Below, piece after piece: positions 1 through 52,514 of a DNA stretch of 52,514 nt. The notes beneath the pieces are model-generated. The model saw only the letters and a list, made by a program, of their open reading frames with translations. It did not search any database and was not told where the DNA came from. The position numbers were made by a program, and so were the translations under genes. Origin of the DNA: Patescibacteria group bacterium (GTDB taxonomy: Bacteria; Patescibacteriota; Patescibacteriia; Patescibacteriales; BS150m-G62); the NCBI GenBank assembly GCA_016784175.1, contig JADHVC010000001.1, positions 69,567 to 122,080 of the forward strand, given 5' to 3'. Positions within the stretch are counted from its first letter, which is position 1, and each line of letters opens with the position of its first letter.

Positions 1-14
1 ATAATTTACCTAAC

Positions 15-47
15 AAAAAAAATAATCAGCCTTTTACCGCTGATTAT
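15..47 (-). terminator. Intrinsic terminator after the secreted protein gene
   Basis: A perfect 9-bp inverted repeat (ATAATCAGC at 22-30, GCTGATTAT at 39-47, 8-nt loop) has a run of A residues on its left. Read on the minus strand this is a hairpin followed by a T tract, placed just past the stop codon of the gene ending at position 82. Confidence 0.7.
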
Positions 48-81
48 AGTAATTCTTAAAGTTGATTTTTTTATCAACCTT

Positions 82-897
82 TTATTGTGTCGCAACGCGA
101 TTTTCATCATCGGGTCTTCGCCGCGCCTGCATTTTATAATTTGTGACTTGATAAAGTGAAATATGGCCACGAGTCCTTGCTTTTACATGTGAATGTTCGT
201 AGCATCGCTTATAAACTTCATATTCTCCACTTTTTCTATTACGAACATTATCTATTAGACAGATATCTTTATCAGTATTTGAATACACAAAAGCTGTATG
301 TGGTATACTCTCACCATTAAGCTTAAAATAATGCATCTGAAGAATTGTCCCTGGTAACACTTCTGTAAAATCTGTATCAACAAGCTCCTCTATAGTTGTG
401 CCGCTATTTAATCTCCACCCATATGCGTCTGGATATGTCAGTGGAATCACTGCTTGATGACACGACGCAAGCGCTACAACCCGCTGAGACCAAGTCTTAC
501 AGTTTAATCCATCTGGCTTTGTACCTATATGTCTCACCGCCTCATTTAAAACCAATAAATTCATCTGCTCTTGAGTAAGCTTATTCCAAAGACATGGCTG
601 AACTAGCAATGACTTATTAAGAAAATCGTCAATTACTACACCTTCCTCATCGTTTATCCAAAGCGCAAAACTCGACACATACACTGCCTCCTGCACCTCC
701 TTAAAAGTTATATTTTGACTCTCAAGCCATACCTCACCAATAACACCCTCTTCTTCAAGCTCACTTCTCGCCTTTATACTGTTTTGATACGCTTCCAACA
801 AATCAACACCTCTTGCATTAACATCATAAACCGCAGTAAAAAAAACCATCAAATATATCACAACCGTCAGCATCGCTCGACTAGAAATAGAGTTCAT
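82..897 (-). CDS. Secreted protein with a possible CHAP/NlpC-P60-like domain
   Basis: 271 residues. Residues 1-28 form a signal peptide: a short basic start, a hydrophobic stretch (LTVVIYLMVFFTAVYDV) and a cleavage-like VNARG, so the protein is probably exported. The C-terminal half carries a Cys in LNCKTWSQRVV, a His in IPHTAFVYSN and an Asp/Asn in CLIDNVRN. That order and spacing recalls the Cys-His-polar triad of CHAP or NlpC/P60 cell-wall amidases. This is inference from motif order only and no confident family match is claimed. It is a single gene with its own terminator at 15-47; the next gene on the same strand starts beyond 900 and is separated by about 90 bp. Confidence 0.6.
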   Translation of the reverse strand: MNSISSRAMLTVVIYLMVFFTAVYDVNARGVDLLEAYQNSIKARSELEEEGVIGEVWLESQNITFKEVQEAVYVSSFALWINDEEGVVIDDFLNKSLLVQPCLWNKLTQEQMNLLVLNEAVRHIGTKPDGLNCKTWSQRVVALASCHQAVIPLTYPDAYGWRLNSGTTIEELVDTDFTEVLPGTILQMHYFKLNGESIPHTAFVYSNTDKDICLIDNVRNRKSGEYEVYKRCYEHSHVKARTRGHISLYQVTNYKMQARRRPDDENRVATQ

Positions 898-989
898 ATT
901 CTACTACTCCCTATATGTTCTTATAAAGATCGATTAATTTTCTTGGTACAAGATTACCCAAAAATATAATATTGGTCAATATAGCACAG

Positions 990-3900
990 CTACCTAAATA
1001 ATTCCTTCACATCATCCCAAGTTAATTTTTTAAACATATCATGGCTCTCACCTACCATATTATCAAATAGAAACTTCTTCTTTTCTTGCAAAGAAACGAT
1101 TTTATCCTCAATAGTTCCCTTTGTTATCAAACGATAAACATTAACAGATTTCGTTTGTCCTATTCTATGTGCTCTATCAACGGCTTGCATCTCGACAGAT
1201 GGGTTCCACCAAGGGTCAAAAATGATAACATTATCAGCACTAGTTAAATTTAACCCCGTACCACCTGCCTTTAAACTAATTAAAAAAACTTGTTTATCCT
1301 CACTTTCGTTAAATTCCCTCACTAATACCTGTCTATTCTTAGTTTTACCAGACAGATAGGAATGTTTAATATTTTCTTTATCCAATTCACTTGCCAAAAT
1401 ATCGAGCATCTTTGTAAATTGACTAAATACTAATACTTTTCTTTTAGCCCCTATTATTTCATGCAAAAGTTCTAAAAATATATTCAATTTAGCCGATTCG
1501 TACTTCGAATAATCCTGATCTTTAAGCAATAGAACGGGGTGATTGCAAATTTGACGCAATTTAGTAAGCCCAGCTAAAATATGTATTTGAGATTTTGCAA
1601 ATCCTTTTTCAGCAACCGTATTAAAAATTTCACTCTTTACACTTGCTAAAACTTCTTGATACAAAATATTCTGCGACAGCTCTAGTTGGCAATGGCTAAC
1701 TTGCTCAATTTTTGATGGCAATTCTTTCAAAACTTTATCTTTTGTTCGTCGAAGCATAAAGACAGAAATTTTCTTTCGCAAATTTTTAAGCGCCTGAATA
1801 TTATTCTGCTTCATAATCGGAGTTTGAAATTTTTTCACAAAAGCCTTATTTGACCCCAAAAAACCTGGCATTAAAAAATCAAACACAGACCAGATCTCTG
1901 AGACACTATTTTCAAGCGGTGTCCCCGTTAAAGCCAAGCGATAATCCGCATTAATTCTTTTTACTATCCGAGCACTCTTTGTTGCATGATTCTTAATATT
2001 TTGTGCCTCATCTAAAACACAATAATTAAAATTTATCTTTTCTGCCTCATAAATTTCTGCATCTTTTTGCATTGTAGCATAAGAGGTAATAGCCAAGTCA
2101 TAATTCTTGATATTATTAATCTTTTCCCTTCTTTCAGACTGAGATCCATCCAAAATAATGGTTCTAATTTTTGGAGTAAATTTATCTACCTCATCTTGCC
2201 AATTGAAGAGTAGAGTTTTTGGGCATATTACAATTGACGGCTTATCTTTTACTTTATTCATCTCAAGCAAAGTTAAAGTTTGCAAAGTCTTTCCAATGCC
2301 CATATCGTCTGCTAAAACTCCCGCGAAACGATATTTACGCAAGAAATAAAACCAATCAACGCCTTCTTTTTGATAATCCCTTAAAACAGTAGCAAATTTA
2401 GCAGAAAGCCTCACCTTCTTTACAGGCTTACCACTATTAGCTTCTTTCATAAATGCACTGAAACCCTCACTAACCTTTGCATTGTAATGTTCAGAGCTAG
2501 TAAAAATATCTTCAAGCTCTGGGGCATGATAAATCTTACCTTCAAATTTATCGTTTTCTTTAGCATGAAAACTCTCAAGCATCAAAATAAACCTTTCCAA
2601 TTCTTCTAAATTCGTAACCTTTAACATTCTGCCATCCGCCATCTTAATAAATTCTTCTCTATTTTCTATATACCTCCTCAAATCAACTAAACTAATCTTG
2701 TCACTTCCACAATAACACTTCACATCAAAAGCTAGCCAATCATCTTTCGCGTTAAAATCTACATCAAAATTTGCCTTAAAGTCCTCTGTTACAAAATTGA
2801 ATTGATCTCGTACAAATTCAACTTTAATTCCCCTTGATTTTTCAATGGTTGGCCAAATTATTTTATAATAATCAAAAATCTCTTTTGCCCCTTTTTTATT
2901 ACACTCACCTCTTTTATTAAAACCGAAATTATTATTATAAATTGCCTTAAAAAATGATAGCTCCTGCTTTTCTTTGATCTCAGCATAATTAATTGAATAT
3001 CCATCGATCTTAACTAAATTAACAATTGGAGCATTATCTCTTCTACGAAACGCACTTCCACGACTTCTGCGTGAATATTGATTTGTTTCCGCAACATTTT
3101 GCTTTGTAAACCCATAATCAACCACAGCTTTAATATTTAATGTATCTGCCTGAGAGTCATAATCTATTAATAAAGTTTTATCCAATCTATTGCTATCGAA
3201 TTTACTTATTTTAAACTTTGGCTCTAAATGAGTCTTAAAATCTAAATATTTTTTACCATCCCTTATTACATTATTTAAATAGTTCAATTGCAATAAATTT
3301 GATATGTCTAACTCAGCTTCAAGATTATCGTCATATGAATATGTCGAAAAATCAATATTAGCTATTATTTCCATTAAATCTTTTGACATTACATGAAGAC
3401 TGACTGTATTACCATCAACCACTAAGCAATTATTTCTCCCTCGATATAAAATGCACTTACTTCTCTTCCCATATTCACTTGGCTTAAACTTTTCATCAAT
3501 TTTAAAAATAAATTGATCTCCTTTTTGATATAACTCTGCCTTAATTTTTTCAGAATTCTCTTCCAATAAAATTTCATTTCTAGGATCCTTTTTTTCAATA
3601 TATAGCTTCATCCCAGAATTCTTAAACAAAAAGAAAAAATTCTCAAAATCTATCCTATGTGTAGACCAAATATAATTATTATTTTCCAAAAACCTAAAAA
3701 GACTCACCTGTGCTTTAGTTAAACTTTCTTTTTCATTCCTTAAAATATATTCTGGCCGTCGATTCACATAAGCAGAAAGTTTAATAAAAATTTCAATTTG
3801 TGACGCAAACTTTATTACAATATAATACTTCTCATTTATTGGCCTTGGCAACATATCCATCTCCTCGGACGCTATAAATGATGACTTTGGTTGACTTACC

Positions 3901-4487
3901 ACGTCCTTAGATAAATAACTACTTGGCCTCTTTTCCAAAATCTCTATCGCTTGCTTTATAACATTCTCGGGCAACTTATCTATATCAACTCCAAAAATAC
4001 CTGCTAGCTCTTGGAGCCTATTGGTTAAAGCCTTATTATCCACTTCCTCGTATTCAGCCTCAATAACTTTTGCACTTGCACCGTCACTCTTATTTATAAA
4101 ATCAATAAGCTCATTTCGAAGTTCAACATTACTTAAGGTCGTATAATTATTTTGTTTTAAAAACTTTATATAAATATCAATAAATTCAAGACCCAGAGCA
4201 ACAGAATGTTTACAGCGAGCCCCATAAGGACAATCACAATTGGAATCTCTAAAAATACCCTTACTTAGAGAAAAAGACAGACCGCTATAATACAAATCAG
4301 CGCCTTCTACATTTCCTGTTATTGAAATACCATCATTTGCTTTATTTTTCGATACTCTAATACTTTCCTTGTCGACATTTCCTTCAAGATAATATTTTTT
4401 TCCACGAAAAAAGACCCCTTCTTCATCAGCAACACCATCAAACAAATCAGCCTCTAGAATATTTCTTTTTCTTTCTAAATTTTCCAT
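990..4487 (-). CDS. SNF2-family helicase with N-terminal SWIM zinc finger
   Basis: About 1165 residues. An N-terminal SWIM motif (C84-x-C86...C92-x-H94, in CDCPYGARCKH) precedes a long middle region and a C-terminal SNF2 motor. Motor motifs include Walker A DDMGIGKT near residue 730, the DEAQ box in VLDEAQNIKN, LTGTPLEN and the motif VI stretch QAVDRAHRIGQ. Members of this family are ATP-driven DNA translocases that remodel protein-DNA or nucleic-acid complexes, and bacterial SWIM-SNF2 proteins are common but poorly characterised. The frame stays open to a TTG at 4526, but the ATG at 4487 (MENLERKR) is the better start. It is transcribed divergently from the pentapeptide-repeat gene. The function is secure at family level and the substrate is unknown. 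Confidence 0.9.
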   Translation of the reverse strand: MENLERKRNILEADLFDGVADEEGVFFRGKKYYLEGNVDKESIRVSKNKANDGISITGNVEGADLYYSGLSFSLSKGIFRDSNCDCPYGARCKHSVALGLEFIDIYIKFLKQNNYTTLSNVELRNELIDFINKSDGASAKVIEAEYEEVDNKALTNRLQELAGIFGVDIDKLPENVIKQAIEILEKRPSSYLSKDVVSQPKSSFIASEEMDMLPRPINEKYYIVIKFASQIEIFIKLSAYVNRRPEYILRNEKESLTKAQVSLFRFLENNNYIWSTHRIDFENFFFLFKNSGMKLYIEKKDPRNEILLEENSEKIKAELYQKGDQFIFKIDEKFKPSEYGKRSKCILYRGRNNCLVVDGNTVSLHVMSKDLMEIIANIDFSTYSYDDNLEAELDISNLLQLNYLNNVIRDGKKYLDFKTHLEPKFKISKFDSNRLDKTLLIDYDSQADTLNIKAVVDYGFTKQNVAETNQYSRRSRGSAFRRRDNAPIVNLVKIDGYSINYAEIKEKQELSFFKAIYNNNFGFNKRGECNKKGAKEIFDYYKIIWPTIEKSRGIKVEFVRDQFNFVTEDFKANFDVDFNAKDDWLAFDVKCYCGSDKISLVDLRRYIENREEFIKMADGRMLKVTNLEELERFILMLESFHAKENDKFEGKIYHAPELEDIFTSSEHYNAKVSEGFSAFMKEANSGKPVKKVRLSAKFATVLRDYQKEGVDWFYFLRKYRFAGVLADDMGIGKTLQTLTLLEMNKVKDKPSIVICPKTLLFNWQDEVDKFTPKIRTIILDGSQSERREKINNIKNYDLAITSYATMQKDAEIYEAEKINFNYCVLDEAQNIKNHATKSARIVKRINADYRLALTGTPLENSVSEIWSVFDFLMPGFLGSNKAFVKKFQTPIMKQNNIQALKNLRKKISVFMLRRTKDKVLKELPSKIEQVSHCQLELSQNILYQEVLASVKSEIFNTVAEKGFAKSQIHILAGLTKLRQICNHPVLLLKDQDYSKYESAKLNIFLELLHEIIGAKRKVLVFSQFTKMLDILASELDKENIKHSYLSGKTKNRQVLVREFNESEDKQVFLISLKAGGTGLNLTSADNVIIFDPWWNPSVEMQAVDRAHRIGQTKSVNVYRLITKGTIEDKIVSLQEKKKFLFDNMVGESHDMFKKLTWDDVKELFR

Positions 4488-4602
4488 TTTGACATAAACT
4501 ATATCATATCTTTGAGTATAATGCAAAAAAACAATTTACATGCTACTATAATTACACTCAGATAAACTTATGCTCACTTGGCACACATTTTATTTAACGG
4601 TT

Positions 4603-5238
4603 ATGAATAATAATAAAATCAATTCCTCATCACTCCCCAAAAACCTTTCCAAGCCAGCTAGCTTTAAACTAATAGATGAGGAGGAATATGAAAACCTAGA
4701 GATTAACGGATATAATTTTAACAACTCCCCATTCACTTCTCTCAAATTTAAAGATTGTCTTATTAGAAATTGCAATCTTAGTCAATTAAAAGTTACTGAC
4801 CTATCATTAACCAATGTAAAGATTGAAAATTGCGATTTAGCAAATCTTGAATCAGAAGGTCTATATCTCAAAAAAACAGATTTTGAAAAATGCAGAATGA
4901 CTGGCTTCTTGGCAACAGAAGGAATATTATCAGAATCACGATTTATAAATTGCCAACTAAATTTTTCTCGATTTCGTTTCGCCAAGTTAAAACATATCAA
5001 GTTCAACAATTGCCTTCTATGTGAATCCGACTTTTACTCCTCCGAATTATTAAATGTTATCTTTATACAATGCGATTTAATGAAGGCCGAAATGTCTAAA
5101 ACAAAACACAACGAGACTGACCTTAGAACAAGCAATATTACAAATCTCGGCATAAATATTGAAAGCTTAAAAGGCATCACCATAAGTTATTCTCAAGTAA
5201 TCGATTTAACATGGCTTTTAGGCGTAAACATAAAATAA
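4603..5238 (+). CDS. Pentapeptide-repeat protein
   Basis: 211 residues from the ATG at 4603 (MNNNKINSSS). An in-frame ATG at 4570 would add 11 residues that look like read-through (LTWHTFYL), and neither start has a clear Shine-Dalgarno site. Residues from about 45 to 190 contain tandem units with the A(D/N)LxX pattern (NCNLSQL, NCDLANL, KTDFEKC, QCDLMKA), which is expected to fold as a right-handed quadrilateral beta-helix. No signal peptide or membrane segment is seen, so it should be cytoplasmic. A TATAAT box at 4547-4552 could drive it. Some family members mimic DNA and protect gyrase, but nothing here assigns that role. Family assignment is good and function unknown. Confidence 0.8.
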   Translation: MNNNKINSSSLPKNLSKPASFKLIDEEEYENLEINGYNFNNSPFTSLKFKDCLIRNCNLSQLKVTDLSLTNVKIENCDLANLESEGLYLKKTDFEKCRMTGFLATEGILSESRFINCQLNFSRFRFAKLKHIKFNNCLLCESDFYSSELLNVIFIQCDLMKAEMSKTKHNETDLRTSNITNLGINIESLKGITISYSQVIDLTWLLGVNIK

Positions 5239-5249
5239 TACATTTTCAT

Positions 5250-5277
5250 AAAAAAAACCCGCAGTATTAACTACGGG
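5250..5277 (-). terminator. Terminator after the small ORF at 5300-5548
   Basis: An imperfect hairpin (CCCGCAGT at 5258-5265 against ACTACGGG ending at 5277, one mismatch) has eight A residues on its left, so it reads as hairpin plus T tract on the minus strand. It may also slow transcription leaving the convergent pentapeptide-repeat gene. Confidence 0.6.
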
Positions 5278-5299
5278 CTAAAATATAAACTCCTACATT

Positions 5300-5548
5300 C
5301 TAATTATTTGGGAACGCAGGTAAATTATAGAAAACTTGGCTTTCTTCTGCAAGCATTCTTGATATATTGATCTGAAAGTTCCAATATGCCAATGCATTTT
5401 TTAAAGTCTGCCATTGCTCATAAGCTTTAGCTTTTGAAGCAACTGATATTATTTTTTGAACAAAAGCTTCCATATCAGTTCTAATTTTTTTTGAAAGAGC
5501 TTGCATTTTCTCATGTTCTTCTAACGTATCTTCAATGCTTATATCCAT
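5300..5548 (-). CDS. Small helical protein, unknown function
   Basis: 82 residues starting MDISIEDTLEEHEKM. This start is preferred because GGAG lies 9 nt upstream of its ATG; the frame extends 11 codons further to 5581 without such a site. The sequence is charged and predicted largely helical (EEHEKMQALSKKIRTDMEAF), with aromatic residues towards the end (QWQTLKNALAYWNF). No membrane segment and no recognised family. It is monocistronic, with its own terminator at 5250-5277. Confidence 0.55.
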   Translation of the reverse strand: MDISIEDTLEEHEKMQALSKKIRTDMEAFVQKIISVASKAKAYEQWQTLKNALAYWNFQINISRMLAEESQVFYNLPAFPNN

Positions 5549-5695
5549 TCTTTTTTTCTCCAAAGTTTGTGTCAGTATCAACCTAATAATAAGTTAATCA
5601 GATATTTATTTATTTTTCAATATTTTCAAAAAATAGTTCAATAAATATCCAGTTTATTACTTTAATTTATCACTTTTTTAAAATCAAAAAAAATA

Positions 5696-5704
5696 TGTTA
5701 TACT
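5696..5704 (+). promoter_or_regulatory. Extended -10 promoter of the H1-like gene
   Basis: TGTTATACT gives a TG-n-TATACT extended -10 element, with no good -35 box upstream. The resulting leader of about 40 nt contains a GGGG-ttgt-CCCC mini-hairpin at 5729-5740, just before the start codon at 5751. Confidence 0.45.
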
Positions 5705-5750
5705 ATTAATATAAATATTAACTTTAAGGGGTTGTCCCCAATGTACTCTT

Positions 5751-6407
5751 ATGCCAACAAAAAAAGTCCCAACAGTAAAGGCTAGTATCTCCCCCAAGCC
5801 TAAAAAAGCTACCAAAAAAATAGCCTCAAAAAAAACAACTACTCCAAAAATTAAAGTAGCCACGACTATTGCTGAGCCAAAAAAGAAAACTACCGCAAAA
5901 AAAGTCATAACAGCGAAAAAGAAAGCAACAAAAAAAGTTGATACCAGAGAAAAAATAATTAATACTATAACTGACAACATCAATAAAAAAGAAATTAAAA
6001 AGGTTGTAAAAAAAGTTGAACGAGTAGCAAAAAAAGTAGCTAAGGAAGCTGTAGCGGCAGAAAAATTAGTTTCCGACGCAATAGATCAAATAGCAGAATC
6101 CAGCCAAGCAGAGCTAAACTCCAAAACAGATGTAGAAAAAAATTGCGGTATCGCAGCCTTTTCATACCTAAGCATTCTTTTTTTAATCCCCTTAATCTTA
6201 AAACCAAAATCTGCATTTGCTCAACATCACGCTAGACAAGGCATGGTATTATTTTTACTTAGTTTATTGTCTTGGTTTCCCTTTATCGGCCAACTACTAT
6301 TTTTAGCAATCTTAATTGTTAGCATAATCGGTTTTGTAAAAGCAGGAAGAGGGCAATGGTACGAAATTCCATATGTCTTCAAATGGAGTCAAAAAATTAA
6401 TTTATAA
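5751..6407 (+). CDS. Histone-H1-like tail fused to a DUF4870-like membrane domain
   Basis: 218 residues. Residues 1-65 are a low-complexity Lys/Ala/Thr/Pro tail (PKPKKATKKIASKKTT) like histone H1 or bacterial H1-like proteins, and 66-120 form an amphipathic Lys/Glu/Val helix (KKVVKKVERVAKKV). From 130 on, three hydrophobic segments (about 133-151, 163-180, 181-196) flank AQHHARQGMV, the HARQ signature of DUF4870 membrane proteins. The layout suggests a cytoplasmic basic tail held at the membrane. Binding of nucleic acid or of anionic lipid is inferred from charge alone. The gene is 34 bp upstream of ppsA and may be cotranscribed with it. Confidence 0.75.
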   Translation: MPTKKVPTVKASISPKPKKATKKIASKKTTTPKIKVATTIAEPKKKTTAKKVITAKKKATKKVDTREKIINTITDNINKKEIKKVVKKVERVAKKVAKEAVAAEKLVSDAIDQIAESSQAELNSKTDVEKNCGIAAFSYLSILFLIPLILKPKSAFAQHHARQGMVLFLLSLLSWFPFIGQLLFLAILIVSIIGFVKAGRGQWYEIPYVFKWSQKINL

Positions 6408-6441
6408 TAAACTAACTCAAAATTAAAAACTTTATCTTCTT

Positions 6442-8811
6442 ATGAAAAAATACATTAAATTCTTTGATGAAATAAACTACACAGATGTACCAAGTGTTGG
6501 TGGTAAAAATGCCAGCCTTGGTGAAATGTATTCTAAACTTCATAAAAACGGTATAAAAGTACCAAACGGATTTGCCACCACCTCCGAAAGTTATCGAGAC
6601 TTCCTTGATGCAACAAACATTAAAGATCAAATACAAAAAATTTTAAAAGGTCTAGATACGCACAACGTACGTGATCTTGCAAAACGTGGCGCTCAAATAC
6701 GTCAAATTATACTCAAAGCAGAATTCCCGCTTGAAATGGAAACCCAAATTAAAAGAGCCTATCAAAAACTCACTGGCAAACACGGCGTTAAACATATGGA
6801 TGTAGCTGTTAGAAGTTCAGCAACTGCCGAAGATCTTCCAGATGCATCCTTCGCAGGACAACAAGAAACATTTTTAAACATTCGTGGCGAAGAACAATTA
6901 TTAATTGCAGTAAAAAAATGTATCGCCTCATTATTTACCAACAGAGCTATTTCATATAGAGTCGATAAAAAATTTAGTCATTTTGATGTAGCGCTTTCAG
7001 TCGGCGTACAAAAAATGGTAAGAGCCGATAAAGGAAGCTCTGGTGTTATGTTTACAATCGATACTGAATCCGGCTTTTCAAATGTAGTTCTTATAAATTC
7101 GATCTATGGCCTAGGAGAAAATATTGTGCAAGGCAAGGTTAATCCAGATGAATTTTATGTTTTCAAACCAACTAAAAAAATCATCAGCAAAAAAATAGGA
7201 GCCAAGCGTCTACGCATGATTTATACCAACAACAAAGCTAACCCAGTCAAAGACATTAAAATCAGCAATGCAGAAGCAATAAAGCAATCCATAACGGACG
7301 AGCAAGTAATCAAACTTGCCGAATGGGGAATGATTATCGAAAAACACTATGGTCGTGCTATGGATATCGAATGGGCACTCGATGGTATATCAGGCGAATT
7401 ATTTATTATTCAGGCTAGGCCAGAAACAGTACACTCAGTCAGGAATTATAATGTCTTTCAAGAATACAAACTTGAACAAAATGGTAACGTAATTGTACAA
7501 GGACAAAGTGTCGGAAATAAAATTGGAGCCGGTAAAGCCAATAAAATCATGGGAGCCGTCGATATTTTCAAATTTAAAAAAGGACAAGTCCTAGTTACAA
7601 GCATGACTGACCCAGACTGGGAGCCAATCATGAAAATAGCCAGTGCTATTATAACCGACAAAGGCGGTCGCACTTGTCACGCAGCTATTGTATCACGAGA
7701 ACTTGGAATTCCTTGTATTGTCGGAACTCAAAATGGATCAAAAATTATAAAACAAGGCCAAGCAATTACTGCAAATTGTGCCGAAGGTGAAGATGGTTTT
7801 GTTTACGACAAAATATTAAAATATAAAATTCAAACAACAAACCTTCACAACATCAAGAGACCAAAAACAAAAATAATGATGAATTTGGGCAACCCAGACC
7901 TTGCTTTTGCATCTTCTTTTATACCTAATGATGGCGTTGGTTTGGCCCGTGAAGAGTTTATTCAAGCTAATCATATACGCATTCACCCATTAGCTTTAAT
8001 TAACTACAACAACCTAAAAGACAAAAAATTAAAAAAACAAATTAATGACCTAACCCCAAGCTACAAAGACAAAAAAGAATATTTTGTTGATAAACTTGCG
8101 GAAGGCGTTAGCATAATTGCTGCCAGCTTTTACCCCAAAGATGTAATAATAAGGCTTTCCGACTTCAAAACAAACGAATACGCTAACATGATTGGTGGCA
8201 CACTCTTTGAGCCCATCGAAGAAAACCCTATGATCGGATGGCGCGGAGCATCACGCTATTACGATAAGAACTTCGTTAAGGCATTTGAACTAGAATGTAA
8301 GGCTATAAAAAAAGTTCGCGAAGAACTTGGACTAGTCAACCTTAAAATCATGTTGCCTTTTGTAAGAACAATAGAGGAAGCAAAGAAAGTAATAAGCCTC
8401 ATGGAAAACTTTGGTCTCATTCGAGGTAAAAACAAACTTGTGCTCTACTGCATGATCGAAATACCAGCAAATGTAATTCTTGCTCGAGAGTTTGCTAAAT
8501 TGTTTGATGGGTTCTCTATTGGCTCTAATGATCTTACCCAATTAGTATTAGGCGTTGATAGAGACTCTGCTCTCGTAAGCCATGTCTATGATGAAAATAA
8601 CCAAGCTGTTAAACAATTAATAACAGATGTAATTAAAGTTGCTCGCCAAACAAAAACTAAAATAGGGATATGCGGACAAGCGCCAAGCGACTACCCAGAA
8701 TTTGCAAAATTTTTAGTCAAAGCTGGCATCGACAGCATTTCTCTCATACCAGACACGATTGTTAAGACAACTATCGATATTGAAAAATACGAAAAAATAA
8801 TCAAGAGATAA
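6442..8811 (+). CDS. ppsA: Phosphoenolpyruvate synthase
   Basis: 789 residues, the normal length for the family. It converts pyruvate, ATP and water to phosphoenolpyruvate, AMP and phosphate, the entry point of gluconeogenesis. Domains in order: an N-terminal ATP-binding domain (GGKNASLGEMYSKL, then RSSATAEDLPDASFAGQQET), the swivelling phosphohistidine domain with catalytic His near residue 412 (GGRTCHAAIVSRELGIP), and the C-terminal PEP/pyruvate-binding barrel (GSNDLTQLVLGVDRDS) with catalytic Cys near residue 743 (IGICGQAPSD). All key motifs are intact. PEP synthase is preferred over pyruvate,phosphate dikinase because of length and the GSNDLTQ region. In a gluconeogenic or reversible glycolytic setting it would feed sugar phosphates to the glycan cluster downstream. 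Confidence 0.93.
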   Translation: MKKYIKFFDEINYTDVPSVGGKNASLGEMYSKLHKNGIKVPNGFATTSESYRDFLDATNIKDQIQKILKGLDTHNVRDLAKRGAQIRQIILKAEFPLEMETQIKRAYQKLTGKHGVKHMDVAVRSSATAEDLPDASFAGQQETFLNIRGEEQLLIAVKKCIASLFTNRAISYRVDKKFSHFDVALSVGVQKMVRADKGSSGVMFTIDTESGFSNVVLINSIYGLGENIVQGKVNPDEFYVFKPTKKIISKKIGAKRLRMIYTNNKANPVKDIKISNAEAIKQSITDEQVIKLAEWGMIIEKHYGRAMDIEWALDGISGELFIIQARPETVHSVRNYNVFQEYKLEQNGNVIVQGQSVGNKIGAGKANKIMGAVDIFKFKKGQVLVTSMTDPDWEPIMKIASAIITDKGGRTCHAAIVSRELGIPCIVGTQNGSKIIKQGQAITANCAEGEDGFVYDKILKYKIQTTNLHNIKRPKTKIMMNLGNPDLAFASSFIPNDGVGLAREEFIQANHIRIHPLALINYNNLKDKKLKKQINDLTPSYKDKKEYFVDKLAEGVSIIAASFYPKDVIIRLSDFKTNEYANMIGGTLFEPIEENPMIGWRGASRYYDKNFVKAFELECKAIKKVREELGLVNLKIMLPFVRTIEEAKKVISLMENFGLIRGKNKLVLYCMIEIPANVILAREFAKLFDGFSIGSNDLTQLVLGVDRDSALVSHVYDENNQAVKQLITDVIKVARQTKTKIGICGQAPSDYPEFAKFLVKAGIDSISLIPDTIVKTTIDIEKYEKIIKR

Positions 8812-8835
8812 ACAGCAAAACAAACAAATAAAAAT

Positions 8836-8868
8836 ATCCGCCACTCACAATAGCGGATGTTTTTTTTC
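8836..8868 (+). terminator. ppsA terminator
   Basis: ATCCGC at 8836-8841 pairs with GCGGAT at 8853-8858, followed by a run of nine T residues. It lies 24 bp past the ppsA stop codon. Confidence 0.8.
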
Positions 8869-8916
8869 ATTATGAAGCAACTCATAAAAGTGAGCACTTA
8901 CATAAAAGGCCCATAC

Positions 8917-8945
8917 TTGACAATATAGAATAAATACATTAACAT
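8917..8945 (+). promoter_or_regulatory. Sigma70-type promoter of the aspartokinase gene
   Basis: TTGACA at 8917-8922, a 17-bp spacer and TAACAT at 8940-8945. This leaves an AT-rich 5' leader of about 110 nt before the start codon at 9067. The leader holds a duplicated TTTGAATAATxC(C/T) stretch but no structure resembling a lysine riboswitch was seen. Confidence 0.5.
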
Positions 8946-9066
8946 AATATTACTTATTTGAATAATCCATTTTTTTTGAATAATACCTACATTGCCCTTT
9001 AAAATCAAAAGCTTGAGTTAAAAAAAGATTCATTCTTTTAAACCAAGCACAAACTTCAGGAGATTA

Positions 9067-10380
9067 ATGATGAAAATAACTGTTGCAAAATTTGGCGGAA
9101 GCTCCTTGGCAGACCACGCACAAACACTTAAAGCTTGCGATATTATTCACTCCGATCCATGCCGACAAGTGATAGTTGTTTCGGCACCAGGCAAGCGAAA
9201 TGTAAAAGACACAAAAATCACAGACTTACTTATCCATTGGACAAATACAATTGACCCACAAGAGAAGCAAGCAATCCAAAATATCATATCTGCAAGATTC
9301 CAGGAGATAAACCCAGAAAATCCTACCGAGATATCGCTACATTTAAAAGGCAAGTTTGATGAAACAATTAGCCGAGGGGAATATTATATGGCACAAACCA
9401 TAGCCACCATCCTTGGAACTAACTGGGAATTCGTTGATGCAGCAAGTCTAATCTTTTTTGATATGTATGGTCACATTGACCAAGCACGCACAACTCACGC
9501 CTTCAACCTACTCCGTCAAAAGATGAAAAGTAATGCTCAAAAGAAATATGTTATTCCTGGCTTCTATGGGTCAATGCCAGACAAGTCCATCAAAACACTT
9601 CCCAGAAGTGGCTCGGATGTCACAGGCGCAATTGTGGCAAGTTGCTTAGATGCTGATCTTTACGAAAACTGGACGGACACAAATGGGATAGCAAGTGCCG
9701 ATCCAAGACTTGTTAATAACCCATCAACTGTCCATCTACTCAGCTACCAAGAGTTACGCTTTTTGACCTGGGGTGGAGCAACGGTCTTTCACTTTGATGC
9801 TGTAAAACCCGTAAAAGACAAAAACATTCCCATTCAAGTTATGAACACAAATAATCCGACCGGACAGGGCACTTTAATTGTACCCGACACTTCAAAAAAC
9901 CTAAACTATCGTAAGTCATGGATAACCGGAATAGCCGCAAAAAAAGATTTTTCAGAAATACGAATATCGATGGACGGAATGAATGAGCAAGTCGGTTTTA
10001 TCCAAAAAATTCTTACTATATTCCAATATCACGGCATATCTATTGAGCACATGCCAACTGGAATAGATGATATAAGCCTAATTGTTAGTAGCCATCAACT
10101 ACTTGGAAAAATAGAAGAGATCCGCTCAAAGATAAAAGAGTGGGAACCTACAGCAAATGTTGAAATTCATCAAAACCTCAGCCTAATAACAATTGTTGGG
10201 CAAAAGATGAAAGGCAAATCTGGAGTATTAGCGCGTATCACTTCCTCTCTAGAAAATGCTGAGATAAATATTGAAACCATCAATCAAAGCGCACGCCAAA
10301 CAACAATCACGATTGGTGTAAAACAACTTCTCCTAAAAAAAGCGATGCAAGCCATTTACGATTGTTGTATTGCAGAATAA
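9067..10380 (+). CDS. lysC: Aspartate kinase
   Basis: 437 residues. It phosphorylates aspartate, the first step towards lysine, diaminopimelate, threonine and methionine. The kinase core shows KFGGSSLAD at the N-terminus, RSGSDVTGAIVA and ENWTDTNGIASADPRLV (nucleotide and aspartate binding). Two ACT-type regulatory segments follow from about residue 300 (EQVGFIQKILTIFQYHGISI; MKGKSGVLARITSSLENAEI), so feedback control by an amino acid is likely. AGGAG lies just upstream of the ATG-ATG start. It stands alone between its own promoter and terminator, with no other step of the pathway in the window. That is unusual for a CPR genome, where amino-acid synthesis is mostly lost. Confidence 0.88.
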   Translation: MMKITVAKFGGSSLADHAQTLKACDIIHSDPCRQVIVVSAPGKRNVKDTKITDLLIHWTNTIDPQEKQAIQNIISARFQEINPENPTEISLHLKGKFDETISRGEYYMAQTIATILGTNWEFVDAASLIFFDMYGHIDQARTTHAFNLLRQKMKSNAQKKYVIPGFYGSMPDKSIKTLPRSGSDVTGAIVASCLDADLYENWTDTNGIASADPRLVNNPSTVHLLSYQELRFLTWGGATVFHFDAVKPVKDKNIPIQVMNTNNPTGQGTLIVPDTSKNLNYRKSWITGIAAKKDFSEIRISMDGMNEQVGFIQKILTIFQYHGISIEHMPTGIDDISLIVSSHQLLGKIEEIRSKIKEWEPTANVEIHQNLSLITIVGQKMKGKSGVLARITSSLENAEINIETINQSARQTTITIGVKQLLLKKAMQAIYDCCIAE

Positions 10381-10412
10381 ATAGCCGTAAAATAAAAAAT
10401 AATCCACTCTTT

Positions 10413-10444
10413 CGGTCCTAAATAAACTTAGGACCGTTTTTTTT
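10413..10444 (+). terminator. Aspartokinase terminator
   Basis: A perfect 9-bp stem (CGGTCCTAA at 10413-10421, TTAGGACCG at 10428-10436) with a 6-nt loop, followed by eight T residues. Confidence 0.85.
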
Positions 10445-10492
10445 ATTAACCAAAACCAACACATTCTTTCAAAAATATTTTCAAACTACTCC

Positions 10493-10521
10493 TTGACCAC
10501 TAAATAGTATATAATTAATAT
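10493..10521 (+). promoter_or_regulatory. Promoter of the EAL-domain gene
   Basis: TTGACC at 10493-10498, a 17-bp spacer and TAATAT at 10516-10521; a TATAAT at 10510-10515 overlaps the spacer. AGGAG lies a few bases upstream of the start codon at 10585. Confidence 0.45.
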
Positions 10522-10584
10522 CGGAATAAGATTATTCTATTATCTTATTATTATCGTTCTTTACAAATAAAATAGGAGAAGTCC

Positions 10585-12312
10585 ATGGAAAGCATTGTCG
10601 ATATATTAACCGATAGACAAGATGGACAAACGACATTAAACACTATTTGCGCATCACTAGGTGAAGGAATTTTTATTACAAATGAGCACCTAATAGTTAC
10701 TCATAGTAATGAAGCATTTCATCGCTTAACTAAATTAGCAATTGGAGATACCTTATCTGACTCTTCCAAAATATTTGGTTTTAGTTTGTACGAAAGAGCA
10801 GAAATCTGGAAAGATCTCCTAAAGAAAGGTTCATGGAAAGGTGAAATTACTATTCATAAAGACGATGGCAAGACAAGAATTAATAATCTATTTATTAGCC
10901 TAATACAAAGGAAGGAGTCTGATAATAAGATTTTTCGCTGCATCGGAATAATAAACGATATAACCGAAAAAAGACTTTATGAAACTAGCGCTAAAAATAG
11001 CATCTGCCCATCAACTGGTCTACCACTTAGAGACGCATTCATAAAAAAACTATCCGATCTAATTTTCAACAATAAGAAAAATAGATCACACTTAACCACG
11101 GCTGTTCTTTACATATCAATTACTCACAACTTAACTGGCATAGCTGGCATTGGAACAATCGATCACCTCATGACACTGGTAGCCAATATTTTAGGTGAAC
11201 ATAGTCGTAATAGAGATGTATTAGCTCGGTCAAATGGATCAACTTTTCTGCTCTTACTGCCAGACCTTGATAAAGCTAGACATGCCTCGTCAATTGCTCA
11301 ACGAAAAATAAACAGACTCCGAGAGCCAATTCTTGTTGGTGATAAAACTGCCCAAGTACGAATTCAAGTTGGTATAGCTATTTATCCTGACGACGCTGAC
11401 AACGCTGATTCACTAATTGATCATGCTCATCTTGCTTTAACAAAAATTGAAAAAAAAGAGTTTGGTTGGGTTATGTTTTCACAAAAAATGCAAGAAGCTG
11501 CCAATAGACGATTCTTACTCGAAACTGACATGAGAACATCAGAGCGAAATAATTTCATAGGATTTTATCTCGTTTATCAACCACAACTAAACCTAACTAC
11601 CGATGAAACGAATGGAGTCGAAGCGCTATTACGCTGGAATCACCCAAGTGGAGAAGAAATTAGTCCACTCGAATTCATTCCAATTGCCGAAGAAACTGGC
11701 ATAATAATAGCTCTTGGTGCCTGGGTATTAGATAAAGCATGTACTATGGCCAGAGTATGGGAACAGAACCATCACCCAATAACAATAGGCGTCAATGTAT
11801 CTGCCGCTCAAATAAACGAAAGCCATTTCCTAGAAACTGTAGTTAACACGCTCAAAAAAACCAACCTATCGCCTCCATTACTAGAGCTAGAAATTACAGA
11901 GTCTATGCTCTTAAATGATATCGATAAAGTTATTGCGATACTTCACCAACTAAAAAAACTAAATGTAAGAGTTGCAATCGACGATTTTGGAACAGGTTAC
12001 TCTAGCCTTTCAATGCTACCTGTCCTACCAATCGGTCGAATAAAAATTGATCGCTCCTTTGTAAAAAAACTAACACAAACTGGTGAAAGCATAGCCATAA
12101 TTGATGCAATCATAAAAATAGCCAAAAGCTTAAGACTGTGCTCAATTGCTGAAGGTGCTGAAAGTAATGGCGAACTAGTAATCTTAAAAGAACATGGTTG
12201 CGAAGAACTTCAAGGATTCTTTCACTCCAAACCAATTCGTGAAGAATCTATCCTCCCCTTCCTTAAACAAGAAGAAGCTATGAGACAAAAAGCATCCTAT
12301 TTACCAAATTAA
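10585..12312 (+). CDS. PAS-GGDEF(degenerate)-EAL cyclic-di-GMP phosphodiesterase
   Basis: 575 residues, cytoplasmic, with no membrane segments. A PAS sensor (about 15-130, ending GIINDITEKR) is followed by a GGDEF-like domain (about 145-290) whose active-site loop reads RSNGSTFLLLL, so the GGDEF signature is lost and cyclase activity is unlikely. The EAL domain (about 305-565) keeps the residues needed for c-di-GMP hydrolysis: EALLRW near 345, N in GVNVSAAQ, E in LEITESM, IDDFGTGYSS near 465, K in IKIDRSF, E in AEGAES and Q in ELQGFF. It probably degrades c-di-GMP under control of a small ligand or redox signal sensed by PAS. c-di-GMP enzymes are sparse in CPR bacteria, and no partner cyclase is in the window. 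It is monocistronic. Confidence 0.9.
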   Translation: MESIVDILTDRQDGQTTLNTICASLGEGIFITNEHLIVTHSNEAFHRLTKLAIGDTLSDSSKIFGFSLYERAEIWKDLLKKGSWKGEITIHKDDGKTRINNLFISLIQRKESDNKIFRCIGIINDITEKRLYETSAKNSICPSTGLPLRDAFIKKLSDLIFNNKKNRSHLTTAVLYISITHNLTGIAGIGTIDHLMTLVANILGEHSRNRDVLARSNGSTFLLLLPDLDKARHASSIAQRKINRLREPILVGDKTAQVRIQVGIAIYPDDADNADSLIDHAHLALTKIEKKEFGWVMFSQKMQEAANRRFLLETDMRTSERNNFIGFYLVYQPQLNLTTDETNGVEALLRWNHPSGEEISPLEFIPIAEETGIIIALGAWVLDKACTMARVWEQNHHPITIGVNVSAAQINESHFLETVVNTLKKTNLSPPLLELEITESMLLNDIDKVIAILHQLKKLNVRVAIDDFGTGYSSLSMLPVLPIGRIKIDRSFVKKLTQTGESIAIIDAIIKIAKSLRLCSIAEGAESNGELVILKEHGCEELQGFFHSKPIREESILPFLKQEEAMRQKASYLPN

Positions 12313-12390
12313 CAATCGATCTTTACAAACAAACCCCATACACTTCACATGGAGTTTTTAATATTACTTTTTTTAGTAATCAACTACTAA

Positions 12391-13812
12391 TTATAATTTT
12401 TCATACTCCACCTTTACTACCTTTCGATCATCCCATGGAATAGTTTCACCATTTTTTACACAAATTGCTTGCTCAGAACCCTTACCTGTCACCAACACAA
12501 CATCATTTTTCTTTGCCAAACTCAAGGCCTTAAAAATTGCTTTCCGTCTATCCTCAATAATATACAAATCTTTATCTTCCTTTTTACCACCTTTTTTTGC
12601 CCCCACTGCCACATCTATCATAATTTTTAAAGGATCTTCATCATACGGATCTTCGTTGGTTACTATTACAATGTCAGCATTTTGTGCAGATATTTTACCA
12701 AGCTCTGGTCTGCGTGCTACATCCCGACCACCTCCAGCCGAACCAAGAACATGAATCACTCTACCCCCTCTCAATTTAGCATTAACTATATCAAATAGCT
12801 TATGCAAAGCGACTGGTTCAAATGCATAATCAACTATTATTTTAAAATTCTGACCAAAATCAAGCTGCTCTAATCTTCCTGGAACACCCCTTATCTTTTT
12901 TAAATAATTTTTTATTTTTACCATTTTTAAATTCTGAGTATAGGCTGCCACTATCCCAAAAGAAACATTCATAACATTAAATTCGCCTAACATATATAAT
13001 TCAAAATCATAAATAGGATAAAGCTCAAATTGCATACCGAGCTTATTCACTTTCAACTTATTTATAGATATTTCTTCTATTTTATTTTCAAGCAATTTGT
13101 CTTCTCCGGACTTAACTTCAAATTTTTTACTTTTTATTTTATATTTTTTTTCTGCCCAAAAACGCAAAAAATAATCACAATAATCATCATCCCCATTAGC
13201 TATAATAATTTTCTCTACTCTTTTTGCTTCTGATTTTTCATTTTTACTTAAACCAGTCAAAACATTTTTTTGATCATCAATATGCTTTACCTTACACTTC
13301 TCTAAGTGCGCAAAAAGTAAACCCTTAGCTTGCTTGTAATTTTCAAACCCGCCATGTGACTCTAAGTGCTCGGAATAAAGGCCAGTAAAAACCAACACAT
13401 CATAGTCTATAAAACGATGACGAAATTGAACAATACCCTCTGAAGTAGTTTCAATAATAACATATCTACAACCGTTCTTTACCATTTGCGAAAGCATTTT
13501 TTGAGTAAAGAAACGACCAAGCATAGTCATTTTTTTATCATTAAGCCAATCACGATCTCCATTAGAAAACATAGCAGTTGATGTGTATCCCACTTTTAAA
13601 CCACATTCCCTAAACATTTCAGCCATCAAATAAACACTTGTTGTTTTACCAGTTGTGCCTGTAACTCCAATTACAATTAACTTCTCCGATGGAAACCTAT
13701 ACCAAAAAGCTGCAACATAGCTCATTGTATAGTGATAATAAGGCTGAAAAAATTTAAATATAGGGCCAGGAATTATTTTCTTAATAACCACTAACACTCT
13801 TTGAGTAAACAT
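12391..13812 (-). CDS. Mur ligase, MurE-like
   Basis: 473 residues. ATP-dependent amide ligase of the Mur family: P-loop VIGVTGTTGKTTSVYLM, the central domain, then the C-terminal domain with VDYAFEPVAL (compare VDYAHTPDAL of MurE) and GSAGGGRDVARRPELG. The usual substrate would be UDP-MurNAc-dipeptide, with the third residue of the peptidoglycan stem added. The DNPR motif that marks diaminopimelate-specific MurE is replaced by TNEDPYDEDP, so the amino acid added cannot be read off. The first 30 residues resemble a membrane-facing amphipathic segment. It lies 6 bp downstream of the FemAB-like gene, so the two form one operon for peptide stem and cross-bridge synthesis. Confidence 0.8.
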   Translation of the reverse strand: MFTQRVLVVIKKIIPGPIFKFFQPYYHYTMSYVAAFWYRFPSEKLIVIGVTGTTGKTTSVYLMAEMFRECGLKVGYTSTAMFSNGDRDWLNDKKMTMLGRFFTQKMLSQMVKNGCRYVIIETTSEGIVQFRHRFIDYDVLVFTGLYSEHLESHGGFENYKQAKGLLFAHLEKCKVKHIDDQKNVLTGLSKNEKSEAKRVEKIIIANGDDDYCDYFLRFWAEKKYKIKSKKFEVKSGEDKLLENKIEEISINKLKVNKLGMQFELYPIYDFELYMLGEFNVMNVSFGIVAAYTQNLKMVKIKNYLKKIRGVPGRLEQLDFGQNFKIIVDYAFEPVALHKLFDIVNAKLRGGRVIHVLGSAGGGRDVARRPELGKISAQNADIVIVTNEDPYDEDPLKIMIDVAVGAKKGGKKEDKDLYIIEDRRKAIFKALSLAKKNDVVLVTGKGSEQAICVKNGETIPWDDRKVVKVEYEKL

Positions 13813-13818
13813 ATATTT

Positions 13819-14823
13819 TTATTTTCTTTTTAACATACGAATAGTATTATATATTTTATACCAAAGACTACTCACCACTAAATCGAATGTGCCGCAGCAT
13901 TCAATCTCATTACCTCCAAAACCACGCTTAAAGCGAGTAACACCAGGCCACTTCTTTTCATCAACACCATAAAAATCATAATATTTATAGTTATTTTTTT
14001 TAGCCACTTTTATCATTGTCCATTGAAGTAAATATGGTGCCATAAGATTCCTACCCACACTAGCCGATGCCCCATGAAGATAAGTTGCTACTTCGCCACA
14101 AAAAACAAATAAACCAACTGCAATGGCAACATCTTCATCAAAAACTATAAACATCTTAACTTTCAAGTCGACTCTATTGTTTAATTCCTTCAGCATTCTT
14201 TCATAATAACTACGCGAATGAAGACGAAAACTATCACGCTCCCCAGTCTCTTGCATCAGTCTCCAAAATAAATTAAAATCATCTAACTTTCCTTCGCGAA
14301 CAACTAGACCTTTTTTACTGGCCAACCGAATATTATAACGAGTCTTCTGGTGCATTAAAGCTAATAAATTATCTTCAGTTTTTAATAAATCAAGTCGGAT
14401 TGTTTTTGCCGGCTGAATATCTATTGTCTTTTGTATTTGATATTTAGGATTCTTAATTTGATACTCTGGCTCTATTCTTAGAAAAAGAACATTCGAGTGT
14501 TCATTTATTACACCATCTAAAAATATATTTAAAAACTCACAATTCCTATTTTGCACCTTACAATTAATAATTGGCCCCTTCGGAGAATACAAATATGCCT
14601 TTTTAAAAGGTAGTAATTTTTTTATAAAAGTCGCAATCACTACAAGCTCACCATTCACCTTTAACCCATACCTAAAAACACCACTATAAACATTTTTTTG
14701 AAATTCACCCCAACTATACGTCTGTAAAAATTCCGAGCTTTTCACAGCATCATTAAACAAATCAAAATCATTTTGACTTAAATCTTTTATAAATTCAATT
14801 TTTTTATCAGAAGTACTTGACAT
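13819..14823 (-). CDS. FemAB-family aminoacyltransferase (peptidoglycan bridge)
   Basis: 334 residues. Members of the FemABX family (GNAT fold pair) transfer amino acids from aminoacyl-tRNA to the peptide stem of lipid II. Typical features are FLQTYSWGEFQK near residue 33, the PKGPIINC stretch, MHQKTRYNIRLASKKGLVVREG in the middle, and the C-terminal APYLLQWTMIKVAKKNNYKYYDFYGVDE followed by GVTRFKRGFGG. It heads the two-gene operon with the MurE-like ligase. The amino acid used cannot be predicted. Confidence 0.85.
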   Translation of the reverse strand: MSSTSDKKIEFIKDLSQNDFDLFNDAVKSSEFLQTYSWGEFQKNVYSGVFRYGLKVNGELVVIATFIKKLLPFKKAYLYSPKGPIINCKVQNRNCEFLNIFLDGVINEHSNVLFLRIEPEYQIKNPKYQIQKTIDIQPAKTIRLDLLKTEDNLLALMHQKTRYNIRLASKKGLVVREGKLDDFNLFWRLMQETGERDSFRLHSRSYYERMLKELNNRVDLKVKMFIVFDEDVAIAVGLFVFCGEVATYLHGASASVGRNLMAPYLLQWTMIKVAKKNNYKYYDFYGVDEKKWPGVTRFKRGFGGNEIECCGTFDLVVSSLWYKIYNTIRMLKRK

Positions 14824-14933
14824 TTTTATATATATACTATTATTATATTAACTGCTCCTTCAATAAAAGTTACCCCCCTCAAAAAAAACCAATAAGAAAA
14901 AGAAACATGGAAAAACTACAATCACCCTGCATT

Positions 14934-14960
14934 GGGGATGCGCTTTTTTAAGCGCTCCCC
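14934..14960. terminator. Hairpin after ruvA
   Basis: GGGG-at-GCGCTT (14934-14945) pairs with AAGCGC-t-CCCC (14950-14960). It sits 13 nt beyond the ruvA stop codon. No clean T tract follows on the minus strand, so terminator activity is only probable; mRNA 3'-end protection is an alternative. Confidence 0.4.
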
Positions 14961-14972
14961 CTTTTCTTTGCC

Positions 14973-15554
14973 CTATTTTTTTCCCATATTCTTAAGAGCT
15001 TCTTTAATTTTTAAGCTACTATCTTTTATCTCACTGTCCACTTCTTTTAAGGCTTCTCTTGCCTCCATCATAGAATACCCCAAAGCCATCAAAGCATCGA
15101 TCTCTTCGCCGATTAGTGTCTGTGGAGCATCTTTTAACCCAAACTCCAAGTTCAATTTAACCAACTTTGTTCGTAACTCTAACACCGCCCTTTCAGCTGT
15201 TTTTTTACCCACACCAGACGCTAGCGCAAGTACATCCGGACTACCGTCCAGAATAGATGCCTGTATTTCGGCCACATTACCCACAGCCAATATTCCTAAA
15301 GCCGTTTTCGGACCAATCCCCGAAACCAAAATTAACAATTCAAAAAATACCAATTCATCAAAACTCTCAACTCCATAAAGCGCTAACACCTGTTCGCCTA
15401 CTTGCTGATGAATATATAATTCTTTTTCATCATCAACATGAACCTTATCAAAAAGCTTAACTGAAACAAAAACCTTATAGCCAACATTATCAACTTTCAA
15501 TATCAAATAATTATCTCGTTTATTCAAGATTTTTCCATTCAGATATGAAATCAT
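14973..15554 (-). CDS. ruvA: Holliday junction branch-migration protein RuvA
   Basis: 193 residues. RuvA tetramers bind four-way junctions and load the RuvB motor. The N-terminal OB fold starts MISYLNGKILNKRDNYLILKV, helix-hairpin-helix motifs follow (ELLILVSGIGPKTALGIL and LASGVGKKTAERAVLELR), and domain III at the C-terminus (IDALMALGYSMMEAREAL) contacts RuvB. All domains are present. RuvB is not in the window. Only 4 bp separate it from the upstream U32 gene, so the pair is cotranscribed. Confidence 0.95.
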   Translation of the reverse strand: MISYLNGKILNKRDNYLILKVDNVGYKVFVSVKLFDKVHVDDEKELYIHQQVGEQVLALYGVESFDELVFFELLILVSGIGPKTALGILAVGNVAEIQASILDGSPDVLALASGVGKKTAERAVLELRTKLVKLNLEFGLKDAPQTLIGEEIDALMALGYSMMEAREALKEVDSEIKDSSLKIKEALKNMGKK

Positions 15555-15558
15555 AGTT

Positions 15559-16830
15559 CTATGTTAATTTTCTTCGAATTACACTGCCTTCAACAACCTT
15601 TTCATCAACTATTAAAATTACAGCTTTACTTTGCCCACCATGAGCCTCAAGTAAGTCTTCACCGCTCTTACTGAACATCATCTTCTTTACTTTCATATTT
15701 ATTATATCATAATAAGGCTTTACTATTTCTATCTCGTCCCCCACTTTCAAAGAATTATGCACCTTTATTACAATTTCATTTTCATTATCACCTACACCAA
15801 CAACCTCACCAGCAAACTCCCAGTCAACCAAATTGTGAGAACCCTCTAAAGTCTGGGCCATTTGACCTTCATTAAAATAAAAACCTTCGGTATACCCCCT
15901 ATTAACTAACTTATCCTGAAATTCTTGGTAAAAAAATTCTAACTTCTGTATTAAAATATCGGGTGGAATACTTTTATCTAAGCTCAAATTTATCGCTTGA
16001 CGATACATACCAATCACATTAGCCACATAATAAGCACTTTTAGTTCGCCCCTCAACTTTTAAAGAAATAATTCCACTCTCTAATAGCTCTGGAATTCTCC
16101 GTACCAAACAAAGATCTTTAGAATTTATAATATGCGAGCCATGCTCATCCTCCACAATTTCCATTTCGTCATTATTGTCTGCTCGTATAGTAACAGTTTT
16201 TATTTTACCTTGCTTATATTCAAAGCGACAGGCATTATTACATACACCTAAATTAGCGCTCCTAGCCCCCTCCTGCTTAGAAATAAAGCATCGCCCAGAA
16301 TAAGCCATACACATCGCACCATGAGCAAATATTTCTAACTCTAACTCAGGCAATTTAGTATGAATCTCTTTGATCGCATTTAGCTCTATCTCCCGTCCTA
16401 AAATAACTCGCTTTATGCCCAAATCATACCAAAACTTAGCCGCATAATAATTAGTACAGTTAGCCTGAGTGGACAAGTGGATAACAGCAGTTGGCCAAAC
16501 TTCCTGAACTAATTTTATAATACCAGCATCAGCAACTATTAAAGCGTCAACGCCAATGTCTTTCAATTCACGAATATATTCTGGCAACCTTTTAAAATGA
16601 AAGTTATGTGCAAAAATATTAATTGTCGCATATATCTTTTTACCCTCCTTGTGAGAGAATTCAGTCGCCAATCGTATATTTTCTAAATTAAAATCATTAA
16701 TCCGCGTACGCAAAGAATAAGCTGGCAAACCAACATAAACCGCATCAGCACCAAAAGAAAAAGCTGTATTTAGCTTACCCATTGTGCCAGCAGGAGCCAA
16801 CAACTCAATTTGTCTCTCTTTTAATTTCAT
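15559..16830 (-). CDS. U32 peptidase-family protein (TrhP/YegQ-like tRNA hydroxylation)
   Basis: 423 residues. It starts ELLAPAGTMGKLNTAFSFGADAVYVG, typical of U32 proteins, and carries the signature region LEIFAHGAMCMAYSGRCFIS followed by clustered Cys residues (GVCNNACRFEY) suited to an iron-sulphur cluster. The C-terminal extension ending GSVIRRKL matches the long U32 forms. Despite the peptidase name, E. coli TrhP is needed for 5-hydroxyuridine at tRNA wobble position 34 in a prephenate-dependent way. A prephenate dehydrogenase-like gene lies 2 kb upstream on the same strand, which may or may not be meaningful. Cotranscribed with ruvA. Confidence 0.85.
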   Translation of the reverse strand: MKLKERQIELLAPAGTMGKLNTAFSFGADAVYVGLPAYSLRTRINDFNLENIRLATEFSHKEGKKIYATINIFAHNFHFKRLPEYIRELKDIGVDALIVADAGIIKLVQEVWPTAVIHLSTQANCTNYYAAKFWYDLGIKRVILGREIELNAIKEIHTKLPELELEIFAHGAMCMAYSGRCFISKQEGARSANLGVCNNACRFEYKQGKIKTVTIRADNNDEMEIVEDEHGSHIINSKDLCLVRRIPELLESGIISLKVEGRTKSAYYVANVIGMYRQAINLSLDKSIPPDILIQKLEFFYQEFQDKLVNRGYTEGFYFNEGQMAQTLEGSHNLVDWEFAGEVVGVGDNENEIVIKVHNSLKVGDEIEIVKPYYDIINMKVKKMMFSKSGEDLLEAHGGQSKAVILIVDEKVVEGSVIRRKLT

Positions 16831-16865
16831 ACCTTATAATTTAACCTATTTTAAGCAAATTTGCA

Positions 16866-16895
16866 ACAAAAACCGTAGGATTTTTCGCCTACGGT
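16866..16895 (-). terminator. Terminator between the 297-aa gene and the U32-ruvA operon
   Basis: ACCGTAGG (16872-16879) pairs with CCTACGGT (16888-16895); on the minus strand it is followed by TTTTTGTT. It ends transcription of the gene with stop codon at 16948. Confidence 0.75.
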
Positions 16896-16947
16896 TAAAA
16901 TATCATATTTGAATTCCAAACTGCACTCTTAGCTGAATATATTTGCC

Positions 16948-17841
16948 TTATTTACCTCGGCCAAACCAACCCTTCAGCTTAGAAAAAAATCCTGCTTTCT
17001 TTGGTGGCTCTACTGGCTGCACAGGCTGCTGTTTAACTGCTTCTGGAGCCGGTGATTCTGTGGCACTCAACACAGGTCTATTTAATACTGGGCGACTATT
17101 CTTAAGTGCCTCTGCCCTCTTTAAAGCTTTATCTCTCGCTATTTGATAATTCTCGTTTTTTATTTCTGCTGGTGTTTTTTCTCTCGTTACAGTTTGAGCT
17201 TCTTTTTCCAAAGGCGTTCCTTCCACGCTTACCTCACTACCACCCTCTACTGCACCAACCATAGACTCTACTTGCTCCACACTGCCTTGCCCAGGCTCTG
17301 CTGTTACAGTGTCATGCACATTTTCTAGATCAGGTTCTTCAATTATCTGAGCGGCGGCTTGTTCTTCAGCCATTATACTAAATGCCTCTTCTTGAGCTAA
17401 TTCTTCTGCTGATTTTTGTGCGACCACACGCTCAGATTTAAGATCTCTTAACCTATCTTGAAGTGCTTGTATTCTTGCTTCATTTTGAGCAATCTTTTCA
17501 GTTGTTACCTCCAACACAAACTCATGTGCACCCTGCATCAGAACCTTATTATCAAAAGTTATTTCCTGTTGAAGCTTCTTTATTGCTTCCAGAATTTGCT
17601 CACCAGTGCCAGTCTCAATACCTTTATCTTTCTTTTCCCCCAAACCTCTAGAAGTTTCTTCAATCCCACCACCCAAACTTCTATTTACCTCATCCAAGCC
17701 ACTACCCATTCTTTCTAAAAAAGCTTCTGGAGTTTCTCCACTATCTATATCAAAAGAATCTTTAAAACCAGGTGGTATAGCCAGCGACTGCTCATGAGGA
17801 TTGTGCGCAGCACCAAAATCTTCATGCATAATTTTAAACAA
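16948..17841 (-). CDS. Hypothetical coiled-coil protein with Pro-rich basic tail
   Basis: 297 residues, no signal peptide, not recognised. Residues 1-85 are acidic and Gly-rich, residues 85-170 are a Gln/Glu/Lys-rich predicted coiled coil (ITFDNKVLMQGAHEF, KIAQNEARIQALQDRLRDLK), and 175-225 is an acidic Val/Glu linker. The C-terminus is Pro-rich (SPAPEAVKQQPVQPVEPPKK) and ends in a basic aromatic motif, AGFFSKLKGWFGRGK. That last element resembles an amphipathic membrane-binding helix. Possibly a partner of the small protein upstream (17907-18182), which has a similar acidic/coiled-coil character. Confidence 0.6.
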   Translation of the reverse strand: MFKIMHEDFGAAHNPHEQSLAIPPGFKDSFDIDSGETPEAFLERMGSGLDEVNRSLGGGIEETSRGLGEKKDKGIETGTGEQILEAIKKLQQEITFDNKVLMQGAHEFVLEVTTEKIAQNEARIQALQDRLRDLKSERVVAQKSAEELAQEEAFSIMAEEQAAAQIIEEPDLENVHDTVTAEPGQGSVEQVESMVGAVEGGSEVSVEGTPLEKEAQTVTREKTPAEIKNENYQIARDKALKRAEALKNSRPVLNRPVLSATESPAPEAVKQQPVQPVEPPKKAGFFSKLKGWFGRGK

Positions 17842-17906
17842 AACGATACTTTTGAACTAAATATTTACACATCATTTAAACACAGAAACACCTAGTTCAT
17901 AAAATA

Positions 17907-18182
17907 CTATTTTTCTTTATTAATTGATAATCTAATTTGGTTTGTTTCAGCTTGCCCTTCAGTTTCTATTTTTTTCTCCAATACTTCATCGTAATGACTA
18001 CTAACCGACTCTTGAATTTTCTGCAATTCCCCTATCTGTTCTGCATACTTTCGATATATCTCTCCCGTCTTTTTTAAAAGCTCTTTATCATTAGGCTTAC
18101 TAGAAGATACTTTAGTCGAGGCACTGCTTTTACCGTCGCCTTCCCCTCCTTCTTCATCATTCACCTTGAGTATTTTAGACAT
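17907..18182 (-). CDS. Small coiled-coil protein, unknown function
   Basis: 91 residues. A Ser/Gly/Glu-rich start (DEEGGEGDGKSSASTKVSSS) is followed by a helical segment (IYRKYAEQIGELQKIQESV). No known family, no membrane segment. It is on the same strand as, and 65 bp upstream of, the 297-residue coiled-coil protein. Confidence 0.5.
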   Translation of the reverse strand: MSKILKVNDEEGGEGDGKSSASTKVSSSKPNDKELLKKTGEIYRKYAEQIGELQKIQESVSSHYDEVLEKKIETEGQAETNQIRLSINKEK

Positions 18183-18266
18183 ATATAACTTAAAGAATTA
18201 ATTATACATTAATAATACCAAACTTTAATTATTCCCGCAAAGTAATAATTACCAATCTATATTTCG

Positions 18267-18995
18267 TTACTTAACCAGCTTATCTTCAAGTTTTATTATT
18301 TTTTTTAAAAAATCTTGCCTAACCTTTTTAGCATACGGATTATCATTTTGAATACTCTTAAATAACTCAAAAGAATCCTTACCGATCAGCTCCTTAATGC
18401 TAAGCAAATGTTTGTATGTTTGCGTATTAAGATGAGTAAACGGAATATCCATTTCATTAACTGCCCGACCAATAAAATGCGTTAAACTAAGAACATAAGC
18501 CATTGCCTCATCATGTTCCTTTGGCGTTCGAATTAAAACATCTAGCTTAAGCTCATCTTCTAAAAAATTTTTTACCTTTACTGAACTCTTCGTTCTAATC
18601 GGACAAAGTACAATTTTAGACCCATCAATACCATTACGAGCACTTTGCGGACCAAAAAGCGGATGCGTAGCTAGTATTTCCACATGAGCTGGCAAATACT
18701 TTTCCATCAAGCTCGCTGGCTTCATTTTTACCGAAGCTACATCTATAATCAAAACACCTGGTTTAACATGACCCTTAATTTGCTTTAATATATCCTCAAA
18801 ATATTCAACAACGACACCAATAATCACAATATCACATGACGCGACTTGCTCTATTGAAACTTGCGCAATGCCAAAAGTTGCCACTTTTCTAGAAACATCA
18901 CGATGAGAAGAAACCATTACCTTAAAGTATGGCTTTAAATACTGAACCATTAGCTCAGAAAAAGCACCGAACCCTATAATACCAAGCGTTTTCAT
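18267..18995 (-). CDS. Prephenate/arogenate dehydrogenase-like protein
   Basis: 242 residues from the ATG at 18995 (MKTLGIIGFGAFSEL); an upstream in-frame Met at 19016 would add 7 residues ahead of the Rossmann strand. The NAD(P)-binding motif GIIGFGAFSE is followed by IVIIGVVVEYFEDIL, the conserved VASVK of TyrA and the substrate region ILATHPLFGPQS. TyrA enzymes convert prephenate or arogenate on the way to tyrosine. No other aromatic-pathway gene is in view, so the real substrate is open. It is slightly short relative to full bacterial TyrA and lacks an ACT domain. Confidence 0.8.
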   Translation of the reverse strand: MKTLGIIGFGAFSELMVQYLKPYFKVMVSSHRDVSRKVATFGIAQVSIEQVASCDIVIIGVVVEYFEDILKQIKGHVKPGVLIIDVASVKMKPASLMEKYLPAHVEILATHPLFGPQSARNGIDGSKIVLCPIRTKSSVKVKNFLEDELKLDVLIRTPKEHDEAMAYVLSLTHFIGRAVNEMDIPFTHLNTQTYKHLLSIKELIGKDSFELFKSIQNDNPYAKKVRQDFLKKIIKLEDKLVK

Positions 18996-19068
18996 AGAAT
19001 TATTTATTAATTTCAACCTAAATGAGTAATAAAATATAACTTCAACTACAATATATTTTTTTCATGAA

Positions 19069-19097
19069 TTGATAAAAAAATATTTTTACGCTACTAT
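19069..19097 (+). promoter_or_regulatory. Promoter of the ferredoxin-uvrC operon
   Basis: TTGATA at 19069-19074, 17-bp spacer, TACTAT at 19092-19097. The predicted RNA start near 19104 lies downstream of the first in-frame ATG at 19069, which supports the later ATG at 19126 as the true ferredoxin start. Confidence 0.5.
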
Positions 19098-19125
19098 ATA
19101 TTCATTAATACATAAAATTAACTAT

Positions 19126-19302
19126 ATGTCTATAAAAGTGAACCAAGAAATATGCATCGGATGTCAAACCTGCGCACTAATGTGCCCAGAAATTTTTGAG
19201 ATCCAAGACAATGGTAAAGCACACGCAATCAATCAACTAGTAAATGAATGTGCCAATAACGCTAAAGATAATTGTCCAGTCAACGCTATCAGTATAGATT
19301 AA
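19126..19302 (+). CDS. Ferredoxin, single [4Fe-4S] type
   Basis: 58 residues starting MSIKVNQE. The cluster motif CIGCQTCALMCPEIFEI, with a distal NCPVNAI, supplies the four cysteine ligands (C-x2-C-x2-C plus the distal Cys-Pro), with one extra Cys. It would carry single electrons in the cytoplasm; the partner enzyme is not evident, and the U32 protein or other Fe-S enzymes are candidates only. The stop codon TAA abuts the uvrC ATG directly, so the two are translationally coupled. The open frame extends to 19069, but the promoter lies over that region. Confidence 0.85.
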   Translation: MSIKVNQEICIGCQTCALMCPEIFEIQDNGKAHAINQLVNECANNAKDNCPVNAISID

Positions 19303-20556
19303 ATGAATCTTGCTCAAATCAAAAAAATTAGCATTCCAACAACACCTGGTTGCTATCAATATTTAAATAGTAAAAAAGAAATAATTTATGTTGGTAAAGC
19401 GGCAAACTTAAAAAGCCGTATTTTTTCATACTGGCATACCAGTGCTAACCACTCTTTAATGAAGCAAAAAATGATGCAAGAAATTAAGGAAGTTAAAATA
19501 ATTGAGTGCGACAGTGAAATGGAAGCCTTGCTACTTGAGGCAAACTTAATAAAAAAAATTCAACCATATTACAATATCTTATTGCGAGATGACAAGCGCT
19601 ATAGTTATATAAAAATATCTACCGAGGAAGAATGGCCAAGAATATTCCAAACTAGAACAATCGACAATAGCGGAAGATATTTTGGACCTTTTACTAGTGG
19701 CGAAGCTGTTAAAATAATCCTAAAAACACTACAAGATATTTGGCCATATCGCTCCTGTCGCGCATTACCAAAAAAGCCATGTCTTTACTTCCACATAAAT
19801 AGGTGTCCAGGGATGTGCGCCAATCATACTACCCCAGATAAATACAAAAAAACCGTTAATAAAATAATCTCTTTTTTAAACGGGGAACAAAAGAAAATTA
19901 TTAAAAGCTATGAATCAAAAATAAAAAAACAAAAAAGCGGAGACAACTTTGAGAAACTAAATCGTGAATTATTTCTTATTAAAAAAATCTTAGAGGAAAC
20001 AAAATTACTAAGCAAAATGGACAAATTTAGTGCCGATGTGGTAGAATTAGCTAAAATATTAGGGTTAAAAAAAATACCAAAACGCATTGAAGGTTACGAC
20101 ATAGCGCATATTTTCGGACGTGACATTGTTGGCAGTATGGTAGTATTCGAAAATGGCGAACCCAACAAAAATGAGTACCGAAAATTCAAAATTAAAGAAG
20201 CTCAAGATGAGATTAACGATACTAAAATGCTCAAAGAAATTCTAACGCGCAGATTTAATCACGACTGGGCACCACCAGACTTGATACTTGTAGATGGTGG
20301 AAAAGGACAATTAAACGCAATAATCAGTATTTTAAACAAGTTAAAGTTAGGCACACTAGCTATATCAATTTCTAAAGGCAAGGGCTTACGAAGTGCAGCC
20401 GCCCCAGACAGACTTTATTTCCCAGGTCAATCTCAACCCCTAGAACTAAACTTAAACTCTCCCGCCCTACATATATTAAAAAGAATTCGCGATGAGTCGC
20501 ATCGATTTGCCATAGAGTATCACAGAAAAATAAGAGGCAAAAGGATTTTACAATAA
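19303..20556 (+). CDS. uvrC: Short UvrC excinuclease subunit
   Basis: 417 residues against about 600 in E. coli. The N-terminal GIY-YIG nuclease (PTTPGCYQYL, IIYVGKAANLKSRI, EALLLEANLIKKIQPYYNI) and the Cys region (SCRALPKKPCLYFHINRCPGMC) are intact. A degenerate UVR-like helix (about 190-230) is followed directly by the RNase H-like nuclease domain (GYDIAHIFG, LILVDGGKGQLNA, ESHRFAIEYHRKIR), so both incision sites are kept. The usual segment between UVR and RNase H is reduced, and the C-terminal tandem helix-hairpin-helix domain is missing. Together with the UvrB here, which lacks its own UVR segment, this looks like a reduced nucleotide-excision system rather than a broken gene. Confidence 0.88.
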   Translation: MNLAQIKKISIPTTPGCYQYLNSKKEIIYVGKAANLKSRIFSYWHTSANHSLMKQKMMQEIKEVKIIECDSEMEALLLEANLIKKIQPYYNILLRDDKRYSYIKISTEEEWPRIFQTRTIDNSGRYFGPFTSGEAVKIILKTLQDIWPYRSCRALPKKPCLYFHINRCPGMCANHTTPDKYKKTVNKIISFLNGEQKKIIKSYESKIKKQKSGDNFEKLNRELFLIKKILEETKLLSKMDKFSADVVELAKILGLKKIPKRIEGYDIAHIFGRDIVGSMVVFENGEPNKNEYRKFKIKEAQDEINDTKMLKEILTRRFNHDWAPPDLILVDGGKGQLNAIISILNKLKLGTLAISISKGKGLRSAAAPDRLYFPGQSQPLELNLNSPALHILKRIRDESHRFAIEYHRKIRGKRILQ

Positions 20557-20561
20557 TTTTA

Positions 20562-20590
20562 TTTATATTTCATATCTTAATTGATATAAT
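20562..20590 (+). promoter_or_regulatory. Promoter of the NUDIX gene
   Basis: TTTATA at 20562-20567, 17-bp spacer and a perfect TATAAT at 20585-20590, giving a leader of about 50 nt. Confidence 0.5.
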
Positions 20591-20645
20591 ATAGAAGTCG
20601 TTCTTTTCAACTAAAAAATCACCTCTCTAATATTGGGGTCTCCGC

Positions 20646-21185
20646 ATGAATATAATAAATACAAGCCCTCACACATTGCTACGAATTAACGAAATATTCG
20701 TTGCAAAAAAAGAACTTCTAAGTAGTGGATTTAAATTTGGAGTTGGTTTAATTTTAAGAAATCCAGTCGGAGACATTTTAGTTCACCAAGAACTAATGAG
20801 TAAACCATGGCTCGGCAAAGAGATTGGTGACTATTCAATTCCTATGGAAACAATCGAACTTGGAGAAACAGTTCAAAGCTGTTTAAATAGATTACTCTTT
20901 GAAGAAGTAGGAGAAGATGTCGTTATCGCCTTACACCCAACAAAACAAATACTTTGGTACAATATCCTAAACAAAGGTATAGTTGTTATCTTTCAAGCAA
21001 GATTCATTTGCGCGTCCAATCTTGAACCAGCAGAAAAAGGCGAGATTCTACCAGCCGGGTGGATGTCACCAACTAAACTATTAAATCAAAAAATGAGGGT
21101 TGGTGTTAGAGAGATCATACAAAATTATTTGGGTAACACAGGAATAACCACAAGAGAATATAATATTATTCAAATAAATCAATAA
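20646..21185 (+). CDS. NUDIX-like hydrolase (GDP-mannose hydrolase-like fold)
   Basis: 179 residues. GVGLILRNPVGDILVHQ opens the fold, and the NUDIX box region reads METIELGETVQSCLNRLLFEEVGED. The metal-binding EExG part and the preceding GE are kept, but the first Gly of the box is Glu and the usual REU is RLL, so the box is degenerate and activity is uncertain. The overall layout (about 160-180 residues with a long N-terminus, ending AGWMSPTKLL) recalls GDP-mannose mannosyl hydrolases, which would fit the GDP-mannose chemistry of the glycan cluster. It is convergent with isopentenyl phosphate kinase and shares its terminator. Confidence 0.7.
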   Translation: MNIINTSPHTLLRINEIFVAKKELLSSGFKFGVGLILRNPVGDILVHQELMSKPWLGKEIGDYSIPMETIELGETVQSCLNRLLFEEVGEDVVIALHPTKQILWYNILNKGIVVIFQARFICASNLEPAEKGEILPAGWMSPTKLLNQKMRVGVREIIQNYLGNTGITTREYNIIQINQ

Positions 21186-21220
21186 AAGACTTAGCTTTAC
21201 GCAACTAAGTCTTTTTTATT
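21186..21220. terminator. Shared bidirectional terminator
   Basis: A perfect 9-bp stem (AAGACTTAG at 21186-21194, CTAAGTCTT at 21205-21213), with T residues to the right and A residues to the left. It follows the NUDIX stop codon directly, and its right arm contains the stop codon of the convergent kinase gene (21205-21207). Confidence 0.75.
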
Positions 21221-22014
21221 TTTGTACAATTCTTTAATTTACCCAACATTGCTAACTCAAAATTTTCACCACGAAGGCCATTAAAGATACAAACTTCTGT
21301 CGAATGTTTTAATGTAAACAACTCTAAAACTTTACCCCTTAAACCATCAGTAACATCCTTATTGTGTGAGCTAGTGAGATCAGCCTTCATGTTAATAACC
21401 TCTCCATTCATTTCAACTTCCCTAATCAACTTAGCCTCGGTTGAAACATATGGATCAATATCAAAAACACCATCCACATCTGTCGCGTAAAAAATCTTTT
21501 CTATTTTAAATTGGTTAGCAATGTACGGCACTATTTGATCACCAGAACAAATTGAAATTTTTTCATCAACATCAAAAACCATATCACCATACAACACCGG
21601 TATTAAATTATTATCTAGCGCGGCTTCAATCGAACTTAGGAAAAATTGGTCTATTGCACCTTTATTTTTTTTAACGATACTTGATGAATGAATGGGAAAT
21701 ACTGGCAAATTATTCTTTAAAAAAATATCAATGATCATGGTATTCAATTCCTGTACCGATGACTTAACTTTTAAAGCGCCCAACCAATTTATATCATTCA
21801 TATCTTGTTTTTTATCAAAACCATACAACTTCGCAGGAACATGTCCATATGAACCAGCACCATGAACAATAATTAACTTTAAATCATTTACATTCACAAT
21901 GATTTTCAATTCCCGAGCAATTTGCTCTAAAAGCGCCACTCTAATTTTAAATTCTTTTGAGTCCTTATAAGTAACAATACTCCCACCCAATTTTAATATA
22001 TATAAATTATTCAT
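21205..22014 (-). CDS. Isopentenyl phosphate kinase
   Basis: 269 residues, amino-acid-kinase fold. It starts LYILKLGGSIVTYKDS and has the substrate loop IVHGAGSYGHVPAKLYG (the GAGSFGH motif with the catalytic His), FYATDVDGVFDIDP, and KDVTDGLRGKVLEL near the end. The family phosphorylates isopentenyl phosphate to isopentenyl diphosphate, the last step of the archaeal-type mevalonate branch. It could act as a salvage kinase in an organism without a complete isoprenoid pathway. A 5-(carboxyamino)-like or fosfomycin kinase is less likely given the HGAGSYGH motif. 18 bp separate it from the upstream uvrB gene, so the two may be cotranscribed. Confidence 0.83.
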   Translation of the reverse strand: MNNLYILKLGGSIVTYKDSKEFKIRVALLEQIARELKIIVNVNDLKLIIVHGAGSYGHVPAKLYGFDKKQDMNDINWLGALKVKSSVQELNTMIIDIFLKNNLPVFPIHSSSIVKKNKGAIDQFFLSSIEAALDNNLIPVLYGDMVFDVDEKISICSGDQIVPYIANQFKIEKIFYATDVDGVFDIDPYVSTEAKLIREVEMNGEVINMKADLTSSHNKDVTDGLRGKVLELFTLKHSTEVCIFNGLRGENFELAMLGKLKNCTKIKKT

Positions 22015-22032
22015 ATCTAAATATTATTAAAT

Positions 22033-23808
22033 TTATCCCTTTATAGATCGTGGAATTATGCCATGTTCAATATTATAGGCCTCTTGAACTAGTCTTCTCC
22101 GAGTTGTTTCCGCAATAGCATAACGCATAGCAGGACTTTCCTTGTCAGCATACATTATAACTCGACCATTTAAATTGCGCGCTGCTCGCCCCATTGTCTG
22201 AAGCAACGAAGTCACATTCCTTAAAAATCCTTGCATATCAGCATCCATAATAACAACTAGCGATACCTCAGGCAGATCCAAGCCTTCTCGCAACAAGTTC
22301 ACTCCAATAAGACAATCAAACCTACCATCTTTTAGAGAATTTAAAATATCGATCCGGTCTAGCGTTTTTATTTCCGAATGAAGATACACAACTCGAAGAC
22401 CCTCTTCTTTAAGAAAGCTTGATAGCTCTTCAGACATTTTCTTAGTTAAAGTTGTAACTAATGTACGTTCACCATTAGCCGTTGTGGCTTCTATTTCCTT
22501 TATTAGATCTTGTATTTGCCCTTCCATTTTTCGCACCTCAACTTTAGGGTCAAGCAATCCAGTCGGCCTTACTATTAACTCTGCTACTTGGCTTGAATTT
22601 TCAATCTCATATTCATTCGGTGTCGCGCTAACATAAACAACTTGATTTATTTTTTCTTTAAACTCATGAAAATTTAATGGACGATTATCGCGCGCCGATG
22701 GTAAACGAAATCCAAAATCAATCAAAGTTTGTTTACGAGCTTGATCTCCAGCGTACATTCCTCGAATCTGAGGTAGCGTAACATGCGACTCATCCACAAA
22801 TATTAAAAAATTATTCTTATCAAAAAAATCAATTAAAGTCTCTGGCGCATCTCCTACCGCACGACCAGTTAAGTGACGCGAATAATTTTCAATACCATTA
22901 CAATACCCAATTTCCTGCATCATCTCTAAATCATAATTTGTTTTTCGTAATAATCTTTCCGCTTCGGATACGTTTCCTAACTCTCTTAGTTCCTTAATTC
23001 TTACATTAAGCTCTATCTGAATATGCGTAATAGCATTATTCATTTTTTCAGCTGGAGTCATAAAATGCTTAGCAGGAATTATGCTAACCCCTTGCTTCTC
23101 CTCACCAAATGAACCACTTGAAATCAATGTCGCCGGTATCAAAAAAACTCTATCAATCGAATCACCCAACATCACAATCTTTACGATCGCCTCCCCCGTT
23201 GTCAAATTTATATCTATCGTATTACCTCGAACTCTAATTTGACCTCGATCAAAAGCAATATCATTACGAACATACTGAACAGTAATCAACTGACGAATAA
23301 GTTCATTACGATTAATCTTTTGACCCTTATAATAATAAAGACTCATTAACTCATAATCCTCACGCGAACCAATACCATAAATACAAGACACGCTTGCTAC
23401 AATAATAACATCACTTCTGTTTAATAATGACTGAGTAGCAGCATGACGCAACCGATCTATTTCTTCATTAATTGTAGCCTCCTTTTCTATATATGTATCT
23501 GTGTGCGGAAGATAAGCCTCTGGTTGATAATAATCGTAATAAGAAACAAAATAATTGACAGCGTTATTTGGAAAAAATTGTTTAAATTCGCCAAAGAGTT
23601 GAGAGGCTAATGTCTTGTTATGAGAAATAATTAAAGTTGGCTTTTGAACACGCTCAATAACATTCGCCATAACAAAAGTTTTCCCAGAACCAGTCACACC
23701 CAAAAGTGTTTGTTCTCGAAATTTCTTATTAATACCAGCGACAATTTTTTTTATCGCCTGTGGTTGATCACCCGCTGGCTTATAACTTGAATGGAGTTCA
23801 AAATTCAT
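22033..23808 (-). CDS. uvrB: UvrB excinuclease subunit lacking the C-terminal UVR domain
   Basis: 591 residues from the ATG at 23808 (the frame opens 2 codons earlier at a TTG). Walker A GVTGSGKT near residue 40, the damage-verifying beta-hairpin region (VSYYDYYQPEAYLP), the DEAD-like DESH box, SATPNEYE, TTLTKKMSEELSSFL and QTMGRAARN are all present, so the helicase core is intact. The protein stops right after RAYNIEHG-type sequence (EAYNIEHGIIPRSIKG), whereas typical UvrB proteins of about 660-670 residues continue into a UVR helical hairpin that contacts UvrC. The stop is a TAA, not a frameshift. See the short UvrC at 19303-20556. Confidence 0.93.
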   Translation of the reverse strand: MNFELHSSYKPAGDQPQAIKKIVAGINKKFREQTLLGVTGSGKTFVMANVIERVQKPTLIISHNKTLASQLFGEFKQFFPNNAVNYFVSYYDYYQPEAYLPHTDTYIEKEATINEEIDRLRHAATQSLLNRSDVIIVASVSCIYGIGSREDYELMSLYYYKGQKINRNELIRQLITVQYVRNDIAFDRGQIRVRGNTIDINLTTGEAIVKIVMLGDSIDRVFLIPATLISSGSFGEEKQGVSIIPAKHFMTPAEKMNNAITHIQIELNVRIKELRELGNVSEAERLLRKTNYDLEMMQEIGYCNGIENYSRHLTGRAVGDAPETLIDFFDKNNFLIFVDESHVTLPQIRGMYAGDQARKQTLIDFGFRLPSARDNRPLNFHEFKEKINQVVYVSATPNEYEIENSSQVAELIVRPTGLLDPKVEVRKMEGQIQDLIKEIEATTANGERTLVTTLTKKMSEELSSFLKEEGLRVVYLHSEIKTLDRIDILNSLKDGRFDCLIGVNLLREGLDLPEVSLVVIMDADMQGFLRNVTSLLQTMGRAARNLNGRVIMYADKESPAMRYAIAETTRRRLVQEAYNIEHGIIPRSIKG

Positions 23809-23873
23809 ACTCAAATAATTATATATAAACTAATATTACTTTAGAATAAAGGAAAGATCAAACAAAAAATAAT

Positions 23874-24061
23874 GTAACCACTCACTATACCTGCATTATT
23901 TTTGAGCATATATGGAATATGTAGTAATTTTTTAGCACAATTTAACTTAAAAAATAATGTTTGAGTGAAGCGAGTTTAAAATTTTTGTTAAATTGTGCGT
24001 AAAAAATTGCCCAATATTCCATCCCAAGCGAAAAAGTGATGCAGATATAGTGAATAGTTAC
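23874..24061. repeat. MITE-like palindromic repeat, copy A
   Basis: 188-bp element with imperfect 23-bp terminal inverted repeats: left GTAACCACTCACTATACCTG..., right end the complement with 3 differences. The core contains TTTGAGTGAAGCGAGTTTAA, flanked by AATTTAACTT and TTGTTAAATT that can pair. It fills most of the 318-bp gap between uvrB and the ankyrin gene, has no open frame, and has near-identical copies at 25028 and 26326. Confidence 0.85.
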
Positions 24062-24073
24062 AAAATAATAAAT

Positions 24074-24107
24074 AAAAAAATGGGGTCTTGCTATTAACAA
24101 AACCCCA
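24074..24107 (-). terminator. Terminator after the ankyrin lipoprotein gene
   Basis: TGGGGT (24081-24086) pairs with ACCCCA (24102-24107), with an inner TTG/CAA; on the minus strand a run of seven T residues follows. Confidence 0.75.
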
Positions 24108-24133
24108 AACATATTACATATTTTTTACTTCTC

Positions 24134-24940
24134 TTAATTAACCTTTTTTAATGGAGCTATTACTGGTGGTTTAACTTGAATTTTTTTATCAAGTATTCTG
24201 AATATCTTACCACTTGAAGCTGTATAATTTATCATGGCGAGGTCTTTTGCCAAGCGCCCATTCCCATTCGGAATGTCAATGCGAGCACCTCGCTCCCTCA
24301 AGAGTCCAATCATGACATCATTTTTCTGCATCACTGCTATATGCATCGCGGTTTGACTTCCGGATGCCTTAGAAGAAGAAAAATTAACATCAATAGTTGG
24401 CAAACCCAGCAGTAATGCTGCAATCTCTTTGTCATCGCTTCCAACCGCATAGTGCAAAGGTGAATATCCTATATCATTCATAATGTTTGGGTTAGCACCA
24501 AACTCTATCATCTTCTTAGCAAATATTTTATCCCTACTATTCAGCGCCAAGAAAAATGGTGTATGCCCGCCTAAACACTTAACTTCTAAAGATGCTCCTT
24601 TATTAACAAGAATAGCAGCAACTGCATGATTTTTTCTTAATACCGCACGATGAAGTGCAGTGCAACTGTTTCTGGGGTCAATAGTATCAATATCAAACAT
24701 AATAAATTTCTCTGTCTTTGCCACTAAAACATCGAACTGATTTGCAGCTACTAACGCCTTATCTTTGTCATCCGCGATCGCGAACAGCCACTGATGCACT
24801 CTGTATTTATTATCTTGCGAAATAACCAACACTGGTGCTGAAGCTTGAGCCACCTTAGGCGAATTTTCATTAGTATCAACCCGAGGCAAACCACAACCAG
24901 AAAGAAAAAACATTATCACAAGCACTACAATAATACGCAT
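24134..24940 (-). CDS. Ankyrin-repeat lipoprotein
   Basis: 268 residues. The N-terminus is a lipoprotein signal: hydrophobic VVLVIMFFLSGC with lipobox LSGC, Cys16 being the lipidation site. Residues about 85-245 hold four to five ankyrin repeats (CTALHRAVLRKNHAVAAILV, GHTPFFLALNSRDKIFAKKM, GYSPLHYAVGSDDKEIAALL, QTAMHIAVMQKNDVMIGLL). It is expected on the outer face of the cytoplasmic membrane, binding another protein. Ankyrin proteins are often expanded in symbionts and episymbionts, which would fit a CPR lifestyle with a host cell, but no direct role can be inferred. Confidence 0.85.
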   Translation of the reverse strand: MRIIVVLVIMFFLSGCGLPRVDTNENSPKVAQASAPVLVISQDNKYRVHQWLFAIADDKDKALVAANQFDVLVAKTEKFIMFDIDTIDPRNSCTALHRAVLRKNHAVAAILVNKGASLEVKCLGGHTPFFLALNSRDKIFAKKMIEFGANPNIMNDIGYSPLHYAVGSDDKEIAALLLGLPTIDVNFSSSKASGSQTAMHIAVMQKNDVMIGLLRERGARIDIPNGNGRLAKDLAMINYTASSGKIFRILDKKIQVKPPVIAPLKKVN

Positions 24941-25027
24941 GGAAGTTCTCCCTAATAAAGAAATTGAAAAAAGAACGATTACACAAAAATACTAACAAAA
25001 AAAACAGAACTTGTCAAGGTTTTTTAT

Positions 25028-25166
25028 GTACCTGCTCACTATATCTGCATTATTTTTGAGCGCATATGGAATATGTAATAATTTTTAGCAGAATTTAACT
25101 TAATAAATTTTATGTTTGAGTGAAGCGAGTTTAAAATTTTTGTTAAATTGTGCGTAAAAAATTGCC
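25028..25166. repeat. MITE-like palindromic repeat, copy B (right part lost)
   Basis: Starts GTACCTGCTCACTATATCTG and follows copies A and C through the central TTTGAGTGAAGCGAGTTTAA and the GTGCGTAAAAAATTGCC stretch, then stops about 50 bp short of the expected right terminal repeat. The break lies 7 bp from the rmuC stop codon. It accounts for most of the 232-bp gap between the ankyrin gene and rmuC. Confidence 0.8.
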
Positions 25167-25172
25167 ATTTTC

Positions 25173-26285
25173 CTAAACCTCTGGCTTTTCGAGCTTCAAA
25201 ACATCAACCTTAGACTTACCATCAATAACCTTAACCACATCCTTATCTATTTTATTAAACTCACGATAAGCATTGTTATAATGACTAACTGTTGTTGCCA
25301 TGCTTTTACCTAACTTTTGCATAAATTCATCATACGATAATAAATGCTTTGACAATTTTTCAACATTTTCCTTAATCTTTTGGGCGTTCTCTTCTATTTG
25401 CATTGCACGCAAACCTTGAAGCACAGTTTGTAAATAAGCCAAAAAACTCGTCGGCGAAACAATTATCACATGCTTATCACGAAAAGCATATTCAATTAAG
25501 TCACGCGTATTAACCTGCACGGCTCCAATTTTATTTACTAAAAGATCATAATATATTGCCTCGGACGGAATAAACATAAAAGCAAATTCCAGCGTATTTT
25601 CTTCCGGCAAAACATACTTTGCTGTTTCATCAATCCTATTTTTTAAATCTTGCTTAAATATTTTTTCAAATTTCACTCTCTCTTCCTTATCTTTACATTG
25701 CAAAATCTTTTCATAATTTTCTAAACTAAATTTTGAATCAACTGGAATAACCTTATCTTTAACAAAAATCACAGCGTCCACTGTACTACCATTTTTAAAC
25801 TTATACTGCATTTGATACGAATTGGGTGGCAAAACATTCTTTAGTGTTTCTTCTAAAAAATATTCACCAAGAATACCTCTTTGCTTTGGATTTTTTAAAA
25901 TATCTTGCAAATTTTGCAATTGAGCCGAAAAATTAACCACCTGTTTATTTGTCTCGTCCAACTTGGACAATTTAGCACTAACCTCGCTAATTAACTTTGC
26001 AGATTGGTTTGAAATTGCCTGTGCCGTTTTTAAAGTATGGCCAATTTGATCTTGCGAGTGCCTGTATTGAGCTTCGCTAGCCTTGCTCGTTTGGCTCAAC
26101 TTAGAATCAATCTCTTGTCTTAACTCTTTGCTCTGCTCACTCATGTTTACAAGGCGCTCCATTATAGCGGCAATCTTCTCATTTTGATAATTATCTGCCG
26201 GCACTCTTTTACGGAAAATCAAAACCATCAAAGCAACAAGAATTAACAAAAGCAAAAATACTACAACTGCAATTATTATATTCAT
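25173..26285 (-). CDS. rmuC: RmuC-family DNA recombination protein
   Basis: 370 residues. A single N-terminal membrane helix (IIIAVVVFLLLLILVALMVLIF), then a coiled coil (about 35-130) and the RmuC nuclease-like core: KNPKQRGILGEYFLEETL, VDAVIFVKDKVIPVDSKFSLENY, FMFIPSEAIYYDLLV, VIIVSPTSFLAYLQTV. The PD-(D/E)xK-like elements (VDAVI, VDSKF) are intact. RmuC limits inversion events at short inverted repeats in E. coli, and here it lies directly between two copies of a long palindromic repeat. Confidence 0.9.
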   Translation of the reverse strand: MNIIIAVVVFLLLLILVALMVLIFRKRVPADNYQNEKIAAIMERLVNMSEQSKELRQEIDSKLSQTSKASEAQYRHSQDQIGHTLKTAQAISNQSAKLISEVSAKLSKLDETNKQVVNFSAQLQNLQDILKNPKQRGILGEYFLEETLKNVLPPNSYQMQYKFKNGSTVDAVIFVKDKVIPVDSKFSLENYEKILQCKDKEERVKFEKIFKQDLKNRIDETAKYVLPEENTLEFAFMFIPSEAIYYDLLVNKIGAVQVNTRDLIEYAFRDKHVIIVSPTSFLAYLQTVLQGLRAMQIEENAQKIKENVEKLSKHLLSYDEFMQKLGKSMATTVSHYNNAYREFNKIDKDVVKVIDGKSKVDVLKLEKPEV

Positions 26286-26325
26286 AAAAAATTTATTCTA
26301 AAAATCAATTTTGTTAAACTATTTT

Positions 26326-26515
26326 GTAGCTGCTCACTATACCTGCATTATTTTTGAGCGCATATGGAATATGTAGTAATTTTTAGCAGAATTTAACTTA
26401 AAAAATTTTATGTTTGAGTGAAGCGAGTTTAAAATTTTTGTTAAATTGTGCGTAAAAAAATTGCCCAATATTCCATCCTAAGCGAAAAAGTGATGCAGGT
26501 ATAGTGAGCACTTAC
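26326..26515. repeat. MITE-like palindromic repeat, copy C (complete)
   Basis: 190-bp element with the best-preserved ends: left GTAGCTGCTCACTATACCTG (to CAT at 26348), right ATGCAGGTATAGTGAGCACT (to TAC at 26515), 21 of 23 positions complementary. It fills the gap between rmuC and the phosphohexomutase gene. The whole element can fold into one long interrupted hairpin. Confidence 0.88.
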
Positions 26516-26534
26516 ACTATTTTAACTTAAGCCC

Positions 26535-27917
26535 CTAACTATTTATAATCGCTAAAATCTCATCACGTTTTTCCTCCATAACTACCTTATTACTAGCCTC
26601 TAAATTTAAACGAAGTAGTGACTCGGTATTTGACTTACGAACATTAAACCAATATTTTTCAAACTCTATAGTTATCCCATCTAAGTCATTCTGTTTACCG
26701 TCTGAATATATAGCCTTAAGCTCTATTATTTTAGCATCTTGATCGCTAACAATCGAATTAATCTCACCTGAGTGTATATATTTTTTTAAAGGCACAATGT
26801 ACTCCGCAAAAGTTTGATTTGATACAGAAAGTTCTTCCAAAATCTTTAAAATCACAATCATTGGTATTTCATAACACCCCTCACTTCCCATATTTAAAAA
26901 GAAGTGCCCCGACGACTCTCCAGCAAAATAGGCACCCTCTCGTATAGCCTGCTCTTTTATTAAAGAATGACCCACTCGAGTAACCACTGGCACGCCCCCA
27001 TTCTCTTCTATAATGTCCCGCGTAATGCGGCCAGGACGAATATCATAACAAATTTTAGCCCCAGGTTTATCACGCAAAAAAATCCTAGACAATATCGCCC
27101 TAATAATACCCGGCTCAATAGCATCACCCAAATTATCAACAAAAAATATTCGATCACCATCACCATCGATCGCAATCCCTAAGTCTGCACCCACTTCTTT
27201 TACCTTATCTTCAAGATACTTAATATTTTCTGCTTTATATGGATCAGCCTCATGATTTGGAAAAGTCCCATCCAATTCCCAAAACATACGCTCTACCTTA
27301 CATTGTGGCAAATATTTAAATAACCCATCACAATACAAAGCACCCATAGCATTAGATGAGTCTATTACTATTTTAAATGGTTTAATTTTACTTACATCAC
27401 CATAAGCCAAATCGTACTTTACCTGCTCATCCAAAATATTTTCCTTTTGACTAACCACCCCCTTACTACTTACAACTTCTATTTCGTCACTTAATATTTG
27501 ATCACGAAGATCCATTATTCCAGTCTCTCCACTCACCGGAGTAGCCCTCTCCCGCACTAGCTTAAACCCATTATACTTTGCTGGATTATGTGAAGCCGAA
27601 ACCATTATCCCTCCACTATAATTATAGTGCGCTACCGCAAAATAAAATGTCGGTGTCGATGCCAAGCCAATATCAACAACATCAACGCCACCATCCACCA
27701 ACCCATCAATTAAACTTTTTTTCAACTCTGGCGACGACACACGCATGTCAGTGCAAACCACTATTTGTGGTAAAGCATCTCCAACTTCTATATTCATTTC
27801 TATACGGCGCATTCCAGCAAAAGCGACACCTAACTTATACGCTAAATCATTATCAAAATCTTCATCATAAACTCCACGAATATCATAAGCTTTAAATATA
27901 TTTGGATTAATATGCAT
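26535..27917 (-). CDS. Phosphomannomutase/phosphoglucomutase
   Basis: 460 residues of the alpha-D-phosphohexomutase family. It interconverts hexose 6- and 1-phosphates; in this setting mannose 6-phosphate to mannose 1-phosphate for GDP-mannose is the likely reaction. The start FKAYDIRGVY is typical, the phosphoserine loop is MVSASHNPAKYNG with Ser109, the metal loop is IDGDGDRIFF near residue 250, and the sugar-binding loop is FAGESSGHFF. It ends the minus-strand glycan cluster, 154 bp downstream of metW. It supplies the substrate branch for gmd, although the GDP-mannose pyrophosphorylase is not in the window. Confidence 0.9.
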   Translation of the reverse strand: MHINPNIFKAYDIRGVYDEDFDNDLAYKLGVAFAGMRRIEMNIEVGDALPQIVVCTDMRVSSPELKKSLIDGLVDGGVDVVDIGLASTPTFYFAVAHYNYSGGIMVSASHNPAKYNGFKLVRERATPVSGETGIMDLRDQILSDEIEVVSSKGVVSQKENILDEQVKYDLAYGDVSKIKPFKIVIDSSNAMGALYCDGLFKYLPQCKVERMFWELDGTFPNHEADPYKAENIKYLEDKVKEVGADLGIAIDGDGDRIFFVDNLGDAIEPGIIRAILSRIFLRDKPGAKICYDIRPGRITRDIIEENGGVPVVTRVGHSLIKEQAIREGAYFAGESSGHFFLNMGSEGCYEIPMIVILKILEELSVSNQTFAEYIVPLKKYIHSGEINSIVSDQDAKIIELKAIYSDGKQNDLDGITIEFEKYWFNVRKSNTESLLRLNLEASNKVVMEEKRDEILAIINS

Positions 27918-28030
27918 ATTTACATTTTAAATTTTATATCTTTATCATACGTCTTTTTAGGTGCGCCAACAACTTTCTCCCAGGCTGTTCATTCTTTCCA
28001 CATCCTTAGTGTCAAGTATAGCATAAACGA

Positions 28031-28066
28031 GTGCATTAAGTAGATAATTTTTATCAAATAATGCAC
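28031..28066. other. Nested hairpin downstream of metW
   Basis: GTGCATTA (28031-28038) pairs with TAATGCAC (28059-28066), enclosing GATAA/TTATC. It lies just past the metW stop codon. There is no T tract, so it may be an mRNA-stabilising structure or a weak terminator between the glycan operon and the phosphomannomutase gene. Confidence 0.4.
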
Positions 28067-28071
28067 AGAAA

Positions 28072-28746
28072 TTATACTTCATATTTTTTATCACAGCACA
28101 GATAAATCGTTTCTTTAGAAAAAAAATTTGGTGAGCTTATGTTTGCAAAAAATCTAAAACATCCCAAATGATATTTTCTTGTAATTTTTAAAAATGCCTC
28201 TTCTCTACAATACTTTTCAAAATCAAATAAACTTAATTGATGAATGTGGCCTGTATTGTACCACTCATAACTATGGAGCATTGGTTTTGGCATGCACCCA
28301 TTGAATAACAAGTCCAAACGATTTCCAAAATATGCAAAATTAGGAAAAGAAATTATTAAATTCTTAGCAATTCTTTTCATTTCTCGCACCAAGACATCAG
28401 GATACATAACCATTTGAATTGTGACATTGCAAATTGCATAATCAAATTGATTATTGGAATACTTTTTATAAGTTTCTTGTTTATCAATCTCACCAACAAA
28501 TGCTTTTAGGTTATTTTTCTTACAAATTTCAACGCCTGTTTCAGAAACATCAATTCCTTCAATTTCTATTTTTTTTCGCTCCGACAGATATTTCATTAGT
28601 GATCCATCACCACAACCCAAGTCAATAATTTTTGATCCGTCAATAATCCACTCGCAAATCACAGGGAATTCCGCTCTAAAATAAAACCCACTATCAACAA
28701 AGTTATATTTACGATTATCGTTTTTTATAGGATCATCTTCTATCAT
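28072..28746 (-). CDS. MetW-like methyltransferase
   Basis: 224 residues, class I SAM fold. The SAM motif is IIDLGCGDGSLMKYLSE, followed by GIDVSETGVEICKKNNLKAF. The stretch NLIISFPNFAYFGNRLDLLF, then EWYNTGHIHQLSLFDFEKYC, is the hallmark of MetW. In methionine synthesis MetW works with MetX, but MetX is absent here and the gene ends a glycan cluster, so a role in O- or N-methylation of a sugar is as likely. The symbol is left blank for that reason. Confidence 0.8.
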   Translation of the reverse strand: MIEDDPIKNDNRKYNFVDSGFYFRAEFPVICEWIIDGSKIIDLGCGDGSLMKYLSERKKIEIEGIDVSETGVEICKKNNLKAFVGEIDKQETYKKYSNNQFDYAICNVTIQMVMYPDVLVREMKRIAKNLIISFPNFAYFGNRLDLLFNGCMPKPMLHSYEWYNTGHIHQLSLFDFEKYCREEAFLKITRKYHLGCFRFFANISSPNFFSKETIYLCCDKKYEV

Positions 28747-28806
28747 TTTTTTTAATTCATTTATAGACGAATAGTGTTATTGGAGATAAGGACATATTAT
28801 TTTTAA

Positions 28807-29511
28807 TTACCTACTTTTTTTTAGAATTAAAATATATCCATTTTTATTTGAAAATGGAAACTTAAAATAAGAATACAAAAGAGCCAATAACCCATTTGTG
28901 TAGTATTTCACTTTAGATAACCCTATATTATATATTTTAAGTTGTCCCCTACGATACCAGAGATTAACAACTTCAAAATTACCGACTCCTGTTTTTTGTT
29001 GCTGACGATTTTTAAAAAAATTTAAAATTGTTTCTGGAGGATATGGTCTAATATGATCAATGTCTAGATAAAATCCTTTATGCCACAACGGGCTCCTAAT
29101 AATAACATAGCCATTAATCTTAACTACACGTATAAGATGATTTAATGCGAAAGATATTTCTGGATATCCGAGGTGTTCAATTACATGAGAACAATGAACT
29201 ATATCAAAACTCTCATCATTGTATGGCATTTTAGATATATCGCCTATAGTAGTCGCCAATCCGCTACTAATAGTTGCTTTTGCTAAATCTTGATTAATTT
29301 CAAGGCACTCTATTTTAAAGTTTGTATACAATTTCTCAATCAGAAATGGGAATCTGCCCTCGCCAGAACCAACTTCCAAATATTTATATTGCTTATTTTT
29401 AACCAAGCTATTAAAAAATAATAGAATCTTTTTATCTTCTTCGTTAAAAGATTTTTCATTAATCTTTTCCTTAAAAATAGTTAACATTTTCTCTAAACCC
29501 AAATTAAACAT
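28807..29511 (-). CDS. Class I SAM-dependent methyltransferase
   Basis: 234 residues. SAM motifs YLEVGSGEGRFPFLIEKL, then IECLEINQDLAKA and the post-motif DIVHCSHVIEHLGYP (motif IV region of the methyltransferase 11 family). The C-terminus is basic and hydrophobic (GLLALLYSYFKFPFSNKNGYILIL), perhaps membrane-associated. It sits between a glycosyltransferase and MetW in one minus-strand run, so a glycan methyltransferase is the likeliest role. Acceptor unknown. Confidence 0.75.
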   Translation of the reverse strand: MFNLGLEKMLTIFKEKINEKSFNEEDKKILLFFNSLVKNKQYKYLEVGSGEGRFPFLIEKLYTNFKIECLEINQDLAKATISSGLATTIGDISKMPYNDESFDIVHCSHVIEHLGYPEISFALNHLIRVVKINGYVIIRSPLWHKGFYLDIDHIRPYPPETILNFFKNRQQQKTGVGNFEVVNLWYRRGQLKIYNIGLSKVKYYTNGLLALLYSYFKFPFSNKNGYILILKKSR

Positions 29512-29520
29512 ATAGCTCTA

Positions 29521-30705
29521 TTATTTTATTAACTTAGAAAAATATTTTTTAATATCTAAAAAACCTAAATAACTAATCCTAAAAATAGATATATATTTAA
29601 AATTTAAAAAAATATTTTTTACTTCCTCTGTGGCCGGCAATATTCTGGCCTTAGAAAAAAAATAAACAAAATATTTAATTTTAAAATAAATAAACTCTTC
29701 CAAGAATCCTCTATCCAAATAAGCAATTTTAACAGTCTTTTTTGTATCCGCTATAATAGCAAAAACCCGCTTCAATCCTACTCTGCAATCATAATTATTA
29801 ACAGCTCTTTCATGCGCATTTTTAGCCATTTCCTCTCGGATTGCAGGATTTTTTAAATAAAAATTAATTTTTTCAATCATTTCTTCTTCTGAAAAATAAA
29901 CATCAATTTCTTTACCAATATCAAAAAAATCTTCTATGCCATCCATATACTCTGTGAGAACAAAGCCACCGCACATAGCTATTTCCCATGGGCGAGATTT
30001 AGTATGCCTGTTCCTTTTTTTGATTTTTTCGAATCTTTGTTCTAAACAAAGATTATTTAATCCGCCAAGGCTTAAATTAATTTTACTGTGATTGAATATA
30101 TCAATCATTTTATCGAATGTGATATAGCCACCTGGAAAATCAGAACCAAAACACTTAAGATTTATTGATTCATTTAAAATACGGTCAATATACTTAGCCC
30201 TAACATCTTTAGCCACTCCCACAAATGAGACATCTATATTTTTACTATCCTCTGGGATCATTAAGTTTTTATACTTTTCTTTATCGAAGATTATCATGTT
30301 TATCGCTTTTATATTAAGAATTCTAAAGCTATTTATAAACATTGGATCAGCATCAATAACCAAATCTGCAATCTGAGCATAGTATTTGTAAATATCAAAA
30401 AAATATATAGAATCATGAAAAAGCATTGTTAAAAAAACATCTTTGCCAATTTCTTTGAAGGTTTTAACGGATAGAGAAAATCCAGATATTCTTACAAAAA
30501 CATAATCAACTTCATTATTTTTAATAAAATCTTTGATGTAAATCAACGTCTTGTTTTCGCCAAACTTTTTATAATAACTCCAAAAGTTTATCTCAAAAAA
30601 TACGTCGCTATTGTGTCTTAAGCCAACCGAAAAATCTGCATCTACATTAGATAAATTTAAACTATATTCTTGAGAATACAAGAGAAGGGTAACTTTTCTA
30701 AACAT
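29521..30705 (-). CDS. CgeB-like glycosyltransferase
   Basis: 394 residues. The C-terminal half has the family pattern RPWEIAMCGGFVLTEYMDGIEDFFDIG followed by EEEMIEKINFYLKNPAIREEMAKNAHERAVNNYDC, as in CgeB/GT-B proteins with the sugar-nucleotide-binding glutamate in RPWE. The N-terminal half lacks recognisable motifs but has DVFLTMLFHDS and VIDADPMF Rossmann-like strands. No membrane anchor. It probably transfers a sugar from an NDP donor to the glycan assembled by this cluster. Donor and acceptor are unknown. Confidence 0.75.
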   Translation of the reverse strand: MFRKVTLLLYSQEYSLNLSNVDADFSVGLRHNSDVFFEINFWSYYKKFGENKTLIYIKDFIKNNEVDYVFVRISGFSLSVKTFKEIGKDVFLTMLFHDSIYFFDIYKYYAQIADLVIDADPMFINSFRILNIKAINMIIFDKEKYKNLMIPEDSKNIDVSFVGVAKDVRAKYIDRILNESINLKCFGSDFPGGYITFDKMIDIFNHSKINLSLGGLNNLCLEQRFEKIKKRNRHTKSRPWEIAMCGGFVLTEYMDGIEDFFDIGKEIDVYFSEEEMIEKINFYLKNPAIREEMAKNAHERAVNNYDCRVGLKRVFAIIADTKKTVKIAYLDRGFLEEFIYFKIKYFVYFFSKARILPATEEVKNIFLNFKYISIFRISYLGFLDIKKYFSKLIK

Positions 30706-30722
30706 ATAACAATAAACTTAAC

Positions 30723-31988
30723 TTATTTTGGCAAGTTAGATTTTGGAATCAATATTTTTTTAAAAATAACCTTAACTTTGCTCAAAACAGCTCTATAAAC
30801 ACTGTCAGGCAATATTGCTCTAATAAGAGCTATAGCTTTTGATAGATAAAATCTAAAATCTACTATTTTAACCAGGTTAAAGTATATAAAAAAACTAATC
30901 CTGTTTCTGCAAATCCGATCTAAAACTTTTAGTCTTTTAGAATACTTATGTGGAAGTCGAGATAGGTCTGCATCATTGAGTGATGGCAACTTACTTGTCC
31001 AATTGTCAATACTTTCATTAAATAAAACTTTGTTGATAATTAAATCCCAAAAACGTTTCGCTGAGTACAAGGTTTCTGTTTTTTTATTTCCATTATTCGC
31101 AATAATCTTTGCCTCATCAATGTGACTCAAATAATACTTTGCTTTCTCCAATAAATCTGCCTTAGATACATAGGGAACGTAATCAACAAATGGCGTATAC
31201 AGCTTTGGAGTCTCAAAATTTAACTCCTCCAAGACCATGGTACCACACAACATCGCCTCAAATGGCCTAGCATTTATTACGTGTGAATAAGTTGCACGAG
31301 AAAAACTTAAAGTAATTTTTGATCTTTTTAGTATATTTGCATACTCCTCAAGGGAAAAGTGCTGTTGTCGCTCCCCTCCACCATACATAACTCTGATATT
31401 ATTTTTTTCTAAATATCTTATTTTAGCTAAACGATCTAATTTTGGTGAGCCGACATAACTCAAATCGATATCTCGATGATTAGCACCAGTGTTATTAAAA
31501 TACTCTTTATTTTTTGGAACCCACATGTAGATATACTTTTGTGGGATATTTATTCTGGCTAGGGCCGCAGAAGATGCCGTCGCTACATTAAATTCAATAT
31601 ATGGCAACAACATTTTAGATATGCTAACCTGTTCTGGTATTTCCAAGTCACCCCATATTGCTACCATTGGAATTTTAAAAATATTTTTTATCTTATCTAG
31701 AGTCGAGCACTTGGGCACATTCTTATCAGAGCCTGGCATTCTATATATAATCAAAAAAATTAAATTTGGTCGAAAATCATCTACTTTATTCAACAATGCA
31801 TTGTCGCCATTTTTATTGTGAAGTCTATAATAATCATCCAAATGAAAAACATCCACTTGAGCAATGTCAAGGCTCTTTAAAGAGCTCCATAAATTCCCCT
31901 CCCACTCAGATAGACCAAAATCAATATTACCCGCACACCACTTGTCGGCAATAAATAAAACTTTTATTTTTTCTCTAATATCAACACT
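30723..31988 (-). CDS. CgeB-like glycosyltransferase
   Basis: 421 residues from the ATG at 31988 (MSVDIREKIKVLFIADKW), chosen because AAGGGG lies upstream and it avoids overlap with the preceding gene; the frame is open to 32030. The N-terminus starts a Rossmann strand (VLFIADKWCAGN), and the C-terminal signature is NARPFEAMLCGTMVLEELNFETPKLYTPFVD followed by KADLLEKAKYYLSH. It is related in layout to the neighbouring 394-residue enzyme but not a recent duplicate. The basic, hydrophobic C-terminus (about 355-421) could hold it at the membrane. Confidence 0.75.
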   Translation of the reverse strand, partial: SVDIREKIKVLFIADKWCAGNIDFGLSEWEGNLWSSLKSLDIAQVDVFHLDDYYRLHNKNGDNALLNKVDDFRPNLIFLIIYRMPGSDKNVPKCSTLDKIKNIFKIPMVAIWGDLEIPEQVSISKMLLPYIEFNVATASSAALARINIPQKYIYMWVPKNKEYFNNTGANHRDIDLSYVGSPKLDRLAKIRYLEKNNIRVMYGGGERQQHFSLEEYANILKRSKITLSFSRATYSHVINARPFEAMLCGTMVLEELNFETPKLYTPFVDYVPYVSKADLLEKAKYYLSHIDEAKIIANNGNKKTETLYSAKRFWDLIINKVLFNESIDNWTSKLPSLNDADLSRLPHKYSKRLKVLDRICRNRISFFIYFNLVKIVDFRFYLSKAIALIRAILPDSVYRAVLSKVKVIFKKILIPKSNLPK

Positions 31989-32011
31989 CATAGCAATTAA
32001 ATTACCCCTTC

Positions 32012-32947
32012 TTAAATAATTGGCGACCAAACAACAACCGTATAACCGTCTATAAAGAAACTACCAATAAAAGATCTTTGCTCACGAATAATTTTAATTT
32101 TCCCATTGGCTTCGAGCTCATGTAAATGGTCAATAAAACCATTCACGTACCTTCTTTTTTTAAAATACCTGAGCGACAAATAGTCTAATAAGTTTTTTTC
32201 ATCCAACAACTCATTAAATGGTTCAATGTGAATACAAATATTGGGTTTATTTTTTAAAATGTATTCTACAAAAGGTTTAAAATCGGTGCCGATCTGTTCT
32301 AATGATGCCACAGTGTAAATCGCCGAATTAGTGCCTAATTTGAAATTCTCGTCTGGTTTAAAATAATCAAAATTATGAGCATAAAAATTTTTCGCCATGC
32401 CATCAGCTACTAACTTTCTGATTATATCCTGGGAACAATTAGCCCAATCAAGTCCCCAAATTTTTGCTGTCGTATTAATCTCTTGAACATTAAAAAGATT
32501 ATGACCCGTACCACAACCAAACTCATAAATACTATCTGAATCTCGTAGATACTGGTCAAATAACCAATGCTGGATTACGTACAAAGAATTAACCTCAAAA
32601 TTACTAGAAATTGGCTTAATAAATTTTTGACAAAACCTTAAAATCGGATATTTACCAAAATAGTGTGGATTAATGGATTGCATGACATCTTCTTTCTCTA
32701 ATAGGCTCAGGTTTTGACCCCAACCTACCTCCCACTGATCACGACGATGCTCGCCTGAAAACTCTAAATTAGGATCGAGTAAAATATCAACAGCCCTTCG
32801 TAACCAATAATCTCTCTCCTCTTGAGTAAAATCAGTATAAGTAAAATCATACTGCTTAATTTTTTCTTCAACATAAGAACTTAACTTTTCACCAAAAGCT
32901 TTTTCAAAATCTACAGTTATTAATTTTTTTTCTTTTAATTCTGGCAT
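32012..32947 (-). CDS. SAM-dependent methyltransferase of the sugar cluster
   Basis: 311 residues. SAM motif SIYEFGCGTGHNLFNV, then KIWGLDWANCSQDII as the acidic loop. An extended N-terminal domain (about 120 residues, DQWEVGWGQNLSLLEKEDVM) precedes it. Proteins of this architecture occur in nucleotide-sugar clusters beside epimerases, where they methylate sugars, but the exact reaction is not known. 9 bp separate it from the fcl-like gene. Confidence 0.7.
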   Translation of the reverse strand: MPELKEKKLITVDFEKAFGEKLSSYVEEKIKQYDFTYTDFTQEERDYWLRRAVDILLDPNLEFSGEHRRDQWEVGWGQNLSLLEKEDVMQSINPHYFGKYPILRFCQKFIKPISSNFEVNSLYVIQHWLFDQYLRDSDSIYEFGCGTGHNLFNVQEINTTAKIWGLDWANCSQDIIRKLVADGMAKNFYAHNFDYFKPDENFKLGTNSAIYTVASLEQIGTDFKPFVEYILKNKPNICIHIEPFNELLDEKNLLDYLSLRYFKKRRYVNGFIDHLHELEANGKIKIIREQRSFIGSFFIDGYTVVVWSPII

Positions 32948-32956
32948 AGTTTTTTA

Positions 32957-33877
32957 TTATTTTCTTATATTTGGATAATTATTTAAAAACCAATCAACAG
33001 TCTTACTAATCCCTTCTTCAACGGTAATGAATTTAAAATTTGGCAAATGTTTTTTAAGTTTTGTGTTATTGGACGGTTTTCTAAATTGACCGTCTGGCTT
33101 TGTTTTGTCAAAAATTATTTCACCAGTAAACTTTATTTTTTCCGCAATCAGATAAACCATTTCCTTAATACTGTTTTCAATTCCGGATGTCAGAATAATT
33201 GGGTCATTTTCATTGTAATTATCAAGTATCCACAATGACAGTTTAGCAATATCAGAAGAATAAACAAATTCCCTTAAAGGTTCGCCACTTCCCCAGACAA
33301 TAAAAGGTATTTCATTTTTTTTAGCTAAATAAATTTTATGAATTAAGGCTGGCAGAACATGGCCATTCTCAATACTGTAATTATCAAATGGTCCATAAAT
33401 ATTAGTTGGAATAACACTAACGAAATTACATCCATACTCCTTGTGATAAGCTCTATTTTGAACATCTAGCATCCGTTTAGCATAAGCATAACCAAAATTT
33501 GAAGAATGTGGCTCGCCTTTATGTAAATCTTTTTCGCTCAATGGATACGTGCATTCATTTGGAAATATGCAAGTCGACATAAAAGAAACTAATTTTTCAA
33601 CTCCAGTCTGTCGTGCTGCCTCCAACACGTTGGTATTAATCTTAATATTGTCTAAAAAATACTGACCAGGATGAGCAGAATTACCACCAACACCACCAAC
33701 TATAGCAGCTGTGTGAATAATATGCGTTGGTTTAATTTCTTGAAAAATCTCAAGTGTTTTCAAAAAATCTCGTAAATCTAAATCCTTATGACTTAAATAC
33801 ACTACATTCCTTAGATTTAACTCTTTAATGGCTGATCCGATCATGCCACTAGCACCAGTAACTAAAATTTTTGACAT
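32957..33877 (-). CDS. fcl: GDP-L-fucose synthase-like epimerase/reductase
   Basis: 306 residues, short-chain dehydrogenase fold. NAD(P) motif GASGMIGSAI, then AAIVGGVGGNSAHPGQYFLDNIKINTNVLEAA, the active-site Ser region MSTCIFPNECTYPL, YxxxK as YAYAKRML, and the conserved PTNIYGPFDNY of GDP-fucose synthases. It would epimerise and reduce GDP-4-keto-6-deoxymannose made by Gmd. The GSSCIYP motif of classical Fcl reads MSTCIFP here, so a related product cannot be excluded. Cotranscribed with the next epimerase (5 bp). Confidence 0.8.
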   Translation of the reverse strand: MSKILVTGASGMIGSAIKELNLRNVVYLSHKDLDLRDFLKTLEIFQEIKPTHIIHTAAIVGGVGGNSAHPGQYFLDNIKINTNVLEAARQTGVEKLVSFMSTCIFPNECTYPLSEKDLHKGEPHSSNFGYAYAKRMLDVQNRAYHKEYGCNFVSVIPTNIYGPFDNYSIENGHVLPALIHKIYLAKKNEIPFIVWGSGEPLREFVYSSDIAKLSLWILDNYNENDPIILTSGIENSIKEMVYLIAEKIKFTGEIIFDKTKPDGQFRKPSNNTKLKKHLPNFKFITVEEGISKTVDWFLNNYPNIRK

Positions 33878-33882
33878 ACTTT

Positions 33883-34911
33883 TTATTTTCTATATAAATA
33901 TTTTTGCCATTCAATTGTTTTCGCTAACCCATCATTTAGTGAAACGTAGTCTTTTTTATTAAATTCGCTTTCAACCTTTGTCATATCCAGAGAAACATCT
34001 TCAGGGGCACCACCCATTGGTTTTAAATTTTCTGGGAAAACAACCGCTACATCTATATATTTTCCGATCTTTTCAGCTAATTCACCAATCGTAGTTTTCG
34101 AAAACCCACCAACATTATAAATATCATCTTTTCCATTTAACAACACCTGCCACATTATTTCCACCGCATCAGTTACATAACAATAATTTCTTTTTGCCTC
34201 ACCCTTATCTAACAATTCTAATTTACCATTGTTAATAGCTTTAAAAATAAAATTATTTATTACGCGCATATCTCCAATTTTTGTTCCAGGTCCATAAACC
34301 AAAGACACGCGCGCAGACTTAGCTTCAACACCCTTGTGGCGATAAGCATTACAAATAGCTTCACCCGCACGCTTTGACTCAATGTAACAAGAACGAGGGT
34401 GATTAGTATTAGTTGTCCCAATACTATCTTCCTTGTAAGGCAACGTATTAAGCCCACTATAAACCTCACTTGTGCTTAAAAAAAGAAATTTTCCGCCAAG
34501 CTCCAAGTGATCGAAAAGTTCTAGGGTCACCGATGTATTTAAACGAATAGTTTTAACTCGATCTTCCATGAATTTACCAGGCTGACCATATCCGACAGCA
34601 TGAATAATGAAATCAAATATTGGTAAATTTCTTGAAAAACCGTCCTCGGCCATATCACCAATTACTACTGTTGTATTTTCTTGGTCCATCAGATCTTTAA
34701 AATACTCGTCTGGTTCGGAATGCAGAATAATAGTAGTTTTTATTTTTTCTTTGTTCCTATTATTAAAATTACCTATAGATGCTAAAAAATAAGTGCCAAT
34801 AAGACCAGAAGCTCCTGTTAAAAGCAATGCTTTACCAGCTAGCGGAGATAAGTCCGTTTTTTTCACCACCTCTTCCGCGTCTTTAATTATAAATTCTGCT
34901 AACTTATGCAT
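33883..34911 (-). CDS. NAD-dependent epimerase/dehydratase (decarboxylase-like)
   Basis: 342 residues of the extended SDR family. GKALLLTGASGLIGTYFL gives the Rossmann motif, LFLSTSEVYSGL the Ser/Thr, YIESKRAGEAICNAY the Tyr-xxx-Lys, and SARVSLVYGPGTKIGDMRVI the sugar loop. It resembles UDP-glucuronate decarboxylases and dTDP-glucose dehydratases, but the substrate cannot be told from sequence alone. Its start overlaps the stop of the transketolase C-terminal gene by 8 bp, indicating coupled translation and a joint pathway with the transketolase. Confidence 0.78.
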   Translation of the reverse strand: MHKLAEFIIKDAEEVVKKTDLSPLAGKALLLTGASGLIGTYFLASIGNFNNRNKEKIKTTIILHSEPDEYFKDLMDQENTTVVIGDMAEDGFSRNLPIFDFIIHAVGYGQPGKFMEDRVKTIRLNTSVTLELFDHLELGGKFLFLSTSEVYSGLNTLPYKEDSIGTTNTNHPRSCYIESKRAGEAICNAYRHKGVEAKSARVSLVYGPGTKIGDMRVINNFIFKAINNGKLELLDKGEAKRNYCYVTDAVEIMWQVLLNGKDDIYNVGGFSKTTIGELAEKIGKYIDVAVVFPENLKPMGGAPEDVSLDMTKVESEFNKKDYVSLNDGLAKTIEWQKYLYRK

Positions 34912-35791
34912 ATACTAATTGCTTAATTCTTAATTTAATATTTTCAACTGTTAGACCAATGTATTTATCATGCTCTTCGGCTTTGCCATAATTTTCCATA
35001 AACTCACAAGGCACACCAAGAGTATCAAAAATAATCTTTTGAGGGAATAAAGCTTTAACAATATTCGACGACAAAGCCCCACTATAATAGGGCTCACAAA
35101 GCAATATTCTTCCAGATTCACTATTTTCTTTTAACGTCTGGCTATCAAAAGGAGCTAATGTTGTATAATATAACAAGGTAACATCAAAATCTTTTGTAGC
35201 TTCAAGCACTAAATCTAACATTGTTCCAATAGCAATAACCGTTGCTTTAGTGCCTTTTTTTATTACATTGGCTTTTCCAAAATGCACTTCGCTACTTTCA
35301 GTATTATTTTTTTCACTCAATCGAAAATATGTTGGCTTTCCATTGGCATAGCACTGCCTAAAAAGACTATCAAATTCCTTGTCTGTACCAGGTGTAATAA
35401 TTTCCATTCCCGGAATAGTTTTTAATATCCCCACATCGCCTGGACAATGATGAGTACACCCTAGTGCCGCGTAATCATAGGACGCGCCAACACTAATAAA
35501 ATTACCGCCGAGTTTTTGATATGCAAAATCAATCTTTAACTGTTCAAAACTTCTCTCCACCAAAAAAGGAGCGATCGTATGAACTACCGGAATTAAGTCA
35601 AGCATTGCTAATCCTGAAGCTAGACCGATAGTTGCTTGCTCTAAAATTCCAATGTTGTAAACTCGTTCCGGATATTTTTCAAAAGCCTGATGAAAACCAA
35701 AAACACCAATATCACCAAGCAATAATGTTATTCTCTTGTCTTCGGAAAGTAAACTTTCTAACGTGACCACAAATTGTTTTCTCATGTTCAT
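34904..35791 (-). CDS. Transketolase, C-terminal subunit
   Basis: 295 residues. Pyrimidine-binding and C-terminal domains of a split transketolase: RKQFVVTLESLLSEDKRITLLLGDIG, then VYNIGILEQATIGLASGLAMLD (containing the cofactor-activating Glu), and TVIAIGTMLDLVLEATK. The first 1 bp spacing to the N-terminal subunit shows they form one enzyme. Together they would move a two-carbon ketol unit using thiamine diphosphate. Placement among nucleotide-sugar genes suggests a specialised role rather than the pentose phosphate pathway. Confidence 0.88.
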   Translation of the reverse strand: MNMRKQFVVTLESLLSEDKRITLLLGDIGVFGFHQAFEKYPERVYNIGILEQATIGLASGLAMLDLIPVVHTIAPFLVERSFEQLKIDFAYQKLGGNFISVGASYDYAALGCTHHCPGDVGILKTIPGMEIITPGTDKEFDSLFRQCYANGKPTYFRLSEKNNTESSEVHFGKANVIKKGTKATVIAIGTMLDLVLEATKDFDVTLLYYTTLAPFDSQTLKENSESGRILLCEPYYSGALSSNIVKALFPQKIIFDTLGVPCEFMENYGKAEEHDKYIGLTVENIKLRIKQLVYA

Positions 35792-35792
35792 A

Positions 35793-36560
35793 TTATTCTT
35801 CTAATAATATTTTTAATTCTTCTTCAGTTGGAAACTTGTGATGCCAAGCAGGATTATTTTCCATTATTTTAAAACCCTTGCCCTTAATAGTCTCGGCTAC
35901 TATAGCCAAAGGCTTGCTACTAGGACGAACACTTAAAACTTTTAAAATTTCTTCTTGATTATGTCCATCGACAGTTAACGCTTCCCAACCAAAAGACTGA
36001 AACTTCGAAACCAAATCACCCACTAACAATGCTCGATCCGTAGAATGATTATAGTCCACTATACAACATAAGTTAGATAGTTTATGATGCGCAGCTAAAA
36101 GGGCCGCTTCCCAAACAGTTCCTTCATTAGCTTCCCCATCTCCAACCATAACAAATACTCTGTTATTCATTTGCTTAATTTTAAGACCTAGTGCTAAACC
36201 AACCGCAATTGGCAACCCATGTCCCAATGAACCGGTCGAAGCTTCAACTCCCGGAACTTTATTTCGACTAGGATGTCCACCTAAAATACTATTAAATTTT
36301 CCAAAATTTTCCAAAATTTCATCGTTCAAAAAACCTTTTTCTATTAAAACGACATAAAGCGCAAGAGAAGCGTGTCCTTTGCTTAAAATAAAATAATCTC
36401 GACTTGGATCTTCTAGATTTTGTGAATCTATTTTTAAGATTTTGTCATACAAAACCCAAACAATATCCAAAATCGACAATGCACTTGGGATATGCCCCTC
36501 TTTTGCATTGGTACATATTTTAATAATTTTCTTTTTAAGATTATGCAAATTAATACTCAT
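35793..36560 (-). CDS. Transketolase, N-terminal (thiamine diphosphate) subunit
   Basis: 255 residues. It contains YFILSKGHASLALYVVL, STGSLGHGLPIAVGLALG and the thiamine-diphosphate motif GDGEANEGTVWEAALLAAHHKLSNLC(C), starting GDG and ending in N after VDY. The catalytic His residues in GHASLA and STGSLGHG are present. It pairs with the C-terminal subunit immediately downstream, and 3 bp separate it from gmd upstream. Confidence 0.9.
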   Translation of the reverse strand: MSINLHNLKKKIIKICTNAKEGHIPSALSILDIVWVLYDKILKIDSQNLEDPSRDYFILSKGHASLALYVVLIEKGFLNDEILENFGKFNSILGGHPSRNKVPGVEASTGSLGHGLPIAVGLALGLKIKQMNNRVFVMVGDGEANEGTVWEAALLAAHHKLSNLCCIVDYNHSTDRALLVGDLVSKFQSFGWEALTVDGHNQEEILKVLSVRPSSKPLAIVAETIKGKGFKIMENNPAWHHKFPTEEELKILLEE

Positions 36561-36563
36561 GTT

Positions 36564-37625
36564 TTAAAAATACTTTTTGTAGCCTCTTTCTTTATTCTTT
36601 TCTCTTTCAAAATCAGCCTCATACATCATTTTTACCAATTCCTTAAACTTAACTCTTGGCTCCCATTTTAAATTTTCTTTAGCTTTTAATGGATCACCCA
36701 ATAAAACATCTACTTCCGCTGGACGATAATATCTTGGATCAATTTCTACAACCACTTTGCCTGTTTTTTTATCAATAAATTTTTCTTCCGCACCATGCTT
36801 CTCATTTGATTCTACGTCCATTTCAGCAATTTTAAAAGACTCTATTAAAAACTCTCGCACACTATGAGTTTCACCTGTGGCAATTACATAATCTTCTGGC
36901 TTATCTTGTTGCAACATTAACCACATTGCCTCCACATAATCACCGGCAAACCCCCAATCCCTTTTTGCATCCAAATTACCTAGATATAGTTTTTCATCTA
37001 GTCCTAATTTTATTCTGGCTAAACCTCGAGAAATTTTACGAGTAACAAATCTTTCGCCTCGTCGTGGCGACTCATGGTTAAAGAGAATCCCGTTACAGGC
37101 AAACATACCGTAACTTTCACGATAATTGGTTGTTATCCAGTAAGCAAAAACCTTAGCACAACCGTAAGGACTCCTCGGGTAAAAAGGGGTGGTTTCTTTT
37201 TGCAAGCTTTCTTGAATCTTGCCGAACATCTCCGATGACGATGCTTGATAATACTTTGATTGAACTCCGGAATACCTAATTGCTTCCAACATCTTTAATA
37301 CTCCGACCGCAACAACGTTAACCGTGTATTCTGGAATATCAAAACTTACTCTTACATGGCTTTGCGCACCCAAATTATAAACTTCATCCGGCTGAATTTC
37401 CTTCAACAATGCCATTAAATTTCCCGACTCTGTTAAATCTCCATGATGCAAAAAAAGACTATTCCCTGATACATATGGATCTTGGTATAAATGATCAATT
37501 TTTTCTGTATTAAAACTACTGGCTCTTCGAACCAAACCGTGCACTTCATAACCCTTACTTAAAAGAAGCTCGGCTAAATAGCTTCCGTCTTGACCAGTAA
37601 TTCCTGTTATAAAAGCTTTTTTCAT
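36564..37625 (-). CDS. gmd: GDP-mannose 4,6-dehydratase
   Basis: 353 residues, usual length. Converts GDP-mannose to GDP-4-keto-6-deoxymannose, precursor of GDP-fucose, GDP-rhamnose and others. NADP motif [38 protein letters not shown], active-site ASSSEMFGK and [12 protein letters not shown] (Tyr-xxx-Lys), and [16 protein letters not shown]. It is the first gene of the minus-strand glycan cluster. Immediately upstream is an IS3 transposase fragment, so the cluster's original 5' border has been disturbed. All motifs intact. Confidence 0.95.
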
Positions 37626-37658
37626 AAATCTTATTAATCAAATTCTAAAAACAATCTT

Positions 37659-38143
37659 TTACACCAACCCAACAACCTCTTGAATATATAAATTTAAATT
37701 TTTATCCCCTCTATTAAACCATTTATAATCATTGTGTTGATTGTCTAAATTAATCTCTCCGTCCACCATTTCGACTAAATAAGTAAGTTCATGATATATA
37801 TCTTTTCTTGCTTAACGGAACGCCAAAGGCGTTCAACGAATACATCATCCAAGCACCTACCTCTACCGTCCATGCTAATTTTAACATTATTATCTTTTGA
37901 AATTTGAGTAAATTTTGGACTAGTAAAATGGCTACCTTAATCTGAATTAATTATTTCAGGAGCTCCATATTTTTCAATAGCCTCATTGTAAGATTCTAAA
38001 CAAAAATCGATTTCAAGTATAAACGATAGACTCCAGCTTAGCACATATCTTGAGTACCAATCAATGATAGCTATTAAATAGCAGAACCCATGGGCTAGTC
38101 GTGTGTATGTTATATCAGTGCTCCACATATGACTGATATTCAA
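37659..38143 (-). pseudogene. IS3-family transposase OrfB remnant
   Basis: The frame beginning MNISHMWSTDITYTRL and running through AIIDWYSRYVLSW is the rve-type catalytic core of an IS3-family transposase. After EIINSD an in-frame TAA (37937-37939) replaces the usual Gln of NSDQGS, and the same frame continues with GSHFTSPKFTQISKDN, then DVFVERLWRSVKQEKIYHE. The three acidic residues (D in WSTDIT, D in NSD, E in VERLW) are still visible. The N-terminal part and the end are lost. Clearly inactive. Confidence 0.85.
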
Positions 38144-38296
38144 ATCATATACTAGAAATAAATAGATGTCTATTCTCTCACAATTAACTAAAAAGGTATT
38201 TTTTGATTATTTAAAAATCAATCATATAATAGCGTAAGTGTAAAACGCCATTTTTGGTTTACATTGGGAGCGAGTGACTGCATGAATAGTATTTTT

Positions 38297-38674
38297 TCAA
38301 TTTTTCTCCGATAAAGAATAAAATTTATTACCTGAGCTGAAAATAATATGGTCTAAAACCTCAACTCCCAGCATTTCACAAACTTTTTTAAGTTTATCAG
38401 TAACTTCAATATCATTTTTAGAAGGGCTAACATCACCACTCGGGTGATTATGCAAAATAATAATAGCACAAGCTCGTTTTAGAATAGCGGGTCTAAAAAC
38501 TTACCTAGGATGAATAATACTTGCTGTAAGTGTTCCCAGGCTCACCAATTCGGTTTTAATTACTTTATTGCGTGAATTAAGATAAAGAGCGATAAAATGC
38601 TCCTTGTATTTATCTTGAACCAGTTTTTTGGCTATTCTAACGACTTGAACGGGTTTTAAGATTTTATTTGTCAT
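38297..38674 (-). pseudogene. radC: RadC/JAB-domain gene with a nonsense mutation
   Basis: An in-frame reading of 125 codons beginning MTNKILKPVQVVRIAKKL contains the RadC JAMM-type motif HNHPSGDVSPS and ends FYSLSEKN before a TGA. It is broken by a single TAA at 38501-38503 (codon 58) in HPR-stop-VFRPAI, where the family has Glu, a one-base change. It is a short, MPN-domain-only form. Its TGA stop differs from all intact genes around it. Confidence 0.75.
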
Positions 38675-38717
38675 TTTTTGGCAACCATAAAACAGCCTAT
38701 TAGCTGCTTGGTAAAAA

Positions 38718-39105
38718 TTAGCTACACTGTAATAGTGGTACTAGATTCGGAATATAAATTAAGTCTGGCGTTTCTTGGATTTTGGTTCTAACATTGTCCA
38801 CGATACACCGCCAAGTTTTACATTCAGCGAAATTGGAAGATGTTGCCTCGGAGCAAAGCGCCTCGGCATGTTATTATTCCGCAATTTTGAAGGCATTTTT
38901 GAAATCCAAAACCAAAGTGCGATCGGCAATGCGGAAGTTCGAACCAATCTTTTTGAGAAAATCCCGAATCCTTTCGGGATTTTCTTGTTGAGCGTATTTT
39001 TCGGCTTGGTTGGCGTCTTCTAGAAAGGCAATGGCGAGTTCGAACCGATTAAGGCAAAGAAACTTTTTTGATTTCTTCTTTTATTCCAGGACTAGACATT
39101 TTACT
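38718..39105 (-). pseudogene. Decayed C-terminal end of a large (serine) site-specific recombinase
   Basis: Reading the minus strand from about 39105 gives MSSPGIKEEIKK, then after a one-base shift LCLNRFELAIAFLEDANQ, EKYAQQENPERIRDFLKKIG and DRTLVLDFKNAFKIAE, two stop codons, and CKTWRCIVDNVRT to the end at 38718. From memory this resembles the C-terminal segment of large recombinases common in CPR genomes. That attribution needs a search. At least one frameshift and two stops make it a remnant. Confidence 0.5.
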
Positions 39106-39265
39106 ACCATTGTAAGGGCTATATAAAGGCTATACCTGTGCAAGTCCATAAACATAGTTGACATTTTTGTTAATAATTAAATTTGATTAATTTAGCAATA
39201 ATTAGCATAACAATCAGCTTCGTAAATTGAATTTTCTTCTTTTAATCTATTGTCGATTTGTCGCA

Positions 39266-39520
39266 TTAATTTTTCAATTTTTCTTCATTTTTTATTCTTC
39301 TTGATTCTGATAATCGTTTACTGTTTTTCTTGAGATATTCCTGCCATTTGTCTTTAATATTGTAAGCTTCTTTTGGGTTCTGTTTCCAAAGTTCATAAAA
39401 CTCCATGGGAGTTTTATAGGCTAAAGCTTGGTGTGGCCTAATATAGTTATAAATATACTCATGTTTTAAAATTGCGTTTCGTTGCTTTTCAAGAGGCGAG
39501 TGTAAAACATTGACTTCCAA
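39266..39520 (-). pseudogene. Transposase C-terminal remnant (IS481-like)
   Basis: 84 codons opening at a TTG contain YNYIRPHQALAYKTPMEFYE, the conserved end of an integrase-core transposase, followed by a Lys-rich tail. The catalytic region upstream is missing, so only the C-terminus remains. It differs from the IS3 fragment at 37659-38143. Its left boundary lies within the promoter region of nusA. Confidence 0.7.
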
Positions 39521-39538
39521 AAATCAACCTGATAAGAT
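39510..39538 (+). promoter_or_regulatory. nusA promoter at the edge of the IS remnant
   Basis: TTGACT at 39510-39515, a 17-bp spacer and TAAGAT at 39533-39538. The -35 box overlaps the first codons of the transposase remnant on the opposite strand. Predicted RNA start is about 39545, directly before the hairpin at 39547. Confidence 0.5.
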
Positions 39539-39546
39539 GTATATAG

Positions 39547-39576
39547 GCTAGTATAGATAATATACTAGCTTTTTTC
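39547..39576 (+). terminator. Leader hairpin with T tract ahead of nusA (possible attenuator)
   Basis: A perfect 9-bp stem (GCTAGTATA 39547-39555, TATACTAGC 39561-39569), 5-nt loop, then TTTTTT. It lies 21 bp upstream of the nusA start codon and at the very 5' end of the predicted transcript. It could act as an attenuator responding to NusA or as a relic terminator of the mobile remnant. Confidence 0.6.
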
Positions 39577-39597
39577 TTAAAAAATAACTTTAATACA

Positions 39598-40950
39598 ATG
39601 TCTGATATAACAAATGCAATGCGCCAACTCTGTGAGGATAAAGGATTAAGCTTCGAAGTGGTTCTTGAAACTATCGAATCGGCTTTATCTGCTGCTTATC
39701 GTAAAGATTTTGGCTCTAAAAATCAAAATATAAAGGTAAACTTTGACCCAGAAACTGCTAAATCTGAAGTATTTGATGTTAAAATCGTAGTTGAAGACTT
39801 GCCAGATGAACAACTAGAAGAGACAGAGGAAGAAATAATTGAGGGAGAAAAAAATGAAAAAGAAATAATCAGGCAGCTTGTTAAAGAGCAAATCTTCGAT
39901 ACTCATGTTATAACCGATGAAAATGGAGTGCGAAAATTTAACCCAAAAAATAACATACAATTAAAAGATGCCCTACTTCTTGATCCTAAGGCAAAGATTG
40001 ATGACGAAATAAAAATTGAACTTGAACCACCAAGTGAATATGGAAGGATGGCAGCTCAAACAGCCAAACAAGTAATCATTCAAAAAATCAGAGAAGCGGA
40101 AAGAAACATGGTACTTGCGGATTTTAAAGAAAAAGAAGGTGAAGTTCTTATTGGAATTATTCAAAGACAAGAAGGACGATTTGTTTTAGTTGATCTTGAA
40201 AAATCTGTCGGAATCCTAACAAACGAAGAGCAAATTCCAGGTGAAGTATATAAACCAGGCGCAAGAATTAAAGTATTTATAAAAGAAGTGCGTGATGGCA
40301 TAAGAGGTCCCGAAATATCACTTTCTAGAAAATCTACAGAAATTATTCGACATGTATTTCAAATGGAAATACCAGAAATTGGCAACGGACTAATCGAAAT
40401 AAAAAGTATAGCAAGAGAAGCTGGATCTCGTTCTAAAGTGGCAATTCAACCATTAACGGACAATATCGACCCAATCGGATCATGCGTTGGACAAAGAGGA
40501 TCACGCATCCAAACAATAATACAGGAATTAGGTGGTGAAAAAGTTGATATAATCGAGTATTCTGATAATCCTCAAAAATTCATTACAAATTCTCTGTCAC
40601 CAGCTAAAATAATTAGCGTTGATATAAATAACGAAACCAAAAAAGCTATTGTAAAAGTACTTTCCGACCAACAATCCTTAGCCATTGGTAAGGCTGGTCA
40701 GAATGTTCGCCTCGCAGCCAAACTTACTGGGTGGAGTATTGATGTAGTAAGTACTGTTGAGCCTGAAATAAAAACAGAAGATGAAATGGAGGTAATTAAA
40801 TCTACCATCAAAGAAAAAAAAGAAACTAAAGAAGTGGCAGATGCAATTGAACCAGAAATTAAAACAAAGAAAGAAAAAGTAGAAAAAATCACCAAAGAAC
40901 CAAAAGAAACAAAAAAAGTGGAAAAAAAAGTTAAAAAAGATAAAAAGTAA
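39598..40950 (+). CDS. nusA: Transcription elongation/termination factor NusA
   Basis: 450 residues. N-terminal RNA polymerase-binding domain (ITNAMRQLCEDKGLSFEVV, IESALSAAYRKDFG), then an S1 domain (EGEVLIGIIQRQEGRFVLVDL), and two KH domains (ISVDINNETKKAIVKV..., GKAGQNVRLAAKLTGW), with GSCVGQRGSRIQTIIQEL as the first KH loop. An acidic insert near residues 60-85 (EETEEEIIEGEKNEKE) and a Lys/Glu-rich C-terminal tail from about 395 are unusual relative to E. coli but common in AT-rich bacteria. It heads a plus-strand run with ppaC (11 bp), tig, and smpB-ssrA. The rimP gene that normally precedes nusA is missing; remnants of mobile elements lie there instead. Confidence 0.95.
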   Translation: MSDITNAMRQLCEDKGLSFEVVLETIESALSAAYRKDFGSKNQNIKVNFDPETAKSEVFDVKIVVEDLPDEQLEETEEEIIEGEKNEKEIIRQLVKEQIFDTHVITDENGVRKFNPKNNIQLKDALLLDPKAKIDDEIKIELEPPSEYGRMAAQTAKQVIIQKIREAERNMVLADFKEKEGEVLIGIIQRQEGRFVLVDLEKSVGILTNEEQIPGEVYKPGARIKVFIKEVRDGIRGPEISLSRKSTEIIRHVFQMEIPEIGNGLIEIKSIAREAGSRSKVAIQPLTDNIDPIGSCVGQRGSRIQTIIQELGGEKVDIIEYSDNPQKFITNSLSPAKIISVDINNETKKAIVKVLSDQQSLAIGKAGQNVRLAAKLTGWSIDVVSTVEPEIKTEDEMEVIKSTIKEKKETKEVADAIEPEIKTKKEKVEKITKEPKETKKVEKKVKKDKK

Positions 40951-40961
40951 AATCCTCTAAA

Positions 40962-41882
40962 ATGAAAATACATATAACAAGCCACAAGTCACCCGATCTC
41001 GATGCAACTGTTGCAGCTATCAGCTATGCTTATTTAAAAAATAAATTAGACCCAGCAAACGAGTACATAGCTGTAAGTGCTGGGGAGCTAAACAAAGAAA
41101 CAAAATTTATCCTAGAAAAATTTAACTTAAGCGAGCCAGCCATTCTAGAAAATATCAAAGGATTAAACATAATCTTAGTTGACCATAATGAAAGCTCACA
41201 AATTCAAGAAGGGCACGAAGAAGCCAATATTATTGAAGTAGTTGATCATCATAAAATTAACTTCAACTTTAATGCACCAATATTCTTCGAATCAAAACCT
41301 TGGGGCTCAACCTGTTCTATTATTGCGCGTAAATACTGCGAAAACAGCATCGAAAAACCAAAAAACCTAGCTAGCGCAATGCTTGCCGCGATACTAGTAG
41401 ACACTGTAATTACAAAGTCCCCTACATGCACAGAAACAGATAAAAAAATAATCAATAAATTATCAAACATTGCCGGTATTGAAGACTGGAAAGAATTTGG
41501 CATGGATATATTTAAAGTACGATCATCGGTTAGTAAATATGAAGCCATCGATATAATTAAAAATGACTTTAAAGATTTTGAATTTGGAGAATATAAATTT
41601 GGAATAGGCCAAATAGAAACAGTTGACTTACACGAGATTGAACCAAGAGAAGAAGAACTATTAATTGAAATGACAAAACTAAAAGAGGAAAATAACTACC
41701 ACACAGTAATACTGTTCTTGACTGACATTATCAATGAAGGCTCAAAGTTCCTTGTAATAACAAGTGATCAAGCTAAAGTTGAACAAGCCCTAAAAAGCAA
41801 ATTAATTGACAGTAAAGTATATATAAAAGACATTATGTCTCGGAAAAAACAAGTCGTACCTATGCTAATGGAGATATTTTAA
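40962..41882 (+). CDS. ppaC: Manganese-dependent inorganic pyrophosphatase
   Basis: 306 residues, DHH family (family II pyrophosphatase). HKSPDLDATVAAISYA, then IILVDHNESSQ and EVVDHHKINF (the DHH motif) give the metal site, followed by GSTCSIIARKY. The length and the C-terminal DHHA2-like part (TSDQAKVEQALKSKL) match the family. It hydrolyses pyrophosphate in the cytoplasm and so drives nucleotide and sugar-nucleotide synthesis. No CBS insert. It follows nusA closely and precedes tig by 28 bp. Confidence 0.88.
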   Translation: MKIHITSHKSPDLDATVAAISYAYLKNKLDPANEYIAVSAGELNKETKFILEKFNLSEPAILENIKGLNIILVDHNESSQIQEGHEEANIIEVVDHHKINFNFNAPIFFESKPWGSTCSIIARKYCENSIEKPKNLASAMLAAILVDTVITKSPTCTETDKKIINKLSNIAGIEDWKEFGMDIFKVRSSVSKYEAIDIIKNDFKDFEFGEYKFGIGQIETVDLHEIEPREEELLIEMTKLKEENNYHTVILFLTDIINEGSKFLVITSDQAKVEQALKSKLIDSKVYIKDIMSRKKQVVPMLMEIF

Positions 41883-41910
41883 AATAAAAAATATTAAAAT
41901 AATAATCCCT

Positions 41911-43194
41911 ATGAAAGTAACATTAAAAAATTTACCACAATCTCAAATCGAATTATTTGTAGAATTAAGTATTGAAGAATTCAAGCCATTCGCAATTAAA
42001 GCAGCTCAAAAAATTTCCAAGCAAATTAAAATTGACGGCTTTAGACCTGGCTATGCACCGTATAATCTAGTAAAGTCTAAGATCGGGGAAATGACTATCT
42101 TAGAAGAAGCATCTCGCATAGGCATTGCCCGAGTAATTGATAAGGCCATTGTCGATAATATAAAACAACAAATCATAGGACAACCTCAAATAAAAATTAC
42201 GAAACTAGCACCAGACAATCCGCTAGAGTTCAAAATTGTCGTATCTCTCTTACCAGAAATTAAAGTTGGTCCGTACAAAGATCTTCAAATAAAAAAACAA
42301 GTTGCTACAGTTGAAGATAAAGAATCTGAAGCTACGTTAAATCAATTAAGAGAGATGCGAGTTGTCGAAAAAATTAGCACAAAACCTGCTGTTAGTGGCA
42401 ACAAAGTATTAGTAAATATACAGATGTATCTGGACAATGTGCCTGTTGAAGGTGGTCAAAGTAACGACACAGCAATCATAATCGGAAAAGACTATATCGT
42501 CCCTGGATTCGACAAACACTTACTCGAAACAAAAAAAGATGATATTAAAACTTTCAAACTCCCCTATCCAGAAGACCACTACATGAAAAATTTAGCTGGA
42601 AAGCTTGTCGACTTTAAAGTTGTAATCAAAGAAGTATATGAGCGCAATCTCCCAGAACTCAACGATGATTTTGCGAAAAATTTTGGTTTAAAAAAGATGG
42701 ATGAGCTTAAGAAAAATATCACAAAAAGCATAGAGCAAGAAAAACAAAGAGATCTAGATCAAAAATGTGAAATCGCCATACTAGACAAAATTCTTGAAAA
42801 ATCAAAATCAGAAGACCTCCCTGAAGATCTTGTTAATCACGAAGCTGATGGAATGATGCATGAGTTTAAGGCTAACATCACAAGACAAGGTGGTAATTTC
42901 AATGACTATTTACTTAGCGTAAAGACAACACCAGATAAATTAATGCTAGACATGTTACCTCAAGCAGTAAAAAGAGTAAAAAGTGCATTAATCATTCAGA
43001 AAATTGCTGAAATTGAAAAGATAGATGTATTAAGTGAAGAAGTTGAAATAAAAAGACAAGAATTACTCACACAATACAAAGGCAACAAAAACGTAGAGGA
43101 TAGAATAAGCCAACCAGAATACTCAAGCCACCTAAGAACAATCTTAATAAACCAGAAGGTAATGGAAAAATTGCGAGACTGGAACTTAGTTTAA
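41911..43194 (+). CDS. tig: Trigger factor chaperone
   Basis: 427 residues, normal length. The N-terminal ribosome-binding domain carries GFRPGYAPYNLVKSKIG (the GFRxGxxP ribosome-docking signature), followed by the PPIase-like domain (SGNKVLVNIQMYLDNVPVEG, DYIVPGFDKHLLETKK) and a long helical C-terminal cradle (EQEKQRDLDQKCEIAILDKIL). It shields nascent chains at the ribosome exit. No clp genes are adjacent, unlike in many bacteria. 9 bp separate it from smpB, linking two ribosome-associated quality factors in one operon. Confidence 0.95.
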   Translation: MKVTLKNLPQSQIELFVELSIEEFKPFAIKAAQKISKQIKIDGFRPGYAPYNLVKSKIGEMTILEEASRIGIARVIDKAIVDNIKQQIIGQPQIKITKLAPDNPLEFKIVVSLLPEIKVGPYKDLQIKKQVATVEDKESEATLNQLREMRVVEKISTKPAVSGNKVLVNIQMYLDNVPVEGGQSNDTAIIIGKDYIVPGFDKHLLETKKDDIKTFKLPYPEDHYMKNLAGKLVDFKVVIKEVYERNLPELNDDFAKNFGLKKMDELKKNITKSIEQEKQRDLDQKCEIAILDKILEKSKSEDLPEDLVNHEADGMMHEFKANITRQGGNFNDYLLSVKTTPDKLMLDMLPQAVKRVKSALIIQKIAEIEKIDVLSEEVEIKRQELLTQYKGNKNVEDRISQPEYSSHLRTILINQKVMEKLRDWNLV

Positions 43195-43203
43195 TAAATA
43201 AAC

Positions 43204-43683
43204 ATGCCAACACTAGCGATAAATAAACGAGCCCTCTTTGACTTTGAAATCAAAGATAAATATGAAGCTGGAATTGTTTTAAAAGGATATGAAGTTAAAT
43301 CCATAAAAACTGGCCATATAAGCTTAAAAGGATCTTTTGTTACCCTAAAGATAAACACCGATAATCCCAACAAACTGCCAGAGCTCTATTTAGTTAACGC
43401 ACATATTCCCCTATATAAATTTGCCGGCATCGTTAAAAGCTACGACCCAACTCGTTCGCGTAAGCTTCTAATTCATAAACTTGAAATCAATCGTCTGATT
43501 GGCAAAAAAAAGACTGAAGGCTTGACTCTAGTGCCCCTTAAAGTATATACTAAAAAAAGATTGATTAAGCTTCAATTCGGCATAGGTAAAGGAAAAAAGA
43601 AATACGATAAGAGAGAGGATATAAAAAAGAAAGATATTGAAAAAACCATGCGCACATTAACAAAGAGTAAATTAAGGGATTAG
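43204..43683 (+). CDS. smpB: SsrA-binding protein SmpB
   Basis: 159 residues. Typical SmpB motifs: NKRALFDFEIKDKYEAGIVL, KGYEVKSIKTGHISLKGSFV, and RSRKLLIHKLEINRLIGKKK, with a basic C-terminus GIGKGKKKYDKREDIKKKD. It delivers tmRNA to stalled ribosomes. The gene for its RNA partner starts 11 bp after its stop codon, so the two are almost certainly made from one transcript. Confidence 0.96.
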   Translation: MPTLAINKRALFDFEIKDKYEAGIVLKGYEVKSIKTGHISLKGSFVTLKINTDNPNKLPELYLVNAHIPLYKFAGIVKSYDPTRSRKLLIHKLEINRLIGKKKTEGLTLVPLKVYTKKRLIKLQFGIGKGKKKYDKREDIKKKDIEKTMRTLTKSKLRD

Positions 43684-43694
43684 AATCATAATAT

Positions 43695-44084
43695 GGGAGT
43701 GCCTTGGTTTCGATAATAAACATATTTGCTTATGTTGTAAGACATGGACTCTAGGCTGCATGTAAAAACACCTAGAAACTGATAAGTGCAAAAGACTTAT
43801 TCGCTAAAGCTACGTTCACATTCCGTGTTCCAGCTTTTGCTCCTGTTGTAGCTTAATAGCCACAACCATCTGGCCAATGATTTCTAGTAGTTGTTACCAG
43901 GTGTCATAAACTAGAATAGGTTAAGATAGTACTTTTATATTTTAACTAAAACAAAAATAAGTTCGTTGATGACCATCTTTTCTAAATTTATAAATCATCG
44001 ACCAAACAGATAAATTAAGATAATCTTGCTACAAAATGTAATCGAATAATTTATTAGACGCGGGTTCGATCCCCGCCACTTCCA
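43695..44084 (+). ncRNA. ssrA: tmRNA (SsrA)
   Basis: The 5' end GGGAGTG pairs with CACTTCC at 44077-44083 to form the tRNA-like acceptor (one G-U), discriminator A at 44084, and the T arm is GCGGGTTCGATCCCCGC. CCA is not encoded. The tag frame opens at the resume codon GCA (43788) after GATAAGT and reads AKDLFAKATFTF-RVPAFAPVVA, closing with TAA TAG at 43854-43859. The 22-residue tag ends in the hydrophobic PVVA, as needed for protease recognition. 390 nt, standard one-piece form. It directly follows smpB. Confidence 0.92.
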
Positions 44085-44096
44085 CATTAAACCAAT

Positions 44097-44342
44097 ATGC
44101 ATTATGTTTATATAGTACGCTGTAGTGATGATTCATTATACACTGGATACACAATAGATATTGCTAGAAGGATAGATGAACACAACAACAAGAAAGGTGC
44201 TAAATGCGTTATGGGCAAGTTGCCTGTTAAATTAGCATACGAAGAAAGCTATGCAACCATAAAAGAAGCATTAAAAAGAGAAAAAGAGATAAAAAGCTGG
44301 CCAAGAAATAAAAAAATTGATTTAATAAATACATGCTCATAG
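44097..44342 (+). CDS. GIY-YIG nuclease-fold protein (YhbQ-like)
   Basis: 81 residues. MHYVYIVRCSDDSLYTGYT shows the GIY-YIG core (YVYIV, LYTGYT), followed by Arg in IARRIDEHN, and EALKREKEIKSWPRNKK (Glu metal ligand) at the end. Short single-domain forms are widespread in bacteria, with nuclease activity shown for some and a role in DNA repair or mobile DNA proposed. It starts 12 bp after tmRNA. Confidence 0.85.
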   Translation: MHYVYIVRCSDDSLYTGYTIDIARRIDEHNNKKGAKCVMGKLPVKLAYEESYATIKEALKREKEIKSWPRNKKIDLINTCS

Positions 44343-44368
44343 TAAATTATTATTATACAAAATGAGCA

Positions 44369-44397
44369 TTGAATTTATTATTAAAAATAGGTAGTAC
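44369..44397 (+). promoter_or_regulatory. tRNA promoter
   Basis: TTGAAT at 44369-44374, 17-bp spacer, TAGTAC at 44392-44397. The predicted RNA start lies about 10 bp before tRNA-Leu. Confidence 0.4.
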
Positions 44398-44415
44398 ATA
44401 GAAGCTAGATACATT

Positions 44416-44499
44416 GCCCAGGTGATGAAATTGGTAAACATGACAGACTTAAAATCTGTTGAGGGCAACCTCCTGTGGGTTCAAGTCCCACCCTGGGCA
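44416..44499 (+). tRNA. tRNA-Leu (UAA)
   Basis: Acceptor GCCCAGG pairs with CCTGGGC (44492-44498), discriminator A. The anticodon loop is CTTAAAA in ACAGA-CTTAAAA-TCTGT, anticodon TAA. The variable arm is long (TGAGGGCAACCTCC), as in class II tRNAs. T arm GTGGGTTCAAGTCCCAC. CCA is not encoded. Confidence 0.95.
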
Positions 44500-44530
44500 C
44501 ATCCCAATTAATATTGGTAATAAATAATTA

Positions 44531-44605
44531 GCGGGTATCGTATAATGGTTATTATACCACCTTGCCAAGGTAGTGATAGGGGTTCGATTCCCCTTACCCG
44601 CTCCA
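44531..44605 (+). tRNA. tRNA-Gly (GCC)
   Basis: Acceptor GCGGGTA pairs with TACCCGC, discriminator T, CCA encoded at 44603-44605. The anticodon loop TTGCCAA gives anticodon GCC. T arm GGGGTTCGATTCCCC is perfect. The anticodon stem CCACC/GGTAG has one C-A mismatch, which is slightly unusual. Its 3' end is the likely integration site of the downstream element, since the integrase stop codon is only 5 bp away. Confidence 0.92.
44581..44605 (+). other. Putative attachment site (attL) at the tRNA-Gly 3' end
   Basis: Tyrosine integrases often use the T arm and 3' end of tRNA genes. The integrase gene at 44611 abuts this tRNA on its 3' side and points towards it. A second copy of the tRNA 3' end (attR) was looked for to the right and not found inside the window, so the element should extend past 52514 or have a short core. 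Confidence 0.55.
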
Positions 44606-44610
44606 GGATT

Positions 44611-45771
44611 TTAGAGAGGTTTGCTATTCTCTAAATGTTTAACATTAGCCAAGATATTACTAGTATCTTGGTTTTTGTTTTGGATGATTTTAGTGGTAAA
44701 AGCTGGACTGTTGACCATATACTGCCCAAAATTCTTACAATATTCTTTTTTAGACTCTAGAGTGGCTACTGCGTCTTGTAAATTAGAAGAACTTAAATGT
44801 GAATACCTGAGAGTTGTTCTAATATCAGAATGACCGAGTAATTGCTGAATGACCTGAATAGCTATTCCGTTTTGTGCTAGGTGCGAAGCGAATGTATGCC
44901 TAAAAACGTGCCAACCAATGTGACGCAAACCCACTCTCTTGCAAAGCCTCTCTAGATACTTACAAGCAGAGCCTTGTTTTATAGAACCGCCTTCATTACA
45001 AAAAACATAGCCTGTTACTTTTTGTCTACCTTTAAGCATACAATTCCCATCGCTATTTAATTCCACATGCCTAATTTTATTACTCTTAGTACTATTTTGA
45101 AGTACACCGCCAACAATAGTTCTTCTAATAGTCAAAACATTCTTTACTAGATCAACATCACTCCAGTCTAAGGCTATCAATTCGCCAAATCTTAAACCTG
45201 TCTTAATAGCCAATAGTATCATGTCCTTATATTCACCTTTAGCATTATCTAGCAATAAATCACACTCACCTATGGTTAAATAATCGAATTTAACTGGATC
45301 CAACTTTAATAACTTAATAATTGGCACATTCTCTACATCACCCCATTCTTTTGCCACAGAAAGACACTTAGCCAATACTGCAAGTTGATTATTAACTGAT
45401 TTTCTAGTTAAACCCTTCTTTAAGCGACTAGCTTTAAATTCTTCCACATTAACATTCTTAATAGAATCTAAAGACATTCTGCCAAAAAATGGAACAAGAT
45501 GGACTCTCAAAAGCCGCTCTTTTGTTATTTGCTCAGATAGCTTATTGTTATTTTTAACATAAACTTCAAACCACCTTTGAGAGAACTCTTTAAAGCTAGG
45601 GATATTAACTACTTCTTCAACAATTGGCTCGCCTCGAGCAAGCCTTTGGCGAAGCATGGCTTCATAGGATTGGGCTCCAGCCTTAGTGTTGTCAGGTGAA
45701 CGCCTTCTATGGCGCACCCGATTAAAGCGGAAGTCTACCCACCAAGCACCGTGTACTTTTCTTATACTCAT
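44611..45771 (-). CDS. Tyrosine recombinase/integrase
   Basis: 386 residues. N-terminal Arm-type region (HGAWWVDFRFNRVRHRRRSP), a core-binding SAM-like domain (FKEFSQRWFEVYVKNNNKLS), then the catalytic domain with Arg194 (TGLRFGELIALDW), Lys in NSTKSNKIRH, His288 and Arg291 (HVFRHTFASHL), His314 (LLGHSDIRTT) and Tyr323 (LRYSHLSS). All catalytic residues are present. It sits last in the minus-strand gene run, 7 bp after the excisionase, and ends at the tRNA-Gly 3' end, as expected of an integrated phage or satellite. Confidence 0.93.
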   Translation of the reverse strand: MSIRKVHGAWWVDFRFNRVRHRRRSPDNTKAGAQSYEAMLRQRLARGEPIVEEVVNIPSFKEFSQRWFEVYVKNNNKLSEQITKERLLRVHLVPFFGRMSLDSIKNVNVEEFKASRLKKGLTRKSVNNQLAVLAKCLSVAKEWGDVENVPIIKLLKLDPVKFDYLTIGECDLLLDNAKGEYKDMILLAIKTGLRFGELIALDWSDVDLVKNVLTIRRTIVGGVLQNSTKSNKIRHVELNSDGNCMLKGRQKVTGYVFCNEGGSIKQGSACKYLERLCKRVGLRHIGWHVFRHTFASHLAQNGIAIQVIQQLLGHSDIRTTLRYSHLSSSNLQDAVATLESKKEYCKNFGQYMVNSPAFTTKIIQNKNQDTSNILANVKHLENSKPL

Positions 45772-45778
45772 ATTAATT

Positions 45779-45973
45779 TTAATTAATTGACTCCACCCTA
45801 TTACTTTTCAGGTAATCCGCTATATCAGACTTTTCAAAACGTAAGCTACCCTTAATTTTAAAGAAAGGGATAGCTCTAGACTCAACTATGCGATACACGC
45901 TAGTCTTTGATACATTTAGCAACTTAGCTAATTCCTCTGGCCTTATTAGGTTTTCATTTATAGAATCAATCAT
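45779..45973 (-). CDS. Excisionase-like helix-turn-helix protein
   Basis: 64 residues, HTH_17/MerR-like: RPEELAKLLNVSKTSVYRIVE then IPFFKIKGSLRFEKSDIADYL, the usual winged-helix arrangement of excisionases and phage-type binding proteins. Its position directly upstream of the integrase supports a role in excision, that is, directing the integrase to remove the element. Regulatory function on the element's promoters is also possible. Confidence 0.85.
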   Translation of the reverse strand: MIDSINENLIRPEELAKLLNVSKTSVYRIVESRAIPFFKIKGSLRFEKSDIADYLKSNRVESIN

Positions 45974-46082
45974 TTATTTAATTGTTAATGAGCAATATAG
46001 GTTGAATAGATTTCTATTCATGGGCTATATTAACTCATAACATATTTTTTGGTTTACTTGGTGTGGATAAAAATACTTATTC

Positions 46083-46454
46083 TTATTTTCTATTAACATC
46101 AATCCCATTTTTACTAGCAATTATAGGATCAATAGTTACAATAATGTTATTGTTTGTTTCTGCACTTTTCTCCTGGACCCTATAACCCGCTCTATCAAGG
46201 ATATCTTTTGAAGCACTTAATCTTACTGCCTCGTTTATTGCGCTCTGACTTAGCTCATAAATTACAATAACTGCGCTCTTAGCAATTCTATCCAAATATG
46301 CTCGAATACTAGGTTTTGCTAAGTTCTCGGCTCCAACTGCATTAGCCGTTTGCCTGTTTTTAACAGAATAAGAGCGCTCTGCCGCCTCAGTGGCATTACC
46401 AGTTTCCAAATACTCCACACAGAAATTTTCTTGTTTTTTTGTTAACTTGTTCAT
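46083..46454 (-). CDS. Phage terminase small subunit (terminase_2 type)
   Basis: 123 residues. LTKKQENFCVEYLETGNATEAAERSY is the typical terminase small-subunit start (helix-turn-helix binding of cos/pac DNA), followed by TANAVGAENLAKPSIRAYLD, then a helical stretch and IVTIDPI at the end. It recognises the packaging site. No terminase large subunit, portal or capsid gene is in the window. In phage satellites a private TerS redirects the helper's packaging motor to the satellite DNA. A chromosomal non-packaging role cannot be excluded. Confidence 0.8.
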   Translation of the reverse strand: MNKLTKKQENFCVEYLETGNATEAAERSYSVKNRQTANAVGAENLAKPSIRAYLDRIAKSAVIVIYELSQSAINEAVRLSASKDILDRAGYRVQEKSAETNNNIIVTIDPIIASKNGIDVNRK

Positions 46455-46475
46455 TTTTTAAATTTAGGCTCACAG

Positions 46476-46650
46476 CTTCACATTTTAGAAATTTATAGCT
46501 ATTACTAGCTAAAAGATTCCGTGAAGGTAACCGTGAAGATGTCGATAGCGTGAAAGCTACAAACTTCACATTTTTCATCTTTCACACATACTTCACACTA
46601 ATTTTTAACCTAAAATTAAAGTAAATTTTCCTGAACGTGAAGTTGTGAAC
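46476..46650. repeat. Iteron-like cluster, candidate replication origin of the element
   Basis: CTTCACA-type sites at 46476, 46564, 46579 (CTTTCACAC) and 46591, and inverted CGTGAAG-type sites at 46520, 46532, 46549 (CGTGAAAG), 46636 and 46644 (TGTGAA), nine in about 175 bp, with an AT-rich segment near 46597-46630. The cluster lies between terS and the helicase gene and runs into the helicase's last codons. This layout is that of a Rep-bound iteron origin. Confidence 0.6.
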
Positions 46651-48145
46651 TCTTTTCTTTTAAATCAAGCACCTTTCTCTTTAACCTACTATCACCGCAC
46701 CTCTCAATCACATCAAAAAGCCTTTCTCGCTTTATCAAATAACGTGCACCACCTTTTCCTGGAACCCTATCGTAATCGCTACTATCAGTACCATTAATTA
46801 AATTATTATTTATAATCAACTTTCCAACACTAGTAGAGGTTGCTGGAATAGAACCTGGAATATCTTCTAGTAATTTACTATTTAAACAATCAAGTAAATT
46901 CTTATTCTCAATCTTAATAGATGTGACACTTAAATCACTAAAAAACAAACTTAGTAAATACTCGAGTACATAAAATATCCGCTCAGTATCTTTTTGACTT
47001 ACCACCGAATCACTAACTTCATCTTTTTTTACAATGTAATCTCTAAGCTCCTTTCTTCCAGTAAAATGAAGTTCTATGCCCGCTATTATTGATACGATGT
47101 CAGCCCTTCTTGATCGAGCAGCATCTCTAGAAAACTCTTCGCTGACATTATTAATATCAGCCATAATAGCTCGACCATTTAGCAAGCAATAGCAAAATAT
47201 TCTATTTGTTAACATCTGAAACCAAGTATCCCTTCCATCATCAACCCCATACAAATCGCTTGTCTTCTTCTTTCCACCAATGGTATTAATGGTAAGACAT
47301 CTATTCCGTAAAGTTACATCCAAATTATTTTTATTCGTACTAAAATTCTTTGTTGAAAATGTATAATAATAATCAACCCTGTTTCTATCCCTATCACTCA
47401 TTAATTCATATACTCCACCCTTGGTAAAACCAGAGTTAAGAATCCCAAGTAAATTCAATCTATCTGCCTCTGAATACTTATCAAATTCATCAATACCCAC
47501 ACTACTCTGAAACTGATGTGTCTTTCGACACAGTGCAGCCATAGTAACCTTACTGCAGAACGAACCATGATAAAGCAATTTAGACATTAGAAATTGTAAC
47601 GTAGTCTTACCAGTGCCTTTGCGACCATCAAGCAAAAGATATATTGTTCGTCCAATAATATTTAATAAATAGGAATGAATAATATAACAAGTACATAATT
47701 TTAACTCATCTAAATCTAAAAAATCATAATAAGTTGATAGAGTGCATTGAATATCATTAAATAATTCTTCTTTCTGAGGACTCTCACCATCTAAAAACAT
47801 AGCTATCCCTTGGTTACTCACTGTATTAATTAACATTTTATGACCAGAGAGTTTACCACTCTTAAAAACATATTTCTCTCCTTTATATTCAATAAAGTGG
47901 TACTGATCATCGTCACTACATTCAACCCCAATAAAAGTCCTATCTTCAAATAAAACTAGCGGCTCACAACACAAACCATTGTCTCTAAAAACCGTATGGT
48001 AAAATTTACCATCAATAAGACCGCTCAATTCAATTTTTTTAACCCCTTCTTTTCTCAACTGCCTAATAAAATCTTTATGTGGATTTTTATCAGCCCCTCG
48101 TAGAAGATTAGAAACATGCTCTTCTTTTTTTGTTATTTTTTCCAT
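46616..48145 (-). CDS. SF3/D5-like replicative helicase
   Basis: 509 residues. A poorly conserved N-terminal half (1-160) precedes an AAA-type helicase: Walker A LLLDGRKGTGKTTLQF (residues 171-186), Walker B VGIDEFDKYSE (217-227), and the sensor region YTFSTKNFSTNKNN with RNRCL as a possible arginine finger. Such proteins act as initiator/replicative helicases of phages and satellites. It stops at 46616 inside the iteron cluster, and 1 bp separates it from the primase gene upstream. No primase polymerase domain is fused to it. Confidence 0.78.
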   Translation of the reverse strand: MEKITKKEEHVSNLLRGADKNPHKDFIRQLRKEGVKKIELSGLIDGKFYHTVFRDNGLCCEPLVLFEDRTFIGVECSDDDQYHFIEYKGEKYVFKSGKLSGHKMLINTVSNQGIAMFLDGESPQKEELFNDIQCTLSTYYDFLDLDELKLCTCYIIHSYLLNIIGRTIYLLLDGRKGTGKTTLQFLMSKLLYHGSFCSKVTMAALCRKTHQFQSSVGIDEFDKYSEADRLNLLGILNSGFTKGGVYELMSDRDRNRVDYYYTFSTKNFSTNKNNLDVTLRNRCLTINTIGGKKKTSDLYGVDDGRDTWFQMLTNRIFCYCLLNGRAIMADINNVSEEFSRDAARSRRADIVSIIAGIELHFTGRKELRDYIVKKDEVSDSVVSQKDTERIFYVLEYLLSLFFSDLSVTSIKIENKNLLDCLNSKLLEDIPGSIPATSTSVGKLIINNNLINGTDSSDYDRVPGKGGARYLIKRERLFDVIERCGDSRLKRKVLDLKEKSSQLHVQENLL

Positions 48146-48146
48146 A

Positions 48147-48767
48147 TTAATAATTTTTTAAATATTTTAATGCTTCATAGAAATCTAAGTTTTGCTCAAA
48201 CGAGACAAAGTTAACAACATTGCCAGCTTTGCCACAACCAAAGCAATAAAATGACTCGGATTCTTTGTAGACACATAAACTTGGATTTTTATCATCATGA
48301 AAAGGGCATCTCATGGCCAATTTATCACCAAGAGAACGTACACTAGAGTAATTCTCCTCAACATAAACTGACAGCAACACCTTTTCAATAATTACGTTAA
48401 TATCAATAAAGCCTGAATTCTGAGCCTGTGACTTGCTGTGTAAAAAAAGATAAGGAATAATTTTAGATGCACTCATGATGAGCTCCTCTATTAAGCATCT
48501 AATCAATACATCAACAATCTCCTCAGTAATATCTTGCTCATCACCACACAACACCCCTCTATACTTACTAAGCAAATAACGTCTTTTTGAATCAAGCTCC
48601 TTAAATTGCTGTGACAATATAGACATATTCTCCTGAGCTATTTGCCTTAATACCTCCTCACCAAAGACTTCCTGATACTCTTTAGTTGTAAAATGTTGCC
48701 TACTCATTTTCCAGTCTTTTTCTAGATCCCTTATAAAAAGATCTTCTATTGTTTTTTCATAATTCAT
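48147..48767 (-). CDS. CHC2 zinc-finger primase fragment protein
   Basis: 206 residues. Residues 1-140 are helical and not recognised. The C-terminal 65 residues form the DnaG-type CHC2 zinc finger: MRCPFHDDKNPSLCVYKESE with C154 and H157, then FYCFGCGKAGNVVNFV with C175 and C178. There is no TOPRIM domain, so it cannot be a complete primase; it may recognise template DNA for a host or helper primase. Translationally linked to the helicase gene, so the two probably form a loading unit. Confidence 0.78.
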   Translation of the reverse strand: MNYEKTIEDLFIRDLEKDWKMSRQHFTTKEYQEVFGEEVLRQIAQENMSILSQQFKELDSKRRYLLSKYRGVLCGDEQDITEEIVDVLIRCLIEELIMSASKIIPYLFLHSKSQAQNSGFIDINVIIEKVLLSVYVEENYSSVRSLGDKLAMRCPFHDDKNPSLCVYKESESFYCFGCGKAGNVVNFVSFEQNLDFYEALKYLKNY

Positions 48768-48781
48768 ATTTTCAAATATTT

Positions 48782-49021
48782 TTAACCGTGAATCATATGC
48801 TTAATATTCTGCATTGCATCAACAAATGTCTTGGGGTTTATCATTAATTCGTTGTTATAATACTTTTTTATCACATCCTCACACTCTTCCTTATTTTCAA
48901 AAACAAAATAAGTAACTCCACCTTCCTGATAACTTTGATCAAGTCTTAAGCCCAAACTCAATAATAGAGCAGACAAAAAACGATCTTTTGTCTCATATAA
49001 TTCGCAATATTGATTTTCCAT
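48782..49021 (-). CDS. DUF5659-like small protein
   Basis: 79 residues: LYETKDRFLSALLLSLGLRL, TYFVFENKEECEDVIKKYYN, INPKTFVDAMQNIKHMI. The order matches DUF5659, a small family often seen beside CHC2/primase genes in CPR mobile elements (memory only, not searched). Function unknown. It is the first gene of the primase-helicase-terS-xis-int run, 14 bp ahead of the CHC2 gene. Confidence 0.6.
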   Translation of the reverse strand: MENQYCELYETKDRFLSALLLSLGLRLDQSYQEGGVTYFVFENKEECEDVIKKYYNNELMINPKTFVDAMQNIKHMIHG

Positions 49022-49041
49022 AATTTTAAATTTTAATAATT

Positions 49042-49074
49042 AAAAAAGACTATTCTTCTCATAGAATAATCCTT
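49042..49074 (-). terminator. Terminator between the 248-aa gene and the replication operon
   Basis: An imperfect hairpin, AAGACTATTC (49046-49055) against GAATAATCCTT (49064-49074), one bulge and one G-U, followed on the minus strand by TTTTTT. It separates the gene ending at 49123 from the DUF5659 gene starting at 49021. Confidence 0.6.
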
Positions 49075-49122
49075 AAAAATTAATCTGAAATCTACTTATA
49101 ACTAGAACAAATAAAATTCACA

Positions 49123-49869
49123 CTACACATCATTTCTAATCTTTCTTTGTTCAGAGATAATCTTTCTTACATTACCTTCATCTAACTTATATCCAGACTC
49201 TTTCATTATATCGGCAATTATAATATCTTTATAATTTGTTGTCCTATGATCATTAGCTGATATTTTTCTTAATATTTCAATACTAAAAAGACTCAACTCA
49301 TAAATCACGCAATTTCGTTTAAAATCCTTATAACTCCTTATTCCTTTCTTATTTTTCAATTCTTTCGTTTGAGCAACAATACCCTGAAATACCTCAATAG
49401 CCTTGTTATTTTTCTTTATAAATTCTTTCAAATCAGAGATGTTTGAATTATCTCCAACCCTTAAATACACACCACTTTTAAAACTCTTTGTTTCGCCCAC
49501 ACGAACCAACTCCAAGCTACATCCTGTTAAGTTTAAACAATGTAGCCTTGGAGAGCCACCTAAAAATAAATACTGCTCAACAACTAAACTAAAATCATCG
49601 TAATAGTTAAATTTTTGTTGAATATCATTCTTAAACTTTATTAAAATATTAAAAGGATGTTTTTCAGATTCAAGCCCTTCTTTAACTAAATTCTTTTTAC
49701 ACCATTTTTCATACTCAGAGATTCCAAAATATGGTTTATTATAAACCACCTCTCCCGCAAAACCATTTTTTGGTATATTTAAAAGAAATCTACATTCTCT
49801 AACCTTTTCATTAAAAAACTTTGAAATTGATATTCTACACCAAAGCACATAAGCCTTTTTTACACTCAT
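49123..49869 (-). CDS. Element-encoded protein of unknown function
   Basis: 248 residues, not recognised. No membrane segment or signal peptide. The N-terminal part is mixed alpha/beta with LLNIPKNGFAGEVVYNKPYF; the C-terminal 60 residues resemble a helix-rich, DNA-binding-like region (IIIADIMKESGYKLDEGNVRKIISEQR). It is at the divergent end of the element's minus-strand genes and has its own terminator, which is the position often taken by regulators in phages and satellites. That role is inference. Confidence 0.5.
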   Translation of the reverse strand: MSVKKAYVLWCRISISKFFNEKVRECRFLLNIPKNGFAGEVVYNKPYFGISEYEKWCKKNLVKEGLESEKHPFNILIKFKNDIQQKFNYYDDFSLVVEQYLFLGGSPRLHCLNLTGCSLELVRVGETKSFKSGVYLRVGDNSNISDLKEFIKKNNKAIEVFQGIVAQTKELKNKKGIRSYKDFKRNCVIYELSLFSIEILRKISANDHRTTNYKDIIIADIMKESGYKLDEGNVRKIISEQRKIRNDV

Positions 49870-50150
49870 ATTAATATTAATTTACATAATCATAACTCCA
49901 CTCATCTTACCAAAAACACTTAATAATTCAAAAAAATACTACATTGCATCACTCAAGCATTGACAAAAATCAATATTTCTGCAAATATTAAGATGTTATT
50001 TTGACATGTTGTCGAATAACTCACTTTAAGACCTGCTTAAGTCATGGCCTGCGGAGACACCAGCATGATGCAGATTTTAAAGGACAAGCGTTGCGCTAAA
50101 CCCGCAATTTAAACGCTCTTTTCAATCAAGTAAAACAATTTAGGAGAAAA
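49870..50150 (+). promoter_or_regulatory. Divergent regulatory region with structured leader
   Basis: 281 bp between the 248-aa gene (minus) and the 401-aa gene (plus). TTGACA boxes occur at 49960-49965 and 50001-50006, the only perfect -35 boxes near this gene. The leader can form ACTTTAAG(50023-50030)/CTTAAGT(50036-50042) and a two-part hairpin with AGCG/CGCT (50087-50090; 50114-50117) and TTGCG/CGCAA (50091-50095; 50103-50107). TAGGAG precedes the start codon at 50151. Confidence 0.45.
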
Positions 50151-51356
50151 ATGATGACTGCTCGTACCAGCACTGCAAAAAAAAACCAACTATTACAAAT
50201 GGCAGGTAAACTATCTGGACAATTTGCAAAGGCAACAAGCCTTGTGTTAGAGGGCAAAAGAACACCTGAAGAAATTTCTGTTTTAAATAAGGCACTACAA
50301 CTTTTTCGTGAAGGAAAATTAACACTAACAACCATTAAAGCTCCCATTAAAAAAACGACTCAAGTTCAATCAATACTTTCTATAAGAATAGAAGACCTCT
50401 CAATCTCAGATAGCTTGAAAAAATATTTAAAAAAACGGGGCATCTTTTATGTTGGTGAACTTTTCCTCATAAACAATGACATCAAAGCTCATGCACGAGC
50501 AGATGAAGTTAAAGAGCTTATTCTAAATTCACTAGGTCTTCCTTTATCACTTAATGTCCATGAATTATGGATACCTCCATATTGGAGTGATGAAGAATTT
50601 CAAGATGCGCTATCTAGACCCATTAATGAATTAATTGATAACCGTCCTTTACCTCAAAAAGACCTAAAAAAATACGTTATTCCTGGAAGATTTATAACTG
50701 ATACGCATGGAGTATTTCTAATTAGCAGAAAAGTACATTACGGCAATCAATATATTAACTGGGTTAAATATAACGTAGAAAGTGGAAGGCATGATTTAGA
50801 TGGCAATTGGAGTATAACCGAATTACAAAAAGCTCAATCGCTACTACTACCCAACTCTGGATTGCATGCAGCGGCATTACCAGCACCAAACTGGATACTA
50901 CCCACTAAAAAACCAGATGCTTGGTATATTGTAAAAACAAGAATTGAAACAATGATGGTCGATGAAATAAACAAAAGAGAGGTAAAAAATGGAGAATGCA
51001 TGTGGCTTAAAATGGCCAGGAAATTAAAACTAACGCAAGTAGCTCGCCTCGAAATGACGGTAAGAGAGTTCTTTCTTTATGGCACTGGTGAAAATGAAGA
51101 GTTTGAAGATACACTATTAAAGCAAATTCCCATGGGCATAGAGCGATGGTTAACAGAATCTAACATCCCCATGTTAAATTTCCTAACAATGACTCGCTCT
51201 GATTTAGCTATGAAAATTAAGTCAAGTTATACTGTATGGAATATTTCATGGAATATATCAGACCTAGATAGTCTAGATGAAGCTCTTAGAAAACAATTCA
51301 ATTTACTCCTATATTTAGAAATTGATGATGCACGCGAGAGCCTGGGATACGAATAA
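50151..51356 (+). CDS. Unknown protein with RNA-polymerase-alpha-CTD-like HhH segment
   Basis: 401 residues starting at ATG-ATG with TAGGAG upstream. The N-terminal 60 residues are helical and basic (TARTSTAKKNQLLQMAGKL). Residues about 80-125 (IEDLSISDSLKKYLKKRG, then IFYVGELFLINND) resemble the helix-hairpin-helix repeat of the RpoA C-terminal domain, which binds DNA or partner proteins. From 150 on nothing is recognised, though Trp/Tyr-rich stretches (WIPPYWSDEEFQ, INWVKYNVESG) recur. No family assigned. It is a transcription unit of its own with a strong terminator at 51367. Confidence 0.6.
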   Translation: MMTARTSTAKKNQLLQMAGKLSGQFAKATSLVLEGKRTPEEISVLNKALQLFREGKLTLTTIKAPIKKTTQVQSILSIRIEDLSISDSLKKYLKKRGIFYVGELFLINNDIKAHARADEVKELILNSLGLPLSLNVHELWIPPYWSDEEFQDALSRPINELIDNRPLPQKDLKKYVIPGRFITDTHGVFLISRKVHYGNQYINWVKYNVESGRHDLDGNWSITELQKAQSLLLPNSGLHAAALPAPNWILPTKKPDAWYIVKTRIETMMVDEINKREVKNGECMWLKMARKLKLTQVARLEMTVREFFLYGTGENEEFEDTLLKQIPMGIERWLTESNIPMLNFLTMTRSDLAMKIKSSYTVWNISWNISDLDSLDEALRKQFNLLLYLEIDDARESLGYE

Positions 51357-51366
51357 AAAAAATCGA

Positions 51367-51405
51367 GCCGACGAACCACAACAACGGTAAACGTCGGCTT
51401 TTTTA
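51367..51405 (+). terminator. Terminator after the 401-aa gene
   Basis: GCCGACG (51367-51373) pairs with CGTCGGC (51392-51398), followed by TTTTTT and more T residues. Confidence 0.85.
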
Positions 51406-51434
51406 TTTAAAAAAATATGACAGACTAACTGAAT

Positions 51435-51456
51435 ATTGTTTTTTATCTAAAACAAT
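51435..51456. promoter_or_regulatory. Inverted repeat, possible operator
   Basis: ATTGTTTT-ttatct-AAAACAAT, a perfect 8-bp inverted repeat upstream of the structured leader of the methylase gene. Its symmetry and spacing fit a dimeric repressor site, or a small hairpin. Confidence 0.4.
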
Positions 51457-51489
51457 GATAAATTAAGATCAACAATTTAATTGCCTAAA

Positions 51490-51668
51490 CCATTTTAAAT
51501 GGCATGGCTAAAAAAACCGACCAAGACACAGAGAACTCCTCGTTCAGTTTGTGCCTTGGTCGGTCGTGACTTGAAAAAGTCATGGGTGAAGCAATTCACC
51601 ACGCTGGCGAGGAGCTTTTTGTTTTAAAAGCATTCGCACCAGCCTAATTAAGTCCGACCAAGGCCATG
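51490..51668 (+). ncRNA. Structured RNA leader of the Dam methylase gene (riboswitch-like)
   Basis: Helices, all read directly. P0: CATGGC 51503-51508 with GCCATG 51663-51668, covering the start codon. P1: ACCGACCAAG 51516-51525 with CTTGGTCGGT 51555-51564, extended by CACA/TGTG. P2: TGACTT-GAAA-AAGTCA, 51567-51582. P3: GGTGAA-GCAA-TTCACC, 51585-51600. P4: GCTGG 51603-51607 with CCAGC 51639-51643. Pseudoknot: CTCCTCG in the P1 loop (51536-51542) with CGAGGAG (51608-51614). Both P2 and P3 have GNRA loops. A second copy of the P1 left strand, CCGACCAAGGC at 51654-51664, lies directly before ATG and can instead pair over 11 bp with 51553-51563. That would be a mutually exclusive switch controlling translation. 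No known class was recognised. Confidence 0.75.
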
Positions 51669-52481
51669 AAAAATCAAATAACCCCACAACCCTTTGTAAA
51701 ATGGGTTGGTGGTAAACGCTCACTTATTAATGAGCTTATTAAGCGTTTGCCAAAAAATTTTAATAGCTATTATGAGCCATTTATAGGAGGTGGCGCATTA
51801 TTCTTTTCTCTATGCAATAAACTAGAGAAAGCTATTTTGATCGACAAGAATTTAGAGCTAGTTATCACCTACAATGCAATCAAGAAGCAACCAAAAAAAT
51901 TAATAGAAAGACTAAAACAACACGCCCGAAATCATTCTGAAACACATTACTATTTTGTGCGTCAAAATAAACCAACGAGTCCGTTAGATATTGCGGCTCG
52001 TTTTTTGTATTTAAATAAGACTTGTTTTAATGGGCTTTATAGAGTCAATAAAAGTGGTGGTTTTAATGTGCCAATAGGTAAATATAGTAATCCAAATATT
52101 GTTCAAGAAAGCAATATTCTAGCCTGTCATAAAGCATTAGATGTAGCTGAAATTAAGTATGGTGATTTTAGCCATGTAGAGCCTCAGAAACAAGACTTTG
52201 CTTACTTTGACCCACCATACCACCCAACCAGTGAAGCCTCGTTTACAGCCTATACTAAAGACAATTTCATGGAGTCAGATCAAATAAGACTTAGAGATTA
52301 TATAGTAAAACTTCATAGAAAAGGAGTTTACATAATGCTATCTAACTCAAGTACTGAGTTTATTCGAGACTTATACAAAGCTAAGTATTTTAATCACCAC
52401 GAAGTCTTTGCTCCTAGGTATATTAATTGTAAACCTGGAGAGCGTGGCAAGGTAAGCGAACTATTAATTACTAATTATTAA
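51666..52481 (+). CDS. dam: DNA adenine methyltransferase (Dam/DpnIIA type)
   Basis: 271 residues, D12 class N6-adenine methylase. FVKWVGGKRSLINEL near residue 10, SAM motif YYEPFIGGGALFFS (residues 36-49), target domain RFLYLNKTCFNGLYRVNKSGGFNVPIG and catalytic DPPY at 182-185 (YFDPPYHPTSEASF). All motifs are present. GATC is the usual target of this subfamily but has not been tested here. There is no standard Shine-Dalgarno; AAGG is only 2 nt from the ATG and lies in a strand of the structured leader. The next frame starts 4 bp downstream and looks like the restriction partner, so this is likely the M gene of a restriction-modification pair. Confidence 0.92.
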   Translation: MKNQITPQPFVKWVGGKRSLINELIKRLPKNFNSYYEPFIGGGALFFSLCNKLEKAILIDKNLELVITYNAIKKQPKKLIERLKQHARNHSETHYYFVRQNKPTSPLDIAARFLYLNKTCFNGLYRVNKSGGFNVPIGKYSNPNIVQESNILACHKALDVAEIKYGDFSHVEPQKQDFAYFDPPYHPTSEASFTAYTKDNFMESDQIRLRDYIVKLHRKGVYIMLSNSSTEFIRDLYKAKYFNHHEVFAPRYINCKPGERGKVSELLITNY

Positions 52482-52485
52482 AAAT

Positions 52486-52514
52486 ATGAAACAAGGAACA
52501 CGAGCTAATTTTAC
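52486..52514 (+). CDS. Start of a probable restriction endonuclease (partial)
   Basis: An ATG 4 bp after the methylase stop opens a frame reading MKQGTRANF to the window edge. The GTRAN start resembles, from memory, a group of PD-(D/E)xK restriction enzymes that begin with GTRANATGK-like sequence next to Dam-type methylases. Only nine residues are visible, so this is a pointer, not an assignment. Confidence 0.35.

Follow-up and report, generated by a model that had tools for sequence, protein, structure and literature searches.

Known phage satellites fall into a few well-studied groups, from Proteobacteria, Firmicutes, Cyanobacteria and Actinobacteria. Most CPR bacteria (Patescibacteria) have not been cultured; their genomes are very small, and their phages and gene exchange are poorly known. 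No earlier report of phage satellites in CPR hosts was found in the literature. Phage-inducible chromosomal islands (PICIs) are recognized by a conserved integrase, replication module and master transcriptional regulator, a size of ~12–15 kb, unique att sites free of prophages, PICI-exclusive orthologous genes, and helper-phage-dependent induction with transfer in phage particles; in some of them, their own small terminase subunit (TerS) redirects packaging (PMC6092414). The model of PICMIs requires int, AlpA (PF05930/PF12728), a DUF3987/DUF5906 primase and Fis (PMC10803314).

The window analyzed here, a stretch of 52,514 nucleotides, contains one end of an element of 12.6 kb that sits in the 3′ end of a tRNA-Gly gene of a CPR bacterium and is probably a PICI-like phage satellite. 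The likeness to PICIs is best read as one of function and not of descent, and kinship with SaPIs or other PICIs has not been demonstrated. The first-pass annotation had proposed a PICI-like satellite in a probable CPR host. A satellite is supported as a functional analogue of PICIs, with helper dependence and actual packaging unproven, and the CPR host is supported by a relative genome in the same class, whose deposited record names it Patescibacteria.

Element boundaries and integration module

The integration target is the tRNA-Gly(GCC) gene found by ARAGORN at 44531..44605 (plus strand). The stop codon of int lies 6 bp past its end, which agrees with the initial observation that the element abuts the tRNA 3′ end. 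The 26-bp attL core, GGGTTCGATTCCCCTTACCCGCTCCA, occupies 44580..44605 (plus strand) in the tRNA-Gly 3′ end. A repeat search within the window found no attR, since the element extends past the contig end, a break at which the assembly graph probably branches. There the window shares an overlap of exactly 139 bp with contig C33 from the same genome; a methyltransferase–nuclease operon runs across the overlap, and the 26-bp attL core recurs without a mismatch at C33:11855-11880 (locus L011, minus strand) as a second copy of this tRNA-Gly 3′ end. The element is therefore bounded, with 12,597 bp separating the two att cores, and meets the PICI size criterion. The original endpoint of 49869 cut the element short. 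The element runs on as far as the contig end at 52514 and from there on C33 to attR, so the rightward extension that the first-pass annotation had called for did reveal the second att site. PICI att sites are said never to be held by prophages (PMC6092414); here the tRNA-Gly repeats are specific, yet an inovirus-like prophage directly adjoins attR on C33.

The tyrosine integrase (386 aa; 44611..45771, minus strand) matches PF00589 (3e-31) and PHROG 1 (8e-68). It is followed by xis (45779..45973, minus strand), encoding a 64-aa AlpA-like HTH_17 protein that matches PF12728 (5e-14) and PHROG 66 (6e-9), the latter annotated as ‘excisionase and transcriptional regulator’; its role as the master regulator is inferred. 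The level of identity with the proteins of a sibling island, G317, is 40% for the integrase and 49% for Xis. No close relative of the integrase was confirmed in IMG/VR or phage records, and a broad integrase alignment (23 rows) was too diverse for scanning. Elements with the same int–xis family are 4.7–14.5 kb in length and mostly lack TerS.

C33 encodes a Zot-like ATPase and a G2P-like Rep, along with a serine recombinase that terminates in the att core. The island might be imagined as a satellite of the filamentous (inovirus-like) prophage that lies beyond attR, and the same int–xis family is indeed present in another inovirus-like element (L065). However, filamentous phages, to our knowledge, use no terminases, and neither an inovirus packaging gene nor a rolling-circle Rep could be recognized in the island, which leaves this explanation scarcely credible.

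Replication genes, probable control region and cargo

The replication module of the proposed satellite is on the same strand. A P-loop ATPase of 509 aa (46616..48145, minus strand), the probable replicative helicase, has no Pfam family. It is homologous to helicases of other islands encoding a DUF5659 protein (9e-10 with G738, 4e-10 with the CHC2-TOPRIM-helicase of L156, 1.4e-10 with G177). Its earlier description as ‘SF3-like’ holds only in part: the protein is related to the helicase portion of CHC2-TOPRIM-helicase island proteins, but its match to a VapE-like helicase is merely marginal. An AlphaFold model built from three sequences was discarded (pLDDT 34), and no close helicase relative was confirmed in IMG/VR, phage records or genome contigs. 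The adjacent gene (48147..48767, minus strand) encodes a 206-aa CHC2 zinc-finger protein (PF01807, 7e-19), probably the primase part of a primase-helicase split over two genes. As first annotated, int, xis, terS and the CHC2 primase gene lie on one strand, and each has a profile match. With its integrase, CHC2 primase and helicase, and HTH_17 Xis/AlpA-type regulator, the element meets the PICI criterion of conserved organization. The PICMI criteria are not met; int and PF12728 are present, but there is no DUF3987/DUF5906 or Fis match.

An iteron-like GTGAA/TTCAC cluster (46476..46597) lies between terS and the helicase gene. Its existence was borne out by simulation: eight motifs occur in about 165 bp from 46476, whereas the maximum in 200 simulated windows averaged 3.2 and never exceeded 6. 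The cluster is a candidate replication origin, a role that is inferred.

Further along the leftward operon are the genes of the DUF5659 protein (79 aa; 48782..49021, minus strand; PF18903, 2e-12) and ORF8 (248 aa; 49123..49869, minus strand), the first gene of this operon, which has no family. A 223-aa homologue of ORF8 is encoded by G317 (3e-5); none was detected in the other TerS islands. The ATPase/helicase, DUF5659 and ORF8 proteins match no Pfam or PHROG family of known function, so that the criterion of PICI-exclusive orthologues is not met and the element is not classified as a PICI by descent. The intergenic region at 49870..50150, from which the core operon and the rightward cargo genes diverge, is a probable control region; its one rightward promoter-like site (49960-49989) does not stand out above shuffled sequences. 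The cargo begins with a 401-aa protein of unknown family (50151..51356, plus strand), followed by a D12/Dam-type N6-adenine DNA methyltransferase (51666..52481, plus strand; PF02086, 6e-57), called by PADLOC as a type II/orphan MTase. The gene of a 152-aa PD-(D/E)XK nuclease (PF20472, 3e-37) starts at 52486..52514 on the plus strand and continues at L011:16571-16113. The rest of the element on C33, from 16112 to 11855, encodes small proteins, a 398-aa protein, a Zeta-toxin-like kinase (14023-12545; Zeta_toxin, 1.5e-8) and a 116-aa protein before attR.

TerS without recognized particle genes

The terS gene (46083..46454, minus strand) encodes a 123-aa protein matching PF03592 (Terminase_2, 2e-13) and PHROG 51 (2e-16), as well as PHROG 2606 and PHROG 2538. 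A 60-aa ORF at 46396-46578 overlaps the start of terS and was left out of the gene count. The profile of the TerS family matches SF6 TerS (3zqp) with an E-value of 9e-19 over nearly the full length, and the best fold matches are the TerS proteins of SF6 and NV1 (SF6 4zc3: probability 1.0, TMt 0.87). Judged by these comparisons, the protein is homologous to packaging TerS past the HTH and into the oligomerization region. A TerS-like protein without DNA-packaging relatives would have refuted the satellite reading, and such relatives exist; the PICI feature of an own TerS is met as presence only. Four AGAGCG sites lie inside terS (46188, 46241, 46274 and 46371; span 46188..46376, minus strand), the site at 46371 being the palindrome AGAGCGCTCT. 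A GC-rich 6-mer is equally frequent in 0.5% of codon-preserving shuffles. Interpretation of the AGAGCG sites as a pac or TerS-binding site is speculative and these figures are suggestive only.

No large terminase subunit (TerL), portal, capsid or tail gene was recognized in the element, either in the window or on C33 up to attR, which extends to the whole element what had been said of the part then in view. The criteria of a temperate tailed phage (TerL, portal, major capsid and tail genes) are thus not met. Eight TerS loci, this one included, were scanned against PHROG (62 proteins, and in a second scan 40 for which all families were listed) without yielding a particle gene. In genuine CPR phages, this library does detect TerL, portal and major capsid. 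The island has no recognized gene for capsid remodelling or interference. The source genome has one TerS/TerL locus, on contig C30, with no portal or capsid gene recognized adjoining it, and a portal search found nothing. A genome-wide search for TerL with PHROG 2 overlooked the divergent C30 TerL, which other families later revealed; single-family genome searches are therefore not taken as proof of absence. No related contig was confirmed in IMG/VR or phage records.

The genes int, xis, primase, helicase and terS are all common in temperate phages, and the element could be what remains of a prophage after decay, with the structural genes gone and terS retained beside int and the replication genes; the C30 locus of the same genome also has no recognized portal or capsid gene next to it. 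This is improbable. Both att sites of the element are intact, the core genes and att sites of G317 also look intact, and the combination of DUF5659 with TerS but no TerL recurs across several lineages whose att sites differ. Such recurrence of one gene set counts against independent decay.

Under the satellite reading, a tailed phage would infect the cell or become induced; Int and the AlpA-like Xis would excise the island at the 26-bp att repeats; and the helicase and CHC2 primase would carry out its replication, probably starting at the GTGAA/TTCAC cluster. The island TerS would then bind the island pac site, perhaps the AGAGCG repeats, and recruit the helper TerL to bring island DNA into helper capsids. 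After re-integration in a new cell, the cargo (methyltransferase and nuclease, Zeta-like kinase) might protect the host or stabilize the island. Helper dependence, excision and packaging are inferred, and induction is also untested.

Relatives in CPR genomes and comparison with known satellites

A search of CPR genomes for the same kind of block, suggested by the first-pass annotation, found relatives. One sibling, G317, lies in another CPR genome as a contiguous 8.5-kb island flanked by 23-bp tRNA-Gly repeats; it has int, xis and terS as well as genes for a primase-helicase, DUF5659 and a homologue of ORF8. TerS with a recombinase and without TerL occurs in at least eight CPR islands with differing recombinase types (the studied element, G317, G709, G738, G714, G678, G753 and G679). 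TerS stands beside TerL at five other CPR loci, which indicates that tailed phages exist in these hosts. In the TerS phylogeny, the G678 protein groups with a CPR phage TerS (95/96); apart from a few pairs, the tree is too unresolved to distinguish one from several origins of satellite TerS.

DUF5659 is present in 73 of the 380 CPR genomes. All 20 sampled DUF5659 neighbourhoods contain a serine recombinase, none contains a recognized phage structural gene, and TerS is absent from 19. An exact-repeat att search of the serine-recombinase islands gave a 17-bp tRNA-Met repeat in G678 and nothing convincing elsewhere, as expected with short cores. Since most recombinase–DUF5659 islands lack TerS, it may be an accessory gene. 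Their abundance, like the shortage of TerS among the int–xis elements, would also suit an integrative island that is not packaged by phages and moves by transformation, vesicles or mobilization, with the TerS-like protein acting as a DNA-binding regulator or replication factor. We regard this as unlikely, although it is the most serious competitor: the TerS homology goes beyond the HTH, the protein recurs with varied recombinases and in one case groups with that of a CPR phage, and no relaxase was recognized among the 62 scanned proteins.

Returning to the phage satellite, an att-bounded island that has TerS, and siblings in multiple CPR lineages, would extend phage parasitism to the CPR branch and provide a defined route of gene transfer. 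It predicts TerS–TerL compatibility common to the islands and the CPR phages serving as helpers. A broader idea, which we put forward only tentatively, is that recombinase–DUF5659–primase/helicase islands, which roughly one in five of the sampled CPR genomes contain, form a satellite family spanning the phylum, some with their own TerS and the rest relying on pac/cos mimicry. Satellites would then rank among the chief means by which these reduced and mostly episymbiotic bacteria exchange genes and defend themselves against phages. DUF5659 with a recombinase, with or without TerS, can serve as a search marker for existing genomes and virus-fraction reads.

Like PICIs, including SaPIs and those of Gram-negative bacteria, the element has int at the tRNA-side end, an AlpA/Xis-like regulator, a replication module, terS (as in some members), no structural or lytic genes, a size of 12–15 kb and accessory cargo (PMC6092414). 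Unlike them, it resides in a CPR host, encodes DUF5659, carries terS between xis and the helicase gene, has a helicase and primase without recognizable PICI orthologues, and lacks recognized capsid-remodelling or interference genes and a known helper. It shares with PICMIs of Vibrionaceae the small size, int, an HTH AlpA of the xis family (PF12728), a primase and defence-type cargo, but has a CHC2 primase with a separate helicase, and TerS, and no Fis match (PMC10803314). VEIMEs and Tycheposons, which are named in PMC10803314 and PMC11389934, are likewise chromosomal islands of environmental bacteria thought to be carried in phage particles, but have been described from marine bacteria and cyanobacteria; this likeness involves no sequence comparison. 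The recombinase–DUF5659 islands of CPR bacteria, defined by a DUF5659 gene that lies at most a few kb from one for a site-specific recombinase and by no TerL, portal or MCP, are a group whose criteria the element meets: they share DUF5659, a CHC2 primase-helicase, a recombinase and a one-strand core, with replication genes of the same lineage, whereas most of them have a serine recombinase and no TerS.

Extent of the island

The genome comprises 1.21 Mb in 61 contigs; the window covers positions 69567-122080 of contig C54, and its right end is the end of that contig. The island adjoins a tRNA-Gly(GCC) gene (44531-44605). Leading away from it, the minus strand carries int, xis, terS, and genes for a P-loop ATPase, a CHC2 primase protein, DUF5659 and the 248-aa ORF8 protein; beyond ORF8, two cargo genes (a 401-aa protein, then a Dam-type methyltransferase) are directed rightward. 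The 122-kb contig bearing the island also encodes nusA, smpB and the tmRNA gene, which indicates that the island is chromosomal.

The first-pass annotation had advised extending the element rightward to find attR. A whole-genome search revealed a single further copy of the tRNA 3′ end, on contig C33. C54 and C33 share an identical terminal stretch of 139 bp; the methyltransferase gene stops at 52481, and a nuclease gene starting at 52486 runs past the contig break and is present in full on C33. The join is thus supported by the shared contig ends, by the operon that runs across them and by the matching att core of 26 bp, and it gives 12,597 bp between the att cores; excision is inferred. The C33 part encodes the PD-(D/E)XK nuclease, three small proteins, a 398-aa protein, a Zeta-toxin-like kinase and a 116-aa protein. 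A contig end with an exact overlap is usually a sign of an assembly-graph branch, so the sample may contain an alternative version of the island.

Terminase small subunit and lack of recognised particle genes

In the island TerS, the match to Pfam Terminase_2 covers 61 residues at the N terminus, and PHROG terminase families reach residues 101-110. When twelve CPR TerS proteins were combined into a profile, it aligned with the solved SF6 TerS (3zqp) at E 9e-19 over positions 2-116 of 122; its matches to unrelated families were not comparable. The structural model has a pLDDT of 90-97 for residues 1-60 and lower values beyond; its best fold match is the SF6 TerS DNA-binding domain (probability 1.0), followed by NV1 TerS. 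On these matches the protein is, by homology and without functional data, a packaging-type TerS; the refuting condition set earlier, a TerS-like protein without DNA-packaging relatives, is thus not fulfilled. Packaging itself and the identity of a helper are inferred.

AGAGCG motifs are repeated within terS, and in the related SPP1/SF6 phages pac is located within this gene. Since many motifs were tried, their reading as a pac site is inferred and only suggestive. The iteron-like cluster previously reported beside the helicase gene was borne out: GTGAA/TTCAC repeats between terS and the helicase gene are far above chance and compatible with a replication origin, a role that is inferred.

Pfam and PHROG scans found no particle genes in the island, so the initial observation that none was in view holds for the whole element, including its C33 part. 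None was found among 62 proteins from eight TerS loci in a pooled PHROG scan, nor, with recognised classes removed, in the remaining 40 in a second scan with all families listed. As a positive control, the same PHROG library was applied to three CPR phage loci and picked out their TerL, portal, major capsid and adaptor proteins.

Related islands in Patescibacteria

The sampled genomes of the window's class are ~0.6-1.7 Mb and spread over very many families. Members of the window's integrase family are encoded by 34 of 381 genomes of this class; in more than a dozen of its elements, direct repeats lie 4.7-14.5 kb apart, mostly at a tRNA 3′ end. Among the elements fetched, only the window's island and that of G317, a genome of the same class, contain TerS. 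The latter, on a 569-kb contig, occupies 8.5 kb between 23-bp repeats of a tRNA-Gly(TCC) 3′ end and carries int, xis, a Prim-Pol/VapE-like primase-helicase gene, DUF5659, an ORF8 homologue, terS and two cargo genes (identity of 40% for int, 49% for xis and 38% for terS). A block of the kind proposed as a search target (int-xis-terS-helicase) recurs in other CPR genomes.

At the level of the phylum, 11 of 380 genomes had a Terminase_2 match. In the combined surveys, TerS stands beside TerL at five loci (own contig C30, G798, G613, G603 and G670:C16) and with a recombinase without TerL at eight (own, G317, G714, G709, G738, G678, G753 and G679); four further loci on short or ambiguous contigs were left out of both classes. 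The most compact island, in the one-contig genome G679 (~5.8 kb), carries terS and genes for a 214-aa protein, DUF5659, a CHC2-TOPRIM-helicase and a serine recombinase. Given the homology of the window's ATPase to the CHC2-TOPRIM-helicase of another island (4e-10), the window's primase and helicase resemble the two halves of such a protein encoded separately.

DUF5659 was detected in 73 of 380 CPR genomes versus none of 14 control genomes. Of 20 neighbourhoods read, 19 contain a serine recombinase by profile search and the twentieth (G679) by ORF reading; TerL, portal and capsid genes were recognised in none. TerS is present in one of the 20; hence, either the TerS-bearing satellites form one part of a wide family of CPR islands, or TerS is accessory within that family.

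Several other loci were noted. A very small 4.6-kb island of G678 (L114, 7142-11788), bounded by a 17-bp repeat of a tRNA-Met end, has TerS, a serine recombinase and a trypsin-like protease gene; no replication gene was recognised in it. The same response-regulator-like small protein adjoins terS in two unrelated CPR genomes (L111, G670:C34, 3417-3827; L113, 9260-9682). In the own genome, C30 (L021, 1-5593) encodes a second TerS, a divergent TerL (Terminase_6N 7e-8), an exonuclease and a DnaD-like loader, and continues into cargo, not portal or capsid; a prophage remnant or another satellite type is possible.

Integration module and comparison with PICIs

An inovirus-like prophage adjoins attR on C33 (L011, ~3981-11866), with short hydrophobic coat-like proteins, a 556-aa pIII-like protein, a Zot-like ATPase (PF05707 7e-15), a G2P-like Rep (PF23343 1e-15) and a serine recombinase whose gene extends at its 3′ end into the tRNA-Gly att core. 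The island's int-xis family also occurs in an element (L065, G083; int at 11290-12396 of the locus) that encodes Zot-like and pIII-like proteins, so this integration module is common to satellites and filamentous phages in CPR. Close integrase relatives in Uhrbacteria, Kaiserbacteria, Ignavibacteria, Babeliales, Syntrophobacteraceae and Bradyrhizobium records (L080-L095) hint at wide module transfer or mis-binned contigs. Among the CPR tRNA islands that use this int-xis (L061-L078), many bear cargo resembling defence genes (type I R-M-like, SIR2-like and large helicase-like proteins); this was assessed only by visual reading of the sequences and suggests mobile defence islands. In the window's island, a protective role of the cargo is inferred. 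In support of a CPR host, locus L068 of another genome in the window's class has a sequence identical to JAHJAU010000082.1 ("Patescibacteria group bacterium").

No paper on phage satellites in Patescibacteria was found in the literature searched; subscription journals and preprints were mostly outside its scope, so the novelty of satellites in these hosts is likely but not certain. No PICI-specific orthologues were found in the island and att uniqueness is undecided; the name that fits it best is therefore PICI-like satellite, on grounds of function and not of descent. Of the published PICI screening criteria (PMC6092414), the island satisfies those on modules, lack of structural genes and size.
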